DNA of 64,000 bases from Vibrio sp. YMD68. GTDB lineage: Bacteria > Pseudomonadota > Gammaproteobacteria > Enterobacterales > Vibrionaceae. Position 1 is the stretch's first letter. Each line of letters begins with the position of its first letter. The notes under the pieces were generated by a model, which ran no database searches, was not told the origin of the DNA, and saw nothing but the letters and a program-made list of their open reading frames with translations. This document shows positions 1 to 64,000 of the stretch, one piece after another. Location of the stretch: assembly GCF_029958905.1 (NCBI RefSeq), contig NZ_CP124615.1:104228-168227 (forward strand), given 5' to 3'. The position numbers and the translations under genes were made by a program.

Positions 1-896
1 ATCAAGCAGACTTGGATCAAGCTCGTGTTGAAATCAAATACACAGCATGGATCGACGGTTACAAAGAGTCTTCTACATCGGAAACGGTATACAAAGCTCG
101 CGTATGGCAATATGTCTGGCCTGAGTTTGCACTCAGCTACAGAGCAAATGCAGATGTAGCACCAGCTATTGTTAGCGCTTCTGTCCGTCCTGTTGGATTC
201 CGAGGCAAGCTTGAAGAGCCTACCTACGAATGGATCTTACCGGAAGGTGCAAAGCTTAAAGATCAACGAGACACGTCTCGCTCTTTTGAAATCACAGAGC
301 CGGGCGAGCACCTTGTGAAGGTCATTGTGCGCGATGCTCGTGGTAACGAAGCAGAAGCTCAGTTAGCTATAACGATAGGTCAAGCTGAAAGCTATAAGGT
401 AGAGTTAGAATACTCAGGCTCGAATAAGTTGGATCGTGAGCCTCTGGATGTTCTGGTTCGTCCATATATTGAAGGTGGACACCCAAGAGACCGAATTAAT
501 GTGATGCAGTACACCGTTAATGGAAAGTCTCTTGAGGATACTGGCCGTTATGGACGAATGACGCTTGAAGCGGGAGAGCACACAATTAACTTCCGGATTA
601 AGTCTGATATGGGCAAAGAAGTGGAGAAAGAGTTGAAGATAAAAGTTATCGAAAACCAAGCTCCGGTTTGTTCTATCGAGCATAGAGAAAGCACATTCGC
701 ATGGCTTGTTTATGCCTCATGTGATGATGTCGATGGTCGCGTGAAAGGATTTGAATGGACGCTTAATGGTGAATCTGTTGCCTCTTCATCACGAAGATTG
801 ACGATCAGCAAACGCAGCTATGATGCAATGCCAGAAGTTACTTTGACTGGTATAGATGATGCTGGTGGTCGCAGTGATCCTGTGACTCTTCAATAA
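1..896 (+). CDS. Ig/PKD-like repeat protein, 3' part only
   Basis: The frame is open from the window edge, so the true start lies upstream; the TTG at 12 is only the first possible start inside the window. The visible roughly 295 residues are beta-rich and read as successive Ig/PKD-like modules (for example the stretch around 'EYSGSNKLDREPLDVLV' and the final 'QAPVCSIEHRESTF' module), with no transmembrane segment near the C-terminus. Large Ig-like proteins occupy this position in IncA/C- and SXT-type transfer regions, so a secreted or surface role in mating contact is plausible but inferred. The gene ends just before a strong terminator, separating it from the dsbC-traN operon. Confidence 0.7.
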   Translation, partial: QADLDQARVEIKYTAWIDGYKESSTSETVYKARVWQYVWPEFALSYRANADVAPAIVSASVRPVGFRGKLEEPTYEWILPEGAKLKDQRDTSRSFEITEPGEHLVKVIVRDARGNEAEAQLAITIGQAESYKVELEYSGSNKLDREPLDVLVRPYIEGGHPRDRINVMQYTVNGKSLEDTGRYGRMTLEAGEHTINFRIKSDMGKEVEKELKIKVIENQAPVCSIEHRESTFAWLVYASCDDVDGRVKGFEWTLNGESVASSSRRLTISKRSYDAMPEVTLTGIDDAGGRSDPVTLQ

Positions 897-915
897 AATT
901 ATGACTATCTAAACC

Positions 916-941
916 AAGCCCGGCACTCGCCGGGCTTTTTT
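916..941 (+). terminator. Rho-independent terminator
   Basis: A perfect 9-bp stem (AAGCCCGGC / GCCGGGCTT) with loop ACTC is followed by T6. It closes the Ig-like gene transcript. Confidence 0.9.
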
Positions 942-958
942 GTCTCTCCGCTCTAATT

Positions 959-1011
959 GACCAAACAGGGCAACTACAGATGCAGGCTTGTATCCATATC
1001 CCGAATAAACT
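959..1011 (+). promoter_or_regulatory. Probable activator box and -10 ahead of dsbC-traN operon
   Basis: GACC-AAACA-GGGC (959-971) is a near-palindrome with 4-5-4 spacing; 34 nt further is TAAACT (1006-1011), a possible -10. The same box/spacing pattern recurs ahead of traN (8084), at 13382, 28491 and 39673. It resembles FlhDC-family activator sites such as those of AcaCD/SetCD, the transfer activators of IncA/C and SXT; the match to a specific regulator is inference. Confidence 0.45.
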
Positions 1012-1051
1012 GCCAACTGATGAAAAAGTAACTGACGGTTAAAGGATAGGT

Positions 1052-1756
1052 ATGTTGAAACAAGCAATAGCACCAGTGCTCATGCTGCTTAGTACTGTAG
1101 CAACAGCGAAAGATTTTACTGCTGCTGATGTGCAGAAAGCAGAGGCAAAGATTACTGGAATGGTTGAGTTGCCAATTTATGGCATCAATGCAGTAGAAAG
1201 TGACGGTCAAATCGTGTTTTTGTCAGAGAATGGACGCTTTGTTATTTCAGGACAAATCTACGATCTCTGGCAAAAGAAGCCTCTCAGTACGTTGACAGAA
1301 ATGCGCGATGTCGCTGACCGATTTAGGCTACGTGACATGAATGTCGATATAGATGCGATGAATGTGGCAAAGCTTGGGACTGGCCCAAAAGAAGTAGTGG
1401 TCTTTGTTGACCCTCAGTGTGGTGCCTGCCACCAGCTAATGGAAGAGGCGAAAGCTCTCAAAGACGAATACACGTTTAAGTTTGTCGTGATACCTATTCT
1501 TGGTGATAAGTCAAACCGTTTAGCTCGCGCTCTGTCTTGCATAACTGACCAAGATAAAGCGTTTGAAGCGCTTAGCCAAAGAAAGCTTGGCTCATACCCA
1601 ACATCATGCAGCAGTAAACGTCATGATCTCACTCTGCTTACCGCACAGTTACTAAATATTCGAGGTGTTCCTTATTTGATTGCACCTGATGGGCGAGTTA
1701 ATGCTGGCCGACCACAGAATATGGACCTGAAAACATGGCTGGAGAGTGATAAATGA
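1052..1756 (+). CDS. dsbC: DsbC-type periplasmic disulfide isomerase of the transfer system
   Basis: 234 residues: an N-terminal signal peptide (MLKQAIAPVLMLLSTVATA), a DsbC-like dimerisation region, then a thioredoxin fold with the CGAC active-site motif (in 'DPQCGACH') and the cis-proline loop 'RGVPY'. DsbC-like proteins are encoded in IncA/C and SXT transfer operons, where they are expected to shuffle disulfides in the Cys-rich TraU and TraN, both encoded downstream here. SD AGGA lies about 7 nt before the ATG. Its stop overlaps the traC start (ATGA), so the two are translationally coupled. Confidence 0.9.
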   Translation: MLKQAIAPVLMLLSTVATAKDFTAADVQKAEAKITGMVELPIYGINAVESDGQIVFLSENGRFVISGQIYDLWQKKPLSTLTEMRDVADRFRLRDMNVDIDAMNVAKLGTGPKEVVVFVDPQCGACHQLMEEAKALKDEYTFKFVVIPILGDKSNRLARALSCITDQDKAFEALSQRKLGSYPTSCSSKRHDLTLLTAQLLNIRGVPYLIAPDGRVNAGRPQNMDLKTWLESDK

Positions 1757-4203
1757 ACATTATTACGATAAGAAAAAAGCTCCAAGAAAAGCTTATCCCA
1801 GAACATTTAAGAGCTGCTGGGATTGTACCCGTGCTTGCGTACTCAGAAGATGATTATACCTTCTTGATGGATGACAAAAGTATTGGCTTTGGTTTCTACT
1901 GCCATCCTCTGTGCGGGGCTGACGAAAAGATTCAAGAGCGTGTTAATGGTTTTATGAACCAGGAATACCCGGCCAAAACCACCATGCAGTTTATCTTGTT
2001 TCGATCTCCTGACTTAAACCATGAAATGTATCGAATGATGGGGTTACGTGATGGTTACAGAGATGATCTGTTGACCTCTTCAATCGAGCAGCGAATGGAG
2101 TTTCTTCAAAAACATACGACCGAGAGAATGGTTGCCAAATGTAAGAAAGGAACATTTGATCTTGGTCTAATCCACGACCTAAAACTGTTCGTCACCGTAA
2201 AAGTGCCCATCAAACATGCCAATGAACCGTCTCAGGAAGAACTAGACTCTCTGGCAAACCTACGGACTAAAGTTGAGTCTTCACTAAGAACGATTGGTGT
2301 TCACCCTGTCCCCTTAACTGCTGTCGGTTACATCAGAACAATGAATACCATGCTCAATTGGGGGCCTGAGGCATCATGGCGAACAGATGGTTGCGATTGG
2401 GAAACAGACAAGCCCATTTGTGAGCAAATTTTTGATTACGGCACAGATTTGGAAGTTGATAAGAGCGGTCTACGTTTAGGCGATTATCACGTTAAGGTTA
2501 TGTCTGCGAAGAAAATGCCCGACTCTTTCTATTTCGGTGATGCAATCACCTTTGTTGGGGATCTTAGTGGGGGCAACTCAGCTATTCGTGAAAACTACAT
2601 GGTCGTGACAAACCTGTTTTTCCCAGAGGTTGAAAACACCAAGAATGCACTTGAAAGAAAACGTCAGTTTACAGTAAACCAAGCATACGGGCCTATGCTG
2701 AAATTTGTTCCAGTACTTGCTGACAAAAAGCATGACTTTGATGTTTTGTATGAGTCATTAAAAGAAGGCTCAAAACCTGTCCGTGTAAGTTACTCATTGG
2801 TGCTTTTTGCTCCTACAGCTGAACGCGCTCAAGCAGCAGCAACAGCGGCGCGTAACATCTGGCGCGAGAACCGCTTCGAGATGATGGAAGACAAATTTAT
2901 CTCGTTACCAATGTTTATCAATTGCTTGCCATTCTGTACCGACCGAAAAGCCGTAAAAGATCTGTTTCGTTATAAAACCATGACCACTGAACAGGCATCA
3001 GTTCTATTACCGGTATTTGGCGAGTGGAAAGGGACTGGCACTTTCCACTCTGCATTGATTTCTCGTAACGGACAGCTAATGAGCTTGTCTTTGCATGATA
3101 GCGACACGAACAAAAACTTAGTGGTCGCAGCGGAATCTGGATCGGGTAAAAGTTTCCTTACCAACGAATTGATATTCAGTTACTTGTCTGAGGGGGCTCA
3201 AGTTTGGGTTATAGACGCAGGTAAGTCATACAAAGATCTGTGTGAACTGCTGAAAGGGGACTTTGTGCATTTCGCCGAAGGCTCCAACATTTGTTTGAAC
3301 CCATTTGAACTGATCACGAACTGGAAAGAAGAAGAGGATGGTGTTGTCTCTATCGTCAAAGCTATGGCATCCGAGAAAGGCTTGTTGGATGAATACCAAC
3401 TCGCAGGTTTAAAGCAAATTATGAACGAGCTCTGGGAAGTTATTGGCCGTGATATGACTGTAGACCACATCGCCGATAAGTGTTGTGAGTCTGATGAGCA
3501 ACGAATTAAAGACATCGGTCAACAGCTATATGCATTCACATCAAAGGGTAGTTACGGTAGCTACTTCTCCGGTTCGAATAACGTTAACTTCCAAAACCGT
3601 TTTACAGTCCTGGAGCTTGATGAGCTACAAGGCCGCAAGCATTTACGTCAGGTTGTTTTGCTGCAAATGATTTACCAGATTCAGCAGGAAATGTTCCTCG
3701 GTGAACGTAACCGTAAAAAAGTCGTCATCATTGATGAAGCATGGGATCTGCTTAAAGAGGGTGAAGTTAGTACATTTATGGAACACCAATACCGTAAGGC
3801 AAGGAAGTACGGTGGAAGTATCGGTATTTGTACTCAGTCGATCAACGACTTGTATGAAAACCCTGTGGGTCGCGCTATTGCTGAGAACTCGGCATCCATG
3901 TACCTACTTGGTCAGACAGAAGAGTCAGTAGAATCCGTAAAACGAAGTGGCCGTCTGTCTCTTTCCGAAGGTGGTTTCCATACCCTAAAAACTGTTCACA
4001 CCATTCTAGGTGCTTATTCAGAAATCTTCATTAAATCAAAAGCTGGCATTGGTGTTGGCCGTTTGGTTGTGGGTGATTTCCAAAAACTACTTTATTCAAC
4101 AGACCCGGATGACATCCGAGATATCAATAAGTATGTAGATCAGGGCTTAAATATCACTGACGCAATACGTCAAGTAATGCATCAACGTGGCATGGCCGCA
4201 TAA
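1753..4203 (+). CDS. traC: TraC, VirB4-family ATPase of the F-type T4SS
   Basis: 816 residues, the usual length for F-type TraC. Walker A is 'ESGSGKSFLT' (about residue 460) and Walker B 'VVIIDEAWDLL' (about 657), followed by a conserved 'CTQSINDL' segment. TraC is the inner-membrane/cytoplasmic ATPase driving pilus assembly and DNA transfer. It starts in an ATGA overlap with dsbC and is followed 14 nt later by the TrbI-like gene. Intact, no frameshift seen. Confidence 0.95.
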   Translation: MNIITIRKKLQEKLIPEHLRAAGIVPVLAYSEDDYTFLMDDKSIGFGFYCHPLCGADEKIQERVNGFMNQEYPAKTTMQFILFRSPDLNHEMYRMMGLRDGYRDDLLTSSIEQRMEFLQKHTTERMVAKCKKGTFDLGLIHDLKLFVTVKVPIKHANEPSQEELDSLANLRTKVESSLRTIGVHPVPLTAVGYIRTMNTMLNWGPEASWRTDGCDWETDKPICEQIFDYGTDLEVDKSGLRLGDYHVKVMSAKKMPDSFYFGDAITFVGDLSGGNSAIRENYMVVTNLFFPEVENTKNALERKRQFTVNQAYGPMLKFVPVLADKKHDFDVLYESLKEGSKPVRVSYSLVLFAPTAERAQAAATAARNIWRENRFEMMEDKFISLPMFINCLPFCTDRKAVKDLFRYKTMTTEQASVLLPVFGEWKGTGTFHSALISRNGQLMSLSLHDSDTNKNLVVAAESGSGKSFLTNELIFSYLSEGAQVWVIDAGKSYKDLCELLKGDFVHFAEGSNICLNPFELITNWKEEEDGVVSIVKAMASEKGLLDEYQLAGLKQIMNELWEVIGRDMTVDHIADKCCESDEQRIKDIGQQLYAFTSKGSYGSYFSGSNNVNFQNRFTVLELDELQGRKHLRQVVLLQMIYQIQQEMFLGERNRKKVVIIDEAWDLLKEGEVSTFMEHQYRKARKYGGSIGICTQSINDLYENPVGRAIAENSASMYLLGQTEESVESVKRSGRLSLSEGGFHTLKTVHTILGAYSEIFIKSKAGIGVGRLVVGDFQKLLYSTDPDDIRDINKYVDQGLNITDAIRQVMHQRGMAA

Positions 4204-4217
4204 CTAAAAAGGAAAGG

Positions 4218-4541
4218 ATGATGAACTTTAAATCAATTTTAATTGCGGCGTTGTTAGGTGCAGCTGGTGGATTTGGTGGTTCTTATTACTTCATGGTCAA
4301 AGAAACCGCAGCACTTCATGACCGATTAGCGTTAACGCCTCCAGTAGTTGTTGTGGATTTCACGAAAATTGCGAGCTCATACCCATCCGGAGCTGATGAG
4401 GCTGAGATCGAACAATTGATGCTTAGAACAAACAACGCAATCTTCAAACTCAAAGAAGCGGGGTACTTGATTATTGATGGTGCCGCTACTTTAGGTGCCC
4501 CTGAGGATATTTATTTACCTTCGGAGGTAATACTGGAATGA
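4218..4541 (+). CDS. trbI: TrbI-like F-type transfer protein
   Basis: 107 residues with one N-terminal membrane segment (about residues 5-26) and a C-terminal region 'LKEAGYLIIDGAATLGAPE' typical of F-type TrbI. TrbI is a small inner-membrane protein affecting pilus extension and retraction. Two ATGs in tandem (4218, 4221) follow SD AAGGA; either may be used. The end overlaps the next gene by 4 nt. Confidence 0.75.
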   Translation: MMNFKSILIAALLGAAGGFGGSYYFMVKETAALHDRLALTPPVVVVDFTKIASSYPSGADEAEIEQLMLRTNNAIFKLKEAGYLIIDGAATLGAPEDIYLPSEVILE

Positions 4542-5053
4542 AGCTCATTGTTAGAAAAGAATCTTGGAAGCGATTTGCTTTAAAGGCTGCAATTGTACTT
4601 GCTCTTCTTTGGGTTGCTGGGACGTCCTTTGCGGGACGTTACCGAATCGGTTATGACCCTCAATTAGAGCGGTGTTTACCTAATCATTCTGTCTACCTTA
4701 TCGACCTAAAAGATAAAGAACTCCATCGAGATGCTATTTACGCCTTTTCAGCAAAGGGTATGGAGCCACTTTATGATGATGGAACAAGGATGTTAAAAGT
4801 CCTTTCCGGGATGCCAGGCGATACTGTTGAAGTCAATAAAAACTGGGAAGTTGTAGTGAACGGAGAGGTTAAACAAGTAGGGTTACAACTGGCTAATAAG
4901 TTGAATGTTCCTGCTAGTCATTTCTTTGGGAAAGGTGTTCTTCCAGAGAAACATTATTGGTTTCTCGGGGAAAGTATATCGAGTTTTGATTCACGCTATT
5001 GGGGAGCTGTAAAAGATGAGCAAATCATTGGCCGCGCATATCCGCTTTTCTAA
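4538..5053 (+). CDS. S26-family signal peptidase-like protein (TraF/TrhF-like)
   Basis: 171 residues: an N-terminal membrane segment (about 13-33), then an S26-like fold. 'MLKVLSGMPGDTVEV' fits the lysine-box motif (general base Lys followed by GxPGD). The nucleophile motif position reads 'ERCLPNHSVYLID', so a Cys appears where RP4 TraF-like peptidases have the catalytic Ser. In IncA/C and SXT the gene between the TrbI-like gene and traW is a peptidase of this type, thought to process pilin or another transfer protein. It overlaps traW by 38 nt. Whether the Cys variant is active cannot be judged from sequence. Confidence 0.75.
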   Translation: MKLIVRKESWKRFALKAAIVLALLWVAGTSFAGRYRIGYDPQLERCLPNHSVYLIDLKDKELHRDAIYAFSAKGMEPLYDDGTRMLKVLSGMPGDTVEVNKNWEVVVNGEVKQVGLQLANKLNVPASHFFGKGVLPEKHYWFLGESISSFDSRYWGAVKDEQIIGRAYPLF

Positions 5054-6284
5054 ATTGTCTGTATTAGTTGCGGCCCTCATTTCAAGTTCTGTTTTTGCTA
5101 GTAACAGTCCTCTAACTAGCGAGGATATGGCTATCATCGAGCAAGGAAGGGAGTTGGCAGAGAAGGCTCGACAAATGGAAGAGCTTCCTGATTGGGCGAA
5201 GAATACAAATTTAGATCAAGCTCAGGTAGAGGCGCGTCAGTTTTTCCAACAACTACAAGAATCAGACCCCACGCTGAAAGCAATGGCGGAGAGGCAGGCC
5301 GAAAAAAATGTCTATACAGGGCACTCAACTCTTATTTTTGCATCTTACTCATTGGGAAAAGAAGGGCTGAAAGACGTACTTGATACGGCATCAGGTGAAG
5401 ATGATGTGGTAGTTGTTTTCCGTGGAATTCCGGATGGTATGAGCATTGGTGATGGCATCAAAGCTGTTCAAAAATTAGCTGAGCAAATGGACCCAGTGCC
5501 TAATGTCGTTATCAACTCTGTTTTGTTCCAAAAACATAATGTCACGTCAGTACCAACGATAGTCTTGCTTGAAGAAGAAACTAAGCCTGGACACGATCCC
5601 AAAGAACTCGCAAAAGTTACAGGTTTATCGACGCTGGAGTGGATAAGAAAAGAGGTGGATGCTGGTGAGTCTGGCGACTTCGGAGTTCGAGGCCCAGCAG
5701 TTGAAATTGCGGAGCAAGACTTTATCGAGAGAGCTAAAGCTCAACTAGCGGGTATTGACTGGGAAGAAAAGAAAGATCAGGCAGTAAAGCGGTTTTGGCA
5801 TAACCAGCAGTTCAACGAAAGACCACGGGCACCACGATATCGAGAGCGATTGCTTGATCCAAGCATATACCTATCGAAGGACATAAGTACTGCTGAGGGA
5901 GTTGTGTTTGCTCGTAAAGGTGAGGTTATAAATCCACTTTGCGCTCACGGCGAAGAGTGTAAGCCGGGAACTCGTCAGTTTACTCAGGCCGTTATCATTT
6001 TCGACCCTTTAGATAAAAAGCAAATGGAACTGTTGGCTGAAATTGTCCCTAAAGTGAAGCAAGAACGTGGGGTGCAAAGAGTCACATATATTGCTACTCA
6101 GTTTGAGCGCGATAGTGGTTGGGATTCATACAAACACGTTACGGACACAGTTGACGCTCCTGTTTATCTGCTTACGCCGGATGTAGTTAATCGCTTCCAA
6201 GTCGAGTACACGCCAACAGTGATTACGGCTAAAGGGAATAACTTTTTGGTAAGGGAATTTGATGTTAAGGAGGCTGTGGAATGA
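5016..6284 (+). CDS. traW: TrbC-TraW fusion protein, pilus assembly
   Basis: 422 residues with a signal peptide ending near 'SSSVFA'. Residues about 100-190 carry the TrbC_Ftype/thioredoxin-like segment ('LIFASYSLGKEGL ... VTSVPTIVLLEE') and the C-terminal half carries TraW features ('RERLLDPSIYLSKDI', 'ARKGEVINPL', 'IIFDPLDKKQ'). In F these are two genes; the fusion is the usual state in IncA/C/SXT-type systems. It is periplasmic and needed for pilus assembly together with TraU. The start lies inside the peptidase gene; the stop overlaps the EAL gene (ATGA). Confidence 0.85.
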   Translation: MSKSLAAHIRFSKLSVLVAALISSSVFASNSPLTSEDMAIIEQGRELAEKARQMEELPDWAKNTNLDQAQVEARQFFQQLQESDPTLKAMAERQAEKNVYTGHSTLIFASYSLGKEGLKDVLDTASGEDDVVVVFRGIPDGMSIGDGIKAVQKLAEQMDPVPNVVINSVLFQKHNVTSVPTIVLLEEETKPGHDPKELAKVTGLSTLEWIRKEVDAGESGDFGVRGPAVEIAEQDFIERAKAQLAGIDWEEKKDQAVKRFWHNQQFNERPRAPRYRERLLDPSIYLSKDISTAEGVVFARKGEVINPLCAHGEECKPGTRQFTQAVIIFDPLDKKQMELLAEIVPKVKQERGVQRVTYIATQFERDSGWDSYKHVTDTVDAPVYLLTPDVVNRFQVEYTPTVITAKGNNFLVREFDVKEAVE

Positions 6285-6985
6285 ACCTGATCCCTGCATT
6301 TCAGACGATTACCTCAAATGGTAGCAATACTGTTGGAGCAGAAGTACTTTCTAGATGGCACCATCAAGGTCAAGTCTATGGCCCAGCAGACCACAAAACA
6401 CCGATTAATTGGGGTATGGTGGATTTAGAGATAATGAAATCTCTGATTCCCCTTGTCCCTGTTATCGAAAGGCTTTACCCCAGTATTTTTATTAACGTAT
6501 CGCCACAGACATTGAGCTTTTCAGACATACGAATGAAGTGGTTCAAATTGTTGAAAGAGCTTACAGATAAAGCCCCATTCCAAGTAGTTATAGAAATCAC
6601 GGAAAAGGTAACACCAGAACAGTTGGATAACGCATGGTCCTTACTTAGTCAGTTCAATGTTGCTTTAGCTATGGATGACTTTGGAGAAGATCACTCATCA
6701 GTTAGTCGCCTAACATCTTACTCTTGGCAATTTTGCAAAGTTGAAATAGGACAATTGAAGGGTTTGGCAGGTAACGCGGCGGTTCAGTATTGTCGTCTTA
6801 ACAACATAACACCGATTGCAGAACGAGTTGAAAGTGTAGCTCAATCAGAAGTGGCAAAACTTCTTGGATTAGAGTGGCAGCAAGGTTTTTTGCATGGCAA
6901 ACCCGTCACGTTCGACCTTGAAGTGAACTCATTAATAAAACAAGCACAAGTATCTGAGCCAGTTAGAGTTGGAGTTATGTCGTGA
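6281..6985 (+). CDS. Stand-alone EAL-domain (c-di-GMP phosphodiesterase-like) protein in the tra operon
   Basis: 234 residues, essentially one EAL domain with no sensor or GGDEF part and no signal or membrane segment. The catalytic set appears present: E21 in 'AEVLSRW' (EVL variant of EAL), N72 in 'FINVSP', E105 in 'VIEITE', D132/D133 in 'AMDDFG', K153, E181 in 'AERVES', and Q in 'QQGFLHGKP'. By family knowledge it should cleave c-di-GMP to pGpG. It overlaps traW and traU by 4 nt each, so it is translated as part of the transfer operon. A role in lowering c-di-GMP during mating is inference. Confidence 0.85.
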   Translation: MNLIPAFQTITSNGSNTVGAEVLSRWHHQGQVYGPADHKTPINWGMVDLEIMKSLIPLVPVIERLYPSIFINVSPQTLSFSDIRMKWFKLLKELTDKAPFQVVIEITEKVTPEQLDNAWSLLSQFNVALAMDDFGEDHSSVSRLTSYSWQFCKVEIGQLKGLAGNAAVQYCRLNNITPIAERVESVAQSEVAKLLGLEWQQGFLHGKPVTFDLEVNSLIKQAQVSEPVRVGVMS

Positions 6986-7989
6986 ATAAAATATTGAAAT
7001 CAATTTTATTAGTGGCCCTACTTGCCTTGGCGGGGACTGCTAAAGCTGATCCAGGATGCCAGAATGCAGAAGTCATTGGCCCTAAACTTTTTACTGATAT
7101 CTGTTGGTCATGCATATTTCCGATTCGAGTGGCAGGGGCAACAATGAGCGGAGGTGGTGGTTCTTATCCGTCTGATGCAGTTGGGAGCCCTTTGTGTGCT
7201 TGCCAAGATAACAATGGGATACCACGACCAGGTGTAACTACGTCAATGTGGGAACCTGCTCGTTTGGTTGAATTTCAACGAGTTCCAGGGTGCTCTTCTG
7301 TGCTTAATGGAACTAGATTCCCCTTTGACAGAACGTTCCAAGGTCATCATGGAGAAGGAACGATGGACGGTGGTGATGGCTCATTTATGCATTATCACTT
7401 TTACGCCTTTCCTCTTATGACAATGTTGGAACTGTTCGTGAAGAAGACCTGCAATGCTGATGGTTACTCTGATTTAGATATTATGTACCTGTCCGAGTTA
7501 GACCCTACTTGGAACTCTGATGAACTTGCATTTTTTACTAATCCCGAAGCTGCTGCTGTCGCTAATCCTATAGCAGCGGCAGCATGTACAGCTGACGCTG
7601 CGGCTGCGAGTATTGGTAAGCCTCTCAAGCAGTTGTTTTGGTGTGCAGGTAGTTGGGGGTCAATTTACCCTTTAAGTGGAAACCAAAATGGTGGAAAAGG
7701 GGTGATCAAAGACAGTAGTCTACTTGCAACCCGTGTTCTAACAGCTTTGCATCGTCGAGGTTTGTCATGGAAGACGATGGGTTCTGATGCAATGTGTAAT
7801 GGTGTCATAAGCCCAACATTACCCAAAACACAATACAAATTTACCTTATTGCATCCAGTCGCAGAAACAAATTCTTCACATGTTATCGGAGAGTCAACGT
7901 TAACGTGGGGGATAGGGAAAACAATTCCAGCAATAGGTCAAGATCCTATTTACACGATATGGCGCTGGAATGATTGTTGTAATAACTAA
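6982..7989 (+). CDS. traU: TraU, periplasmic mating-pair/pilus assembly protein
   Basis: 335 residues with a signal peptide ending around 'LALAGTAKA' and many cysteines (for example 'CWSCIFPIRVAG', 'CWSPLCACQD'-like spacing in the N-terminal half), consistent with TraU. 'FWCAGSWGSIYPLSGN' is a characteristic TraU segment. It acts with TraW in the periplasm. A terminator follows directly, so traN has its own transcription signal. Confidence 0.93.
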   Translation: MNKILKSILLVALLALAGTAKADPGCQNAEVIGPKLFTDICWSCIFPIRVAGATMSGGGGSYPSDAVGSPLCACQDNNGIPRPGVTTSMWEPARLVEFQRVPGCSSVLNGTRFPFDRTFQGHHGEGTMDGGDGSFMHYHFYAFPLMTMLELFVKKTCNADGYSDLDIMYLSELDPTWNSDELAFFTNPEAAAVANPIAAAACTADAAAASIGKPLKQLFWCAGSWGSIYPLSGNQNGGKGVIKDSSLLATRVLTALHRRGLSWKTMGSDAMCNGVISPTLPKTQYKFTLLHPVAETNSSHVIGESTLTWGIGKTIPAIGQDPIYTIWRWNDCCNN

Positions 7990-8016
7990 AGCTCAAGAAA
8001 GAAATCACTAATAACT

Positions 8017-8037
8017 AGCCCCGTTTTGGGGCTTTTT
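8017..8037 (+). terminator. Rho-independent terminator after traU
   Basis: Stem AGCCCC / GGGGCT with loop GTTTT, followed by TTTTC. It separates the dsbC-traU operon from traN. Confidence 0.8.
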
Positions 8038-8083
8038 CTTTATATGGAGGACATGAGCAGCGTAGGTAAACGACCCCAGTGTT

Positions 8084-8136
8084 GTCCAAAATGGACAGTT
8101 CCACAGTCTAAAGAAACTCGGTCGGGCGACTATCAT
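8084..8136 (+). promoter_or_regulatory. Probable activator box and -10 ahead of traN
   Basis: GTCC-AAAAT-GGAC (8084-8096) is a perfect 4-5-4 palindrome. The hexamer TATCAT lies at 8131-8136, 34 nt downstream, and traN starts at 8185. The layout matches the other four boxes in this window. Confidence 0.5.
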
Positions 8137-8184
8137 GGCGATATATGTTGAGGGGTAATAAGAACGGGTTACAGGAATAAAGTA

Positions 8185-10965
8185 ATGAGAAATTATACAA
8201 GGTTGATGAGGGCTGTCGCTTCTCTGCTAATAGTGACAACCCCTTTCTTGCCGATACATGCCTATGCTAACGGCAATAGCGCTAGTGAGGCAGGACGAGA
8301 AGCGCAAGTTTTAGCAAATGATTTAGTGTCTTCGTTCAAGTCCGCTCCAGGAGGAGTTAACAACGGAAATATTAGTTTTCCAACACTTGAAAATGGTCAA
8401 TTTCAAAATGGTGGTGGAACTATAAATGTAAATGATTTATTTCCGGGTACAAGCAGCTCCAATAGTGACCCTTCAAGTTATTACTTCCCAGATGGAAACC
8501 CGAACTTAGGTGAACTAGAAGGTGTCTATAATGACAACAATGGTATGGATTCTATTGGTGGTAATGCAAAAAGCTCTCTATGGAGTGATGCTAATAGTGG
8601 GAGCCCCACCATATCAGGAGCAGCCTACAAAGTTCTCTTGGATGCAACAAACCAATCAAAGCCTGATTTCAGCAATGACCCCTTGATGAACCTTAGTAAG
8701 AAAACCTATGAAGACATTGATGTGATATCAGAAGGTTTTGGTGATTGTTCTGCTGAAACAATCATTAACAACAATACAATTAAAACGCATATACCAGATT
8801 ATAGAACTTGTGAAAGGGTTACGGATAAAAGTGCCGATTGTGAAGTGTTGCATGAGTATGACGCTGAAATCATAAAATACCATGATGGCCCATTTAACAT
8901 TAAGCCGTGTGGGGATGATTGTATTGAACTTTGGATCGGTAAAGTTGGCGATAACTACTGGTCAGGCTGGTGTACAATCTATGAGCAGGCAACACAGGTT
9001 AGAGTTGATAATCCTGATGCAATCATTTCAGCGACACTAGAATATGCTAAGTGGGATGACTATATGCAAGTATTAGTAGGTCCTCCTGGCAGTGAAAACA
9101 AAGTATGGCAAGGTCCGAATAGTAACTTCCCCCCAGAAACTCCCGGTGCATGTGAGCTAAGTACAAGTTGGCAAACTAACCCCAACACTGATGTGACGTC
9201 TCACTTTAAAAACACAAAACCAGGCGATGTGGTTAGTTTTAAAATCAGAGTTTCTGTTGCTGGTAATGGTGAAGGTTTTGGTCGGATAAAAATTAAGTAC
9301 GATCGTTCAAAAGCAGTATTCAAAGACACATGGACCCCGCAGAGTTGTCTCGATGCAGCTGTAGGTATCCGAGATGGTTTTGCTTCTGGTCAATTCTCTT
9401 GTATTGAGCAACCATCTGATGTAAATGCGTCTGGTTGTGTAGTAAAAAATGGATTTAAAGTTTGCGAGGACATGTTGAGTGAGCCTCCTTTGCCTGGGAT
9501 ACCTAAGTTATGCACAAAAGTCAGAGTAAAAGCTGACTATGACTTCTACAAGGGGCAAATGGAGTGTTGGACTGACCCACAAGGAGAAATACAGTGCCCA
9601 AATAATCAAGGTGGCAACCTTGATTCATGTAAGGTTCTGGAAGATAACCCGCAGTGCGGTTTTGTTAGTTCTAAGTGTGTGGAAGGTGCTCAGGGAAGTT
9701 CAGGAACATGTTATGTGCAAGAAGATACCTTTGATTGCGGGACGGATGTTGATGTACCGACTTTAGACAAAGAAACAAACTTTACATGTGGTGGGCCAAT
9801 AAAATGCATGGGTGACGAGTGCTTAGACGTTAATAAGACACAAAGTACCGACTTTGCCAGAGCTGCCGCACTGCTGAATGCTGCTCAGTTTATGACACAA
9901 GATATGGCGTGTACTGGTACTGATGGTAACGATAACCCAACAGGTACAGAAAACGTTATTTGTAAGGCTTTTGGTGGCGATCCAGGTGAATGTAAAAAAG
10001 CTGTTGGGGGGGCTCAGGATTGTTGTGAGAAACCAAGCGGCCTATCTATGGGAGACTATCTGACTCTTATGATGTCAGTTCCTAAACTGGATGGTGCCAT
10101 TATGTCACTGGATAACGGCAGTGCAATTAAAGGTGCTTATCAAGCCATCCGTGATCCAGCGATTAGTGGTTGGACCGAAATCACCAAGCCGTTCACTTCA
10201 TATATTGAGAACATTACAGGTGCGATTGACAACTTTACTAAACCAATCACTGACTTGGCAAAAGAGGCAATTCAGGCTCTCAAAGATGAAATCACCAAAA
10301 TAACCAGTAAAGCTCTAGGAAATGCATCTGCATCAGGAAGCGCTGGTGTACCAGCTGGCGCATCGGAAGGTATGATGGAGCAAATGGTAGGGCAACAGGC
10401 AGCGAGTGTACTAAGTGGTATTATGGCCGCGTATACCGCTTATGTTGTGGCTATGATGATCATTCAAATAGTTTGGAAGTGTGAAGAAGAAGAGTTTGAA
10501 TTGAATGCAAAAAGAGCATTGAATAGCTGCACTAAGGTTGGTTCATATTGCAAATCCAAAGTGCTGGGAGCATGTATCGAAAAACGCGAAGCATACTGCT
10601 GTTTTAGCTCTCCACTATCACGAATTATTCAGGAGCAAGTAAGACCTCAGTTAGGAATGAACTTCGGCCCTGCAAAAGCTCCTCAGTGCGATGGTATTCC
10701 ACTGGATCGTTTATCTGAGATTGACTGGACACAGGTAAATCTGGATGAATGGTTAGCTTTGCTGAGAGTTAATGGTCACTTTGACGATCCTGCTGGTATG
10801 ACTTTAGACCGCCTTACTGGATCTGGTAGTGCGTTTAATGTTGATGGAACTCGACTTAATGCTCAAGAGCGAGCTGAGGAGAGATTGAAGGGATCTGATC
10901 TCGATAAAACAAGAAAAGATGCGGGAGACTCCATCCTTCCAGATACAGGTGCTCCAGGTTATTAA
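8185..10965 (+). CDS. traN: TraN, outer-membrane mating-pair stabilisation protein
   Basis: 926 residues, a length typical of IncA/C-type TraN. It has an N-terminal signal peptide (through 'PFLPIHAYA') and is very cysteine-rich in the middle and C-terminal parts (for example 'CCEKPSGLSMGDY', 'SYCKSKVLGACIEKREAYCCF'). TraN sits in the donor outer membrane and recognises recipient surface proteins. The central part (about residues 210-400) is the likely variable recognition region. Expressed from its own promoter, closed by a terminator. Confidence 0.93.
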   Translation: MRNYTRLMRAVASLLIVTTPFLPIHAYANGNSASEAGREAQVLANDLVSSFKSAPGGVNNGNISFPTLENGQFQNGGGTINVNDLFPGTSSSNSDPSSYYFPDGNPNLGELEGVYNDNNGMDSIGGNAKSSLWSDANSGSPTISGAAYKVLLDATNQSKPDFSNDPLMNLSKKTYEDIDVISEGFGDCSAETIINNNTIKTHIPDYRTCERVTDKSADCEVLHEYDAEIIKYHDGPFNIKPCGDDCIELWIGKVGDNYWSGWCTIYEQATQVRVDNPDAIISATLEYAKWDDYMQVLVGPPGSENKVWQGPNSNFPPETPGACELSTSWQTNPNTDVTSHFKNTKPGDVVSFKIRVSVAGNGEGFGRIKIKYDRSKAVFKDTWTPQSCLDAAVGIRDGFASGQFSCIEQPSDVNASGCVVKNGFKVCEDMLSEPPLPGIPKLCTKVRVKADYDFYKGQMECWTDPQGEIQCPNNQGGNLDSCKVLEDNPQCGFVSSKCVEGAQGSSGTCYVQEDTFDCGTDVDVPTLDKETNFTCGGPIKCMGDECLDVNKTQSTDFARAAALLNAAQFMTQDMACTGTDGNDNPTGTENVICKAFGGDPGECKKAVGGAQDCCEKPSGLSMGDYLTLMMSVPKLDGAIMSLDNGSAIKGAYQAIRDPAISGWTEITKPFTSYIENITGAIDNFTKPITDLAKEAIQALKDEITKITSKALGNASASGSAGVPAGASEGMMEQMVGQQAASVLSGIMAAYTAYVVAMMIIQIVWKCEEEEFELNAKRALNSCTKVGSYCKSKVLGACIEKREAYCCFSSPLSRIIQEQVRPQLGMNFGPAKAPQCDGIPLDRLSEIDWTQVNLDEWLALLRVNGHFDDPAGMTLDRLTGSGSAFNVDGTRLNAQERAEERLKGSDLDKTRKDAGDSILPDTGAPGY

Positions 10966-10988
10966 AAAGACCAGTTGTATACACATTA

Positions 10989-11018
10989 AAGGCGCTCCCA
11001 TTTTGAGCGCCTTTTTTC
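10989..11018 (+). terminator. Rho-independent terminator after traN
   Basis: Perfect 9-bp stem AAGGCGCTC / GAGCGCCTT (10989-10997 / 11005-11013) followed by T-rich sequence. Confidence 0.9.
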
Positions 11019-11192
11019 TTGTTTGAAATATTCGCTGAACCTGTTAGATTAAATCCATGAGGTTTGAGCGTTTCCCTCGGCATCCACCAGTGCCAAAACG
11101 TGATACCGCAAACCAGTTAACCTGAAACTAATGGCTGTGTTTGCGCGAGGTGGACGTAGCAAAAATTTTAAGCCAAGTGAAGGGATTAACTT

Positions 11193-12521
11193 ATGGATAC
11201 TCCATACCCAATTTATCCGTCTCAAACGGATGCATTCAAAAATATCGCCAAGTCATTTGCATCTCTTATAGCAAAAGAGTCCAAAACCAAAGTTCTGAGC
11301 GCATTCAAACGTAATGACTGGCTGGCTCAGTCTTTAGGCTATAAAGGACACGCAGATTTACTTCAATCGACTCAGTTTCGAAAGCAGGCCGACCAAGGCA
11401 AACCTTTAAGGTGCTTTCTTCACGAGAGCATTCGAACGGCGATCAGTCAAACATTTTCGTCAAAGATGCCAGATATACCTCCTCAAATTATTGAAAGGGC
11501 AAGTTTAGAAATGAAAGACGCCGAAGTGCTTTTGTCTAATACTCACCCAGAAGCAAAATTGCCTATGATGCTTGATGAAGGGAGTAAGTATCTTTCTGGG
11601 TCATTCGAGAAAATACGAGATGAAATAAACGCTGCGGCAACGCGAAAAAATTATGTGCCTGTTCTAAAGCTCGATTTTTCAGAATTACCATTCAATGTAT
11701 ACGCAGTACTTATGGAACATTCTGCCCTAAAAGCATTTAAGGTAGATCCTAATCGCGGCGATGTAGAATTGATTTATCTCAAGCCCAAAGGTGATACATC
11801 TAGTAGTAATTGGAAAATTAGAGCCTCACTAGATGTTTGGGGAGCGGAAACGATCCCTGCTGACGTGCTAAATGACTGGTGTGTTTTCCGTGACTGGTTA
11901 TTGCAATTCAATCTCGTTGGCCGTACTCATATCTCTGAGAGATTGAAAGATCATAGATTTATTACTTTCCACACGCAGAGTCATCCTGAATACACACTTG
12001 AAAATTTGTACGGAGATCTGAACAGTGAAGAAGATAAAAATCTGTTGTACGCATTGTTAAACCCTAACAAACGATTGATGAATGATGAATCGTCACGAAT
12101 TGATAGTCGTGGTAATGGCTTCAACAGTACATTGAAATACTCATCGGAAATTTTAAAGATGATTGCGGGAGAAAAGGGTAGCAACAACCAGCGAGGCTGG
12201 ACAATTGATGGTGTGTTTGAAAATGAAGCGATAGAACACTATGAGCCCATTCAATCAGGTTATGCTTTCCGATTAAAAGGTATGTCCACGGTAGTTACAG
12301 TGACATTGACGCCGAACGTAGAGACTGGCTGGGTCGATTACAAGCTGAGTCACTACATTAAAACTCCAGAACAAATGAGCAAATATGTTCCAAGTAGACA
12401 ATCGGGTGACTATCTTGAGTATGCCTTGCAACGTGGGGTAACAACGATTACCGATTTTTATAAAATCGCAGTACGCAATGGTCACATTCCAGATGACTCG
12501 TGGCTAATAGCGAATAGTTAA
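11193..12521 (+). CDS. Hypothetical protein, 442 residues
   Basis: Not recognised. The protein is soluble in appearance, with no signal peptide, membrane segment or obvious catalytic motif. The N-terminus (about residues 15-60, 'KRNDWLAQSLGYKGHADLL') looks like a small helical module seen at the start of some plasmid proteins. SD AGGGA precedes the ATG by about 8 nt. It stands alone between the traN terminator and a convergent minus-strand gene. The 170 nt upstream holds no clear promoter that I can name. Confidence 0.75.
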   Translation: MDTPYPIYPSQTDAFKNIAKSFASLIAKESKTKVLSAFKRNDWLAQSLGYKGHADLLQSTQFRKQADQGKPLRCFLHESIRTAISQTFSSKMPDIPPQIIERASLEMKDAEVLLSNTHPEAKLPMMLDEGSKYLSGSFEKIRDEINAAATRKNYVPVLKLDFSELPFNVYAVLMEHSALKAFKVDPNRGDVELIYLKPKGDTSSSNWKIRASLDVWGAETIPADVLNDWCVFRDWLLQFNLVGRTHISERLKDHRFITFHTQSHPEYTLENLYGDLNSEEDKNLLYALLNPNKRLMNDESSRIDSRGNGFNSTLKYSSEILKMIAGEKGSNNQRGWTIDGVFENEAIEHYEPIQSGYAFRLKGMSTVVTVTLTPNVETGWVDYKLSHYIKTPEQMSKYVPSRQSGDYLEYALQRGVTTITDFYKIAVRNGHIPDDSWLIANS

Positions 12522-12541
12522 AGTTAATGATGACATTTTTG

Positions 12542-12559
12542 ACTTTCACATGTGAAAGT
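12542..12559. promoter_or_regulatory. 18-bp perfect palindrome, copy 1 of 3
   Basis: ACTTTCACATGTGAAAGT. The same palindrome recurs at 24999-25016, and its 16-bp core at 32926-32941. Here it lies between two convergent genes. A protein-binding site or hairpin is possible; function unknown. Confidence 0.4.
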
Positions 12560-12568
12560 GAGAAACAC

Positions 12569-12596
12569 AAAAAAGCCCTTCTGTTGTAGAAGGGCT
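12569..12596 (-). terminator. Terminator for the minus-strand gene
   Basis: Stem AGCCCTTCT / AGAAGGGCT with loop GTTGT. On the minus strand it is followed by a T-run (A-run at 12569-12574 on the plus strand), so it ends the 12622-13296 transcript. Confidence 0.85.
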
Positions 12597-12621
12597 CTCA
12601 ATAGATAACCGACATAAAGCG

Positions 12622-13296
12622 TTAAGCTGCCTTTTCATCTTCCCCAGATTCAGCATTGTCGGCTTCGGATGCAATTTCTTCATCAGTAGTTTCTTGAGTT
12701 GGAGCAGCTGCTTCAACTTCATCTTTCTTGCCTTTGGAGTGCGCTGAGATGCGAGCTCGCTTCTCAATACCAATAATTCGGCCAGCAAGTTTGATTAAGC
12801 GTTGTTGCCATTGATAAGTGGCGTCTTTGCGCTGTTTGCTTGTGAGGATACTATTTAGCCATAGAGTATCGACTAACAACATCAAGTTATCTAACTTGCG
12901 CACTAGGTGAGCAAATTGAGCTACTTGTGGTGAGTTGATCTCGATATCGTACTGGTTTGGGCTTGTATATTCTGGAGCGCCTTCAATTCCGTTGTCTTCC
13001 ATCAGTTTTTGTAGCTGATTAGTGGCTGTATCAAGATCAACGGATACTTTCTCGATGTGCTCCTGGATGATGCTTTCTACTTGGTCAATTTCATCTTGTT
13101 CACCAATGATTCGCAAAATAACATCAATCGAAAACAGTGAATCGGAAACGCGCTGAAAGCTGCGTTCGACTACACGTTGAGCTTGCAGACTGTTCACTTT
13201 CAGCACTCGTTTGAATACAGGGCGAGAAAGGTCCGCATTGTTGCGCTCTTTTTTGGTTGGTTGTTGTTCCAAAGAGGTTTCTGCTAAGTCTGTCAT
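12622..13296 (-). CDS. DUF1845/AcaB-like transfer-region protein
   Basis: 224 residues from the ATG at 13296 (GGAG lies 6 nt upstream of it; the in-frame TTG further upstream would include the SD itself). The core 'RVLKVNSLQAQRVVERSF ... VAQFAHLVRKLDNLMLLVDTLWL' is helical and resembles the DUF1845 family that includes AcaB, a second activator of transfer genes in IncC plasmids. The C-terminal 45 residues are a low-complexity acidic tail. It is the only minus-strand backbone gene in the window, opposite to the activator box at 13382. Assignment to AcaB function is tentative. Confidence 0.6.
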   Translation of the reverse strand: MTDLAETSLEQQPTKKERNNADLSRPVFKRVLKVNSLQAQRVVERSFQRVSDSLFSIDVILRIIGEQDEIDQVESIIQEHIEKVSVDLDTATNQLQKLMEDNGIEGAPEYTSPNQYDIEINSPQVAQFAHLVRKLDNLMLLVDTLWLNSILTSKQRKDATYQWQQRLIKLAGRIIGIEKRARISAHSKGKKDEVEAAAPTQETTDEEIASEADNAESGEDEKAA

Positions 13297-13381
13297 TTCT
13301 TTCTCCTTCAATTGAATACAGATACAGATAAACGCAGATACAGGATAAAAGGTCTATTGACGAATCCTTAGCTACAAATGT

Positions 13382-13435
13382 GCCCAGAACGGGCAGATAG
13401 AACGATTTATTACATTTTACGAGAAGTGCTATAGT
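13382..13435 (+). promoter_or_regulatory. Activator box and -10 opening the accessory array
   Basis: GCCC-AGAAC-GGGC (13382-13394), a perfect 4-5-4 palindrome, with TATAGT at 13430-13435 after 35 nt. It precedes structured element E1 and the first gene of the array, and is the best-formed of the five boxes. Confidence 0.55.
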
Positions 13436-13438
13436 AAA

Positions 13439-13497
13439 GACTCTTTAGTCGCTCTGCGGCTTTATGTGAGATAGCTGGTCTCCACAAACAATCAGCA
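13439..13497 (+). promoter_or_regulatory. Structured element E1 with H-type pseudoknot
   Basis: Pseudoknot: stem GAGA (13468-13471) / TCTC (13479-13482) around TAGCTGG, whose GCTG (13474-13477) pairs with CAGC (13493-13496) across an A-rich linker. Most other copies have GCGA/TCGC, so both stem strands have changed together. A GACT-CTTT-AGTC hairpin precedes it. It lies just after the -10 at 13430, so it would be at the very 5' end of the transcript. Confidence 0.6.
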
Positions 13498-13524
13498 TTA
13501 ATCATATGCCGTATGGCATTTCAA

Positions 13525-13595
13525 AACCCAATCGGGGGAACAATACCCCGACCAAGGGTGTTGCTCCCCTTAGTTTTATAAGGAGTAACACCATG
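13525..13595 (+). promoter_or_regulatory. Translational leader switch (H1/R2/R3)
   Basis: This leader type recurs before most genes of the array: hairpin H1 with a loop complementary to a downstream segment R2, and R2 also complementary to R3, the SD/start segment. Here H1 = TCGGGG/CCCCGA; loop AACA pairs with TGTT in R2; R2 GGTGTTGCTCC (13557-13567) pairs with R3 GGAGTAACACC (13582-13592), burying SD GGAG directly before the ATG. Confidence 0.65.
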
Positions 13596-13916
13596 CACAT
13601 CATCACTTTCGTTTTTGTTATCGTAGCTAGTCTTGGCGCATTGTACGTAGGAGCAATGGTATTTGCGAAAGCATTTACTTTTCTTGCGTTGCAGTTCCAG
13701 AACTTAGGTTTGTTCTTTTGGAACAAAGCGAGTAACAAAGCGCGGTCTGTACAGGCCGTTATCAAAGAAAAAGCTGAACAAAAAGCGAAAGCTGTTCAGA
13801 CTGCGGTTGTTCCTGAGCCTGCTCAAGAACAACCGACTCCGGCTAAACCTGTCGATGAATATGCTTATCTAGAAATTCCAACGTATATCCGTAAAGGAAA
13901 AACGCTGGTTTGGTAA
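13593..13916 (+). CDS. Small membrane-anchored hypothetical protein
   Basis: 107 residues from the ATG at 13593, chosen because GGAG lies 7 nt upstream and the leader ends there (a longer frame from 13506 would be read through the leader). One or two hydrophobic segments at the N-terminus (about 3-35), then a helical, Lys/Ala-rich stretch 'KEKAEQKAKAVQTAV' and a Pro-rich linker ending in a conserved-looking 'YLEIPTYIRKGKTLVW'. First gene behind the 13382 promoter. Function unknown. Confidence 0.7.
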   Translation: MHIITFVFVIVASLGALYVGAMVFAKAFTFLALQFQNLGLFFWNKASNKARSVQAVIKEKAEQKAKAVQTAVVPEPAQEQPTPAKPVDEYAYLEIPTYIRKGKTLVW

Positions 13917-14004
13917 GTAGATCTTTAAGGGTATAGCTCAACCAAAAGACTTGACTGATGAGATGTACAACACGTACATCTCATCTTTCATCTCTAAAAA
14001 TAAA

Positions 14005-14084
14005 AACCCTGACGGGGGCAACTACCCCGTAGGGGTGAGTTTGTCTCTGTCGTTTAAAAACGTTCAAAAAGGAGACAAATCATG
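14005..14084 (+). promoter_or_regulatory. Leader switch
   Basis: H1 ACGGGG/CCCCGT; loop CAACT pairs with AGTT(T)G of R2; R2 TTTGTCTC (14040-14047) pairs with R3 GAGACAAA (14072-14079), which contains the SD. Confidence 0.65.
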
Positions 14085-14303
14085 AACAAAATTACATTTA
14101 CTTTCTGGAAAGCCATCTTGAATGTAGTGCTGGGCTTAGGTACTGGTGCTGTTATTACTGGTGGTATTGGTCTTATGACTGGTGGTGTACATCCCGCAGC
14201 TGTGCTCGGAGCTAATGTCGCTGCTGTTGTTATGGGATTAGTTTTCATGGCAGCTTACGTTGTTGGTTCTATCATTCTGGTAGCATTTAGTGACAGTGGA
14301 TAA
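14082..14303 (+). CDS. Small two-helix membrane protein
   Basis: 73 residues, almost entirely two hydrophobic segments (about 8-30 and 38-68) rich in Gly/Ala. No recognisable family. SD GGAG lies 7 nt upstream within the leader. It sits between two other small membrane proteins, suggesting a membrane-linked block at the head of the array. Confidence 0.7.
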   Translation: MNKITFTFWKAILNVVLGLGTGAVITGGIGLMTGGVHPAAVLGANVAAVVMGLVFMAAYVVGSIILVAFSDSG

Positions 14304-14364
14304 ATAGGCTCAATTTTGAGCTTAATTTTCGTTAGGATCTGAATGACACTTTGAGGACAGAACA

Positions 14365-14496
14365 ATGACAACAGGAAGCCTGTTATATTTTTCGCTCATC
14401 TTGGGGGGCCTGATAGCTATCATTGTTATTGGGTTAATAACCAAGAAGATTGTAGAAAAAAAGTTAAACAAAAAGCACGATAATCGTGATCAGTAA
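14365..14496 (+). CDS. Short single-pass membrane protein
   Basis: 43 residues: MTTGSLLYFSLILGG then a membrane helix and a Lys-rich tail (KKIVEKKLNKKHDNRDQ). SD GAGGA is 9 nt upstream. The hydrophobic-then-basic layout supports a real gene despite the size. Function unknown. Confidence 0.6.
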   Translation: MTTGSLLYFSLILGGLIAIIVIGLITKKIVEKKLNKKHDNRDQ

Positions 14497-14499
14497 TTT

Positions 14500-14569
14500 A
14501 ACCCTGGCGGGGGACCTACCCCAGAAGGGATAGGATATCTCTGCTTAACAAAGCAAGGTAACTTATATG
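14500..14569 (+). promoter_or_regulatory. Leader switch (less regular)
   Basis: H1 with GGGG/CCCC; loop CCTA pairs with TAGG downstream; the start region holds TGCTT/AAGCA and GATAT/ATATG pairings, so the ATG can be masked. Confidence 0.45.
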
Positions 14570-14884
14570 AATACTGTACACTTTTGTGGATATGATTGTG
14601 ATGTAAGAAAGATCCAATATCCAAATCAACAATTAGCTCTAGAGCTGGTGGCCTCGGACACAAAGAATAATAGTCAGCAAGGTATTATTCCTGGAGAGCC
14701 AGTTTGTGTTGCAACGGTTTGTTTGCCTGATTTCAAGTTCAAGCCAAACCAGTCAGCGATCAGAGATTACTCTGAGTTGGCTGGTATTCTGGATGTACTT
14801 GAAGAAGCAAAAATTGTTAAACGCACAGGTCAGCAATTACCAACGGGGTATGTATCTGTTCCTGTTGTGAATGTGTTGATTTAG
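14567..14884 (+). CDS. Hypothetical protein, possibly DUF4313-like
   Basis: 105 residues, no signal or membrane segment. The layout 'YPNQQLALELV ... GEPVCVATVCLP ... GYVSVPVVNVLI' resembles DUF4313-type phage/plasmid proteins by eye only. Weak SD (AAGG) about 8 nt upstream. Confidence 0.6.
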   Translation: MNTVHFCGYDCDVRKIQYPNQQLALELVASDTKNNSQQGIIPGEPVCVATVCLPDFKFKPNQSAIRDYSELAGILDVLEEAKIVKRTGQQLPTGYVSVPVVNVLI

Positions 14885-14899
14885 CTTTATAGCCAAAAT

Positions 14900-14960
14900 A
14901 AACAAGCTCCAATGGGGCTTGTTTTCAAAGCATGTAGTGGTACGTGTTTTGAAAACAAGC
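14900..14960 (+). promoter_or_regulatory. Terminator hairpin overlapping a long alternative hairpin
   Basis: AACAAGCTCC / GGGGCTTGTT forms a 10-bp terminator-like stem followed by TT. Its 3' arm also pairs perfectly with sequence 23 nt further on: GCTTGTTTTCA (14917-14927) / TGAAAACAAGC (14950-14960). The two folds exclude each other. A sister element is at 19659-19718. Confidence 0.6.
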
Positions 14961-14976
14961 GTCATAGGAGTCATGT

Positions 14977-15057
14977 ATGGTAAAAAACATGCCAGTATCA
15001 GGTATTGCTTTTAGCGGTACTCAGGTATTTGGCGTTTCAAATTCAAAGCCTCCATAA
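14977..15057 (+). CDS. Possible 26-residue peptide
   Basis: MVKNMPVSGIAFSGTQVFGV then SNSKPP. SD AGGAG is 6 nt upstream of the ATG. It follows the long hairpin at 14917-14960. Too short to judge by composition; the RBS placement is the main support. Confidence 0.35.
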   Translation: MVKNMPVSGIAFSGTQVFGVSNSKPP

Positions 15058-15106
15058 CCTGGCTCTTTGTTACACAATGAAGGACACAGGCTAAGGAGGA
15101 CAGTTC

Positions 15107-15250
15107 ATGCCAAGTAAAATCCAATACAAATTACGTCCCTTTTTATACAGCAATAGTTCACTGTCTCTGAGTAGCGTGTGTTTCGTTTTCCATTATGGAA
15201 ATGTTCATTCAAAGCAAATTGGGTCAGGAGAAATATTGCATTGGGGATAA
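15107..15250 (+). CDS. Hypothetical 47-residue protein
   Basis: Starts behind a strong SD (AAGGAGG, 7 nt spacing). Ser-rich and hydrophobic in the middle; no recognised family. The next small gene starts 6 nt after its stop. Confidence 0.5.
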   Translation: MPSKIQYKLRPFLYSNSSLSLSSVCFVFHYGNVHSKQIGSGEILHWG

Positions 15251-15256
15251 GATAGT

Positions 15257-15433
15257 ATGAGAGTTCACTTGTATGATGATTGCGCGGGTGTGTTGTATTT
15301 AGCCAGTGGCCGAACGATATCTATCAATCCACGACAATTTTGTAGTGTTATTGAAGCTCAAGAGGTTATTACTGACTGGGCTAAGCGTTTAGGTATTATT
15401 GGTCAAAATGACACTATATCCGCGTGTTCATAA
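15257..15433 (+). CDS. Hypothetical 58-residue protein
   Basis: MRVHLYDDCAGVLYLASGRT and a C-terminal helical half. No clear SD of its own; the 6-nt gap to the previous stop suggests translational coupling. Followed by a hairpin. Unknown. Confidence 0.5.
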   Translation: MRVHLYDDCAGVLYLASGRTISINPRQFCSVIEAQEVITDWAKRLGIIGQNDTISACS

Positions 15434-15438
15434 TCAAA

Positions 15439-15561
15439 TTCGGCCCAGTTTAGGGCCGAACTTACCAAGTCTTTTTAGGCATACGACAATTATGCCTAAA
15501 AAGATTTTTGCTCTCATCTGAGAGTGAAGATGCGATAGCTGGTCGCTAAAAACAAACAGCA
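15439..15561 (+). promoter_or_regulatory. Structured element E2 with pseudoknot
   Basis: TTCGGCCC/GGGCCGAA hairpin (15439-15460); a terminator with 14-bp stem (15470-15483 / 15491-15504) plus T5; CTCTCA/TGAGAG hairpin; then the pseudoknot GCGA (15532-15535) / TCGC (15543-15546) with GCTG in its loop pairing to CAGC (15557-15560). It separates the small-gene block from the CobS-like gene. Confidence 0.65.
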
Positions 15562-15579
15562 ATTAACGTTAATTGAAAT

Positions 15580-15649
15580 AGCCCAACCGGGCACACTTAG
15601 CCCGGTACGGGTCTAGGTGTGCCCACAACCAATTAGGAGCGCACCTATG
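15580..15649 (+). promoter_or_regulatory. Leader switch before CobS-like gene
   Basis: Clean example. H1 ACCGGGC (15586-15592) / GCCCGGT (15600-15606). All seven loop bases ACACTTA pair with R2 TAGGTGT (15614-15620; one G-U). R2 also pairs with CACCTA (15642-15647), which reaches the A of the start codon. Confidence 0.7.
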
Positions 15650-16618
15650 TCTCAACAATATGCAAACTTCAAAGTACGTGATGTTTTTGGTATGCCGGAT
15701 ATTCCGGAAAAGATTCTCGCTAAAGGCTATGCCGATAGCAGCAATCCTTTTATTCCACAAACTCACGCCGATTACGTTTTCCGAAAGGAGTTCTTGAGAG
15801 AATGCTTAGCATTTTTGAATGATCCCTGCGGTGATGCGTACTATGTCACCGGACCAACAGGTTCTGGTAAAACTTCTGGCATTACAGAAATTACAGGGCG
15901 TCTCAACTGGCCTGTGCAACAAATTACGGCTAATGGTCGTTTAGAGTTCACAGATTTAGTTGGACATCATGCCTTGATTTCACCAAAGCCTGGAGAAACT
16001 CCCGTCATGCAATTCATGTATGGCCCTTTAGCAATCGCTATGCGTGAAGGCCATGTCCTCCTCATTAACGAGGTTGATTTGGTTGACCCAGCAGAGCTTT
16101 CCGGTTTAAACGACATTCTTGAAGGTCGTCCACTGGTTATCGCTCAGAATGGTGGAGAAATCATCAAACCACATCCAATGTTCCGCGTTATTGTCACTGG
16201 TAACAGTACAGGCTCAGGTGATCCATCAGGATTATACCAAGGCGTAATGATGCAGAACTTGGCCGCAATGGATCGTTATCGTTTCTCTGTTGTGCCATAT
16301 ATGGCAGAGCAAGATGAACGCGGCGTTCTGGAGCGAGTAGTTCCTCGTCTTCCTGACAACATTCGTAATGGTATGGTTCGAATTGCTAATGAAATTCGTA
16401 AACTATTTATGGGTGAAAACGGGGATGATGGACAAATCAGCATCACAATGTCTACGCGGACACTTGTGCGCTGGGCAAAACTAACGTTGCAATTTCGTGG
16501 TGCGCCAAATGCCATTGAGTATGCCTTACAACAATCATTGCTAATCCGAGCCTCAAGTGAGGAGAAAGAAGCTGTCATTCGCATAGCGAAAGACGTTTTC
16601 GGTGAGCAGTGGCGATAG
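15647..16618 (+). CDS. CobS/MoxR-type AAA+ ATPase
   Basis: 323 residues from the ATG at 15647 (the frame open from 15617 would run through the leader). Walker A 'GPTGSGKTS' at about 69-77, Walker B 'LLINEVDLVD' near 137-146, sensor 'VIVTGNSTG'. MoxR-type ATPases act as chaperones for a VWA partner; here the partner candidate is the HExxH/VWA protein at 21698, with the DUF3150 protein between. CobS-named genes are standard in IncA/C backbones; no cobalamin role is implied. The next gene starts 9 nt after the stop. Confidence 0.85.
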   Translation: MSQQYANFKVRDVFGMPDIPEKILAKGYADSSNPFIPQTHADYVFRKEFLRECLAFLNDPCGDAYYVTGPTGSGKTSGITEITGRLNWPVQQITANGRLEFTDLVGHHALISPKPGETPVMQFMYGPLAIAMREGHVLLINEVDLVDPAELSGLNDILEGRPLVIAQNGGEIIKPHPMFRVIVTGNSTGSGDPSGLYQGVMMQNLAAMDRYRFSVVPYMAEQDERGVLERVVPRLPDNIRNGMVRIANEIRKLFMGENGDDGQISITMSTRTLVRWAKLTLQFRGAPNAIEYALQQSLLIRASSEEKEAVIRIAKDVFGEQWR

Positions 16619-16627
16619 GGGGATCTC

Positions 16628-17509
16628 ATGGATACGCAAAACATGATTTGCAAACGTTACATCCGTGAACGTGGAACGACTATCGACAAGGTAATGCTTG
16701 GTTACAAGCCAGTTCAATGGTCCATCGATCCTGATGGGCCAACTGAATACCAATTGGTAGAGTTCTTTGAGTTAAACGGGTGGAAAGAGACTATCTTGCT
16801 CGATGGGCAGATAATCAGAGCCACCAGCTTAGATACGATTCCTGTCACCGTGAAAGAGAAAGAAAATCAGCATGTTGATGATCTGCTTAAAGAGGGGTAC
16901 TCCTTCCTCGATGAAGTGCAGGTAAACGCCACAACAAAAGCTGTGTCTTCTCTTGAAGCCGAAACAGAATCAAAAGATGGTTACTCACTGAGCTGGTTGT
17001 TGTCATCACCTGTTGATGCTTCAAATCATGCTCTACTCCGAGGGTTTATTGTCGGGGTCTTTACTGATGGTGCATCAAAGCTTGGCTTCGATGTTGCCAG
17101 AGAGAAAGGATCTCAATCTCAATTACCTGATGTTTTAATGAAAACCAATAAAGGGTATGAGCTAACTGTAAAAAGCGGCGCTAGCGAAAACACCATCTGT
17201 CCAACGATGTTGGAAGGTGCTGGGACGCTAACTGCTTCGGATGGCTATGAGCCTTTGCTGATGTTCATTTATTTACAACGCAGATTTGAGCAGGAGTTTT
17301 TTAAAGATGATGAAAAACGCTTGGTTAAAATCTGTGGAGAAGATGGTGATCTGTTTATTTATGACGGATTTGATTCTTTGGAAGGAATATTTTTTGAGTT
17401 CGGATGGAATTACAACGAAGTTAGAGAAGCGGCAGAACGTCTTGGTTTAGTCGCCGAACTATTTCGATTGGATAACATTGATTGCGAAACCGAAGATTCC
17501 TATTTTTAA
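16628..17509 (+). CDS. Hypothetical protein downstream of CobS-like ATPase
   Basis: 293 residues, soluble. Not recognised; the middle section ('PDVLMKTNKGYELTVKSGA') could be a small nuclease-like or regulatory fold but no catalytic set is evident. The C-terminus is acidic and ends in SYF; Bet, Exo and the DUF3150 protein also end in an acidic stretch plus xYF. Shares its operon with the CobS-like gene (9-nt gap, SD GGGGG) and is followed by the bet leader. Confidence 0.7.
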   Translation: MDTQNMICKRYIRERGTTIDKVMLGYKPVQWSIDPDGPTEYQLVEFFELNGWKETILLDGQIIRATSLDTIPVTVKEKENQHVDDLLKEGYSFLDEVQVNATTKAVSSLEAETESKDGYSLSWLLSSPVDASNHALLRGFIVGVFTDGASKLGFDVAREKGSQSQLPDVLMKTNKGYELTVKSGASENTICPTMLEGAGTLTASDGYEPLLMFIYLQRRFEQEFFKDDEKRLVKICGEDGDLFIYDGFDSLEGIFFEFGWNYNEVREAAERLGLVAELFRLDNIDCETEDSYF

Positions 17510-17577
17510 CCCCTAGAGGGGCACTGTGCCCTAAGGGGTCATGGTGTCCCTTCCATCTCAACGGAGAGAACACCATG
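17508..17577 (+). promoter_or_regulatory. Leader switch before bet, start codon inside the stem
   Basis: Loop CACTGTG (17522-17528) pairs with CATGGTG; R2 CATGGTGT (17540-17547) is a perfect 8-bp complement of ACACCATG (17570-17577), which contains the start codon itself. The SD GGAG lies in the loop of that stem. Confidence 0.7.
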
Positions 17578-18579
17578 TCTACAAAACCAGAAACGAAATC
17601 ATTAGTTGAAAGAATGGCTCAGCGGTTTGGGGTTGATGCTAAGAAGTTTTTTGAAACTTTAAAGCTAACAGCCTTTAAGCAGCGAGACGGAAGCGCACCA
17701 ACTGATGAGCAGATGATGGCATTACTCATCGTAGCGGAGCAGTACAATCTGAATCCGTTTACGCGAGAAATATACGCTTTCCCTGATAAAAGCGGCGGCA
17801 TAGTACCTGTTGTTGGTGTTGATGGCTGGAGCCGGATTGCCAACGAGCACAAGCAATTTGATGGGGTGGAGTTTGAATACTCTGAAAATCTTATTGAAAT
17901 GCCCGGAGCAAAGGTGAAATGTCCAGAATGGGTGGAGTGTATCGTTTACAGAAAGGACCGTACACGGTCTATACGTATTCGAGAATATCTTGATGAAGTC
18001 TATCGTCCACCAGTCGAAGCAACGGGTCAGTACGGTCCTTACACTGTTATTGGCCCTTGGCAGACTCACACGAAACGACAGTTACGACACAAAGGCTTTA
18101 TCCAAGGTCTGCGTATCGGTTTGGGGTTTTCTGGAATTTACGATCAAGATGAAGCTGAACGCATAATTGAAGGTGAAGCGCATGTTGTATCGTCAGAACA
18201 AACCACAAAACAACCAGCTGTCATTGAAGCCTCAAGTCCATTGGCCTTGGAGCATAAAAAGAAAATGGACCCACTTTTAAAACAACTTGCAGATAGAGCT
18301 ATTGCGCAAAATGCGTGGTCAGCAACTCACGAGTATGTTGAAAGTCGGTTCTCTGGTGCCGAGTTGGAGTATGCGGTTCAATATTTGCGTGATGCAGAGA
18401 TTGATAGCATGGAACCAGCAGTAACCCAAAAAGCTTCTATCCAGGAAAAGGGAAATGTTGACGATGTTCAATCTGAGTTACCAGATGAGCCGATTCAGCA
18501 TGATCCTGATCCTCTAGAAGAAGGTTTGCACGAACCTGATCCTGAACTGGAAGAGGGTGGTGACGGCAACTACTTTTAA
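17575..18579 (+). CDS. bet: Bet, Redbeta/RecT-family single-strand annealing protein
   Basis: 334 residues from the ATG at 17575 (the upstream frame would read the leader). The N-terminal core 'LLIVAEQYNLNPFTREIYAF ... VVGVDGWSRIANEH' is the RecT/Bet family signature. It promotes annealing and strand invasion together with the Exo encoded next. Homologues in IncA/C and SXT give plasmid-borne Red-like recombination and generate hybrid elements. The C-terminal 100 residues are acidic and variable, ending 'GGDGNYF', reminiscent of docking tails. Confidence 0.93.
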   Translation: MSTKPETKSLVERMAQRFGVDAKKFFETLKLTAFKQRDGSAPTDEQMMALLIVAEQYNLNPFTREIYAFPDKSGGIVPVVGVDGWSRIANEHKQFDGVEFEYSENLIEMPGAKVKCPEWVECIVYRKDRTRSIRIREYLDEVYRPPVEATGQYGPYTVIGPWQTHTKRQLRHKGFIQGLRIGLGFSGIYDQDEAERIIEGEAHVVSSEQTTKQPAVIEASSPLALEHKKKMDPLLKQLADRAIAQNAWSATHEYVESRFSGAELEYAVQYLRDAEIDSMEPAVTQKASIQEKGNVDDVQSELPDEPIQHDPDPLEEGLHEPDPELEEGGDGNYF

Positions 18580-18642
18580 CCCCTTGCGGGGGAGTTCCCC
18601 CGCGATGGGGACTCCTCCTGTTAAATACAGGAGAGAGCTATG
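18578..18642 (+). promoter_or_regulatory. Leader switch before exo
   Basis: H1 GCGGGGG/CCCCCGC (7 bp) with loop AGTT; R2 GGGACTCC is complementary to GGAGTTCCC at the H1 loop with one bulge; TCCTGT (18616-18621) / ACAGGA (18627-18632) sequesters the SD. Confidence 0.65.
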
Positions 18643-19650
18643 AAAATCGTCAATCTATCTCAAAGGAGCGAACAATGGTTGGAATGGCGTAAAGGTGGTA
18701 TTACTGCTACTGACGCCTGCATCCTACTAAATCGTTCTCCTTATAAAACGGAATGGCGACTCTGGGCTGAAAAAACAGGCTATGCTCGTGAAGTCGATCT
18801 AAGTCTAAACCCTCTGGTGCGCCAAGGGGTTGAAAACGAAGATAAAGCAAGACGTGCATTTGAGGAGAAGCACAATGATATTCTCTTACCTGTTTGTGTC
18901 GAGTCAGTTCAATATCCATTGTTTAGAGCATCGCTCGATGGTCTACGAGGCAATGGTGAACCTGCTGAACTGAAATGTCCTAGCGAAACGGTCTGGAACG
19001 ATGTTTGTTCTGAACTAAAAAACAGCAAGGCTTATCAGTTATATTACCCTCAAGTTCAACATCAGTTGTTAGTTACTGGTGCAAAGCAAGGGTGGCTAGT
19101 TTTCTACCGAAATGGGCAACTCAAGGAGTTTGTTATCACCCGAGATGAGCCTATGATAAAAGAAATTGTGGCTAAGGGCACAATCTTCTGGAAACGAGTC
19201 ACTGAGCGTAAAGAGCCTGAGAAAGACCCCAAGCGAGATCTTTTTATACCGCAAGGTAAGGAAGTGAACGAGTGGATTTACGAAGCGGAGCAGTACCGAC
19301 TTTATGACGCAGAAATTAAGCAGTTGGAAGATAGGTTGCAAGCGTTGAAAGATAAGCGGCAACCTCACCTTGATAAAATGAAATCTTTGATGGGTGAATA
19401 TTTCCATGCGGATTATTGCGGTGTAATGATCACTAAGTACAAAGCCGCTGGTCGGGTAAATTACCAAAAGCTACTTGAAGAAAAAGGTTCGAATATTAAG
19501 CCTGAGGATCTTAACTCGTATAGAGAGGAGACCTCAGAACGTTACCGAGTAACGGTTACAGGCTCTGTTAACCCGAGGTACATTCAAGATGAAGAGGTTT
19601 TAGCCCCTTTAAACGATGTGTCTCTAGAAGTAGAGTCAGCCTATTTTTAG
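18640..19650 (+). CDS. exo: Exo, YqaJ/lambda-type alkaline exonuclease
   Basis: 336 residues. 'SEQWLEWRKGGITATDA' and the nuclease residues D in 'ASLDGL' and E-x-K in 'GEPAELKCP' identify the YqaJ/lambda Exo fold. It resects double-stranded ends 5' to 3' and loads Bet. A coiled-coil segment (about 215-245) follows the nuclease domain. Ends 'VESAYF', again the xYF tail. Directly follows bet, the usual partner order. Confidence 0.93.
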   Translation: MKIVNLSQRSEQWLEWRKGGITATDACILLNRSPYKTEWRLWAEKTGYAREVDLSLNPLVRQGVENEDKARRAFEEKHNDILLPVCVESVQYPLFRASLDGLRGNGEPAELKCPSETVWNDVCSELKNSKAYQLYYPQVQHQLLVTGAKQGWLVFYRNGQLKEFVITRDEPMIKEIVAKGTIFWKRVTERKEPEKDPKRDLFIPQGKEVNEWIYEAEQYRLYDAEIKQLEDRLQALKDKRQPHLDKMKSLMGEYFHADYCGVMITKYKAAGRVNYQKLLEEKGSNIKPEDLNSYREETSERYRVTVTGSVNPRYIQDEEVLAPLNDVSLEVESAYF

Positions 19651-19658
19651 GCATAAAT

Positions 19659-19718
19659 AACAAGCCCTTTGGGGCTTGTTTCTAAAGCATATCGCGTCAG
19701 TGTGTTTTAGAAACAAGC
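19659..19718 (+). promoter_or_regulatory. Terminator hairpin overlapping a long alternative hairpin
   Basis: AACAAGCCC/GGGCTTGTT terminator-like stem (19659-19680) competes with GCTTGTTTCTAA (19674-19685) / TTAGAAACAAGC (19707-19718). Same design and partly same sequence as 14900-14960. Confidence 0.6.
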
Positions 19719-19735
19719 AACAAAGGGCATCTACA

Positions 19736-19879
19736 ATGAAAACACAGAACTTCAAGCTCATGTACCTACATGGTGGCCGCTGGCTAGAACGTATCTACAA
19801 AGATACGATTTATGCCAATGTACAAAGAGTGGCAAACTCTTTCCCAAAAAGTGTTACCTGGTACATTGAGCCTATGTGA
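19736..19879 (+). CDS. 47-residue hypothetical protein, paralog of the 20098 gene
   Basis: Starts at ATG 19736 (MKTQNFKLMYLHGGRWLERI...). It aligns with the 47-residue product of 20098: shared pattern F/Y-KL-Y ... R-W-x-R-x-(Y/F)-x-D-T-x-Y-x-NVQRV-x-NSFP-x-x-x-TW-x-I-x-P. The conservation between the two copies is the best evidence that both are real genes. Function unknown. Confidence 0.65.
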   Translation: MKTQNFKLMYLHGGRWLERIYKDTIYANVQRVANSFPKSVTWYIEPM

Positions 19880-19890
19880 AATGTAGACAT

Positions 19891-20015
19891 GAAAGGGGGA
19901 ATGTATTCCCCCCTTTTCCATTGAAGATTGCTTTTTCGGTCTTCAACGGAAAAGGACGAATTCTACTCTCATCGAGAGTGAAGACGCGATAGCTGGTCGC
20001 TAAAAACAAACAGCA
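19891..20015 (+). promoter_or_regulatory. Structured element E3 with pseudoknot
   Basis: Terminator GGGGGAAT/ATTCCCCC plus T4 (19892-19917); long hairpin CTTTTCCATTGAAGA (19913-19927) / TCTTCAACGGAAAAG (19940-19954, one mismatch) sharing the terminator's T-run; ACTCTC/GAGAGT hairpin (19965-19979); pseudoknot GCGA (19986) / TCGC with GCTG to CAGC (20011-20014). Confidence 0.65.
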
Positions 20016-20033
20016 TCAAACACATTTCAATTT

Positions 20034-20100
20034 AACCCAACAGGGGAGCTTCTCCTGTTCGGAGTTAGCCTCCTGTCTATTGCACTAGGAGGCAACCATG
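20034..20100 (+). promoter_or_regulatory. Leader switch
   Basis: H1 ACAGG/CCTGT; R2 GCCTCCT (20068-20074) pairs perfectly with R3 AGGAGGC (20087-20093), masking the SD. The H1-loop pairing is weaker here. Confidence 0.55.
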
Positions 20101-20241
20101 AAAAACTACAAGCTATGTTATAAAAAGAAAGGTTCTCCGAACTGGATGACCCGAGTATTTAATGACACCTTGTACGACAATGTTCAACGTGTTGGAAATT
20201 CATTTCCATCCACCTTTACCTGGATGATTATTCCTGCGTAA
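20098..20241 (+). CDS. 47-residue hypothetical protein, paralog of the 19736 gene
   Basis: MKNYKLCYKKKGSPNWMTRV... Same length as the 19736 product and clearly related (NVQRV-NSFP-TW motif). Strong SD AGGAGG inside the leader. A structured element lies between the two copies, so each can be controlled separately. Confidence 0.65.
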   Translation: MKNYKLCYKKKGSPNWMTRVFNDTLYDNVQRVGNSFPSTFTWMIIPA

Positions 20242-20259
20242 CTCACTTTAACTTTATAG

Positions 20260-20327
20260 CCCAACCGGGCACATCATGCCCGGTTCGGGACATGGTGTGC
20301 TTTCACTTTGCTGGAGAATAAACCATG
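20260..20327 (+). promoter_or_regulatory. Leader switch, start codon inside the stem
   Basis: H1 ACCGGGC/GCCCGGT; loop ACATCAT pairs 7/7 with ATGGTGT; R2 CATGGT (20291-20296) pairs with ACCATG (20322-20327), which includes the start codon. Confidence 0.68.
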
Positions 20328-21629
20328 TCAAAAGTTAAACATCTCGAAAATCTATGCGTTATTAATGCTGATTTTGATATCTGGAGTGGGCAAACTCGTT
20401 TGTCTGCATCTGACTTTAAATTGGGTGCTGGTGGTGAAATTCCACCAGAGAAAGTAGCTCAATTAGGGTCGAAAAAAATCTGTGATCCAGCGAAGCTGAA
20501 AGGCTTTCATCGCTTGAAAACAGAAACTCGACGTTTTTTGCTTAGCTATGGTATGCCATTCATGAATGGCTATGCTGTACCCGTAGCAAAAACTGATGAG
20601 ATTTGCGCCAAGTTGGACAAGATTGACGTCGAAGTTCAACAGTTAAAACACGAGTTCGTTACTGGCTACAACAATGCCGTTGATGAATGGTGTCGAGAAA
20701 ACCCTGAATACGAGACTGCTATTCGTGCTGGAGCTCTTCCTCGTGAAGAAGTAGAAAAACGAATTGGTTTTGAATATCAGGTGTTTATGGTTCAACCTAC
20801 TCAAGATGAGCAAAGCGCACACAGACTTAATCGTAAGGTTGAGGAGTTGGGCGATGATCTCATTGCTGAGGTGGTAAATGATGCCAATGATTTTTACAAC
20901 AAACGTTTAGCTGGGAAGATGCATGTAGCAACAGCTACAGGCGCAACGCTAAAAAACCTACGTGATAAAGTGGATGGACTGTCATTTTTGAACAGCGCAT
21001 TCACTCCGCTCGTTAGCCTGCTCGATCAAACACTGGCAGGGTACGAAAAGCACGGAGCTGGAAAGCGTAATATTGAAGGTATGTTCTTCTTTCAAATTAT
21101 GGCCGCCGTATTAATCATGTGTGATCGCCAACGTATTCAAGAATACGCTGGTGGTTCGCTTAGTGTTGATGATGTAGCCAAAACCTTGACCAGAGATGAA
21201 CTCAGCTCATTAGAGTCTGGAGCTTCTGATCAAGAAGATGAAAGTGAAGGTGTTGAGAGTGATGAGGCACTGGAACAGCCATACGTTCAAACGCAAAGCC
21301 AAGAAATTAACCAAGAAGATGGTGAACAAGTTAATAACTTAGAACCTGAAACTATTTTGGATGACTTCGAAGCGTTTTTAGCCAACCGCACATCCAGTGC
21401 AAACCAAGATGACGAGGAAGATGATGCTTTGGAAGACAAAAGCGATGTCTCTTCTCAGACTCTGTGGGATGCAGACCTAAATTGTGATGACATTCCAGTG
21501 GAAGACTATAGCCAAGACCCAGCAGATTATGTTGGCAAGGACTTTGGTCAATCTCACTCTAATGATCATGTTGTAAGTCAACCTGAACAGCAACCAACTG
21601 AGCTTGATGATCAGGATTGTTATTTTTAA
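20325..21629 (+). CDS. DUF3150-type protein of the CobS/CobT-like set
   Basis: 434 residues. The N-terminal two thirds ('INADFDIWSGQTRLSASDF ... YGMPFMNGYAVP') fits DUF3150, found with CobS/CobT-like genes on plasmids and ICEs. Residues about 300-434 are a low-complexity acidic tail (Asp/Glu/Ser/Gln) ending 'LDDQDCYF'. It sits between the recombination genes and the VWA protein and likely links them to the MoxR-type ATPase; the mechanism is unknown. Confidence 0.8.
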   Translation: MSKVKHLENLCVINADFDIWSGQTRLSASDFKLGAGGEIPPEKVAQLGSKKICDPAKLKGFHRLKTETRRFLLSYGMPFMNGYAVPVAKTDEICAKLDKIDVEVQQLKHEFVTGYNNAVDEWCRENPEYETAIRAGALPREEVEKRIGFEYQVFMVQPTQDEQSAHRLNRKVEELGDDLIAEVVNDANDFYNKRLAGKMHVATATGATLKNLRDKVDGLSFLNSAFTPLVSLLDQTLAGYEKHGAGKRNIEGMFFFQIMAAVLIMCDRQRIQEYAGGSLSVDDVAKTLTRDELSSLESGASDQEDESEGVESDEALEQPYVQTQSQEINQEDGEQVNNLEPETILDDFEAFLANRTSSANQDDEEDDALEDKSDVSSQTLWDADLNCDDIPVEDYSQDPADYVGKDFGQSHSNDHVVSQPEQQPTELDDQDCYF

Positions 21630-21700
21630 CCCCCTCGGAAGGGACAACCACCTTTCCGAGGGTGGTTTGTTTCTTCTGTCCAAATTGGAGAAGAAATATG
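21628..21700 (+). promoter_or_regulatory. Leader switch
   Basis: H1 CCCTCGGAA/TTCCGAGGG (9 bp); loop ACAACCACC pairs with GGTGGTTTGT (one bulge); R2 TTTCTTCT (21670-21677) pairs 8/8 with R3 AGAAGAAA (21689-21696). Confidence 0.68.
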
Positions 21701-23458
21701 TCTAAAAAACGTACTGTTTATAATGCTTTACCCATCGTAGCTGCTGCTTATGGCGAGAAGTTTGGTGTGAAAGTTGCCTTGGGGTCAGATACCGCAAGCA
21801 CTGATGGTCAAACTATCGTTATTCCAAATGTTCCAGATGACTATCCAAATATGGATGCTGTTTGGGGCTACTTGGCACATGAAGCTGCACACGTTCGGTT
21901 TACGGACTTCAATGTAGAAAGGCGACGCGGCTTGCACGCTCACCTAACAAACGTCATTGAAGATTGTCGTATTGAAAGAGCAATGCCTGGGGTCTATCCA
22001 GGAACAGCTTTGACACTGCACGAGATGGCTCGATACATGCTTCAAGCAGGCCATTATGAACCCGTGAGAGATGAAGACCACCCTGCATCCATCCTGTCTG
22101 CATACTGCTTGTATTGGTTGCAAACAGTTGGTGTAGGTCAAACTGCATTGCAAGAGCGTTTAGATGGCGCAAAAGCTGTGTTTGAAAGAGTTTTCCCTCA
22201 AGGTGTTGTTGTAAGGCTTAATGCCTTGCTACGTAAATGTGTGGACGCCAAATCAACTGCAAACGCTGCATCTCTTGCTGATGACATCATTAAGATGATC
22301 GAAGAAGAGAAAGATAGTGAAGAGCAGCAAAATCCGAAATCTCAACGTGAGCAATCACCTGAGCAGAAGGATAAAAGTAGTGACGACTCTCAAAGTCCAA
22401 ATGGGCAGGAACAGTCGTCATCTAATGGCAATGATGAAAATAGCCAAGAACAACAGGGTAGCAGTAGTGGAGCGCAAAGTGAGCAAAATGAAAATAGCCC
22501 CGAAGTTCAAGGTAATAATAGTGAAGAGAACGCGAGCGGTAACAGTTCTCCTCCTAATGCTTCTCAATTGCTACAACAAGTACTAAGCGCTGGAAACAGT
22601 GATTTGCCTAAAAATGCGCAAGACGCTTTGAAGCAAGAGCTGAATCTGGTAGCCCAGCAAGAAGGTGATGATCGTTACCAAACAGTACGGTCAGCAATGG
22701 ATATCCATGATCACAAAGAAGCTGGGCAGCGTCTCAATGGAGATGTGAAAAGTACAACTTCAAAAATCCGACAGCAGCTTTATGGATTGGTGCAAGCCAG
22801 CCAAAGAACTGCTCATAGGAACCAAAGAAGTGGAAAGCGTGTAGACACTCGTCAACTACATAAAGTTGTCATTGGAGATACTCGTATTTTCCAGAGACCA
22901 GAAGCTAAGAAGCGCCCTAATACAGCGGTTCACATTTTGGTCGATATGAGCTCCTCAATGGATAGCCCTGCCGGAAACGGTAAGCGCAGGGAAGATATTG
23001 CAAGGGAAGCCTCTTTAGCTATTGCATTAGCTTTAGAAAGCATTCCAGGGGTTAATCCAGCAGTAACGTTTTTCGGTAACAACTCCAATGTTCCTGTGTA
23101 CAGCGTTGTAAAGCATGGTCAAAAAGTACAAAACCAAACTGGTAAATTTGTCTTCAATTCACGCGGTGGTACACCGATGGCTGAGGGCATTTGGTATAGC
23201 GCATTTGAGCTAACCAAAACCAGAGAGGAACGTAAAATGATGATAGTTGTGACAGATGGTGCGCCGAACAATGCACTGGCCTGTCACAAAGTTATCGGAC
23301 TGTGTGAAGCCAGTGACATAGAAATGATTGGTATCGGTATTGAAACTACAGCCGTTAATCGACTGTTCAATACGAACATTGTCATCGAAGATGCTGCGGA
23401 TCTACAAAAAACACTGTTTAAGTTAATGGAGCGATCGTTGACCGCTTTTGCTGCTTAA
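21698..23458 (+). CDS. CobT-like protein: HExxH metal-binding region plus VWA domain
   Basis: 586 residues from the ATG at 21698. The N-terminal region carries 'LAHEAAHVRFTD' (H60-E-A-A-H), a zincin-type metal site. A Gln/Ser/Asn/Glu-rich linker (about 205-320) leads to a C-terminal VWA domain with a MIDAS 'DMSSSM' near 415 and 'TDGAPN'. VWA proteins with MoxR ATPases form two-part remodelling machines; with CobS-like (15647) and DUF3150 (20325) this makes a three-gene set interleaved with Bet/Exo. Peptidase activity is possible but not shown. Confidence 0.83.
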   Translation: MSKKRTVYNALPIVAAAYGEKFGVKVALGSDTASTDGQTIVIPNVPDDYPNMDAVWGYLAHEAAHVRFTDFNVERRRGLHAHLTNVIEDCRIERAMPGVYPGTALTLHEMARYMLQAGHYEPVRDEDHPASILSAYCLYWLQTVGVGQTALQERLDGAKAVFERVFPQGVVVRLNALLRKCVDAKSTANAASLADDIIKMIEEEKDSEEQQNPKSQREQSPEQKDKSSDDSQSPNGQEQSSSNGNDENSQEQQGSSSGAQSEQNENSPEVQGNNSEENASGNSSPPNASQLLQQVLSAGNSDLPKNAQDALKQELNLVAQQEGDDRYQTVRSAMDIHDHKEAGQRLNGDVKSTTSKIRQQLYGLVQASQRTAHRNQRSGKRVDTRQLHKVVIGDTRIFQRPEAKKRPNTAVHILVDMSSSMDSPAGNGKRREDIAREASLAIALALESIPGVNPAVTFFGNNSNVPVYSVVKHGQKVQNQTGKFVFNSRGGTPMAEGIWYSAFELTKTREERKMMIVVTDGAPNNALACHKVIGLCEASDIEMIGIGIETTAVNRLFNTNIVIEDAADLQKTLFKLMERSLTAFAA

Positions 23459-23470
23459 TCAGTCCATGTA

Positions 23471-23565
23471 TTGGCCCTATCCCGTCAGGGACGGGGCCTA
23501 TTCATTTTAGGCGTCTAACTCCCTGATAGGGGGATAGCGTTGTATATCATTAGGGAGTATTTATG
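23471..23565 (+). promoter_or_regulatory. Terminator-like hairpin and SD-masking leader
   Basis: GGCCC...GGGCC hairpin after the CobT-like gene; CTATCCCGTCAGGG can instead pair with CCCTGATAGGGGGATAG downstream. ACTCCCT (23518-23524) pairs 7/7 with AGGGAGT (23552-23558), which holds the SD. Confidence 0.55.
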
Positions 23566-23730
23566 TTTGAAGTTATTGGATACGAAACAGAAGAGGATTT
23601 TAATTCCAATCGTCCTGAATGTCTTTTGATAACAGAGAACGAATTAGAAGCAAGTGATACTAAACGATCCTATGAAGACAATGGGTATTGGTTGGTCACA
23701 GCTACTAATGAAGATGGAAAATTAGTTTAA
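23563..23730 (+). CDS. Hypothetical 55-residue protein
   Basis: MFEVIGYETEEDFNSNRPEC..., acidic, soluble. SD AGGGAG lies within the hairpin. Its stop overlaps the start of the next leader. Unknown. Confidence 0.6.
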   Translation: MFEVIGYETEEDFNSNRPECLLITENELEASDTKRSYEDNGYWLVTATNEDGKLV

Positions 23731-23790
23731 CCCCACGGGCAGTCACTTCCCGAGGGGAGTACTGCTCCTCAACATTAGGAGTGGAAAATG
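23728..23790 (+). promoter_or_regulatory. Leader switch
   Basis: H1 CGGG/CCCG plus CCCC/GGGG; GCAGT at the loop pairs with ACTGC in R2; CTCCT (23765-23769) pairs with AGGAG (23777-23781). Confidence 0.6.
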
Positions 23791-24936
23791 AATACTATAC
23801 AGCCAACATCTGATCGTTTTGATGATCAGGTGATTATTCCTTCGATGAAGAACAGCATCTTAAATTCACAGATGGATCTTTTTGGTGGTCAGGAAAACTT
23901 GATTGCTTTAGAGCCAGCCATGCCTGGGGTTTATTTTGATGCACCAGAGATCGATTTGGATTACGACATCGCTATAGTGTGTATGTCAGGTGGTAAAGAT
24001 AGCTTTGCTGCCCTCAAGTACCTTCTAGATAGAGGATTTCCTCCGTCAAAAATAGAACTTTGGCATCATTTAGTTGATGGGAATGAGGGTTCTACTCTGA
24101 TGGATTGGGCCTTTATTGATGACTACTGCGTGAAACTATCGAAAGCAATCGGTATTCCACTGTATTTTTCATGGCTAAAGCATGGTTTTGAAGGCGAAAT
24201 GCTTAAAAACAGCAGTAAAAGCCACGAGCATATAGTGGAGACACCTGATGGTCTAATTCAGTTGCCACGCAACGGGGTCAAGGTTGGTACAAGGCTAAAG
24301 TTTCCTCAACAAGCAGCTTCATTGCAAACTCGGTGGTGTTCATCGGCGTTGAAAATTGACGTTGGTCGTAGAGGAATAACTAGCCAGGATCGTTTTGTCG
24401 GTAAGCGAGTGCTATTCATTACTGGTGAGCGGCGTGAAGAGTCTGGCAACCGCGCAAAGTATAATCAGCTTGAACCTCATGCTGGTGATACCTTACGTAA
24501 GTCCAAGAATCCACGTAAACCTCGCCATATTGATGCCTGGAGACCAGTTCTCCACCTTAGGGAAGAAGAAGTGTGGCAAATTTTGGCAGATTGGGAGCTG
24601 GTGCCACCAGTACCATATCGTTTAGGCTGGAATAGGTCATCGTGCGCTACATGTGTGTTTAACTCAGATCGTATCTGGGCAACCATAGGCGAATACTTTC
24701 CTGATCGGCTAGAAGCAATATCAGAGTATGAGCGCCAGTTCGGCACAGCTATAAGCCGTAAAGGTCTGACAGTGGCAGAACGAGCGAAACTGGTAAAACC
24801 CATTGAGATTGATGATAAGGAAGCGTTACTGCAAGCAACCAGTAAGGAATATACCTTACCTATTTTTTTACCGAACGGTGAAAAATGGAAAATGCCTGCG
24901 GGAGCGTTTGGCACCGAAAGTTCGGGAGCTAATTGA
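23788..24936 (+). CDS. PAPS-reductase-like PP-loop protein
   Basis: 382 residues. 'CMSGGKDSFAAL' (SGGKDS about 67-72) is the PP-loop that binds and activates ATP; 'RRGITSQDRF ... ITGERREESGNR' is typical of the PAPS-reductase/adenylyl-transfer family; a late 'SSCATCVFN' pair of cysteines may hold sulfur or a metal. Such stand-alone proteins are sulfur-transfer or nucleotide-modifying enzymes rather than sulfate assimilators. A second, larger PP-loop protein (37127) and a TusA-like carrier (31995) lie in the same array. Confidence 0.8.
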   Translation: MNTIQPTSDRFDDQVIIPSMKNSILNSQMDLFGGQENLIALEPAMPGVYFDAPEIDLDYDIAIVCMSGGKDSFAALKYLLDRGFPPSKIELWHHLVDGNEGSTLMDWAFIDDYCVKLSKAIGIPLYFSWLKHGFEGEMLKNSSKSHEHIVETPDGLIQLPRNGVKVGTRLKFPQQAASLQTRWCSSALKIDVGRRGITSQDRFVGKRVLFITGERREESGNRAKYNQLEPHAGDTLRKSKNPRKPRHIDAWRPVLHLREEEVWQILADWELVPPVPYRLGWNRSSCATCVFNSDRIWATIGEYFPDRLEAISEYERQFGTAISRKGLTVAERAKLVKPIEIDDKEALLQATSKEYTLPIFLPNGEKWKMPAGAFGTESSGAN

Positions 24937-24962
24937 ATCTGGTGGATCAACTACCAGAAATA

Positions 24963-25082
24963 GGCGTCGGGTTTCCCGGCGCTTTCCTTGAGCCTTTCAC
25001 TTTCACATGTGAAAGTCGAGAGATTCAAGGAAAGTGCCTTGTGCGCTGATGTGCGATAGCTGGTCGCCAAAAATAAACAGCA
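24963..25082 (+). promoter_or_regulatory. Structured element E4 with pseudoknot and 18-bp palindrome
   Basis: GCGTCGGG/CCCGGCGC hairpin; long hairpin CTTTCCTTGA (24982-24991) / TCAAGGAAAG (25025-25034) whose interior is the palindrome ACTTTCACATGTGAAAGT (24999-25016); pseudoknot GCGA (25053) / TCGC with GCTG to CAGC (25078-25081). Confidence 0.65.
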
Positions 25083-25102
25083 TTAATTCACTTTTTATCA
25101 CA

Positions 25103-25164
25103 GCCCTCGGGCACATCTTGCTCGACGGCATAGGTGTGTCCAATTTTTATGGAGAACTACCATG
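25103..25164 (+). promoter_or_regulatory. Leader switch
   Basis: GGGCACATC pairs 9/9 (three G-U) with GGTGTGTCC; loop ACATCT pairs with AGGTGT. R3 pairing around CTACCATG is weak in this copy. Confidence 0.5.
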
Positions 25165-25542
25165 ACTATCGCTCACACCGATACTGACTTGAAAATACAA
25201 TCAGCTTTCCTTTGCGTTTTGACAGAGGGTTTTGATTATCCTACTGCACAAGATGCCTATGAGGCATATCGTGTGGCCGCAAACGTAGCAATCAAAAATC
25301 CAGAGAAGAAAATTTCTGATATGGGAATTAGCCTTTCTGGCCGACTGTTACCATCTCATCTCAAGACCTGCGCAGAGCTTGTCGATAGTGTTGACTATCT
25401 GGTTAGCACTATCAGTCTAGGGGTGGAATATTTTCTGGATCTTGCACAAGGCAAACACAGCTTGTTAACGGACCCAGAAAGCCTCATTGAATTAGATGGG
25501 GATGTGTTCATGATGTATACGACGCAATTCATGACGATATGA
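25162..25542 (+). CDS. Hypothetical protein, 126 residues
   Basis: Mostly helical, soluble, no family recognised. Its TGA overlaps the next start (ATGA), so the pair is translationally coupled and probably works together. Confidence 0.65.
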   Translation: MTIAHTDTDLKIQSAFLCVLTEGFDYPTAQDAYEAYRVAANVAIKNPEKKISDMGISLSGRLLPSHLKTCAELVDSVDYLVSTISLGVEYFLDLAQGKHSLLTDPESLIELDGDVFMMYTTQFMTI

Positions 25543-25982
25543 AGGCTGTAATCGACGGACCGTATCTGATTAAAGCTAATGGTGCATTAGTGACAGATAC
25601 GGAACTAGAGGAAGTTTGCTTAACACTCTATTTTGGCGAAAAATACAGCCAAAGTATCATGATCAACTTTGATGAAATCTATAACGGCGTATTCCATGAT
25701 GATACGACAATAAGTGTTCATTCAGGTTCTTTAAGTGAGCGACTCACATTAACTGTTGAAAAAATGCAGGTTGGTGTGAAGGCGAGCGGAAACATTCTTT
25801 CAATAGGTGAAGTCCACTACAACGTCTTTGACGCAACAGGGGAGCATGGAGCTGAAAATGCACTTGAGGCAATGAAAGCTTTGGGTAAACCAATGTTGTC
25901 GGCAGAGCAACTGTATAGCTCTCTCAAAGAGTTATGCTCAGAGACAAAAGGGCAGTTCCAGATTATGGAAGCCCGAATCTAA
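25539..25982 (+). CDS. Hypothetical protein, 147 residues
   Basis: Beta-rich N-terminal half, acidic overall, no motif seen. Coupled to the 25162 gene by a 4-nt overlap and lacks its own leader, consistent with coupling being its only translation signal. Confidence 0.65.
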   Translation: MKAVIDGPYLIKANGALVTDTELEEVCLTLYFGEKYSQSIMINFDEIYNGVFHDDTTISVHSGSLSERLTLTVEKMQVGVKASGNILSIGEVHYNVFDATGEHGAENALEAMKALGKPMLSAEQLYSSLKELCSETKGQFQIMEARI

Positions 25983-25988
25983 TACATT

Positions 25989-26056
25989 AACCCTAACGGG
26001 GCAATCGCGCCCTGGTAGGCGTTGGTTGCCTCTTCAATTTTATGGAGACAGCCATG
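25989..26056 (+). promoter_or_regulatory. Leader switch
   Basis: R1 GGGGCAATC (25998-26006) pairs 9/9 with R2 GGTTGCCTC (26024-26032); R2 pairs 8/9 with R3 GAGACAGCC (26045-26053), which lies between SD and ATG. Confidence 0.68.
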
Positions 26057-26407
26057 AGCACAAAAAACGCACATAAAGCAAAATACCATTTCTATTTCAC
26101 TACCGCTGTACTGAAATATGCAGAGGACAACCACATCAATATCGGAGATTGTTTTGGCTATGGTGAAGATAACTTTGTTGTAGATCTTTATCCATATTCA
26201 AACCTCATCTATAGATGTGTTGACGAAATAGAAAGAGCCCCAAATAAGTGGAAAGAAAGTGAACTATTTGATTTGGTTGATAATCTTTCAGATTGTTTTT
26301 GGGGAATTATAGAGCGAGAAGGGTATGACGAGATGGATGCATCAATGCCATGCTTGGATGAGTTTGAGTTAGATATCAAACGCGCTCTAAATATATTTGT
26401 AGAATAA
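26054..26407 (+). CDS. Hypothetical acidic protein, 117 residues
   Basis: Start chosen at ATG 26054 because the SD (GGAG at 26044) sits before it; an in-frame ATG at 26042 overlaps the SD. Sequence is acidic and aromatic (DNLSDCFWGIIEREGYDEMD). Phage anti-host-type composition, but no family is recognised. Confidence 0.65.
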   Translation: MSTKNAHKAKYHFYFTTAVLKYAEDNHINIGDCFGYGEDNFVVDLYPYSNLIYRCVDEIERAPNKWKESELFDLVDNLSDCFWGIIEREGYDEMDASMPCLDEFELDIKRALNIFVE

Positions 26408-26418
26408 ATTAAATCCTA

Positions 26419-26486
26419 AACCCTAAGGGGCCATCAAAGCCTCTAGGGCATTGCTGGCCTCTCAATTTTTAATGGAGGCCATTATG
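26419..26486 (+). promoter_or_regulatory. Leader switch
   Basis: R2 GGCCTC (26456-26461) pairs 6/6 with R3 GAGGCC (26475-26480) covering the SD; loop CCATCAA pairs with TTG-CTGG of R2. Confidence 0.65.
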
Positions 26487-26963
26487 GCAATCGTAAAATT
26501 TAACATGAAAGAAGTACAACTGCTGGTGGATGAGCTTAATAAGACGAAAAGTTATTCACCAACAATGGATGACCTCTTTAAGCCTGCTCTATACAAAACA
26601 GGCAAAGTTGTTGATTCCAATGGAAACGATGAGGAACACAAAGATTTTGGATGGCCGGACTCCAGCCAGATAGACAAGTCTTTAGTCGAACCGCAGTTGC
26701 TATTGGTAAAAGATCAAGGTTTGTATCTTCTGAACAACGCAGATGTAAAAGAAAGTCCTCGCTCAAGAGGTGCTGTTGTCTATGCTCACGGATGTAATCC
26801 TGACAAAGATGACGACTTTTACGAAACTGCTCGAATGATATTTGGTGGTGATGATGGCAGCGTATCCATTCCGGTAGGTTGGTTTGACTTAGCGTATAAA
26901 GCTAATAAGCGTTATTTCAAGTTAAACGTTGCGCCAACACAAATTTCACTTGTCCTTAAATAA
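26484..26963 (+). CDS. DUF3085-like protein
   Basis: 159 residues from the ATG at 26484. The middle and end ('DQGLYLLNN ... VVYAHGCNP ... MIFGGDDGSVSIPVGWF') fit DUF3085, a family of small plasmid/phage proteins of unknown function. Soluble, no signal. Confidence 0.7.
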   Translation: MAIVKFNMKEVQLLVDELNKTKSYSPTMDDLFKPALYKTGKVVDSNGNDEEHKDFGWPDSSQIDKSLVEPQLLLVKDQGLYLLNNADVKESPRSRGAVVYAHGCNPDKDDDFYETARMIFGGDDGSVSIPVGWFDLAYKANKRYFKLNVAPTQISLVLK

Positions 26964-27024
26964 CCCTTTCGGGGCCACTTGCCCTGAATGGGCAGTGGTC
27001 TCTATTAACTGGAGAATCACAATG
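26961..27024 (+). promoter_or_regulatory. Leader switch
   Basis: R1 GGGGCCACT (26971-26979) pairs 9/9 (two G-U) with R2 AGTGGTCTC (26994-27002); R2 pairs with GAGAATCA around the SD with one bulge. Confidence 0.63.
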
Positions 27025-27519
27025 ACTACACTCGCATCCTTAGAATCAACGCTTAATCACGACATGGCAATGCGCCGTTTCTTAGATACTTTAAACCGTA
27101 ATGAAATGGAGCGCTTATCTGGTGAGATTCACGCAAAATTCTACTGGAATAAGCGTAATCCACAGTGGTATAGCAGTGACAATGCTCGCTTATTTGCACT
27201 GCTGAATCGTGCCAAACGCATCATTAAGAAGCGACTTAAAACAGGACGAGTTAAACCAGAACAAACAGAGCATGGTTCGATTATCGAACGTAGTCACTTT
27301 CCACTAGGAGATACACTAACCTTTTGGAATTGCTACCTGAACGACTCTTGGAGAATTGCTCATCAAGACTCGTCATATAGTGCGTTCTGGTATAACGAGC
27401 GTGAGCTCAAATTGTGTACCTACTGTGAAGGTGATGTGGTCTTTATGACAGCTCCCAATGAGGAGATATATCGTAAGGATTACGAAAGCCTTGATGCATG
27501 GTACACCGACAACCTTTAA
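27022..27519 (+). CDS. Hypothetical protein, 165 residues
   Basis: Start at ATG 27022 behind GGAG. Basic, helical N-terminal half (RAKRIIKKRLKTGR), aromatic C-terminal half. No family recognised. A nucleic-acid-binding role would fit the charge but is speculative. Confidence 0.65.
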   Translation: MTTLASLESTLNHDMAMRRFLDTLNRNEMERLSGEIHAKFYWNKRNPQWYSSDNARLFALLNRAKRIIKKRLKTGRVKPEQTEHGSIIERSHFPLGDTLTFWNCYLNDSWRIAHQDSSYSAFWYNERELKLCTYCEGDVVFMTAPNEEIYRKDYESLDAWYTDNL

Positions 27520-27588
27520 CCCTAAACAGGGGCACCCATTGCCCCTATAGGGAGCATGGTGTGCCCACCACAAGGAGGACACACCATG
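27518..27588 (+). promoter_or_regulatory. Leader switch, start codon inside the stem
   Basis: R2 CATGGTGTG (27555-27563) is a perfect 9-bp complement of CACACCATG (27580-27588), including the start codon; R2 also contains GTGCCC complementary to GGGCAC of H1. Confidence 0.7.
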
Positions 27589-28476
27589 TTTACTACATCT
27601 GTTTGCTCTTACCCTAATCGTGGTCATTATGGCGACAACAAGTATCGAGGTAATTGCACCGGACACATCATTAAAGACTTTATTGAGTCATATATGATGA
27701 AACCTAATGGCTTAGTTGTTGACCCTAGTATTGGGGGAGGAACCAGTACTGATGTGGCAAATGAACTCAAAGTTCGTTTTATTGGTACAGACTTGCATCA
27801 GGGGTTTAATTTGCTGCGAGATGATCTGTCTGCATTTCTTGGGGAGCCAGCCCACCTTATTTGGTGGCACCCCCCTTATGCCGATATGATTCAATATTCT
27901 GGAAACATGTATGGCGAACCCAATAAATGGGATATGAGCCGTCTATCGTTGCCAGAGTTCGTGGAAGCTCTAGAATTAGCCATTATGAATATACATGATG
28001 CCTGTGAACCGGGAGGTCACTACGGTATTTTGATGGGAAACCTTCGACGTAAAGGCGAGTATTATAACTTGTCCAGTCTGGTTGAGCGTTTGGCTCCAGG
28101 TAAACTCGTTGATGAGATCATCAAGGTACAACACAACTGTGTCTCTGACCGGACCAACTACAGCAATAACAGTAAGCTGGTTCGTATCGCCCATGAAAAG
28201 TTACTGGTATTCAAAAAGCAAAATGCATCATCATCGCTTTCGCTTATCCCAGTAGCAGATAAACGTGCGGCCAATATGGTTGGAGTTACATGGAAAGCAG
28301 TGTTGCGTCGAGTGTTACAAGGTAAAACCTTATCGTTAGATGCCATTTACCAACAAATTGCACCTTACGCGAAACACCGACAAAACGAACACTGGCAAGC
28401 CAAGGTTCGTCAAGTGCTGCAAGATGAACGATATTTTGTTCGAGTGGATTCTGGGGTTTATACCCTAACAAAGTGA
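27586..28476 (+). CDS. N6/N4-type DNA methyltransferase with C-terminal winged-helix module
   Basis: 296 residues. 'VVDPSIGGGTSTDVA' (about 45-58) is the SAM-binding G-loop region and 'IWWHPPYADM' (about 92-101) the catalytic [DNSH]PP[YF] motif in its HPPY form. The C-terminal 80 residues look like a winged helix, possibly for DNA recognition. No matching endonuclease lies nearby, so it is likely an orphan methylase protecting the element from host restriction or regulating it. Confidence 0.83.
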   Translation: MFTTSVCSYPNRGHYGDNKYRGNCTGHIIKDFIESYMMKPNGLVVDPSIGGGTSTDVANELKVRFIGTDLHQGFNLLRDDLSAFLGEPAHLIWWHPPYADMIQYSGNMYGEPNKWDMSRLSLPEFVEALELAIMNIHDACEPGGHYGILMGNLRRKGEYYNLSSLVERLAPGKLVDEIIKVQHNCVSDRTNYSNNSKLVRIAHEKLLVFKKQNASSSLSLIPVADKRAANMVGVTWKAVLRRVLQGKTLSLDAIYQQIAPYAKHRQNEHWQAKVRQVLQDERYFVRVDSGVYTLTK

Positions 28477-28490
28477 AAGCTAATGTTGAC

Positions 28491-28547
28491 ACCTAGAAAG
28501 GGCAGTTCCACATTAGAAAAATTCTCGAATTTATGTCGAAATACTCT
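28491..28547 (+). promoter_or_regulatory. Probable activator box and -10
   Basis: ACCT-AGAAA-GGGC (28491-28503) followed by AGTTCCACA, shared with the traN box; TACTCT (28542-28547) 38 nt on. Weaker than the other boxes. Confidence 0.4.
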
Positions 28548-28588
28548 AGTACACCGAGAGATCGGAGTACGTACCGTTAAAGGGTAAT

Positions 28589-28704
28589 AAGCGCTGGGGG
28601 ATCTCCCCCTCGCTTTCCAAAGCAGTCTGAACTTACAAAGAGACTATTTTGGAAAGTGCCTTTGGTGCTTGAGTACGTTAGCTGGACGTCGCAAATAAAC
28701 AGCA
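28589..28704 (+). promoter_or_regulatory. Structured element E5 with pseudoknot
   Basis: GCG-GGGGG / CCCCC-CGC hairpin; long hairpin CTTTCCAAA (28613-28621) / TTTGGAAAG (28648-28656); pseudoknot stem ACGT (28675-28678) / ACGT (28686-28689), a compensatory change from GCGA/TCGC, with GCTG to CAGC (28700-28703). Nearly identical to E6. Confidence 0.65.
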
Positions 28705-28718
28705 AAATCTCATCTATT

Positions 28719-28784
28719 AACCACCCTGGCGGGGCATGTTCTCCCGCTGGGAGTCATGCTTCTCAAATAAGGAGTATGACAATG
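28719..28784 (+). promoter_or_regulatory. Leader switch
   Basis: R1 GGGGCATG (28731-28738) pairs with CATGCTTCTC; R2 GTCAT (28753-28757) + CTC pairs with GAG + ATGAC (28776-28780). Confidence 0.65.
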
Positions 28785-29006
28785 CATGTCAACTTACCAG
28801 CCAGTACAAGTACGTTACTGGTTCAACTAGAAAGAAAAGGTATCGCTATTGAGTCGCAATGCAGAAATGGGTATTGCGGAGCATGTCGGTGCAAGCTGGT
28901 AAGAGGGAACATTTCTTACCGTGCTGAACCTATAGCATATCTTAATGATGGTGAAATTTTGCCTTGCTGTGCTACAGCAACGTCAGATGTAACTGTCGAT
29001 ATCTAA
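28782..29006 (+). CDS. 2Fe-2S plant-type ferredoxin
   Basis: 74 residues, start at ATG 28782. 'CRNGYCGACRC ... LPCC' matches the C-x4-C-x2-C ... C cluster-binding pattern of YfaE-like ferredoxins. YfaE maintains class Ia ribonucleotide reductase; on phages and plasmids such ferredoxins may support dNTP supply or an Fe-S enzyme. The DndC-like protein (37127) is a possible local partner; this is inference. Confidence 0.88.
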   Translation: MHVNLPASTSTLLVQLERKGIAIESQCRNGYCGACRCKLVRGNISYRAEPIAYLNDGEILPCCATATSDVTVDI

Positions 29007-29070
29007 CCCCAACCCTGAGGAGCTTTAACCTACGGGTTGGGCTCCTCTTTACAAAGAGGAAATATGTATG
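29004..29070 (+). promoter_or_regulatory. Leader switch
   Basis: H1 CCCAACCC/GGGTTGGG (8 bp); R1 GAGGAGC (29017-29023) pairs 7/7 with GCTCCTC (29041-29047); TCCTCTTT (29043-29050) pairs 8/8 with AAAGAGGA (29053-29060), masking the SD. Confidence 0.68.
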
Positions 29071-29685
29071 ACCAATCAATACCATCACGATTTTTACCGC
29101 AATAGCACTTTCCCTGTTGTTGTTTATGAATTGTGTGAAGAGTCATTAACCATTAAGCCTATAACAATTGAGGAGTACGGTTTAGCCACTCCAGATTGTA
29201 CACAGGAAAGCATTCTTTACTATGCGGAAGGCAAACGTTGCCGTTCGTCTGTAGAACACTTCTTCTTAACTCGTAATGATGCAGAAGAAGCTCTAGAGCG
29301 TTTAAGAATGTCCTTAACCACCAAGCCAAAATTAGAAGAACTCGCATACGCCCAAGCAACTGCTCAGTACCTGTCAGAATTAGGAAGTGCTGACAATTGG
29401 TTCATGGCTTACGAGTATCTAATAGAATGCGTTGAGAAAGGTGAAGAGCCCGATTTAACTGCATGGCAACCATTTGAACATTGGGAATGGAAAGATATAG
29501 CAGATCGTATAGACGATGAGGCTCAATCTATTCTTTCTCTGTTGAAACAGGTGTTAAAACTTGCGAAAGAGGGGATCGTTTATTCGGCCATAAATGACAC
29601 ACTCACAATGGATATGAACCAGCTATGTATGCAAAGCATGGTAGAACTAGGTGCATGTCAGGAGGTGTCCAATGAAGCTGAATAA
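29068..29685 (+). CDS. Hypothetical protein, 205 residues
   Basis: Acidic, helical C-terminal half. The segment 'YLSELGSADNWFMAYEYLIECVEKGEEPD' resembles 'YDGYLLLLECMQQDREPEH' in the 30729 product (both have W/Y-x-Y-L-x-E-C-x-x-x-x-x-E-P followed by W-x-H/E-W), suggesting a shared domain. Overlaps the next gene by 14 nt. Confidence 0.65.
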   Translation: MTNQYHHDFYRNSTFPVVVYELCEESLTIKPITIEEYGLATPDCTQESILYYAEGKRCRSSVEHFFLTRNDAEEALERLRMSLTTKPKLEELAYAQATAQYLSELGSADNWFMAYEYLIECVEKGEEPDLTAWQPFEHWEWKDIADRIDDEAQSILSLLKQVLKLAKEGIVYSAINDTLTMDMNQLCMQSMVELGACQEVSNEAE

Positions 29686-29956
29686 ACGAATAGCTAGTCA
29701 AGATGAGCATGGTCGTATTGCCAATATCATCAAATGGTGTAAGCGACACAACCAAACGATCAATGGCTTCCCTTACGGGGATGATTTAGTTGGTTCGGAT
29801 GGAATTCATCTTGAATTGTTGGTCCCTCAAGGTACTTCTCCTGAGAAGTGTACCGATGCTTTGGTTCAAGGTTACTCAGAGCGAGATGTCGTAACCCATG
29901 CGGTGATTGAATGTCCCGCAGATTGGTTTAACGCCAACCTTGAATCTAGGCATTAG
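29672..29956 (+). CDS. Hypothetical protein, 94 residues
   Basis: Starts at ATG 29672 behind SD GGAGG, inside the end of the previous gene. Small alpha/beta protein, no family recognised. Confidence 0.62.
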   Translation: MKLNKRIASQDEHGRIANIIKWCKRHNQTINGFPYGDDLVGSDGIHLELLVPQGTSPEKCTDALVQGYSERDVVTHAVIECPADWFNANLESRH

Positions 29957-29987
29957 ATACTGGCTTATAAACTCAGGGAGGTGAGTT

Positions 29988-30179
29988 ATGACCATGCCAA
30001 ATTCGCAACTAGTTATGTTTGCTGGAAACAACGTGGAAACTGTAGAGGAAGTTCGCTCGATGCAGCTGGCCGTTAGATGTGATGCTTTAAAAGCAAATTC
30101 ATCGTCGGAAAGAAAAGAGCTCGAATCATTGGAGCTTTGGCTGGAAGAGCAAATTAACTCTCAGATTGTTGGATTTTAA
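29988..30179 (+). CDS. Hypothetical protein, 63 residues
   Basis: MTMPNSQLVMFAGNNVETVE..., C-terminal half helical (ELESLELWLEEQI). SD GGGAGG 7 nt upstream. Unknown. Confidence 0.6.
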   Translation: MTMPNSQLVMFAGNNVETVEEVRSMQLAVRCDALKANSSSERKELESLELWLEEQINSQIVGF

Positions 30180-30188
30180 CATATGAAA

Positions 30189-30265
30189 CTTAACCCCAAA
30201 GGGGCATACCTATGCCCTTTTGGGAGTGGGTTGCCTCTCAATTAAATTTTTAGGAGCAACCCATG
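30189..30265 (+). promoter_or_regulatory. Leader switch
   Basis: Long H1 (CCCAAAGGGGCA / TGCCCTTTTGGG, one G-U); R1 GGGGCATACC pairs with GGTTGCCTC with a bulge; R2 GGGTTGC (30228-30234) pairs 7/7 with GCAACCC (30256-30262) just before the ATG. Confidence 0.68.
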
Positions 30266-30673
30266 AATACTGCAAGCGTATTAACCTACGATGCACAATT
30301 ACAACTCCCCTTCATTTTTGATGATCTGCTATTAGAAAATGATGAAGAGCCGATTGAAAAGGTTACTCCCTTAACAATCGTAGCATCATGTTCTGAACGT
30401 ACAGTCGAGCAAGAGTTTGAAACTGAAATCGAAACTTGGACTGATGGGCAGATTAAAGAGCTAAGAGAGGCATTTTTGCGGTATAGCTTAAATGTCCTTG
30501 CTGACGGACGCTCTGGTAAAAAAGCAAAAGATGAAGCTTATGAATGGTTGAACTCTGATGAAGTTCATCCATTTTCATTTGTTACCTGTTGTGTGTTATC
30601 TGGTTACGACCCTGATGAAGTGCGTAACCTTTGCCAATACACACTCAGACAGTTAGCCAAAAGAAATAAATAG
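30263..30673 (+). CDS. Hypothetical protein, 136 residues
   Basis: Acidic N-terminal half and helical C-terminal half ('EAYEWLNSDEVHPFSFVTCC'), which looks like a small helix-turn-helix-like module present in several plasmid proteins. Not assigned. Confidence 0.65.
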   Translation: MNTASVLTYDAQLQLPFIFDDLLLENDEEPIEKVTPLTIVASCSERTVEQEFETEIETWTDGQIKELREAFLRYSLNVLADGRSGKKAKDEAYEWLNSDEVHPFSFVTCCVLSGYDPDEVRNLCQYTLRQLAKRNK

Positions 30674-30731
30674 CCACCAGGAGGAGTATCACCTGCTGGT
30701 GGACTCCTCCAAGTTCGAGGAAATTACAATG
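30672..30731 (+). promoter_or_regulatory. Leader hairpins (variant)
   Basis: CCACCAG/CTGGTGG and GGAGGAGT/ACTCCTCC nested inverted repeats ahead of SD GAGGA. Related in placement to the other leaders but built differently. Confidence 0.45.
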
Positions 30732-31364
30732 ACTACTTCACTGAAACAGAAAGCAATTGGATTGGCCGCTGCACAAGTCCTTAAATTCAATGATGAATAT
30801 AAAGGAACATGGTATGACGGCTATTTGCTTTTGCTGGAATGTATGCAGCAAGATCGAGAACCTGAACATTGTGCCATCAGAGATGATGTTGAGTTTTGGT
30901 CATGGCATGAGGTAGTGCAATTCATTGATAAAGAGGCTGAAAACATTTGGAAGCCGATGGAAAATGAATTGGCTGACACCAAGCAACTGATTGTTCATGA
31001 TGCTGCCTCGGGACTTGATAAGTTCTGTGGTATCGACGTTGAACGCTTCGGTGAGCTTGATAAGGCGTGTCAAACTATCGTTCTAAACAAAGCGGTAGTA
31101 CTTGCTGTAGATAAGGTAAATCGAGATGAACCTGAGAGTGAGCAAACTAAATTCCATGTTCGTTCATATTCTGGACGGTTTATGTATGGTCGTACTTGTC
31201 TTGGGATAGATGTCCCCCCAGGAAAAGATCTTTCAGCAGTGGCAAGTTGCATGGGAAATTTATTCAAATTTCTAGGTACACCACGTCAAGATCAAATGGG
31301 CAAAGGTACAATCTATTATTGGCCGAATATCGAACAATGTGAATCACACGATGTAGCCTTGTAG
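30729..31364 (+). CDS. Hypothetical protein, 211 residues
   Basis: Start at ATG 30729 behind GAGGA. The first 90 residues share the W/Y-x-Y-L-x-E-C ... W-x-W-H/E pattern with the 29068 product. The C-terminal part is alpha/beta with no recognised motif. Confidence 0.65.
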   Translation: MTTSLKQKAIGLAAAQVLKFNDEYKGTWYDGYLLLLECMQQDREPEHCAIRDDVEFWSWHEVVQFIDKEAENIWKPMENELADTKQLIVHDAASGLDKFCGIDVERFGELDKACQTIVLNKAVVLAVDKVNRDEPESEQTKFHVRSYSGRFMYGRTCLGIDVPPGKDLSAVASCMGNLFKFLGTPRQDQMGKGTIYYWPNIEQCESHDVAL

Positions 31365-31386
31365 GAAACTATAAGGTAAAAATAAC

Positions 31387-31503
31387 AAGCGCAGGGGGAA
31401 ATGCCCCCTCGCTTTCCAAAGCAGTTTGTACGTACATAGAGACTTTTTTGGAAAGTGCCTTTGGTGCTTGAGTACGTTAGCTGGACGTCGCAAATAAACA
31501 GCA
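31387..31503 (+). promoter_or_regulatory. Structured element E6 with pseudoknot
   Basis: GCG-GGGGG / CCCCC-CGC hairpin; long hairpin CTTTCCAAA (31412-31420) / TTTGGAAAG (31447-31455); pseudoknot ACGT (31474-31477) / ACGT (31485-31488), GCTG to CAGC (31499-31502). About 40 bases around the pseudoknot are identical to E5. Confidence 0.65.
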
Positions 31504-31510
31504 ATATATC

Positions 31511-31580
31511 AACCCTGACGGGAGAGCCTCCCGTCGGGAGCTCTCCGTCAATAACCAATAATTGCATGGAGAAGATCATG
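31511..31580 (+). promoter_or_regulatory. Leader switch
   Basis: H1 GACGGGA/TCCCGTC; R1 GACGGGAGAG (31517-31526) pairs with R2 CTCTCCGTC (31541-31549) with one bulge; R3 GGAGAAGATC pairs imperfectly with R2. Confidence 0.58.
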
Positions 31581-31964
31581 TCTAAAAACACTAACGATAT
31601 TTTTACTAATCGCACCCCTTTGGAGTTCTGTGTTTATCCCAAACTAGACCGATGCGTTGGTCTACGTATAGGCTATCCACACTATCGAGAAGGTGCCAAT
31701 GGCGTTGTCTGTGAGGTTGAAGCAGAATATCCCACACTAAATACTCATTCGAGTGTAGCGTGGCCTCTGGTTGAAGAACTGAATAGCTACACCATCAAAA
31801 AACAGAAACAGATAATCGAGGATATTGATGAGGCTGTTGCTGAACTTTTAATGCACAAAGCCAATCTTCTAGAAAATATTCTAAAGCTAGAAGACGGTGA
31901 ACTTGATTTAAACGAACAAGCGAAAATGCGCTACGAAGAAAACAGTAAGTCTTCTGTCGCGTGA
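31578..31964 (+). CDS. Hypothetical protein, 128 residues
   Basis: Start at ATG 31578 behind GGAG. C-terminal half is a probable coiled coil (KKQKQIIEDIDEAVAELLMH...). No family recognised. The TusA-like gene follows after 30 nt. Confidence 0.65.
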   Translation: MSKNTNDIFTNRTPLEFCVYPKLDRCVGLRIGYPHYREGANGVVCEVEAEYPTLNTHSSVAWPLVEELNSYTIKKQKQIIEDIDEAVAELLMHKANLLENILKLEDGELDLNEQAKMRYEENSKSSVA

Positions 31965-31994
31965 TTAGACTGCTATAGGCAAGGGTGATAACCA

Positions 31995-32225
31995 ATGAAT
32001 GTAGATCAGTTTATTGACGTGATGGGATTGCGATGCCCTGAGCCATTAATGGTGGTTCGTCGTGCAATTCGTCGTATGGGGCCAGGAGAAACACTCGAAG
32101 TGAAAGCTGATGACCCAGCTACCACGAGAGATATACCTGACTTTTGTCGCCACATGGATCATCAACTTGTGGAAAGCGAAGTAACCTCTCCCCCATACAA
32201 ATACATAATCAAGAAACAAATATAA
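31995..32225 (+). CDS. TusA-like sulfur carrier
   Basis: 76 residues with the family hallmark '[20 protein letters not shown]' near the N-terminus (catalytic Cys in CPEP) and the '[20 protein letters not shown]' strand-helix. TusA proteins carry persulfide sulfur from IscS to acceptors such as tRNA-thiolation enzymes. On this element two PP-loop sulfurtransferase-like proteins (23788, 37127) are candidate recipients. It has no leader switch of the common type, only a weak AGGGTGA-like SD. Confidence 0.9.
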
Positions 32226-32289
32226 ACCCCATAGGGGCGGAAACGTCCTATGGGATAGTTCCGCTCCTTTAATTTAGGAGAAAGGCATG
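32224..32289 (+). promoter_or_regulatory. Leader switch
   Basis: H1 CCCATAGG/CCTATGGG (8 bp); R1 GGGGCGGAA (32234-32242) pairs 9/9 (one G-U) with R2 TTCCGCTCC (32259-32267); CTCCT pairs with AGGAG (32276-32280). Confidence 0.68.
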
Positions 32290-32601
32290 TATATATCGTT
32301 ACGAGGTCTAAATCACGAGCAATTAAAGTCCAAGATTATCGACCATCGAACAAAGCGCTCATACACTGTTGAAGAGGCTAATACCCCACTACCCAAACAG
32401 TCTATTGTCGAGGTAGGACGGCTTTCCTGTGTGTACACAGGTAAGAAATTGTCCCCAGCAGAAGTACACGCTTATAACGGTTTTACTGAGGAATACAATC
32501 GCAGCACATGGCGGCCAGATCAGGATTTCCTCCTAGATCAGAGACATCGCTTATATCATGCAATTTGCCTCGACAACCTTAAACTTCAAGAATCTGCCTA
32601 A
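32287..32601 (+). CDS. Hypothetical protein, 104 residues
   Basis: Soluble, basic, no motif recognised ('RHRLYHAICLDNLKLQESA' at the end). Confidence 0.62.
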   Translation: MYISLRGLNHEQLKSKIIDHRTKRSYTVEEANTPLPKQSIVEVGRLSCVYTGKKLSPAEVHAYNGFTEEYNRSTWRPDQDFLLDQRHRLYHAICLDNLKLQESA

Positions 32602-32629
32602 ACCTATGAGGTAGTTCATTTCAAACACT

Positions 32630-32693
32630 AGCCCACGGGCGCACTTGTGCCCGTAGGGTACAGGTGTGCTCTTTATCTAAGGAGACACCTATG
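32630..32693 (+). promoter_or_regulatory. Leader switch
   Basis: H1 ACGGGC (32635-32640) / GCCCGT (32649-32654); R1 GCGCACTTG (32639-32647) pairs 9/9 (two G-U) with R2 CAGGTGTGC (32661-32669); R2 AGGTGTGCTC pairs with GAGACACCT (32682-32690) with one bulged base. Confidence 0.7.
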
Positions 32694-32870
32694 GCCGCTA
32701 AATTTATTGAGTTTGATTCACAAAAAGAAGCGATAAATCATCGAGCTAAAGCGGGGGGCTGGATTTTTTCAGCTTTCAGTGGAAAAGCGATATGGTTTAA
32801 CACGACATTCACACCTCACAAGATTCTTTATCACAGAGCTGTGCGAGGCTTGTCTGGTGAAGTGATTTAA
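32691..32870 (+). CDS. Hypothetical protein, 59 residues
   Basis: Start at ATG 32691 directly after the R3 segment. MAAKFIEFDSQKEAINHRAK..., small alpha/beta, unknown. Confidence 0.6.
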   Translation: MAAKFIEFDSQKEAINHRAKAGGWIFSAFSGKAIWFNTTFTPHKILYHRAVRGLSGEVI

Positions 32871-32887
32871 CTGATAAGTAAGCCTAA

Positions 32888-33013
32888 AAGCGTCGGTTCA
32901 TCCGGCGCTTTCCTAAAGGTTTTATCTTTCACATGTGAAAGTGGAGTGTAGAACTTATAGGAAAGTGCCGTTGTGTACTGAGTGCGTTAGCTAGACGCCA
33001 AAAATAAATAGCA
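32888..33013 (+). promoter_or_regulatory. Structured element E7; double compensatory pseudoknot
   Basis: AAGCGTCGG/CCGGCGCTT hairpin; long hairpin CTTTCCTA (32908-32915) / TAGGAAAG (32958-32965) enclosing the 16-bp palindrome (32926-32941); pseudoknot GCGT (32984-32987) / ACGC (32995-32998), and GCTA in the loop with TAGC (33009-33012), where other copies have GCTG/CAGC. Confidence 0.68.
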
Positions 33014-33020
33014 TCTATTC

Positions 33021-33086
33021 ACCCAACCGGGTACATCATTCCCGGTTGGGAAAGGTGTACCTTCTATGCAAGAGGATACACTGATG
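33021..33086 (+). promoter_or_regulatory. Leader switch, best-formed copy
   Basis: Perfect 10-bp H1 CCCAACCGGG (33022-33031) / CCCGGTTGGG (33041-33050); loop TACATC (33032-33037) pairs with GGTGTA (33054-33059, one G-U). R2 GGTGTACCTTCT pairs with AGAGGATACACT next to the ATG with mismatches. Confidence 0.7.
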
Positions 33087-33404
33087 CCTAGTTACAATGA
33101 AATCAATGCTCCGTTCTGGAAGAACAGTCTTCATGTTCTTCAACTTCCTGATGAGATGCCTTCTCAAAGAGAGGTTACGTGGCTCATCGAAATATTGAAT
33201 GCAGCAAATAAACTGTCATCAAAAGGCGCTGTCCTCATTGATGCAGATGATATGGATAACCCTACAGCAGATTTACCCGATGTTCATGTGGAAGTCGATT
33301 TTAAAGACGTTTTCACTCCATTGCGCGTAACTTGCTGGCGAGCTCCAATCCCAAAAGATGCAACTGTTGTCGTTGAAATCAAAAACAACGCAATAACCAA
33401 TTAA
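33084..33404 (+). CDS. Hypothetical protein, 106 residues
   Basis: Start chosen at ATG 33084 (SD AGAGGA about 8 nt upstream) rather than 33066. Soluble, acidic middle (DADDMDNPTADLPDVHVEVD). Unknown. Confidence 0.62.
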   Translation: MPSYNEINAPFWKNSLHVLQLPDEMPSQREVTWLIEILNAANKLSSKGAVLIDADDMDNPTADLPDVHVEVDFKDVFTPLRVTCWRAPIPKDATVVVEIKNNAITN

Positions 33405-33468
33405 CCCTTTGGGGCTCCAGACCCTAAGGGGTTCTGGTGGCCCTTGAATTTCAGGAGAAATGAATATG
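33402..33468 (+). promoter_or_regulatory. Leader switch before the C5 methyltransferase
   Basis: H1 with CCCTT/AAGGG; loop CCAGA pairs 5/5 with TCTGG (33433-33437). R3 pairing is poor. Confidence 0.45.
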
Positions 33469-35100
33469 GCTACCATCGTAAATACAAAACTCGGAGAGCA
33501 TCGCGGTAAGAAAAGAGTATGGCTAGAAGGAGCTAAGTTAGCTCGTGAAGGCTATGAACCAGGCCAAAAGTATGATCTGGTGTTAAAGGACTCTCAGGTT
33601 GTTATCCGGGTATGCGATACGGGAAAGTTCACCGTGAGTAAACGTACTCGCAATGGTCGGACTATGCCCATCATTGACGTGAGCTCTCAGGAGCTGGCGG
33701 AACTGTTCGATGGCGTTGAGATGCTTCGCGTCTTTATTCGCCAAGGGACAATCGTTATTTCTGCCCACCATCAGCATGAACGTGTTGTTGAGCGGGTAGA
33801 GCGCTTGTTCACCAAACTGGAGAATGGAGAGCCTCTGAGCGTTTGCAGCCTGTTTCATGGTGGCGGCGTTTTGGATAAAGCTATCCACTCTGGTCTGGAA
33901 CGGTCGGGGATCAACAGCTCAATTGCTGTTGCGGTCGAGATGGAAGGTAAATACCTGGATGCTTCCCTTCGCAATAACACCGAATTGTGGGACGACAAAT
34001 CCATTGTGATTGAGTCGCCTATTCAGTCGGTAAATCTCAGCCGCAAGCCACCGCAGGTTGACCTGCTGGTAGGAGGTATCCCATGCACTGGTGCCAGCCG
34101 GGCAGGGCGCTCGAAGAACAAACTATGGGGTGGTGAAATCGGAGGTCACGCTGAATCGCATGAGTCAGCTGGCGCACTGTTTTTCAACTTTTTGCAGTTT
34201 GTCGAAGCTCTCAATCCAGCAATGGTGGTAATTGAGAACGTTGATACCTACCAGAAGACTGCGAGCATGGAAGTGATCCGGTCGGTGCTGACCTCTCTGG
34301 GGTACAACATTCAGGAGCGTATCCTGGATGGCAATGAGTTTGGAGTTCTTGAACGTCGCAAGCGTCTGTGTGTGGTTGGCACATCTGTTGGTATCGACAC
34401 GTTCGATATTCGAGAGGTTAAGCCGCTGCGCCAGAAAGAAGCGTGTATCCAAGACATCCTGGAGCCTGTTGAGCTTGATTCACAGCGTTGGAAGTCATTC
34501 GACTATCTGGCTGAGAAAGAAAAACGTGACAAGGCCGCTGGTAAAGGCTTTAGCCGTCAATTGCTGACAGGTGAAGAGTCATACCTGGGGACAATTGGGA
34601 AAGATTACGCGAAATGCCGTTCGACCGAGCCGTTCATTGTTCATCCAGAACAACCTGAACTGTCTCGAATCCTTACTCCACTGGAGCACTGCCGAGTGAA
34701 AGGCATCCCATCAGAATTGATTGAGGGGGAATCTGACACAGTAGCGCATCAGATCCTGGGGCAGTCTATTGTCTTCCCTGCGTTTGAAGCTCTGGCCTAC
34801 GAATTAGGCCGAAGCTGCTGGCAGCTGGTGGACAAGACTCCGGTACTAGTCGAAGTGGTGGATACCGAGCAGCCTTATATCGGCGGCGAAGACTTCCACT
34901 GGGCTCCGGCTTTAATCGAACGATCAGGAATGCTCAAGCTCGCACCAGCAGGTGAAGCCTTGGGTATGCCTATCAATGTAATGAACAATTCGGTCTATTT
35001 CGCTGCGGCGGATGGTCCGGACACAAGTTGCGGCCATCAACCAGCAAAATCAATTCCAATCCAAATGGCTGGAGATGAAATTCGCGTTATGGCCGCTTAA
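33466..35100 (+). CDS. C5-cytosine DNA methyltransferase
   Basis: 544 residues from ATG 33466 (GGAG 8 nt upstream; ATG 33460 would be only 2 nt from it). Motif I-like 'VCSLFHGGGVLDKAI' (about 125), catalytic 'GGIPCTGASRAG' with Cys near 207, ENV motif near 257-259, and 'LERRKRLCVVG'. C5 methylases of this length occur in IncA/C backbones. The N-terminal 120 residues precede the catalytic domain and may bind DNA. Codon usage is richer in G/C (many CTG, GTG, GCG) than its neighbours, suggesting later acquisition. No restriction partner is visible. Confidence 0.9.
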   Translation: MATIVNTKLGEHRGKKRVWLEGAKLAREGYEPGQKYDLVLKDSQVVIRVCDTGKFTVSKRTRNGRTMPIIDVSSQELAELFDGVEMLRVFIRQGTIVISAHHQHERVVERVERLFTKLENGEPLSVCSLFHGGGVLDKAIHSGLERSGINSSIAVAVEMEGKYLDASLRNNTELWDDKSIVIESPIQSVNLSRKPPQVDLLVGGIPCTGASRAGRSKNKLWGGEIGGHAESHESAGALFFNFLQFVEALNPAMVVIENVDTYQKTASMEVIRSVLTSLGYNIQERILDGNEFGVLERRKRLCVVGTSVGIDTFDIREVKPLRQKEACIQDILEPVELDSQRWKSFDYLAEKEKRDKAAGKGFSRQLLTGEESYLGTIGKDYAKCRSTEPFIVHPEQPELSRILTPLEHCRVKGIPSELIEGESDTVAHQILGQSIVFPAFEALAYELGRSCWQLVDKTPVLVEVVDTEQPYIGGEDFHWAPALIERSGMLKLAPAGEALGMPINVMNNSVYFAAADGPDTSCGHQPAKSIPIQMAGDEIRVMAA

Positions 35101-35111
35101 CACTACCAATA

Positions 35112-35163
35112 GCTGAGGTGATTCCCAGAAGGGGTTCCTCAGCCTTACCAGGAGAAATCTATG
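35112..35163 (+). promoter_or_regulatory. Short leader hairpin
   Basis: GCTGAGG (35112-35118) / CCTCAGC (35137-35143) hairpin ahead of SD AGGAG and ATG 35161. It lacks the three-segment design. Confidence 0.4.
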
Positions 35164-36078
35164 TGTAAATTATCTATTTATCGTGCTGAACACGGTTCGT
35201 ATACGGAAGCTCTAAAATGTGCAGCTGTTTACCACTCAACAGGGGATGAGCTTGAACCTGAATTTGTAGATGGTCCAGCTGGTAGAGTGACGTATTTAAG
35301 TGATATGTATTCTGTCATACAAACTGTTTGCAACGCAGCTGGCCGAGACGATTTGGTCTTCGGTACAGTCATAAACAATATCTTTTGGGAGTTGGATGAG
35401 TTAATTGACCACTTTGAAAAGGTAAACCAGTGGCCTTGTGAGAATTACCCTGAGAAGGTTGAAAAGCTTGCTCAAGATGCTCACAAAGGATGTGGACTGA
35501 TTTATGAACTCTTCGCAAACCGGTATATAGATGCGATTGATAACCTTGTTCTCGACTTACCTAAAGGAGTTAAAGAACAGGTTATCAAGCTTGCTGAAAA
35601 TTACGGTTACGAAGTTATTACAGCGGAGCAGCAAACTGAAAGCCATGAAGAGCATTGGAATGATGACGTTCATTATTGCTCCCACGGCATAGATGCAAAT
35701 TGCTGTCCGGCTGGTTGTGGCGATATTGATGATGGGTCATATGACGAAATGCAAGAACCCAGTGGCTATAACGAAGCCGGGGTGATTCATTCACGTATAG
35801 AAGGCATCGTCGGAAATATTAAGCAGGGAGAAACTATATCTCCATTAGATTGGTGCATGTTGAAAAAGTATGTCCATGATAATCCAGATGCGTGTTCTTG
35901 GTACGATGATTGTTTTGTTGAGCCATTAAATGGTTCACGAGAAACAGTTCGAAGTGCAGGAGAGCTTGTTAAGTATCTTCAAAGACAAATTCTGGATGCT
36001 TGCTTCGATTTTCGTTTAAACAAGCGAGTTGAAGCAGCGAAAAGTGAAAATGGTATTTTAATTCATTGTTCTTTATGA
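35161..36078 (+). CDS. Hypothetical protein, 305 residues
   Basis: Two parts: an acidic helical N-terminal half and a C-terminal half after a Cys/His-rich stretch (HYCSHGIDANCCPAGCGD, about 178-195) that could bind a metal. No family recognised. Confidence 0.65.
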   Translation: MCKLSIYRAEHGSYTEALKCAAVYHSTGDELEPEFVDGPAGRVTYLSDMYSVIQTVCNAAGRDDLVFGTVINNIFWELDELIDHFEKVNQWPCENYPEKVEKLAQDAHKGCGLIYELFANRYIDAIDNLVLDLPKGVKEQVIKLAENYGYEVITAEQQTESHEEHWNDDVHYCSHGIDANCCPAGCGDIDDGSYDEMQEPSGYNEAGVIHSRIEGIVGNIKQGETISPLDWCMLKKYVHDNPDACSWYDDCFVEPLNGSRETVRSAGELVKYLQRQILDACFDFRLNKRVEAAKSENGILIHCSL

Positions 36079-36095
36079 ATTAACTTACTCTAAGG

Positions 36096-36234
36096 TGGAT
36101 GCGGAGCTTGATAGCTCTGCATCCTTACCTCTTGGTGTCATTCTTGTCATTTTCTAAAGGCGTTTGTTAGAGACGTTTTTGGAAAGTGCCTTGTGCGCTG
36201 ATGTGCGATAGCTGGTCGCCAAAAACAAACAGTA
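36096..36234 (+). promoter_or_regulatory. Structured element E8 with pseudoknot
   Basis: 12-bp hairpin GGATGCGGAGCT/AGCTCTGCATCC (one G-U); a weak long hairpin ending TTGGAAAG; pseudoknot GCGA (36205-36208) / TCGC with GCTG pairing to CAGT (36230-36233) through a G-U pair. Confidence 0.6.
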
Positions 36235-36241
36235 CTTATTG

Positions 36242-36305
36242 TAACCCGCGTGGGGATAGTCCCTGCCGGGGGCTATCTCCATTCAACATGGAGATGACAA
36301 TTATG
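36242..36305 (+). promoter_or_regulatory. Leader switch
   Basis: R1 GGGGATAG (36252-36259) pairs 8/8 (one G-U) with R2 CTATCTCC (36273-36280); ATCTCCAT (36275-36282) pairs 8/8 with ATGGAGAT (36288-36295), which holds the SD. Confidence 0.7.
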
Positions 36306-36734
36306 AAAATTGAATCTGTAGTTCGTCTTCCAATGGAAGATTCAGGTTTAGGTCACAATATCGTCCGGTTAAATAACCGAAACGTAGACTCAAAGAGAAA
36401 AGATCCTAATCGTTTCTTTCGACGTGAGCCAGTAGTGATCTATAACCCCGATAACGGCACAAAAGTAATTCGATATGTAATGGGCAACCCAGGAACAATG
36501 TCGATTACCAAAAATGCTGTTGGTCTTGATTACGATGCCGTTGATGCTCTTGGAGTGAAATTTAAAGAAGAGGTTTCACTGGAAATGCGGAGAGCTCGCT
36601 GGTGGGAAATTTACCAGTGGTTCTGGTTCCACCCTGACTTCTCTATTCGCTTATCAATCCGTCTTGGAGTGGTAGGCGCATTACTCGGCATTCTTGGTTT
36701 TTTCACTGGGATCACTCCCATCATTTTAGGCTAA
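36303..36734 (+). CDS. Tail-anchored hypothetical membrane protein
   Basis: 143 residues from ATG 36303. Soluble N-terminal 110 residues, aromatic linker (RARWWEIYQWFWFHPDFS), then a hydrophobic C-terminal segment (about 118-140). Precedes another small membrane protein. Unknown. Confidence 0.67.
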   Translation: MKIESVVRLPMEDSGLGHNIVRLNNRNVDSKRKDPNRFFRREPVVIYNPDNGTKVIRYVMGNPGTMSITKNAVGLDYDAVDALGVKFKEEVSLEMRRARWWEIYQWFWFHPDFSIRLSIRLGVVGALLGILGFFTGITPIILG

Positions 36735-36748
36735 CGCCTATCCAAAAG

Positions 36749-36804
36749 CTCAGAAGCTCCAGAAGGGTGCTTCTGAGCCCACTCTAGAAGGAAATAAGCT
36801 TATG
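36749..36804 (+). promoter_or_regulatory. Intergenic hairpin
   Basis: CTCAGAAGC (36749-36757) / GCTTCTGAG (36769-36777), 9 bp, between the two membrane-protein genes; SD AAGGA follows. Confidence 0.5.
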
Positions 36805-37050
36805 TATCAATACGATCATAAAAAACGAAATATTATTGTATCGGTTTTGACTGTTGTGGGTAGTTTGTGTGTTTTGGTGCCGCTTTTGGTCGCCATTTCG
36901 TTTGACTGGCCCCCGTTACTTACCGATATGGCCGCATGGTTTGAGAATGCAAAACAATATGCAGTAGCGCAGTTCTGGGGGCTCGTATTTGGAGTGCCTT
37001 GTTTATACATTGCATATCGCATTTATAATTGGCTGCCGATCATTCCTTAA
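36802..37050 (+). CDS. Small two-helix membrane protein
   Basis: 82 residues with hydrophobic segments at about 10-30 and 50-70. No family recognised. Probably expressed with the 36303 gene. Confidence 0.67.
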   Translation: MYQYDHKKRNIIVSVLTVVGSLCVLVPLLVAISFDWPPLLTDMAAWFENAKQYAVAQFWGLVFGVPCLYIAYRIYNWLPIIP

Positions 37051-37062
37051 TATTTCAATATC

Positions 37063-37129
37063 AAACCCTCGGGGGTGTATGTCCCTGTGGGGGCGTGCGC
37101 CCTCCATACTTTGTACGGAGGATACTATG
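37063..37129 (+). promoter_or_regulatory. Leader switch
   Basis: GGGGGTGTATG can pair with CGTGCGCCCTCC (several G-U); CCTCC pairs with GGAGG at the SD. Confidence 0.5.
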
Positions 37130-39619
37130 CAACATCAACTTGACATGCTTGCGTCAGTTTGTGCTGATGAAACACCCGTTATTCATGCGTCTTCATTGAT
37201 TGCAAAAGGGGATAAATGGGATCAAGTTTGGCAAACACTCAAGGAAGATGAAGAACTAAACTTCCGAGATGCCACTAGAAATACTTGTTTGTCTGAGCTG
37301 ATTGAAAGTTCAGTACAGGCAATCTACGCAGCTTTGCTAGACGGGTGGACCATGATGCTTGGTTACTCATCTGGCAAGGACTCTGAGACAGTACTGCACC
37401 TATTTTTGATGGCTCTGGTAAGGGCAGTTAGAAATGGAGAACGTATTAGCCAACATCATTTTATCCTACACACTGATACCGGGATAGAGAACCCAGAAGT
37501 TCGCTGGCTTGCTGATGTGAAACTTGAAGCGTTAGAACGGTTTATTAAGAAAGAAGCGATTCCTCTTAATATCGTGATCGCTAATCCAGGTATTACACAG
37601 AGTTGGACTGGAAGGGTGCTTACTGGACGTGGACTGCCTACGTTTTCCAATAGTTCAGCGCGTCAGTGTTCACAGGAACTGAAAATCACATCAGCAAGAA
37701 GAGCTAAAGCTGCCTACGTTAAAGACCTTCCTAAGGAGGTTCAAAATAAGGTTTGCTTGATGTTAGGAAGCCGTGATTCTGAAAGCTCTACTCGCGCTGC
37801 AAATATTGCCAAATTTGGCGGTTCAGCAGCAAAAGTAGTGAACACTAAGCACGGTGGAGAACTGTATGTGATCAAACACTGGCTGATGTCTGATGTGTGG
37901 GATTTTTTATTAAGCTCGGGAGCCGATGCTAAATACCCCTTACCAAGTTATCTAGCGAGTAATAACACTACTGCACAGCTTTACAAAGAAGCAACGGGCG
38001 AGTGTGTTATTGGAGCTGCGGAGAAGCGTAAGAGTGAAGCTTGCGGAGCCCGTTTCGGTTGTTGGGCTTGCCAAGCTGTCGGGCTCGATAAGAGTATGCA
38101 AAACATGCTGTCTTCTGATGAAGATAAGTTTGGTTATATGGCCGGACTCAATCGTATTCAGAGATATCTAGCAAAGCGGAGGTATGCCTGGGAAGACCGA
38201 CATCCCATCGGTCGGACAATATACGAGGGGGGGTACATTAAACTCCAACCTGATGTGTATAGCCCGAAATTTCTAGAGCGCTTGTTGCATGTTTGTGTAT
38301 CAATGGATTATGTCGAGGCTAAGCGAGCTATGGAAGTAGCTGAGAAGTTAAACCTTGGCTTAATTGAAGACACAGCATGGAATCGACGTATGGCCGAACC
38401 GCAGTTTCGAATTGTTTCTGAGTCTGCGATCTGCCATATCGACTTTATGTGGTCTTACCATCATTTCAATGACAAGCCGTTCCATGCTCTTGAAATTTAT
38501 CATCGAGTTTGGACTATGGGAGAACTTGATCTTCTGGAAGATGAAGTACACCAACAAGAAGTCCCGAGAACACCGATACCGAAACCGTTATGGGTAAAGG
38601 TTGATAGGTGGGGGGATGGTAGTCTTTTTGATGGTCTATCAGATCCGCTTGCAGAAATGACATACTTTGATGGTGGCGATGACCCACGCGCAGCTAGGGT
38701 TATCAACACTAACGATGGTGTCAGACGAGTGGTAAGCTTCGCAGAAGAAAAAGAGGTTGTAGTAGAAGCAGATGCAGCCAATTTTATTCTATGGGAAGAA
38801 TATCCTCGATTAAGAGAGAAGGTATTATCTGGGATGTACACACCAGGATATGCCGCGCAATTTTACTTGCGATTTGGTGCGATCAGCTTCGCTAAAGGAA
38901 AAGGGTCTATGTATCATAAAATGATGCAAAGAGGACAAACTTATCATCAAATGAGACTGTCCGGTTATCAAACGATGGAAGGTGTTTCCTCTCGCCCTGA
39001 TCTGAAAGTACTAACCGATAAAAAGTACAAGGCGCTGGTGGCTCGAAAGATTAAAGCAAGAATTGCAAAAGTAAGATGGTGGTTGAATCTGGATCTAACG
39101 ATTCGTGTTCATTTAGTGAATAAAACATTCACTGGGCAATGGATTGAAGATCAACTAAGAGCCGAAGAAGATGCCCAGCAACGTGAAACAAGAAGTCAGT
39201 GGTACAACTCACTTCGTGATCAGTTTTGGTTAGCTAGCAACGCATTTTCTATGTTCTTAGAAGTAGAGAAAGAAAGTAAGTCTCGACCAGAGATATACCG
39301 CTATTACCAAGCAACGAAGAGCAAGGCAATTGACTTGGTTGCCTCTGCTCATAGTGCCATTGGGCAAGAATGGTTGAGTGAAATCATGGTGGCTATAAAA
39401 AGTGAATTTGAGGCAGCAAAACAGTGTCTTGAAGATGGTTCATCATTAACATTCGATGACTATCCGCATTGGGTCCACCAACTGTCCAAAAGACAACCAG
39501 AACGTTTGTTACGACACATTTCGCTATTGATAGTTCGTATGAACCGCGTAATCCTTAGCAGAAAGGAACAAGATGCTCTGAAAGATGAAACTCAATTGGC
39601 TCTTCCATTAGTGGCTTAG
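37127..39619 (+). CDS. DndC-like PP-loop sulfurtransferase-family protein
   Basis: 830 residues from ATG 37127. 'GYSSGKDSETVLHLF' (about 80-94) is the PP-loop; 'LHTDTGIENPEV' and 'MLGSRDSESSTRA' follow the DndC pattern; 'ACGARFGCWACQAV' (C306, C312, C315) matches the Fe-S-binding Cys motif of DndC. DndC takes part in DNA phosphorothioation. No dndB, dndD or dndE is in the window, and the protein is longer than typical DndC by a C-terminal region of several hundred residues. It may modify DNA or another nucleic acid with host IscS and the TusA-like carrier; this is inference. Confidence 0.82.
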   Translation: MQHQLDMLASVCADETPVIHASSLIAKGDKWDQVWQTLKEDEELNFRDATRNTCLSELIESSVQAIYAALLDGWTMMLGYSSGKDSETVLHLFLMALVRAVRNGERISQHHFILHTDTGIENPEVRWLADVKLEALERFIKKEAIPLNIVIANPGITQSWTGRVLTGRGLPTFSNSSARQCSQELKITSARRAKAAYVKDLPKEVQNKVCLMLGSRDSESSTRAANIAKFGGSAAKVVNTKHGGELYVIKHWLMSDVWDFLLSSGADAKYPLPSYLASNNTTAQLYKEATGECVIGAAEKRKSEACGARFGCWACQAVGLDKSMQNMLSSDEDKFGYMAGLNRIQRYLAKRRYAWEDRHPIGRTIYEGGYIKLQPDVYSPKFLERLLHVCVSMDYVEAKRAMEVAEKLNLGLIEDTAWNRRMAEPQFRIVSESAICHIDFMWSYHHFNDKPFHALEIYHRVWTMGELDLLEDEVHQQEVPRTPIPKPLWVKVDRWGDGSLFDGLSDPLAEMTYFDGGDDPRAARVINTNDGVRRVVSFAEEKEVVVEADAANFILWEEYPRLREKVLSGMYTPGYAAQFYLRFGAISFAKGKGSMYHKMMQRGQTYHQMRLSGYQTMEGVSSRPDLKVLTDKKYKALVARKIKARIAKVRWWLNLDLTIRVHLVNKTFTGQWIEDQLRAEEDAQQRETRSQWYNSLRDQFWLASNAFSMFLEVEKESKSRPEIYRYYQATKSKAIDLVASAHSAIGQEWLSEIMVAIKSEFEAAKQCLEDGSSLTFDDYPHWVHQLSKRQPERLLRHISLLIVRMNRVILSRKEQDALKDETQLALPLVA

Positions 39620-39624
39620 TAAAC

Positions 39625-39656
39625 AAAAACCCCGGCATTTTTGCTGGGGTTTTTTA
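39625..39656 (+). terminator. Rho-independent terminator
   Basis: AAAAACCCCGGC / GCTGGGGTTTTT stem (one G-U) with loop ATTTTT and a T-run. Confidence 0.88.
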
Positions 39657-39672
39657 CTTATGAGAACCAAAC

Positions 39673-39725
39673 GCCCTAAAAGGGCAAATAGACGTTTCGT
39701 GAACCATTTGGATTGGCGATAGACT
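39673..39725 (+). promoter_or_regulatory. Activator box and -10
   Basis: GCCC-TAAAA-GGGC (39673-39685) palindrome; TAGACT (39720-39725) 34 nt on. Located between a terminator and structured element E9. Confidence 0.5.
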
Positions 39726-39734
39726 AAAAAAAAT

Positions 39735-39779
39735 GTCGGCTTTGCTGACGTTGAAAGGTAGCTGGCCTACAAGCAGCAA
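39735..39779 (+). promoter_or_regulatory. Structured element E9 with pseudoknot (divergent)
   Basis: GTCGGC/GCTGAC hairpin, then pseudoknot AGG (39756-39758) / CCT (39766-39768) around TAGCTGG, with GCTG pairing to CAGC (39774-39777). The linker is shorter than in other copies, but the stem has again co-varied. Confidence 0.5.
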
Positions 39780-39881
39780 CTACATTCTGAATGGAATACA
39801 TTCCATCAGAAATCTGATTAAACATTTCGGTGTCAGGCCGAAAATACACCTCAAGAACAGTCCACAAGGACTCTCACAACT

Positions 39882-39951
39882 TAACCCACATGGGTACACG
39901 GGACCTATGTGGTAACTGTGTACCCTTCAAACTTCATTGGAGGATACTATG
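39882..39951 (+). promoter_or_regulatory. Leader switch
   Basis: H1 CCACATGG / CCTATGTGG; R1 GGGTACAC (39892-39899) pairs 8/8 with R2 GTGTACCC (39918-39925). R3 (GGATAC) pairing is weak. Confidence 0.55.
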
Positions 39952-40788
39952 TCAAATTCAAACTATGGATTCCTAGCACTTGCTTTGCGTCAACGATTGA
40001 TAAAACGCTGGTCACTGATGCATTCAGTACAGCCTGAATCAGTCTTGGAGCATAGTGCTACCGTTACGTTGCTTGCTCTTCTCGCTGGTCATGTCGCAAA
40101 CCAAAAGGGGAACAAGGTCGATCTTGCCAAAATGCTTTCCCACGCAGCACTACACGATGTGGCCGAAGTTCTCTGTCAGGATGTTGTGACGCCAGTAAAA
40201 AAGGCTAATGACACTTTGGCGAGGGAATTCGAGCGACTTGAAAAAGCTGCTGAGGAGCAGTTAATTCACACGCTACCTTTGGAGCTTCAAGGTGCAGTCG
40301 CGGAAGCATTTGCCCCAGGTGGCTATGAACAGCAACTGGTGAAAGCCTGCGATACCTACGCTGCATATATCAAGTGCAAACTTGAAGTGGCAGCTGGCAA
40401 TGCGTTGGAGTTCCAAGATGCTCTCGACAAGATGATTGGCGTTGTATCTCAGTTGAAATCTGATTTCCCTGAGATCGAAGTAATAGATCAATGGTTCGGT
40501 GCTGGACTTAACTTGTCAGTAGATAAATTGCTGTCATGTAGCGATGACGAAGGTTGCTACATCAAATTTGTTACTGATCAGCGTCCGGGAGAGCCAGATA
40601 TTCTTGCTGGAAATGAACAATCAGATCTTATTCTGACAGATCTCGAAGGCAAAGAGCTCAAACGAATCAAGCCAACTGCACCTTGGACTCATGAAACACT
40701 TTCCATGTTAACCATCTCTTCGGAATGGGCCCGTATGGGAGTTGAGGCATACCTTGGAAAGCAGTGGGTTGGGAGTACCGAAGTATGA
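39949..40788 (+). CDS. YfbR-like HD-domain protein with C-terminal extension
   Basis: 279 residues from ATG 39949. 'RLIKRWSLMHSVQPESVLEHS' and 'SHAALHDVAEVLCQDVVTPVKK' match the YfbR/HD-family 5'-nucleotidases (H...HD...D metal site). The first 190 residues are the HD domain; about 90 C-terminal residues are additional. A nucleotide-pool role would fit with the ferredoxin and primase. Its TGA overlaps the start of the transposon-interrupted gene (ATGA). Confidence 0.82.
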   Translation: MSNSNYGFLALALRQRLIKRWSLMHSVQPESVLEHSATVTLLALLAGHVANQKGNKVDLAKMLSHAALHDVAEVLCQDVVTPVKKANDTLAREFERLEKAAEEQLIHTLPLELQGAVAEAFAPGGYEQQLVKACDTYAAYIKCKLEVAAGNALEFQDALDKMIGVVSQLKSDFPEIEVIDQWFGAGLNLSVDKLLSCSDDEGCYIKFVTDQRPGEPDILAGNEQSDLILTDLEGKELKRIKPTAPWTHETLSMLTISSEWARMGVEAYLGKQWVGSTEV

Positions 40789-40840
40789 ATAATAATGACT
40801 TCAAACTAGTACAAAGAAATACAGATGAATGGGACAAAAT
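40785..40840 (+). pseudogene. 5' fragment of a small gene split by the transposon
   Basis: ATG 40785 overlaps the stop of the HD gene. The reading (MNNNDFKLVQRNTDEWDK) runs into the left transposon end. Joining it to 54520 after removing the transposon and one AAAAT copy restores an open frame of about 77 residues. Confidence 0.85.
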
Positions 40841-41024
40841 GGGGTTTTGCGCCCACTTCAGCGAAAAGTCCAATGTGAGCCTACAGCCCTTTATTTATAA
40901 GGGCCGGCAGGGATCGCTTACTCTCTAATATCCTTCTTAAGCCACCAGTTCGACCATGCTATCCTCTCTCCAAGGTTCTAAGTTCTCAAGCAGTTTCTCT
41001 AGAACGATATTGTCTTTCTGAATA
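40841..41024 (+). repeat. Left 184-bp terminal inverted repeat
   Basis: Pairs with 54331-54514 over 184 bp without length change. It includes the last about 28 codons of tnpA, so the repeat is much longer than a normal 38-bp Tn3-family end. Confidence 0.92.
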
Positions 41025-43963
41025 CCAAAGGTGTAATTACCGGCAAGTTGGATATGACGCCATGCGACTGGAGATAAACCCGCTATCAGATTCACCACTT
41101 CCTGATTACCTTCTTGCTCAAACTTTTCAATCAGATTGGATAGCAAGGCTGAGTTATAATAAATGATGCAGTTAGCAATAATTCTCGCACAATCATTCCA
41201 CTGATCTATCTGATAATCATTGCCTCCACGGAATTGATTTCCATTGATTGACGCAATAGCTCGACGTAGTTGGTGGTAGGCTTCGCCACGGTTCAAAGCT
41301 TGCTGAACAAACTGTCGCAGGACTTTATCGTCAACATAATCGAGGATATAGAGGCATTTAATGATTCGGTCATACTCTCTAAGTGCGGCTAAGGTTCGAC
41401 TGTTCTGTTTGCCGTTCGACAGCTTGGTAATGATCGTACTTTGTGTCGTTGTCTTACGACTTAATGAGCAAATGATCCTTTGAATATTTTCCCACTCACG
41501 TTTGATTAGTGAGGTGTTAAACGGTCGGCGCAGCTTTAATGATACGGCCTCTCCATGCTCTATTTCGAACAAATCATGGAAGACATATTTAAACTTGGCG
41601 TATCGTGGAGCGAATTGGTAACCAAATAAGTCAAGGATCGCAAAGTTGACATTATTGACCCCATGAGTATCGGTTGCTAACGCTTTAGGCTGAATATCGC
41701 TGCTATTGTTATAGAGCAAATCAAAAGCATGATGTCCTTCATACTCGTTAGCTGAAATGATCTTGGTGTTGACAGGGACATGGTTTGACACCAACGTAAG
41801 GGCGGATACTCCTTTGCCTTTACGGAAGTATTTTGCTGAAAATCGAGCCTTGAATGTATTGATGCGGCAGGCATGCTTTTGACCATCAATACTACCAAAA
41901 GGGGTGGACTCGTTGATCGTGTAATGTTTAAAGATCGGAAGTTTTGCCAGAGCATCCGAGATCACATCATTGGCATCGCTTGTCGTCTCCGGCCGAATGT
42001 ATCCATCATTTACGGCTCTCAGAACACCAATGGCTCGATCAGATATCGATGACATATGATGCAATCCATAATTAGAGCCATTGCCAAAGATACAAGCGAG
42101 TAAGTCTTCTTCTCTCGCCTTACTTCCTAGCTTTTTAGTTCCGATACTTTTGAAGGCATCTAAGTAACCGGTTCTCTGATTAACGTAATCCATGATTTCG
42201 ATAATACCCATATGTTGAAGTTGGTTGTAAATCGGGTTATCAAGATCGTCTTTCCAACGCTTATTAGCTAACTTCCAAGTGAGCTGATTGGTGCGAGGTT
42301 GATGGATAACAAAATCATTGGCTCCATCATTGATATTGCGGCTGACTTGAGCCATTTTGTGACGCACGGATTTTGTTAATGTCGCAAGGGTTTGCTCGAT
42401 AGGAGCAATCAACTTATCTAACCCTGTATTGGCAACAAGATTTTCATTTTTTTTCCATTCAGTTATAGGGATAAGATCATCTTCGAGACGTTTGTTTTTC
42501 GCACTTTCGTTGACAAATATATGGTTGCTATCAAGCATTCGAGAGACTTTCTGGTACAAGTAATATTCAAAACGTCGATAGTTAACGCCTTCCTTATCAA
42601 CGATATAGTCTTTGTCCTGCTTAAGAAGTAACCTTTGGTCGGCAGTACAAAGGTGCTTTTCTTTTTGAAGCTCTGATTTTGCTATTTGTAATTGCGTAGA
42701 AAGTAATGTCTGACCTGGTTCACATTCAATATCTATCGCTAGAAAAAGAGGCCTAATCGAGTTTGAAATCTTTCTATATTGGCTGTCAATGTGTTGCCAT
42801 TCGTACTGTCGCTTATCAAAATTTTCCTTATTTAAGTGCTGACTAATGAGCTGGATTTCATCTTTGGAGAGCTTTTCAAAGGCATTTTGCCGAATATCAC
42901 CAAATTGAGTCTGGTCACTGACGGAGTCATCGACAAAGAGTCCAAGGAGGTGACCGGCGTGGGTCAACTTGTCTCTAACCACTTCAAGCTCATCTGCAAT
43001 CCGTTGTTTAGCAGCGGCAGAGGCGGATTCCCTTTGTTTTCTGGTCACATACTGAAACGCGGTGACTAACTTATCATTCGTTTCTTGATAACGGAAAAAC
43101 AAGTAACACACGATATATAGCATCCCTTGCCATTCAGGAAAACGACGGATCTTATACAGGGATTGGTGCCGAATAATGGACGCGTAGTACGTTAAGTTCC
43201 CTTGCGATAGCCCGAGTTCATTGATGAGCCCCTTTATCTCTTGATACACACTTTTTATTGTACTGTGTGTTTCAATTTCACGCATAAGTTCCGATGGGGT
43301 GAAGTCTTTCGCTGAGCCTTTCTGCGCTGAAAGTTGATTCAAGCGCCCTTTGGTATGCAGTATTTTTTTAAGTTGCATACGAGTGGTATCTGACATGGAA
43401 CTTGAGAGAATAGACTCTGTCCTCTGCCTCTCACTGGCTAGGACGGACGTGATCATGGTTTGTAATGTTGAATAACCGGCTAAGCCAATGCGTTTTTGGC
43501 CAAAGAAGGCTAAGCATTCATCAAAAATATACTTGGGATAAGTACAGATCGTTGCCACATCTTGTAGGCGTTCTAACAACGATTTCTCATCCACCTTAGA
43601 GAGTCGAGTAAAACCAAGGATTTCGTACATCTTCAATATCAATGTTGCTCGAGTACTTTTGGCAATAAGCGGGTATTTGGGCTTTCTGTTTGGAAAGTAA
43701 GTTGCATAAAGGTAATCGACATCTTGTTTGACATCTCGCAATCTGAACTTCGGTACGACTGGCTTAGCTCGGAAGTACCCAATAAGAAGTAGTAAATAGA
43801 TTCGAGTTTCAACTTTACTCAAGGTTGATAGCACCTTCTCTATACGGGGATCTACCGAAAAGTACTCTTCCCGCTCACTTTGATTAAAGACAGGGCGTGA
43901 ATACAGCTCATGGATCTCTTGATCTGTCAGAATTTGAATTCGGCTTGGCTTAACAGTTTGCAT
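40937..43963 (-). CDS. tnpA: TnpA, Tn3-family transposase
   Basis: 1008 residues, full length for the family. The C-terminal catalytic region contains the DDE residues: D in 'PFGSIDGQKHA', D in 'ALATDTHGVNNVNF' and E in 'QALNRGEAYHQLRRAI'. It catalyses replicative transposition into 5-bp-duplicated targets. Divergent from tnpR with a putative res site between. No frameshift seen. Confidence 0.95.
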   Translation of the reverse strand: MQTVKPSRIQILTDQEIHELYSRPVFNQSEREEYFSVDPRIEKVLSTLSKVETRIYLLLLIGYFRAKPVVPKFRLRDVKQDVDYLYATYFPNRKPKYPLIAKSTRATLILKMYEILGFTRLSKVDEKSLLERLQDVATICTYPKYIFDECLAFFGQKRIGLAGYSTLQTMITSVLASERQRTESILSSSMSDTTRMQLKKILHTKGRLNQLSAQKGSAKDFTPSELMREIETHSTIKSVYQEIKGLINELGLSQGNLTYYASIIRHQSLYKIRRFPEWQGMLYIVCYLFFRYQETNDKLVTAFQYVTRKQRESASAAAKQRIADELEVVRDKLTHAGHLLGLFVDDSVSDQTQFGDIRQNAFEKLSKDEIQLISQHLNKENFDKRQYEWQHIDSQYRKISNSIRPLFLAIDIECEPGQTLLSTQLQIAKSELQKEKHLCTADQRLLLKQDKDYIVDKEGVNYRRFEYYLYQKVSRMLDSNHIFVNESAKNKRLEDDLIPITEWKKNENLVANTGLDKLIAPIEQTLATLTKSVRHKMAQVSRNINDGANDFVIHQPRTNQLTWKLANKRWKDDLDNPIYNQLQHMGIIEIMDYVNQRTGYLDAFKSIGTKKLGSKAREEDLLACIFGNGSNYGLHHMSSISDRAIGVLRAVNDGYIRPETTSDANDVISDALAKLPIFKHYTINESTPFGSIDGQKHACRINTFKARFSAKYFRKGKGVSALTLVSNHVPVNTKIISANEYEGHHAFDLLYNNSSDIQPKALATDTHGVNNVNFAILDLFGYQFAPRYAKFKYVFHDLFEIEHGEAVSLKLRRPFNTSLIKREWENIQRIICSLSRKTTTQSTIITKLSNGKQNSRTLAALREYDRIIKCLYILDYVDDKVLRQFVQQALNRGEAYHQLRRAIASINGNQFRGGNDYQIDQWNDCARIIANCIIYYNSALLSNLIEKFEQEGNQEVVNLIAGLSPVAWRHIQLAGNYTFGIQKDNIVLEKLLENLEPWREDSMVELVA

Positions 43964-44155
43964 CGTTCTCCTTTTTCTCTATCAGCCCAAGTGAAAGGTC
44001 ATCATACTAGAGGTAAGATTGTACAATCGATGTTTTATGTGAAATTTAAGTATACTTATAAGTCATAAGTAAAAATTGACACGAAAAGCACATTTGTCAT
44101 AACCTATTTGTCATACAAGTTTAGATCATAACCTAAATGTCACCTTGAGGAACTT
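43964..44155. promoter_or_regulatory. Putative res site / divergent promoter region
   Basis: 192 bp between tnpA and tnpR. It contains the palindrome AAGTATACTT (44048-44057), a candidate crossover site, and repeated motifs TTTGTCATAACCTA / ATCATAACCTAAATGTCA (44092-44142) that could be resolvase-binding subsites. Placement is standard for Tn3-family res; the exact subsites are inferred. Confidence 0.6.
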
Positions 44156-44797
44156 ATGTACATCTTTGGATACTTAAGAGCATCAACTTCTGATCAGAAT
44201 GCAAAGCGTGCTCAGAAAGCTTTGCAGGAGTTTGTACAGCAAAAGGGCTTTCGAATAGCGGGTTGGTATATTGAGAATGAATCGGGAGCTTCTTTACAAA
44301 GACCAGAGCTTCTTCGATTGCTTGATGATGCGGCAATTGGTGATGCAATCATCATAGAGCAAATTGATCGTCTTTCTCGTCTTGATGAAGAAAGCTGGTT
44401 CACATTGAAAGAAATGCTGCACGAAAAAGAACTCAAGGTGATTAGTCTGGATTTACCAACCAGTCATGTTGCATTCTCTCCCCAAATCACCGATGAATTT
44501 ACCGGTTCGATGATCAAAGCAATAAATAGCATGATGATGGATATGCTAGCTGCTATCGCAAGAAAAGATTACCAAGATCGCCGTCGTCGTCAGGCTGAAG
44601 GAATAAAGAAAGCCAAAGAGGAAGGTAAATACAGAGGACGGCAAGCTGACTCTGATCTACACGAAAAGATCTATCAGCTACGAGTTATCAACGGGTTAAG
44701 TATCAGTGATACCGCAAAGTTGACAAATGTGTCTACTAGAACGGTGATTCGAGTAGCTCAAAAGTTGGCAAGTGAGCGTTCTGTGGCAGTAATTTAA
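44156..44797 (+). CDS. tnpR: TnpR, serine resolvase
   Basis: 213 residues. N-terminal catalytic domain 'YLRASTSDQNA' with nucleophile Ser10, 'IIIEQIDRLSRL' helix, and a C-terminal helix-turn-helix ('ISDTAKLTNVSTRTVIRV'). Resolves cointegrates at res. Complete. Confidence 0.92.
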   Translation: MYIFGYLRASTSDQNAKRAQKALQEFVQQKGFRIAGWYIENESGASLQRPELLRLLDDAAIGDAIIIEQIDRLSRLDEESWFTLKEMLHEKELKVISLDLPTSHVAFSPQITDEFTGSMIKAINSMMMDMLAAIARKDYQDRRRRQAEGIKKAKEEGKYRGRQADSDLHEKIYQLRVINGLSISDTAKLTNVSTRTVIRVAQKLASERSVAVI

Positions 44798-44820
44798 CCA
44801 TTTCATACGGAGAGACCAAC

Positions 44821-45124
44821 ATGGCTGTAACTGTATTAGGTATCGGCCTGATAAAAATGGGGTTGCACTCCATGAAGCTGCTCACAAAGGTAATATTGTC
44901 CTTTGTAAACCCAAAATAAGTCGCGCTAAACTATTGGAAACCTTAGCATACAAACCACCGTGTTTAATTGGAAGTTGTAGCAGCGCTTATTTTTGGGTTC
45001 GGACCTTGAAAAAGTAGGATATGAAGTTCGACCTATTGCTCCAACGTTTGTCTCTCCTTATCGGTTATCAGGCCGAACAAAAAAATGATGCAACTCACGC
45101 TCAAAGGATTTGTGAAGCGGTTTA
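44821..45124 (+). pseudogene. IS110-family transposase N-terminal remnant
   Basis: The three-frame reading gives MAVTVLGIGLIKMGLH, then 'NIVLCKPKISRAKLLETLAY' and 'LEKVGYEVRPIAPTFVSPYR ... NDATHAQRICEAV', the usual N-terminal order of IS110 DEDD transposases, interrupted by several frameshifts and cut short. Inactive relic. Confidence 0.75.
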
Positions 45125-45149
45125 ACGCCCTCATATAAAATCAAACACC

Positions 45150-45956
45150 TAAATAGCTGATCCGAATACTGCTACATTTTCGCGATACCGTGTCCGTTGC
45201 CAGGAAAAGGCGAAACGGTTTCCCTAAAATGCCATACCTTGCCAAGAAGTTCCCGCATGTTTCGGCAACTGTGATTACAGGTTACCGTTTCATGTAGTGC
45301 CAACCATAAGCGCTCTATCTTGTTGACCCAAGGTGAGTATACCGGTTGAAACAACAACCTGAACTTGGGGTTGCTCTTGAGCCAAGCCAGGGTTTTACGG
45401 CTCTTGTGAATGATGTAATTATCCAGAATTAGCGTGATAGTTTTGGCTTTGCGGTAATGTCGTTTGAGCTTTTCCAGCACTGTAATAAACAGCTCCGATG
45501 CCTTGCTGGCGCTGCTCACATAAAGCACTTTTCCTGTTTTGGTATGTAGCGCTCCTGCCAAGTAGTGCTTGCGGTTGTTACCCGGGGTGACAACACGTTT
45601 TTGCTGCCCTTTGGGCATCCAGTCCGCCCCGATTTCTCTGATTTCAGTCCATCGATGCCACATTGGGTGTACCAGCCCAACCATCGGCCTATGCTGGAGC
45701 GGGCTGCGCCGGTGATGTGCTGAACTTGGGTAACCGGCAGCCCTTGATGCAACATCAACATCGCCATCAGACGCCTGGCAAAGTGCTTATCGTTGGTTTT
45801 TTGAATCAATTTTTGCATGCGCTCAGCGCGGCATAGTGGTGCTAAGATAGCCATTCTCAGTCCTCAGCGAGTGGTGGGTTTGTTTGGCGATAGATCTGAT
45901 CGCTCAAACAGGACTGAGTTCCCTTCCTGTGATCTACTATTTGGAATAGCTATTTA
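45150..45956 (-). mobile_element. IS630-family insertion sequence, degenerate
   Basis: Imperfect terminal inverted repeats AATAGCTGATCCGAATACT-like (45151 onward) and its complement ending at 45954, flanked by TA on each side as expected for IS630. About 807 bp, shorter than full-length members; the transposase is broken. Confidence 0.75.
45172..45854 (-). pseudogene. IS630-family transposase, frameshifted and internally deleted
   Basis: N-terminal helix-turn-helix part (45516-45854: 'RLMAMLMLHQGLPVTQVQHI ... RSSIGRWL') and C-terminal DDE part (45172-45684: 'TITLILDNYIIHKSRKTLAWL', 'VNKIERLWLALHE') lie in different frames that overlap; the segment expected between them is missing. Confidence 0.82.
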
Positions 45957-45959
45957 GCG

Positions 45960-46418
45960 TAGCTCGCAAGTAGGACGTTCGCTTATACTGTGATAGGGGT
46001 ATAGGGGGGCCATAAGCCCCATAGTGTATATGGTTAACTGGTAGCGATGATACACCACAATGGCCTAACCTGTTGATAATAATGAAAATTGCAACATCAT
46101 GACTTTAAGCGCCGATTAATGCAAGGCAGACAAGCGCATGGCTTAATGTTGCACGAGATCGGAAAGTGAACTTGAATAATTCTAGTGTTCTGATAGCAAA
46201 GCAAATGCATCAAAACCAGTTATTATCTGTGGACTCTATTTTGTGAGTCTATTTCGATTTTTTGCGTTACCTTCTATCGATATTTATCTCTCTGAGACCG
46301 GCTATTTTGGTTTTCATTTTTTGGATAAGATGAGAGTTCTTTCTTTGTAGAAAATAAAGTGCAAACAGGTCAGATCAGTTGATTCAAGCCCCAATATCCT
46401 AGCAATGTTTGCTTAAAA
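45960..46418. other. Non-coding stretch upstream of the OmpA-like gene
   Basis: No open frame of note. A GGGG...CCCC hairpin lies near 45998-46020. It should hold the promoter of the surface cassette, but I see no convincing -35/-10 pair. Confidence 0.4.
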
Positions 46419-47492
<1,074 letters not shown>

Positions 47493-47503
47493 GTTGTATT
47501 ATT

Positions 47504-50500
47504 ATGAATAAATATTTTAAAACTTTATTTTTAGTGGTGGTTTTTCCACTACTAACGTTAATAGCCGGTTGTAATTCAGAAGGTGCTTTCTCTGAATCAA
47601 CCATAAAATTAGAACGTATTGACATCGTCGCATCGCCGATAACAACGAGAGGTGCGAGTCAACTGACACTTGCAGTAGGTAACAAGCAACCTTTCGAAGC
47701 GGTTGGTCACTACTCTGATGGCTCATCTCGCACATTGACGGATTTAAACGTGAGTGATTGGCACACAAGCGACCCTGATGTAGGACGCTTTGATGAGCCA
47801 GGAGTATTTACTGCGACTAACGTGGGTAATACGACCCTCACAGCCACGAAGGATGGCGTGACCAGTAATACGGTGGATGTGAATGTGTCGGCAGCGGTCA
47901 TTACATCGATTCAAGTGACGCCTTCGCCGGTCAACGTAGCAAAAGGTCAGACTCAGCAGTTAACTGCAACAGCGACATTCAGTGATGCGACGTCCTCTGA
48001 CGTGTCTAACTCAGTGACGTGGACTCCTATCGATACGGCGACTGCTACTGTGTCGGCAGCGGGTTTATTGTCTGCGGTTGAGGTGGGTAATACGACCCTC
48101 ACAGCCACGAAGGATGGCGTGACCAGTAATACGGTGGATGTGAATGTGTCGGCAGCGGTCATTACATCGATTCAAGTGACGCCTTCGCCGGTCAACGTAG
48201 CAAAAGGTCAGACTCAGCAGTTAACTGCAACAGCGACATTCAGTGATGCGACGTCCTCTGACGTGTCTAACTCAGTGACGTGGACTCCTATCGATACGGC
48301 GACTGCTACTGTGTCGGCAGCGGGTTTATTGTCTGCGGTTGAGGTGGGTAATACGACCCTCACAGCCACGAAGGATGGCGTGACCAGTAATACGGTGGAT
48401 GTGAATGTGTCGGCAGCGGTCATTACATCGATTCAAGTGACGCCTTCGCCGGTCAACGTAGCAAAAGGTCAGACTCAGCAGTTAACTGCAACAGCGACAT
48501 TCAGTGATGCGACGTCCTCTGACGTGTCTAACTCAGTGACGTGGACTCCTATCGATACGGCGACTGCTACTGTGTCGGCAGCGGGTTTATTGTCTGCGGT
48601 TGAGGTGGGTAATACGACCCTCACAGCCACGAAGGATGGCGTGACCAGTAATACGGTGGATGTGAATGTGTCGGCAGCGGTCATTACATCGATTCAAGTG
48701 ACGCCTTCGCCGGTCAACGTAGCAAAAGGTCAGACTCAGCAGTTAACTGCAACAGCGACATTCAGTGATGCGACGTCCTCTGACGTGTCTAACTCAGTGA
48801 CGTGGACTCCTATCGATACGGCGACTGCTACTGTGTCGGCAGCGGGTTTATTGTCTGCGGTTGAGGTGGGTAATACGACCCTCACAGCCACGAAGGATGG
48901 CGTGACCAGTAATACGGTGGATGTGAATGTGTCGGCAGCGGTCATTACATCGATTCAAGTGACGCCTTCGCCGGTCAACGTAGCAAAAGGTCAGACTCAG
49001 CAGTTAACTGCAACAGCGACATTCAGTGATGCGACGTCCTCTGACGTGTCTAACTCAGTGACGTGGACTCCTATCGATACGGCGACTGCTACTGTGTCGG
49101 CAGCGGGTTTATTGTCTGCGGTTGAGGTGGGTAATACGACCCTCACAGCCACGAAGGATGGCGTGACCAGTAATACGGTGGATGTGAATGTGTCGGCAGC
49201 GGTCATTACATCGATTCAAGTGACGCCTTCGCCGGTCAACGTAGCAAAAGGTCAGACTCAGCAGTTAACTGCAACAGCGACATTCAGTGATGCGACGTCC
49301 TCTGACGTGTCTAACTCAGTGACGTGGACTCCTATCGATACGGCGACTGCTACTGTGTCGGCAGCGGGTTTATTGTCTGCGGTTGAGGTGGGTAATACGA
49401 CCCTCACAGCCACGAAGGATGGCGTGACCAGTAATACGGTGGATGTGAATGTGTCGGCAGCGGTCATTACATCGATTCAAGTGACGCCTTCGCCGGTCAA
49501 CGTAGCAAAAGGTCAGACTCAGCAGTTAACTGCAACAGCGACATTCAGTGATGCGACGTCCTCTGACGTGTCTAACTCAGTGACGTGGACTCCTATCGAT
49601 ACGGCGACTGCTACTGTGTCGGCAGCGGGTTTATTGTCTGCGGTTGAGGTGGGTAATACGACCCTCACAGCCACGAAGGATGGCGTGACCAGTAATACGG
49701 TGGATGTGAATGTGTCGGCAGCGGTCATTACATCGATTCAAGTGACGCCTTCGCCGGTCAACGTAGCAAAAGGTCAGACTCAGCAGTTAACTGCAACAGC
49801 GACATTCAGTGATGCGACGTCCTCTGACGTGTCTAACTCAGTGACGTGGACTCCTATCGATACGGCGACTGCTACTGTGTCGGCAGCGGGTTTATTGTCT
49901 GCGGTTGAGGTGGGTAATACGACCCTCACAGCCACGAAGGATGGCGTGACCAGTAATACGGTGGATGTGAATGTGTCGGCAGCGGTCATTACATCGATTC
50001 AAGTGACGCCTTCGCCGGTCAACGTAGCAAAAGGTCAGACTCAGCAGTTAACTGCAACAGCGACATTCAGTGATGCGACGTCCTCTGACGTGTCTAACTC
50101 AGTGACGTGGACTCCTATCGATACGGCGACTGCTACTGTGTCGGCAGCGGGTTTATTGTCTGCGGTTGAGGTGGGTAATACGACCCTCACAGCCACGAAG
50201 GATGGCGTGACCAGTAATACGGTGGATGTGAATGTGTCGGCAGCGGTCATTACATCGATTCAAGTGACGCCTTCGCCGGTCAACGTAGCAAAAGGTCAGA
50301 CTCAGCAGTTAACTGCAACAGCGACATTCAGTGATGCGACGTCCTCTGACGTGTCTAACTCAGTGACGTGGACTCCTATCGATACGGCGACTGCTACTGT
50401 GTCGGCAGCGGGTTTATTGTCTGCGGTTGAGGTGGGTAATACGACCCTCACAGCCACGAAGGATGGCGTGACCAGTAATACGGTGGATGTGAATGTGTCG

Positions 50501-51724
50501 GCAGCGGTCATTACATCGATTCAAGTGACGCCTTCGCCGGTCAACGTAGCAAAAGGTCAGACTCAGCAGTTAACTGCAACAGCGACATTCAGTGATGCGA
50601 CGTCCTCTGACGTGTCTAACTCAGTGACGTGGACTCCTATCGATACGGCGACTGCTACTGTGTCGGCAGCGGGTTTATTGTCTGCGGTTGAGGTGGGTAA
50701 TACGACCCTCACAGCCACGAAGGATGGCGTGACCAGTAATACGGTGGATGTGAATGTGTCGGCAGCGGTCATTACATCGATTCAAGTGACGCCTTCGCCG
50801 GTCAACGTAGCAAAAGGTCAGACTCAGCAGTTAACTGCAACAGCGACATTCAGTGATGCGACGTCCTCTGACGTGTCTAACTCAGTGACGTGGACTCCTA
50901 TCGATACGGCGACTGCTACTGTGTCGGCAGCGGGTTTATTGTCTGCGGTTGAGGTGGGTAATACGACCCTCACAGCCACGAAGGATGGCGTGACCAGTAA
51001 TACGGTGGATGTGAATGTGTCGGCAGCGGTCATTACATCGATTCAAGTGACGCCTTCGCCGGTCAACGTAGCAAAAGGTCAGACTCAGCAGTTAACTGCA
51101 ACAGCGACATTCAGTGATGCGACGTCCTCTGACGTGTCTAACTCAGTGACGTGGGCTCCTATCGATACAGCTACGGCAACCGTGTCATCAACAGGGTTAT
51201 TGTCTGCGGTTGAATCGGGTAATACGACCCTCACGGCCACGAAGGATGGCGTGACCAGTAATACGGTGGATGTGAATGTGTGTAGTACTTTGGCTGGTCC
51301 ATGTATTGAACTCTTCGATACAGGTAGTGGTAAGTTGTTTACCAATTCACCGTCAAAGGCCTACTTAGACAGCATTGGCGGTAGTGCTACAGACGGTACT
51401 AATACTGAAAATGGAACTTACGGCCCAAGTGGTGATTTCTACCGATTCAACTGGACTAACGCAAATGCACTATGTACTACCTACAACACCCTTAGTCTCG
51501 GCGGACGAACTAACTGGCGTTTAGCGACAAGAGACGAGTTAAAAGTGGAGCTATACGACGCATCTGGTAATATGTTTACCGCGCGCGGTTGGCCGACCTT
51601 CCTCTTCTATTGGTCGGCGACGCCTGATGGTTCTGTCTATTACTACGTGGGCCTCGACACTGGCGCTGTCTTCAGCCTCAATCCGATCAACACGCTCTAC
51701 GCATCCTGCGTCTCAAATCCTTAA
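47504..51724 (+). CDS. DGR target: giant Ig-repeat surface lipoprotein with variable lectin-like domain
   Basis: 1406 residues from ATG 47504. Signal peptide with lipobox LIAGC (Cys near residue 24), so an outer-membrane lipoprotein. One divergent Ig-like module, then 13 tandem 87-residue Big_2-like modules ('ITSIQVTPSPVNVAKGQTQQ ... GVTSNTVDVNV'), and a C-terminal domain of about 145 residues ('GRTNWRLATRDELKVEL ... YWSATPDGS ... YASCVS') of DUF1566/Lcl type, related to C-type-lectin-like DGR targets such as Legionella LdtA. The variable residues lie in its last 45 positions. The repeats act as a stalk that presents the variable tip. Confidence 0.92.
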   Translation: MNKYFKTLFLVVVFPLLTLIAGCNSEGAFSESTIKLERIDIVASPITTRGASQLTLAVGNKQPFEAVGHYSDGSSRTLTDLNVSDWHTSDPDVGRFDEPGVFTATNVGNTTLTATKDGVTSNTVDVNVSAAVITSIQVTPSPVNVAKGQTQQLTATATFSDATSSDVSNSVTWTPIDTATATVSAAGLLSAVEVGNTTLTATKDGVTSNTVDVNVSAAVITSIQVTPSPVNVAKGQTQQLTATATFSDATSSDVSNSVTWTPIDTATATVSAAGLLSAVEVGNTTLTATKDGVTSNTVDVNVSAAVITSIQVTPSPVNVAKGQTQQLTATATFSDATSSDVSNSVTWTPIDTATATVSAAGLLSAVEVGNTTLTATKDGVTSNTVDVNVSAAVITSIQVTPSPVNVAKGQTQQLTATATFSDATSSDVSNSVTWTPIDTATATVSAAGLLSAVEVGNTTLTATKDGVTSNTVDVNVSAAVITSIQVTPSPVNVAKGQTQQLTATATFSDATSSDVSNSVTWTPIDTATATVSAAGLLSAVEVGNTTLTATKDGVTSNTVDVNVSAAVITSIQVTPSPVNVAKGQTQQLTATATFSDATSSDVSNSVTWTPIDTATATVSAAGLLSAVEVGNTTLTATKDGVTSNTVDVNVSAAVITSIQVTPSPVNVAKGQTQQLTATATFSDATSSDVSNSVTWTPIDTATATVSAAGLLSAVEVGNTTLTATKDGVTSNTVDVNVSAAVITSIQVTPSPVNVAKGQTQQLTATATFSDATSSDVSNSVTWTPIDTATATVSAAGLLSAVEVGNTTLTATKDGVTSNTVDVNVSAAVITSIQVTPSPVNVAKGQTQQLTATATFSDATSSDVSNSVTWTPIDTATATVSAAGLLSAVEVGNTTLTATKDGVTSNTVDVNVSAAVITSIQVTPSPVNVAKGQTQQLTATATFSDATSSDVSNSVTWTPIDTATATVSAAGLLSAVEVGNTTLTATKDGVTSNTVDVNVSAAVITSIQVTPSPVNVAKGQTQQLTATATFSDATSSDVSNSVTWTPIDTATATVSAAGLLSAVEVGNTTLTATKDGVTSNTVDVNVSAAVITSIQVTPSPVNVAKGQTQQLTATATFSDATSSDVSNSVTWTPIDTATATVSAAGLLSAVEVGNTTLTATKDGVTSNTVDVNVSAAVITSIQVTPSPVNVAKGQTQQLTATATFSDATSSDVSNSVTWAPIDTATATVSSTGLLSAVESGNTTLTATKDGVTSNTVDVNVCSTLAGPCIELFDTGSGKLFTNSPSKAYLDSIGGSATDGTNTENGTYGPSGDFYRFNWTNANALCTTYNTLSLGGRTNWRLATRDELKVELYDASGNMFTARGWPTFLFYWSATPDGSVYYYVGLDTGAVFSLNPINTLYASCVSNP
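47891..51283 (+). repeat. 13 tandem copies of a 261-bp coding repeat
   Basis: Period exactly 261 bp (87 codons). The first 12 copies look identical to the base on reading; copy 13 (51023-51283) diverges in its second half. Such arrays change length by recombination, altering stalk length in frame. Confidence 0.95.
51580..51715 (+). repeat. DGR variable repeat (VR)
   Basis: 136 bp aligning to 52491-52626 with no gaps. Codons that are AAC/AAT in the template read TTC, CTC, TTC, GTC, TAC, GGC, GAC, ACT, GCT, TTC, CTC, CTC here. One change (51687, T for template G) is not at an adenine. The last bases contain ACGCA-TCC-TGCGT, a small hairpin, in the position of an initiation-of-mutagenic-homing signal. 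Confidence 0.95.
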
Positions 51725-51772
51725 AGTTGAGCGTTTAGAGTTTAACGTTTTAGTTTTTAATTTTAATTTTTG

Positions 51773-51801
51773 AAGTGCCAGAGTTGCATCTGGCACTTTT
51801 T
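51773..51801 (+). terminator. Hairpin downstream of VR, terminator or DGR homing hairpin
   Basis: Perfect 10-bp stem AAGTGCCAGA / TCTGGCACTT with loop GTTGCA, followed by TTT. DGRs such as that of BPP-1 need a hairpin/cruciform shortly after VR; this one starts 57 bp after VR, so it may serve as terminator, homing element or both. Confidence 0.7.
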
Positions 51802-51815
51802 AGGAGGGAAGATAA

Positions 51816-52307
51816 GTGAATATTGAAACTAAATTAGCATTGGTTGAAAGCAGTCAACGTATTGTTGGTATAAAAGAGGGGATGTTTGTACGTTTCTATG
51901 AGCAATCACTCTTTGGTTGGCAGCAGTGGGTATCTAAACAGGACCAATTACCGACATTGAAGGTGTTAAGGAAAAAGGTTAAGAAATTGAATGGAAGAGA
52001 GGTGTTGTATGGTGGGCTTCCTATAGAATCATTAAAGCAAGTCGGAATTGATGTAGGTACAGAGGCGGTTATTGAGTTAGAAATAATCATCGATTTTTCT
52101 GAGTGGCAGTCTTGGAGGCAAGGGCAGTGTGCTCAAATGGACGATATTGAAGAGAAATCACCTTATAACCCTTGTGATGACGATCTGTTAAATCGTCGAT
52201 ATGTTCGATTGTTTTTACCCGAAGCCATCGTTAATAAAGTGATGATGACGAAAGCTTCAAGCTCTTCATTAGATTGGTTGTTGATTGCTGTCAAGCAAGC
52301 GATATAA
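51816..52307 (+). CDS. Hypothetical DGR-associated protein, 163 residues
   Basis: SD AGGAGGGAAG is close to the codon at 51816 (GTG). Soluble, alternating strands and helices, no signal peptide, no family recognised. It sits between the VR gene and TR, where other DGRs have an accessory or chaperone gene. Cotranscription with TR (184 nt downstream) is likely. Confidence 0.65.
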   Translation: MNIETKLALVESSQRIVGIKEGMFVRFYEQSLFGWQQWVSKQDQLPTLKVLRKKVKKLNGREVLYGGLPIESLKQVGIDVGTEAVIELEIIIDFSEWQSWRQGQCAQMDDIEEKSPYNPCDDDLLNRRYVRLFLPEAIVNKVMMTKASSSSLDWLLIAVKQAI

Positions 52308-52490
52308 CGTTTTAATAAGATGGTTCTCGGAAAATCGACAGGGTACATAGCGACAATGTCGTGCTCAGAGAATGTTAATGTTACGATGTTAACATGTGGG
52401 CCCTGGTATGTTATCGGCATTTATGACCTTATGGGTGTTCAAGGGAAGCGAGTCGAAAGGCAACACTTCGAGTTAAACAATAAATGCAAA

Positions 52491-52626
52491 CGCGCGCGGT
52501 TGGCCGACCAACAACAACTATTGGTCGGCGACGCCTGATGGTTCTAACTATTACAACGTGAACCTCAACAATGGCAATGTCAACAGCAACAATCCGAGCA
52601 ACACGAACTACGCATCCTGCGTCTCA
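52491..52626 (+). repeat. DGR template repeat (TR)
   Basis: 136 bp very rich in AAC codons when read in the VR frame (W-P-T-N-N-N-Y-W ... N-T-N-Y-A-S-C-V-S). It does not form part of a plausible gene on the plus strand. The mutable adenines are on the plus strand, so the template RNA must be transcribed rightward, towards the convergent RT gene. No clear promoter seen in the 180 nt upstream. Confidence 0.95.
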
Positions 52627-53912
52627 GGCCAACATAAAACATCCGGAGCCATCTTATTAAAGTGAAGACCTTTTTTTATTGTGAAGTGAGTGTAATAACC
52701 GTTATTGGGTAATAAATAACGTTTAAGTTCGCCAAAATTATTATGATATATTTGCTTTCTTAACTGGCAATGATTGGCTTGACTAAGTAGTCCATAATAA
52801 CTATTTATCGTTGATTGCATGGCTTTTAGTTGGATGTAAAGTGGTGCATAATGGATACCATGTTTACTCCATCTTCCACGACTTGGTCTAGACTTTAAAA
52901 CGACGTTAGTCGCGCCAGTGTCTAGAATTACATTAAAGTAGCGCAAACGCTCTTTTAATGATGAAATGGTGGTTTTGCGAACATGTTTATAATGGGGAAA
53001 TACACGAAATCCCAAGTAATCAAACCCCTCCTCAATAGGTGATAAATGCACCTTTGTAGGATGTAATTTTAATTGCAGGCGAGAAGTGAGATACCATTCA
53101 ATATGTTCTTTCCATTCTTGCAATTTTTCAGGCGAATTAGATAAGATAAATAAATCATCCATATACCGAACGTACCCCTTAACCTTCAGTGTGTGTTTTA
53201 TTTCGTGGTCAAGGTTGTTGAGGTAAAAATTACCGAAGAGTTGACTAGTAACGCTACCTATGGGCAACCCAACCTGTTCCGTATTGTTAAACTGTAGTTT
53301 CTTATGTAACGGGATTTGGTTAAGTAAGTATTGGTTTCCAGTTCGCTCGTTTTGTAGCTTCGTGGCATCCTGCTCTATGATCTTTTCTATCAGATTGGCT
53401 AGGCAATATTGGCGCAATGGGCTTAATTTTGAGTTGTAAATGAGATTGTGTAGTTGCGTTAGAAGCTCTCTTTTATTAATGCTATTGAAATAACTGTAAA
53501 TGTCGAGCTGTAGCCCCCAAGTATGTCGTGGTTGGCGCATTAGTTTTTGAACTTTTGCAATAGCAGCAAGAGTTCCTTTACCTTTTCTATTAGCATAGGT
53601 GTCATCAATGAATTGATTTTCCATGATAGGTACCAATTGTAGTGCAATCCACATTTGAGCTATGCGATCTCTAAATGCAGGGGCATATATTTCTCTAAGC
53701 TTAGGTTCTGTGATTGCAAAATGATGATAAGAATAAGGTTGATATGTATTAGTTAATATTTCGGTTGACAGCTCATGGCATAGTTTCGGGAACTTTAAAG
53801 CGTTAGCAGATTTTTGTTGACTGCTTCCCGAAGTTTTTACACATTGCAGCAACTCTGCTGCGAGTTGATGGTGATATTTAAGGTTTGAATTTTGAATAAA
53901 GAGTTTCGTCAT
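52608..53912 (-). CDS. DGR reverse transcriptase
   Basis: 434 residues. 'LQLDIYSYFNSI' (D137, motif A), 'VGLPIGSVTSQLFGNFYLN' with IGSVTSQ at 218-224 (the DGR/group-II-like variant of the RT motif, ending in Q), and YMDD at 250-253. C-terminal thumb-like region about 300-400. The last codons (52608-52626) lie inside TR, and the TAG stop is formed by TR sequence. Start ATG 53912 overlaps the 5' end of avd. Confidence 0.95.
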   Translation of the reverse strand: MTKLFIQNSNLKYHHQLAAELLQCVKTSGSSQQKSANALKFPKLCHELSTEILTNTYQPYSYHHFAITEPKLREIYAPAFRDRIAQMWIALQLVPIMENQFIDDTYANRKGKGTLAAIAKVQKLMRQPRHTWGLQLDIYSYFNSINKRELLTQLHNLIYNSKLSPLRQYCLANLIEKIIEQDATKLQNERTGNQYLLNQIPLHKKLQFNNTEQVGLPIGSVTSQLFGNFYLNNLDHEIKHTLKVKGYVRYMDDLFILSNSPEKLQEWKEHIEWYLTSRLQLKLHPTKVHLSPIEEGFDYLGFRVFPHYKHVRKTTISSLKERLRYFNVILDTGATNVVLKSRPSRGRWSKHGIHYAPLYIQLKAMQSTINSYYGLLSQANHCQLRKQIYHNNFGELKRYLLPNNGYYTHFTIKKGLHFNKMAPDVLCWPETQDA

Positions 53913-54308
53913 AATCGTCTCTACTATGATTTACAAAAGTTGTACAAATTGTATTGGAACCAACATCAACACTTACCCAAAGCATTTCGCTTTACAACAG
54001 GAGAACAAATCCTCAACGAACTCACGAAGTGTATTCGTTACTCTGTTCAAGCTAATTTGTACGGAAAATCTCTCGAAGGAATATTGCGAGCCCTAGATTT
54101 ATTACTAGAACTTAGTGCACTTTTAGAAACCGTACAAAGTTTATTAATGTTAGCTTGGGAATTAAAATTCTTGCCTCATGGCGCTCTGGTTGCTTTGACT
54201 GAACAACTTGGGCATGTATCAAGACAAACTACAGGATGGCGAAAGTGGTTCCAAGGAAAATCTCTCGAAATAAATGCACCTATTTCTTCTCCAAGTGGGA
54301 GCGCTTAG
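53892..54308 (+). CDS. avd: Avd-like DGR accessory protein
   Basis: 138 residues, starting at TTG 53892 (no in-frame ATG near; AAGG about 8 nt upstream). Four-helix-bundle pattern: 'LYYDLQKLYKLYWNQHQHLP', 'FTTGEQILNELTKCIRYSV', 'ILRALDLLLELSALLETVQS', 'ALVALTEQLGHVSRQTTGW'. Avd forms a pentamer that binds the RT and is needed for cDNA synthesis. Overlaps the RT 5' end by 21 nt in divergent orientation. Confidence 0.85.
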   Translation: MNKEFRHNRLYYDLQKLYKLYWNQHQHLPKAFRFTTGEQILNELTKCIRYSVQANLYGKSLEGILRALDLLLELSALLETVQSLLMLAWELKFLPHGALVALTEQLGHVSRQTTGWRKWFQGKSLEINAPISSPSGSA

Positions 54309-54330
54309 ATTAGAGCTACTGGCATATTAC

Positions 54331-54514
54331 TATTCAAAAAGACAATATTGTTCTAGAGAAACTGCTTGAGAACTTAGAGCCTTGGAGAGAGGAGAGCATG
54401 GTCGAACTGGTGGCCTAAGAAGGATATTAGCAAATAAGCCGTTCCCGTCAGCCCTTATAAATAAAGGGCTGTAGGCTCACATTGGACTTTTCGCTGAAAT
54501 GGGCGCAAAACCCC
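54331..54514 (-). repeat. Right 184-bp terminal inverted repeat
   Basis: Inverted partner of 40841-41024, differing at roughly 20 positions, mostly between tnpA end and the outer repeat. The outer 38 bp has one difference. Confidence 0.92.
54332..54418 (+). pseudogene. 3' stub of a second tnpA
   Basis: Reads IQKDNIVLEKLLENLEPWRE-ESMVELVA and stop, matching the last 28 residues of TnpA with one substitution (E for D). Synonymous differences to the left copy show it comes from a related but distinct transposon. Confidence 0.9.
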
Positions 54515-54519
54515 AAAAT

Positions 54520-54697
54520 GTGGAACGAATTGGCCCAACATCCATTAAATAATGGCGACGCGGTTTGTGAAGAGTCAGTTACTGGAGAGTGTTGGCAATA
54601 CATGGGTACGCAAGGTGGTAAGCACAATTTTCGCCACCGCTGTCACCCTAAAACAGGTTGCCGCCAATACCTAGATATCGACGCTGTGACCGTATAA
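54520..54697 (+). pseudogene. 3' fragment of the small gene split by the transposon
   Basis: Continues the 40785 frame after the AAAAT duplication: ...DKM-WNELAQHPLNNGDAVC... to TAA at 54697. Cys/His-rich end (ECWQYM, FRHRCHPKTGCRQY) may bind a metal. The restored gene would be about 77 residues, function unknown. Confidence 0.85.
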
Positions 54698-54712
54698 GTA
54701 AACCAATCTTTA

Positions 54713-54783
54713 AACCCTAGCGGGGCATCAAAGCCCCTTTGGGGCCTTGGTGTCCCTCAATGACATATTTGGAGGATTCCATG
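54713..54783 (+). promoter_or_regulatory. Leader switch
   Basis: H1 GGGGC/GCCCC with loop ATCAAA (54727-54732); R1 GGGGCATCAA pairs 10/10 (two G-U) with R2 TTGGTGTCCC (54747-54756); R2 pairs with GAGGATTCCA before the ATG with mismatches. Confidence 0.65.
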
Positions 54784-55167
54784 TCAATTTGTGATGAAGC
54801 AATGTCTAAGGCCACTAACAAAGGCTATTTGATAACCGCAGAAGGCTGCACTCCAGTCGATATTCCAAAAGAAGACGGATTACAAACTATGTATAAGCTA
54901 ATCGGCTGTAGCATGGTCCAGAGCTTTGATTGGGAGCTATCGAATGGAAAAACAGTAAGTCTTTATCTTGATGAAGAAGGACTGTTCAGTAGCGGTATCA
55001 AGCTCGGTTGTATATTACATGGTGCAGATTCACCTGTTGTAGGCAACATCATCGTGCTGGGTACTCCAGATTACAGCGATGGTGAAGGTTATGACACTTC
55101 TGCACCGGAAGACTTTGAAGAGCATCAGTTGATCGCTCGGAAAGGTCTTTTGGACATCTGTGCTTAA
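54781..55167 (+). CDS. DUF3846-like protein
   Basis: 128 residues from ATG 54781. 'GYLITAEGCTPVDIPKEDGL ... IGCSMVQSF ... LYLDEEGLFSSG ... VVGNIIVLGT' follows the DUF3846 layout found on plasmids and phages. Function unknown. Confidence 0.72.
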   Translation: MSICDEAMSKATNKGYLITAEGCTPVDIPKEDGLQTMYKLIGCSMVQSFDWELSNGKTVSLYLDEEGLFSSGIKLGCILHGADSPVVGNIIVLGTPDYSDGEGYDTSAPEDFEEHQLIARKGLLDICA

Positions 55168-55188
55168 CTATTAAATCCGAAATCATTA

Positions 55189-55257
55189 AAACCCTAAGGG
55201 GGCACCAATCCCTTAGGGGGAGGTGTCTCCTCAAAAAAAAACAAGGAGATAGCTATG
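55189..55257 (+). promoter_or_regulatory. Leader switch
   Basis: H1 CTAAGGG (55194-55200) / CCCTTAG (55210-55216), loop GGCACCAAT; GGCACC pairs with GGTGTC (R2, 55221-55230); R2 TCTCC pairs with GGAGA at the SD (55245-55249). Confidence 0.68.
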
Positions 55258-56160
55258 ATTAAAACTCATTTCAATAACCAACTGAAAAAACTTGGCTACC
55301 CAGAAGGTCTGACAATCGAGTACAGCCTTAGTTACTGTCAAGGTGATGGTATGAGTTTCTATGGAAACCTCGATGAGGATGATCTAGAGAAGCTTATGCT
55401 GCGAATTTATGACCCAAATACAGCAGGTGAAAACGCCGTACTTCGCGTAAAAAACCTTTTGGTTCGTAAAGAAGCATTATCTATGTTGGAAATATTAAGG
55501 GAAGCAGATATAGGATGTTGCAGAATGTCGATTGAGCGAAACTCTCATGGGCATCGGTACAGCCACTATAACTGCATGGATCTTTGTCATGAAGTCGATT
55601 TTGAAAGTTTCTCTGAGGAGCATTTTGAAGCGATTCGTGCCGCTGGTCTGGTAACAGGTGAAGTGACTGATGAGCACATCACTAGATGGCAAAGCATTTG
55701 GAACGACTTTGTGAGTCGTCTCGAACATGACATCAAATCTACATCCCAACAGCTTGAAGCCGAAGGCTATGCGCTGGTGGAAGGTACGCCATACGAAGAA
55801 GTTGTTTCCTGGGAGTTTAATACAGCTGACTACACAGTCCAGCTTAAAGAGCATCCCGAGCATGACTTTGATATTGGATGCTGGGACGAAGAGTTAGCAT
55901 TACAAACAATACAGGATATTGTTGATGGTAAGCAGCGCTATCTGAGGTTGGAAGCTAAGATCCTCGACCGAGAGACGGAAGAGGAACTAGCATCTGAATC
56001 TATAGGTGGCCTGGTTATAGATGTTAATGACAGAAGTTATGGAAGTTACCGCCGCGAATTGGTCAGTAATGCCATAGCAGAAGTTCGTAAAATACAGCTC
56101 AACAATGCTATATCAGAACATCATCAAATGCAGGAATCGTTAGTTCGTAAAGCGGCCTAA
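55255..56160 (+). CDS. Hypothetical protein, 301 residues
   Basis: The N-terminus 'LTIEYSLSYCQGDGMSFYG' resembles a segment found in several phage/plasmid proteins of unknown function. Acidic, soluble, C-terminal half helical. No catalytic motif seen. Confidence 0.68.
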   Translation: MIKTHFNNQLKKLGYPEGLTIEYSLSYCQGDGMSFYGNLDEDDLEKLMLRIYDPNTAGENAVLRVKNLLVRKEALSMLEILREADIGCCRMSIERNSHGHRYSHYNCMDLCHEVDFESFSEEHFEAIRAAGLVTGEVTDEHITRWQSIWNDFVSRLEHDIKSTSQQLEAEGYALVEGTPYEEVVSWEFNTADYTVQLKEHPEHDFDIGCWDEELALQTIQDIVDGKQRYLRLEAKILDRETEEELASESIGGLVIDVNDRSYGSYRRELVSNAIAEVRKIQLNNAISEHHQMQESLVRKAA

Positions 56161-56169
56161 CATTTTTAC

Positions 56170-56245
56170 TTAACCCTAGAGGGGGGCTTGCTCCCCTTGT
56201 GGGGCAACCCCCTTCGATTTAAATAATTGAAGGAGAAACACTATG
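56170..56245 (+). promoter_or_regulatory. Leader switch
   Basis: GGGGGGCTTGC pairs with GCAACCCCC (one bulge); CCTTC pairs with GAAGG across the SD. Confidence 0.55.
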
Positions 56246-56800
56246 GGATTTTCTAGCTGGAAAACGTGTGATTCAAAAGAAAGCATCTCGAATGTATATT
56301 CTGGACGTCAAGTTCGCACTGTTTACTTACTACAACCTCATGGTCAGAAACCATTACAGGAAAATGCTTACGAGGGCTATGGCATATTTGGTGGAGTCAA
56401 CGCCCATGTCTGGCTGGCAAAAGCAAACTTAGATAAGAACATTGCATCTGGAATGGATGACGAAACTTTGCGGATCATAGGGGTTTATCTGAGCTGTGGC
56501 TTTGATTTTTACCGAGATAAGAACAAGCAAGTTTATGCTTGTTCAGACGAGGTGATGGTGATAGAAGCTCTTGGCTTGTTTGACTTCCCGATTGTAAAGA
56601 TAAATAGTTATGATGAAATGTTCACCGTCGATGGAGTATCTGGCACAATGGAACAGCATGAATGGAATGGACGTTTAACAAAGCAAACTCCGCCTTCAAT
56701 TGCTTATCCTCTGAAATTTTCGTTTAACGAAAATGCGCGATATGAAGCCTATTCGGCATCAGAGGCGTGTGACAAGCAAGGATATTTCTACGATGATTAA
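56243..56800 (+). CDS. Hypothetical protein, 185 residues
   Basis: Soluble alpha/beta; 'ENAYEGYGIFGGVNAHVWLA' near residue 40 is the most distinctive stretch. Not assigned. Confidence 0.66.
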   Translation: MGFSSWKTCDSKESISNVYSGRQVRTVYLLQPHGQKPLQENAYEGYGIFGGVNAHVWLAKANLDKNIASGMDDETLRIIGVYLSCGFDFYRDKNKQVYACSDEVMVIEALGLFDFPIVKINSYDEMFTVDGVSGTMEQHEWNGRLTKQTPPSIAYPLKFSFNENARYEAYSASEACDKQGYFYDD

Positions 56801-56801
56801 C

Positions 56802-56920
56802 AGTGAGGGGCGAAAGCCCCCACTTTCCCTTAGGTGTTATAGAGTACCTAACGGAAAGTGACGAATTCTACTCTCATTGAGAGTGAAGACGCGATAGCTG
56901 GTCGCTAAAAACAAACAGCA
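56802..56920 (+). promoter_or_regulatory. Structured element E10 with pseudoknot
   Basis: AGTG-GGGG / CCCC-CACT hairpin; long hairpin CACTTTCC (56821-56828) / GGAAAGTG (56853-56860) with inner TTAGGT/ACCTAA; CTCTCA/TGAGAG hairpin; pseudoknot GCGA (56891-56894) / TCGC, GCTG to CAGC (56916-56919). Very similar to E3. Confidence 0.67.
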
Positions 56921-56955
56921 TTCAATTTAAGTGAAAGTTCTCTTTCGCCCTTCAT

Positions 56956-57022
56956 AACCCAGTCGGGTACACCAACCCGACATGGGCCAGGTGTACCTGC
57001 AAACTGTAGGAGTACACCTATG
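56956..57022 (+). promoter_or_regulatory. Leader switch, R1 and R3 near-identical
   Basis: H1 GTCGGGT (56962-56968) / ACCCGAC (56975-56981); R1 GGTACACC (56966-56973) pairs 8/8 with R2 GGTGTACC (56990-56997); R2 AGGTGTAC pairs 8/8 with R3 GTACACCT (57012-57019). The two partners of R2 are almost the same sequence. Confidence 0.72.
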
Positions 57023-57580
57023 TCTAACATTGCAATTCTGCAACATCTGCAACAACGTATGCTTGAAATTTCGAATGCGGAAAAACTACCTCTCCATTTC
57101 AAATCTGATTTGGAGATTGATGGTAAAGAGCTCGAACGTTTCAAAAGCAATCCAAGCGGTAAATTCGTTTGGTTACTGCGTCCATCTGGAACTCAAATAG
57201 TTCCGGTTGGACTTGGCGTTAACCCCGTGCATATAACGTACTGGATTTGGTCTGAACAAGGGCCAGATATCAAAGCGTTTGTCGTGGATATCAACGCTGG
57301 CACTATAGAGAAGATTACTCATGAGCAAGCAGAGAGCCTCATTATGATGCCTCCTTGCAAAATCTCTACTCTAATGAGTAAAGAAGAAGTAATCGAGAAA
57401 GTAGCTTGCGTTCTCCGCGAAGGCGTAAACAGTAAGATTTGGGGAGCTTTTAACCCTCCATCTCTTGATGATTACGCTCAGTGGAATTGGATCGACTGGC
57501 TAACTTACTTCAAATCATCAGGTAATCACCTGATGCAATCCTTCTTGGGTAAGGCCATACGCAGAGTTAATGGTCAATAG
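57020..57580 (+). CDS. Hypothetical protein, 186 residues
   Basis: Soluble; helical N- and C-terminal parts, central strands ('GKFVWLLRPSGTQIVPVGL'). No family recognised. Start right after R3 of the leader. Confidence 0.67.
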   Translation: MSNIAILQHLQQRMLEISNAEKLPLHFKSDLEIDGKELERFKSNPSGKFVWLLRPSGTQIVPVGLGVNPVHITYWIWSEQGPDIKAFVVDINAGTIEKITHEQAESLIMMPPCKISTLMSKEEVIEKVACVLREGVNSKIWGAFNPPSLDDYAQWNWIDWLTYFKSSGNHLMQSFLGKAIRRVNGQ

Positions 57581-57589
57581 CCCAAAATC

Positions 57590-57731
57590 AAACCCCAGCC
57601 GGGGAGAGCATCTCCGGTAGGGGAGCCTCCTTGGCTATTTTTTCCCGGTGTCGGGGTTTCCCTAAAGCCCCTGATACGGGGGACTTAGGGAAGCCTCGAT
57701 GTCGGGGTTTCAGCTAAGGAGAAACACTATG
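57590..57731 (+). promoter_or_regulatory. Leader region of the primase gene
   Basis: A leader-type H1 (CCGG..AGA/TCTCCGG) is followed by a long hairpin TTCCCTAA (57658-57665) / TTAGGGAA (57685-57692) resembling the E-element hairpins but without the pseudoknot, and a direct repeat of TGTCGGGGTTTC (57650, 57700). SD AAGGAG precedes ATG 57729. Confidence 0.45.
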
Positions 57732-59507
57732 GATAACTCATATTTCTATAAAGCAGACGAAGTTCGTAGCCTCGCTAAGGGTCAATGGCTTTTCATTTTG
57801 GCGCATTTAATGCCTGAACTGGAACCAGCACTCAAAAAAGCGGGAAAGTCCCATGTTACATGTCCGTTTCATGGTGGCAAAAAAGACTTCCGTATGTTCA
57901 AAGATGCTCACGAAACAGGTGGTGCTATTTGTTCTTGCGGTTCTTGGCATGATGGCTTTGAGCTATTAAACCAAGCAAGAGGGTGGGATTTTGCTGAATG
58001 CCTACAGCAAGTTGGTGACTTGTTGATGGCTCCAAAGCATTTCAAGCGTCAGCAAAGCTCCAATAATACAAGTTCACCGCGCCGAGCACAGCAATCTGCT
58101 CCGGCAAAAGTGAATAACACCAAATACGATCCAAATCGTCGCCCTAAGTATCAGGGCACTTTAATTGCTCACGGTCAAGCTCCTTACCAGGACGACCCGA
58201 TAAATGAACCAAGCTATTTTGCTTACATTCGTTTATCAACGGGCAATGAACGTAAGATTTGGGGCGTTGATCTAGAAAGAGCAATCGGAGAATGCGGTGC
58301 TGTATATGGTGATGAAGTCACTCTCACAAATTTGGGACGTGAAGCTGTTACCGTAATGCAGCCTGTATTTGAAGAAGGCACTGGAGAGATCATTGGTGAG
58401 AAACCAGTTCAAACACATCGCAATACGTGGGTGGTTGAAGTGAAAACTAAGAGTGTTCGTACTGCTAAACCAGAGTCTGTAGCGCAGGCAAAGGTTTCAA
58501 ACAGCAGCTATGTCTCTCACTCTGCTCCTGGTTCTTATAACGAAGAGTCATGGGCTGATTCAAATGTTCCGACAGAACAATATGAGGATAATCATTCTTC
58601 ATGTAGCCCTGTTGAGCATCACCAAGATGCCGTAGTTGAACAAGAACATTCAGAAAGCAAGGTTGTTCCGCTCTTTGCTGAGCAGTCAAAGCCTTGGTTG
58701 ATGGAACTTCAAGAGGAAATGCAAAAGAGAGCTGAACGCGAACGTGTTTACAATGCTCGCCTTTGTGAAAAAATTGAGAAGATCTGGAATGAATGTTTGC
58801 CCTTTAACTGTGCAGCAGCTGAGCCGTTACGTGCCTATTTCGTCAATCGCAAACTTTTGTTTGCACATGATGTAGTAGAACAGACAGACAGCCTGCGATT
58901 CCACCCAAGTATGTCCTATTACGATGAAGATGGTAATGAGGTTGGAAAATTTCCAGCCGCAGTACAAGCCATCCGAGACGCGAAAGGAAACTTGGTTACT
59001 TTACATCGTACATATCTGACCAAAAGTGGTAAGAAGGCCAAAGTAGAATGCGCTAAAAAGATGATGCCTGTTCCTGATGGATTGAGTGTCACTGGCGGTG
59101 CAGTTCGCTTAGGTATGCCAACAGAAGGAGTATTAGGTTTGGCAGAAGGCTTGGAAACAGCATTGTCTGGGTTCCGTGCTACTCATATCCCTACATGGTC
59201 CACAGTGAATGCTACTCTTTTGGAAAACTTTGAAGTTCCAGACGAGTTAGACATCCACACTGTCGTTATCTTTGCAGATAAGGATAAGTCGCTAACAGGG
59301 GAACGCTCCGCAAATGTGCTGAAATCTAAGCTTGAAAAGCAAGGATATACAGTTCATGTGCTGTTACCTAAGCTGCCTATTCCACCTCGTGCAAAAGGTA
59401 TAGATTGGAACGATGTCCTGGTAACTCAAGGACAGATGGGATTCCCGCCGATTAGTACACTCCGCGAGTTTATTGCGCGTAGGGCTGGTGCTTATGGGCG
59501 TGTATAA
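57729..59507 (+). CDS. DNA primase-like protein: zinc ribbon plus Toprim
   Basis: 592 residues from ATG 57729. N-terminal zinc-binding motif 'CPFHGGKKDFR ... CSCGSWH' (about 45-80) of phage primase type; a long low-complexity linker (about 245-335); C-terminal Toprim-like fold 'GVLGLAEGLETALSG', 'WSTVNATLLENF', 'VVIFADKDKSLTGERSANVL'. Such proteins prime transferred or replicating plasmid DNA. No helicase motifs seen, so it is a stand-alone primase. Confidence 0.85.
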   Translation: MDNSYFYKADEVRSLAKGQWLFILAHLMPELEPALKKAGKSHVTCPFHGGKKDFRMFKDAHETGGAICSCGSWHDGFELLNQARGWDFAECLQQVGDLLMAPKHFKRQQSSNNTSSPRRAQQSAPAKVNNTKYDPNRRPKYQGTLIAHGQAPYQDDPINEPSYFAYIRLSTGNERKIWGVDLERAIGECGAVYGDEVTLTNLGREAVTVMQPVFEEGTGEIIGEKPVQTHRNTWVVEVKTKSVRTAKPESVAQAKVSNSSYVSHSAPGSYNEESWADSNVPTEQYEDNHSSCSPVEHHQDAVVEQEHSESKVVPLFAEQSKPWLMELQEEMQKRAERERVYNARLCEKIEKIWNECLPFNCAAAEPLRAYFVNRKLLFAHDVVEQTDSLRFHPSMSYYDEDGNEVGKFPAAVQAIRDAKGNLVTLHRTYLTKSGKKAKVECAKKMMPVPDGLSVTGGAVRLGMPTEGVLGLAEGLETALSGFRATHIPTWSTVNATLLENFEVPDELDIHTVVIFADKDKSLTGERSANVLKSKLEKQGYTVHVLLPKLPIPPRAKGIDWNDVLVTQGQMGFPPISTLREFIARRAGAYGRV

Positions 59508-59739
59508 CCTAGCAGAAGTAAACACTGAGCCAGGTAACGAAGCTACTTGTCCCTTCTCACCTCCTTTGGGGTGGGAAGGTGATGAGAGCGCCTATCTAGA
59601 ATTGATGCGTCAACGTTACAAAGACAGAAACTTCAACCAATTAATAATTGGAACTGTCTGGTGTTCAAAAAAAATGGACATACATTACTCTGGGCCGTTT
59701 GCAGAACAGGCAGCTCAGATTGTTAATAAACTCCGGTAG
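59494..59739 (+). CDS. Hypothetical protein, 81 residues
   Basis: ATG 59494 overlaps the primase end by 14 nt, suggesting coupling. Ends inside an 8-bp hairpin CCGGTAGC/GCTACCGG (59733-59754) that contains its stop. Unknown. Confidence 0.6.
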   Translation: MGVYNLAEVNTEPGNEATCPFSPPLGWEGDESAYLELMRQRYKDRNFNQLIIGTVWCSKKMDIHYSGPFAEQAAQIVNKLR

Positions 59740-59819
59740 CATTTTAGCTACCGGACCATCTAATTACTGAGGGGAACCAAACCTGATGGGTCTGTTCGTC
59801 TCACCAAAGGAGAATTACT

Positions 59820-60368
59820 ATGGATATGCCGCAACATCTTCGAAACCCAATGGTAGTTGAAGAAGCAATGAAAAAAGCTGAGCCGCTTGCAAAGCAAATG
59901 GGGCTTAGTTCTATACCTGACGACATGCTTGAGTTGATCTGTCCGAACTTAACTTTCGCAGGACAATTCACGCCAGGGCTTTACGCAAGATTTCAGAGTG
60001 TGAAGCAACTACTGAAATCACTATCGGAACAACACAAACCTAAGCATGGGCATATTGTGAATTTAACGACACAATATGCGAGTTACGAAGAAGCAGTCTT
60101 GCTTTTACGTGAAGGTGAAATCAGAGGTGAGAATTTGATAGCTTCTGTGGGTGGAAAGAACCTAGATGATTTCGATATGCGAGATTATGGCATAGCAATG
60201 CATGTTGGCTGCGGTGGACCATTTAACCCCATTACTGATAAGCATATTCAAACACTATTCGAGTTCGACATGTTTGAGACTACTTATAACTTTTGGGGAG
60301 CTTATTGTGGTAATGGAATGATTGAAGTTACTGTTCCAATGAAGCGATGGTTTTTAACTTTGAATTAA
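59820..60368 (+). CDS. Hypothetical protein, 182 residues
   Basis: SD AAGGAG 8 nt upstream. Helical N-terminal half, 'GIAMHVGCGGPFNPITDKH' Gly-rich loop near residue 125. Not assigned. Confidence 0.66.
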   Translation: MDMPQHLRNPMVVEEAMKKAEPLAKQMGLSSIPDDMLELICPNLTFAGQFTPGLYARFQSVKQLLKSLSEQHKPKHGHIVNLTTQYASYEEAVLLLREGEIRGENLIASVGGKNLDDFDMRDYGIAMHVGCGGPFNPITDKHIQTLFEFDMFETTYNFWGAYCGNGMIEVTVPMKRWFLTLN

Positions 60369-60387
60369 TAAATATTAATTTTTCAGT

Positions 60388-60452
60388 TTAACCCTGGAGG
60401 GAGATGTGCCCTCTAGGGGGCTCTCTCCTTAAAAACTAAGGAGATAACAATG
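60388..60452 (+). promoter_or_regulatory. Leader switch
   Basis: H1 GAGGG/CCCTC plus CCCT/AGGG; R2 TCTCCTTA (60424-60431) pairs 8/8 with TAAGGAGA (60437-60444), burying the SD; loop pairing short. Confidence 0.6.
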
Positions 60453-60890
60453 ATTAAGTATATTTTTAACACTTCATTAAGGCAGGAAGTGATTATTGAT
60501 ACCGATAGCAATATTGATGGATATCAATACCACTATATTAATGTTGTTGAACACATGGCTTCTGGTGGAGAGGTTCAAAGGTTTTATCAGGCTGTCGTTG
60601 TAACAAAAACTAGTAGTCTTACTTACCACGATAGTTTTGCTACAGACTGGTTTTTGATTAAAAACAATAAACTTTATGTTTGTACTGATGAAAATGGGGA
60701 ATGTCTTGTTGAATATAGCTCTGAGCATAAAGGCAAAACATTGCCCCTGACTCCTTTTTCCCGAATTGAAATATGTGTAAATAAGAAAGACTCGGCAATT
60801 GGATACGCCGTAGCTGAGTTCGCAAAAAGTGTTATAGACAGGGTATTCAATGTCAATGTTGCAAGTATCCCTGTCGTTAACGTGGGATAG
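60450..60890 (+). CDS. Hypothetical protein, 146 residues
   Basis: Strand-rich first half, more AT-rich than its neighbours. No family recognised. Confidence 0.64.
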   Translation: MIKYIFNTSLRQEVIIDTDSNIDGYQYHYINVVEHMASGGEVQRFYQAVVVTKTSSLTYHDSFATDWFLIKNNKLYVCTDENGECLVEYSSEHKGKTLPLTPFSRIEICVNKKDSAIGYAVAEFAKSVIDRVFNVNVASIPVVNVG

Positions 60891-60894
60891 TTCA

Positions 60895-61000
60895 AAAGCG
60901 CAGGGGGAAACCCCTCGCTTTCCTAAGCATCCTAAACAGGTTTCTTAGGAAAGTGCCTTGAGCGCTGATGTGCGATAGCTGGTCGCCAAAAATAAACAGC
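60895..61000 (+). promoter_or_regulatory. Structured element E11 with pseudoknot
   Basis: AAAGCG-GGGG / CCCC-CGCTTT hairpin; long hairpin CTTTCCTAAG (60918-60927) / CTTAGGAAAG (60944-60953), 10 bp perfect, sharing CTTT with the first; pseudoknot GCGA (60971-60974) / TCGC, GCTG to CAGC (60996-60999). Confidence 0.67.
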
Positions 61001-61018
61001 ATTAATTCACTTTTTTAT

Positions 61019-61082
61019 AACCCACGAGGGTACATCACCCTCTTGGGGTTGGTGTACCCATTAAAAAGGAGTACACCATATG
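61019..61082 (+). promoter_or_regulatory. Leader switch
   Basis: Loop TACATCA pairs 7/7 with TGGTGTA; R1 GGGTACATC (61028-61036) pairs 9/9 (one G-U) with R2 GGTGTACCC (61051-61059); R2 pairs 7/7 with R3 GTACACC (61071-61077). Confidence 0.72.
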
Positions 61083-61463
61083 AACCAAGCACTTCAATTG
61101 AACCCAACTCAAGTACGCGAACAAGCAATTGAAAAGGGTATTATCGTTGATTACTCAATTCTCGGTAAGAAGGCTGGATTTTTAACCAACGTAGCTGTTA
61201 CCCCTGCTCTTGCAAAAGCAATCTGCAAGGAGAATGGTAAATATACCGAGGAAGATTACCTGCTTATGTTTTTGCGTTTATGTGTCGCTCAAACAAAGGT
61301 AGCTTTCACTGATAATAAAAACTGGAGAGTCATCCGTCTGTATTACCCTATGCCGATAGATGGATTACTACAGCCGACGGAGGTTGTGATCAAAACAGAT
61401 TCGATCATGGCTGACGTCACAATAATGCTCGCTCATGAAGAGGGCTCTCATCTGTCGCTATAA
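61080..61463 (+). CDS. DUF6573-like protein
   Basis: 127 residues. 'REQAIEKGIIVDYSILGKKA' followed by 'VAVTPALAKAI' resembles DUF6573 (A-x-x-x-G-x-L/I-V-D ... A-x-x-A-G-F ... V-A-x-T). Function unknown. Confidence 0.66.
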   Translation: MNQALQLNPTQVREQAIEKGIIVDYSILGKKAGFLTNVAVTPALAKAICKENGKYTEEDYLLMFLRLCVAQTKVAFTDNKNWRVIRLYYPMPIDGLLQPTEVVIKTDSIMADVTIMLAHEEGSHLSL

Positions 61464-61487
61464 CAATTAACCGTTGTAGCTCAAACT

Positions 61488-61554
61488 TAACCCCGCAGGG
61501 AGATTCATTCCCTGAGGGGTGAATCTCCTCCCTATTATTTGGAGATTAACCATG
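61488..61554 (+). promoter_or_regulatory. Leader switch
   Basis: Loop AGATTCA pairs 7/7 with TGAATCT; R1 GGAGATTC (61499-61506) pairs 8/8 with R2 GAATCTCC (61521-61528); R2 AATCTCC pairs 7/7 with R3 GGAGATT (61541-61547), the SD. Confidence 0.72.
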
Positions 61555-61965
61555 TCTAAACCAGGAGTTCAAACTAGAACACCAGAGCAAATACAATTGA
61601 TTTGGAAACATACTCATAGAGATATGAAAAGTAACTCAAACGGTAAAAAGACAATACTTTATCCCGCTCCTTATTGCTGCCTTGGGCCAATTGAAGAGCT
61701 TCCCGAGGAAGCTTATCAACGCAGATTGAGATATGCGCAATACAAAGAATGCTGTGAGTTGAGAGATCAGATGTTGCGACCAATCATGCAAAAGCATGGG
61801 GTTCTTGAACATTTTGAAAGCTCAATGCAATGGCGAGATAGCTATGATGACATCGCTGAATTCGTTGGGTTTGCCTTAAAGGGTGAACCTCTTAATGCTC
61901 TTCTAGAAGAGTTAAAACGTGCCAGTATTGTTTATCCTAGCCAGGCAGGATTAAAAGGTATCTAA
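61552..61965 (+). CDS. Hypothetical protein, 137 residues
   Basis: Start ATG 61552 behind GGAG. Basic N-terminal half, helical, no family recognised. Next gene starts 13 nt after its stop. Confidence 0.65.
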   Translation: MSKPGVQTRTPEQIQLIWKHTHRDMKSNSNGKKTILYPAPYCCLGPIEELPEEAYQRRLRYAQYKECCELRDQMLRPIMQKHGVLEHFESSMQWRDSYDDIAEFVGFALKGEPLNALLEELKRASIVYPSQAGLKGI

Positions 61966-61978
61966 CTTGGAGAAATGT

Positions 61979-62191
61979 ATGACTAACCATGTCGAAATCG
62001 TTTCACAGCTTGCAGAGCAGCTAAGTGAATCTAAACAGCAACTACTGCCAGCGATGGCTAAGGTTGTCGTTCAAGCCATTCAAAGTAACGAGAAAACCGA
62101 CGATCTCTTACAGGTTATTGGCGCTGTGTCTGGTCATGGCTTGAAAGCTGAGGATCTTCTCATCGCTATTCGCAATGAGTTATCCAAGTAA
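61979..62191 (+). CDS. Hypothetical protein, 70 residues
   Basis: ATG 61979 with GGAG 9 nt upstream. All-helical (MTNHVEIVSQLAEQLSESKQ...). Unknown. Confidence 0.6.
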   Translation: MTNHVEIVSQLAEQLSESKQQLLPAMAKVVVQAIQSNEKTDDLLQVIGAVSGHGLKAEDLLIAIRNELSK

Positions 62192-62212
62192 TCTACGAGT
62201 GTAGATTAGATT

Positions 62213-62275
62213 ATTAACCCTTGAGGGGCCAAGCCCTGATAGGGCTGGCTCCGTATAAGATTTAGGAGCTAAATG
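62213..62275 (+). promoter_or_regulatory. Leader switch
   Basis: GGGGCCAAGC pairs with GCTGGCTCC (one bulge); GCTCC (62248-62252) pairs with GGAGC (62265-62269) at the SD. Confidence 0.58.
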
Positions 62276-62485
62276 AAAAAGAAATATGAAGCAGTCGGTA
62301 AATATCTTGCCGATTTGCTCAGAACCGCAGGTTTGGCCCTGGTGCTTTTTTCAGGGCTAGGTTTAGCACTCAAGAGAGCTGAGGCAATAGACCACCTTCC
62401 TATAACCATAGCATTTGGTGTGGTAGGTGCCGCTATGATCGTCTTAGGGGCTGTAATTGTGCTAATATCAACGGTAGATGAATAG
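62273..62485 (+). CDS. Small two-helix membrane protein
   Basis: 70 residues, hydrophobic segments at about 17-32 and 43-66. Followed closely by another membrane peptide. Unknown. Confidence 0.65.
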   Translation: MKKKYEAVGKYLADLLRTAGLALVLFSGLGLALKRAEAIDHLPITIAFGVVGAAMIVLGAVIVLISTVDE

Positions 62486-62495
62486 GAGGCAACGT

Positions 62496-62621
62496 ATGGA
62501 ACTCTGGATATGGCTTGGCGGCCTAATCGTTACGATTGCCGCTGTCGGTGTTATCTTTTGGTACGCTGGACAAAAAGAAGGTGATAGCAAGGGCCCAAAG
62601 GGTAATCACACCCCAGCTTAG
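62496..62621 (+). CDS. Short single-pass membrane protein
   Basis: 41 residues, MELWIWLGGLIVTIAAVGVI then a Lys/Gly-rich tail. SD AGGAGG 7 nt upstream. Last gene of the array before a terminator. Confidence 0.6.
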   Translation: MELWIWLGGLIVTIAAVGVIFWYAGQKEGDSKGPKGNHTPA

Positions 62622-62643
62622 AACTGTCATTATTAGATCAAAC

Positions 62644-62672
62644 AAACCCCATCATTGCTGGTGGGGTTTTTT
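62644..62672 (+). terminator. Rho-independent terminator ending the array
   Basis: AAACCCCA / TGGGGTTT stem (62644-62651 / 62662-62669) and T-run. Confidence 0.85.
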
Positions 62673-62781
62673 CGTTTCTACGCATTATTAATCTGCCGAG
62701 ATTGGGCATTTCCGCGTTAGTTAACTAAGTGTTCTCTGGTGTATAAGTGTAATTCTATAGTAGAACCAAGAGTCTTATTAT

Positions 62782-63465
62782 ATGGGTAAGTTAGACGACA
62801 CCGGAGAGTATTTACCTTTTGCAAAGAAGCATTTGGTATTAGGGAAAGATAACGGCGACACAAACATTAGCCTTAAATCAATTTGGCCGGAACCTAATTG
62901 GCAAGAATTGTGTGATGATGGTCTGTCAGTTGAAGTATGCGCATATTTATCGGTTTACTATTCTGGTTGGAGGAATAACCCCCGTCCAGCTCAGCCATCT
63001 GTCAGTCAAGAGCAATGGACAAACGCATACGAAAAATCACTACTGGTTTTGCAAGAGTTGTTTGAAAACGTAGCTGACAATGATGATGTAAAGTTGCTAC
63101 CGGAACGATTTCGGAGTCGGATGGGTATTCCTAAGAAAACTGGTAGGCAACATATTAGAGATGTTTACCCATTGTACGCTGTTGGTAGAGGTGAAAATAG
63201 AACCTACAAAACTCCGTTTGCCTTGACGCTACGACAATCATCTTTAATTCATTTGCTGCCAAAATTAGGGTGGCCTTATACAATCAAGCCATACAATGTT
63301 GACCTATTTCCGGTGGCCTTCGAGGGGGGATTCTACCGACTGTGCTCGATACAAGGAAAACGGTTTGTATATAAAGAAACAGAAGAGTTCCCTAACAAAT
63401 TCAAAAGTGAAACGGATGCTATAAATGCGTTACGCTGTCACATGAATTTGGCAAGAATTGTGTGA
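62782..63465 (+). CDS. Hypothetical protein truncated by a tandem duplication
   Basis: 227 residues as read. The last few residues (ARIV) come from the second copy of the 550-bp repeat read out of frame, so the original C-terminus is lost or lies beyond the window. No family recognised; soluble, Arg/Tyr-rich middle ('RQHIRDVYPLYAVGRGENRT'). Weak SD. Confidence 0.6.
   Translation: MGKLDDTGEYLPFAKKHLVLGKDNGDTNISLKSIWPEPNWQELCDDGLSVEVCAYLSVYYSGWRNNPRPAQPSVSQEQWTNAYEKSLLVLQELFENVADNDDVKLLPERFRSRMGIPKKTGRQHIRDVYPLYAVGRGENRTYKTPFALTLRQSSLIHLLPKLGWPYTIKPYNVDLFPVAFEGGFYRLCSIQGKRFVYKETEEFPNKFKSETDAINALRCHMNLARIV
62898..63447 (+). repeat. Tandem repeat unit 1 (550 bp)
   Basis: Identical on reading to 63448-63997. 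550 is not a multiple of 3, so the duplication shifts the frame of the gene it lies in. Confidence 0.9.
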
Positions 63466-64000
63466 TGATGGTCTGTCAGTTGAAGTATGCGCATATTTAT
63501 CGGTTTACTATTCTGGTTGGAGGAATAACCCCCGTCCAGCTCAGCCATCTGTCAGTCAAGAGCAATGGACAAACGCATACGAAAAATCACTACTGGTTTT
63601 GCAAGAGTTGTTTGAAAACGTAGCTGACAATGATGATGTAAAGTTGCTACCGGAACGATTTCGGAGTCGGATGGGTATTCCTAAGAAAACTGGTAGGCAA
63701 CATATTAGAGATGTTTACCCATTGTACGCTGTTGGTAGAGGTGAAAATAGAACCTACAAAACTCCGTTTGCCTTGACGCTACGACAATCATCTTTAATTC
63801 ATTTGCTGCCAAAATTAGGGTGGCCTTATACAATCAAGCCATACAATGTTGACCTATTTCCGGTGGCCTTCGAGGGGGGATTCTACCGACTGTGCTCGAT
63901 ACAAGGAAAACGGTTTGTATATAAAGAAACAGAAGAGTTCCCTAACAAATTCAAAAGTGAAACGGATGCTATAAATGCGTTACGCTGTCACATGAATTTG
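63448..64000 (+). repeat. Tandem repeat unit 2, to window edge
   Basis: Second copy plus the first 3 bp of what could be a third. Whether it continues is not visible. A real tandem array or an assembly overlap are both possible. Confidence 0.85.

Follow-up and report, generated by a model that had tools for sequence, protein, structure and literature searches.

The window, a stretch of 64,000 nucleotides from a plasmid of Vibrio sp. YMD68 (contig NZ_CP124615.1, positions 104,228–168,227), encodes the F-type conjugation proteins TraC, TrbC and TraN and carries a transposon of 13,674 bp (40841–54514) whose cargo consists of an OmpA-like gene and a DGR. The features are listed below in window coordinates; other loci are designated by L numbers and genomes by G numbers.

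40836–40840, no strand: left target duplication AAAAT, 5 bp (comparison of the ends, empty backbone)
40841–40878, plus: left terminal inverted repeat, 38 bp; the similarity of the two ends reaches further inward
40937–43963, minus: Tn3-family transposase, 1008 aa (DDE_Tnp_Tn3, 3.9e-120)
44156–44797, plus: serine resolvase (Resolvase N-terminal domain, 1.8e-24)
46419–47492, plus: OmpA-family protein with beta-barrel and OmpA domain, 357 aa from ATG ATA (ORF, Pfam)
46425–46498, plus: perfect (CTAT)18.5 tract opening the OmpA-like ORF, predicted phase switch
47504–51724, plus: DGR target, lipobox protein with Big_2 stalk and C-type-lectin tip, 1406 aa (ORF, Pfam, fold prediction)
47822–51281, plus: stalk array, 261-bp unit, 13.3 copies, 99% matches (repeat search)
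51580–51715, plus: VR (alignment to TR)
51816–52307, plus: orf163, conserved protein in inverted DGRs, between VR and TR
52491–52626, plus: TR (alignment to VR), overlapping the RT 3' end in antisense
52608–53912, minus: DGR reverse transcriptase (RT), 434 aa (ORF, family profile, structure match, tree)
53892–54308, plus: Avd-like accessory protein, TTG start (PHROG 'Avd protein of DGR', 3.6e-11)
54477–54514, minus: right terminal inverted repeat, 38 bp, one mismatch to the left repeat
54515–54519, no strand: right target duplication AAAAT, 5 bp (comparison of the ends)

Transposon ends and plasmid backbone

The transposase with its resolvase, the inverted repeats of about 38 bp and the 5-bp duplication in the window assigned the element to the Tn3 family. 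Two plasmids without the DGR displayed the empty backbone: NZ_KX957972 was 99.6% identical to the left of position 40841 and 99.8% to the right of 54514 (99.8% and 99.3%, respectively, for NZ_AP025157), and the left and right matches overlapped by 7 bp in each. Perfect 5-bp duplications flanked seven of the ten complete copies, all of them different (AAAAT in the window, then TATTA, AAATT, ATGAT, ATACC, TACCT and CAATA). No such duplication was found at the other three, L012, L013 and L098. L013 and L098 lie on one plasmid, inverted to each other, with TAACA as the left flank of L013 and the right flank of L098; this arrangement may be interpreted as the one expected from a single intramolecular replicative transposition. 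L006 and L007, which have split genes (perhaps assembly errors) and undetectable ends, were left out of this comparison, and L010, L015 and L016 were incomplete as transposon copies.

Between the resolvase and the OmpA-like gene, two overlapping ORFs on the minus strand (45172–45854) resembled, by reading, a split transposase. The backbone on both sides (36500–40841 and 54514–56000) recurs almost unchanged in many plasmids of Vibrio and Photobacterium, several of them from shrimp or fish, and NC_016983 matched the right flank at 99.5%.

The inverted cassette and its target

The RT contains the motifs IGSVTSQ and YMDD and fell in a clade with the DGR RTs of BPP-1 and Treponema, with moderate support at the split (87/77); its best solved match was 8ub7. 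Its phage relatives amounted to 110 records, every one below 60% identity. The Avd-like protein stayed below the curated thresholds in both Pfam and NCBIfam and had no match among PDB sequences. Its ORF is divergent from the RT gene and overlaps the start of that gene, so it does not come after the RT in an operon. TR, VR and target share one strand and the RT lies on the other, which is the inverted DGR layout. The initial annotation had proposed an RT with these motifs belonging among DGR RTs and an Avd-like protein following it; the identities stood, at the moderate support given above for the grouping, and only the word "following" has to be corrected, since the two are encoded on opposite strands, the RT on minus and the Avd-like protein on plus. 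A DGR-clade RT with IGxxxSQ, an adenine-specific TR/VR pair, an Avd-like protein and a C-type-lectin target together characterise the locus as a DGR. The promoter scan returned fewer sites than in shuffled sequences and was disregarded. A terminator-like hairpin was visible by eye near 51772–51800 and is absent from the program's list.

The VR and the TR aligned without gaps over 136 bp. They differed at 22 sites, 21 of them among the 40 template adenines (probability of at least 21 of 22 by chance, 1.1e-10), the sole exception being a G to T at position 51687; the gap-free 136 bp and the counts of 22 and 21 agree with those first proposed for the pair. In the target frame the TR holds 14 AAC/AAT codons among 45, and adenine changes in such codons cannot create stop codons. 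The 3' end of the RT gene gave no clear sign of synonymous constraint as a footprint of the template RNA: its last two bins had 5 and 3 variable codons, the mean being 5.7. A small hairpin with a 5-bp stem was noticed at the TR 3' end (52610–52622), in sequence common to the VR end, and is possibly tied to homing.

The target ORF starts at either 47489 (GTG) or 47504 (ATG). Its lipobox reads LIAG-C, and Pfam recognised 13 Big_2 stretches plus an Lcl_C domain at 38.1 bits (cut-off 34.9). The last 145 residues were predicted as a C-type-lectin fold with a pLDDT of 97, closest to the Yersinia adhesin InvE; the tip had no match among PDB sequences. The lipobox protein with a lectin-like tip on a 13-module stalk, as originally described, was thus recovered. 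Pfam found no barrel in the target itself, the barrel being in the separate OmpA-like gene. Relatives have Big_1 or TSP3-like stalks and Lcl_C or InvE_AD tips. The stalk length changes between sister copies by whole modules, in counts that depend on assemblies of near-identical repeats, and one target (L014) is frameshifted at residue 352.

Comparison with other copies and genomes

The comparison covered thirteen of the 15 cassette-bearing plasmid records (H3 and H5 left out), one of which contributed two copies. Nine distinct VRs showed 168 differences from their own TR, 162 at adenines and 6 elsewhere, and the non-adenine marks of a TR reappeared in the matching VR. The eel isolate V. vulnificus GCU-01 has four copies on three plasmids with one TR. 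Relative to L009, the other three copies were free of substitutions over about 9.3 kb with stalk and VR excluded, made up of 6186 bp ahead of the stalk, 329 bp ahead of the VR and approximately 2790 bp behind it; L013 and L098 each had one gap run of 7 columns. Their VR pairs differed at 20, 22, 20, 22, 1 and 22 sites, of which 18, 21, 18, 21, 1 and 21, respectively, were template-A sites, so that three tips mutually differ at 20 to 22 bases. The stalk motif counts were 8, 9, 7 and 13. The three copies of V. harveyi NH-LM1 have identical VRs, with 8, 8 and 5 stalk motifs, which indicates that homing is not constant. More broadly, alignment succeeded for 85 of 114 tip proteins (the other 29 did not fit the tail pattern), and these comprised 83 distinct VR peptides, a distinctness inflated by the clustering of the source at 90% identity. 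The mean entropy was 2.53 bits at the 24 codons with an adenine in position 1 or 2 against 0.87 at the 21 others (P 4.3e-6). An invariant VR on an unchanged TR, which would have spoken against the initial annotation, was therefore seen neither in GCU-01 nor across isolates, and the diversification of the tip that it had suggested is visible within one strain as several VRs on one TR, differing nearly always at template adenines.

The orf163 gene occurred in exactly the 15 DGR records of the plasmid collection (16 places) and in all six Vibrio genomes with an RT of at least 50% identity. It was present in 15 of 227 Vibrio genomes, nine of which lacked an RT of at least 50% identity (six of the nine were inspected). 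Homologues occupy the same place at loci with a 55% RT (G081, and G203 and G204, both V. splendidus), in the DGR on the strain's own chromosome 2 and in Budvicia aquatica (profile match 2.5E-15), whose DGR is likewise inverted. No match was found at five same-strand Gammaproteobacterial DGRs, two of them on contigs of only 3.3 and 6.0 kb. In this small sample, orf163 was thus present in 4/4 inverted RT lineages examined versus 0/5 same-strand DGRs. The protein had no match among PDB sequences, and an AlphaFold2 model built from 14 alignment rows was discarded (pLDDT 48). As a guess, orf163 might serve the transcript of the template where the DGR is inverted.

The chromosome-like contig C2 of the same genome (G000) carries a second, damaged inverted DGR at approximately 1108000–1123000, with an RT ORF of 353 aa, a separate downstream fragment and an orf163-like ORF. 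Its TR differed from target L104 at 26 sites, 24 at A. The alignment with target L047 contained gaps and showed 31 differing sites, of which only 19 were at A. By eye, a 222-aa ORF has a third such tail. Targets whose tails resemble C-type lectins, but without an RT seen in the vicinity (orphan targets), were noted at L100 (G140, two in tandem), L102 (G153), L105 (G114) and L106 (G023), the last with at least 1984 aa and 21 Big_2 stretches. By reading, the DGR loci L050, L051 and L047 lie beside ORFs resembling fimbrial chaperone and usher genes.

The distance from the tract ATG to the signal-peptide ATG of the OmpA-like gene was 87 nt in the window, 75 nt in L004 (8-bp unit), 51 nt in L005–L007 and 39 nt in L008, L009, L011–L014 and L098, a multiple of 3 in all 12 RT-bearing copies with the tract. 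An in-frame short-unit tract that varies between copies (four lengths) has the form of a phase-variable gene; the switch stays a prediction because no OFF length was seen in an intact locus among these 12. Across the genus the exact tract start was found only in the own genome (1/227). OmpA–target pairs also occur where no RT was seen, with two pairs in G153, one in G114 and one in G008 (shortened OmpA-like ORF), the OmpA identity being by reading; this favours a joint function.

Interpretation and known systems

We propose that the window holds an inverted DGR as Tn3 cargo on a Vibrio plasmid, which very likely rewrites the predicted lectin tip of a likely adhesin lipoprotein by means of a mutagenic RT (probability about 0.86). 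The DGR is of a known, rare type and very probably active. By analogy with known DGRs, the RT and the Avd-like protein would copy the TR RNA, misreading adenines, and the cDNA would replace the VR with the TR staying fixed. The lipobox is predicted to place the target in the outer membrane and the Big_2 stalk to hold the tip away from the cell, where the 14 AAC/AAT codons would vary the binding face without stop codons. With less weight, CTAT slippage is predicted to switch the OmpA-like partner, and possibly also to affect the target 12 bases downstream, via polarity or coupling.

The VR diversity could instead represent old alleles shuffled by recombination between plasmid copies, with an RT that no longer works. 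Several copies per Vibrio strain, the single VR shared by the V. harveyi copies and the persistence of orphan targets without a nearby RT would all suit this explanation, yet in GCU-01 the differences end at the VR, the 329 bp and approximately 2790 bp on either side being free of substitutions, and they fall nearly all on adenines of one TR, a bias that recombination of old alleles alone does not give. We consider it very improbable. The nature of the target is a separate matter. The initial annotation called it a surface adhesin or receptor, and a role as an adhesin is likely; that it is instead a sensor or a decoy, such as a surface protein for phage binding or self-recognition, is rather unlikely but deserves mention, as C-type-lectin tips are generally known on receptors and phage fibres too, and variation suits the recognition of any changing ligand.

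For the tract, it is quite possible, at somewhat under even odds, that it is an untranslated leader, with the OmpA-like protein starting at the later ATG and no switch at all. The signal-peptide-like sequence begins at that ATG, a clear ribosome-binding site is absent, by reading, at both starts, the tract is missing from the S. baltica and V. zhanjiangensis relatives (that end is lost in V. mediterranei), and with 12 of 12 RT-bearing tract copies in frame no switching has been seen. Against a leader, the unit is 4 or 8 nt and yet each of the lengths 87, 75, 51 and 39 is divisible by 3 (a chance of about 1 in 81 if independent), and the decayed G008 copy, where no neighbouring RT was seen, measures 47 nt and is out of frame. 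Moreover, the tracts of L004 and L005 are 24 bp apart in length and their stalks one module apart, without substitutions outside the stalk. Among the matches listed for DGRs and phase variation, no title reports such a switch.

Building on the DGR reading, a more speculative and rather doubtful extension would describe a self-moving adhesin with three dials: a Tn3-spread, DGR-written "split intimin", in which a CTAT-switched OmpA-like protein presents a lipoprotein whose stalk can be adjusted, and in which the inverted DGR depends on orf163, an accessory protein not recognised before, to replace the lost coupling of RT and template transcript. The initial annotation lacked the CTAT tract, orf163, the Tn3 transposon, the inversion of the RT and the type description of 2012; the present analysis delimits the DGR as Tn3 cargo and adds the VR change within a strain and two new parts. 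A DGR carried as transposon cargo with exact ends turns long-read plasmids into a natural experiment: where a single strain has sister copies, the remainder of the element serves as an internal clock, and homing can be distinguished from inheritance. A likely binding protein can thereby be observed while diversifying in nature. The co-occurrence of orf163 and inversion makes the puzzle of RT and template on opposite strands testable by one gene, and a predicted surface binder that diversifies itself and moves between plasmids bears on the spread of Vibrio surface traits.

The inverted layout matches DGRs described in the DiGReF study, and the type has therefore been known since 2012. Its Group 4, the "inverted" DGRs, includes S. 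baltica OS155 pSbal02, Vibrio sp. RC586 and P. angustum S14 (PMC3521204), with the RT opposite to TR, VR and target and repeats of 130–139 nt; the S. baltica OS155 RT is 94% identical to that of the window. In the parts of that paper considered here, mobilisation of DGRs by transposons is raised as a possibility, with nearby transposase or integrase genes and Tn7-type sequences, in contrast to the Tn3-family unit with defined ends and duplications seen here, and no mention of orf163, the tract or VR change within a strain was met (PMC3521204). Elsewhere, cassettes with an inverted RT are reported to be over 20 times less frequent than those arranged as in BPP-1, with DUF1566 as the commonest Pfam domain of DGR targets (PMC6642488), and Tn3 elements and DGRs appear as separate topics (PMC8987985).

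The window shares with the DGR of Bordetella phage BPP-1 (mtd, avd, TR, brt) the adenine-specific TR/VR pair, the DGR RT, the Avd-like accessory protein and a C-type-lectin target that has the VR at its end. The mtd product of BPP-1 has the C-type-lectin fold. In BPP-1, however, all parts lie on one strand, in a phage, with avd between target and TR, whereas in the window orf163 takes the place of avd and the Avd-like gene lies beyond the inverted RT. A Legionella DGR lipoprotein was reportedly described by Arambula in 2013; the window differs from it, and from Treponema TvpA, in the giant repeat stalk, the Tn3 carrier and the OmpA partner. Adhesins of the InvE/intimin type combine a barrel and an Ig stalk within one protein. 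The target resembles InvE, intimin and invasin in its C-type-lectin tip on an Ig-like stalk, and differs in being a lipobox protein, with its barrel encoded by a separate gene and its tip probably varied by a DGR.
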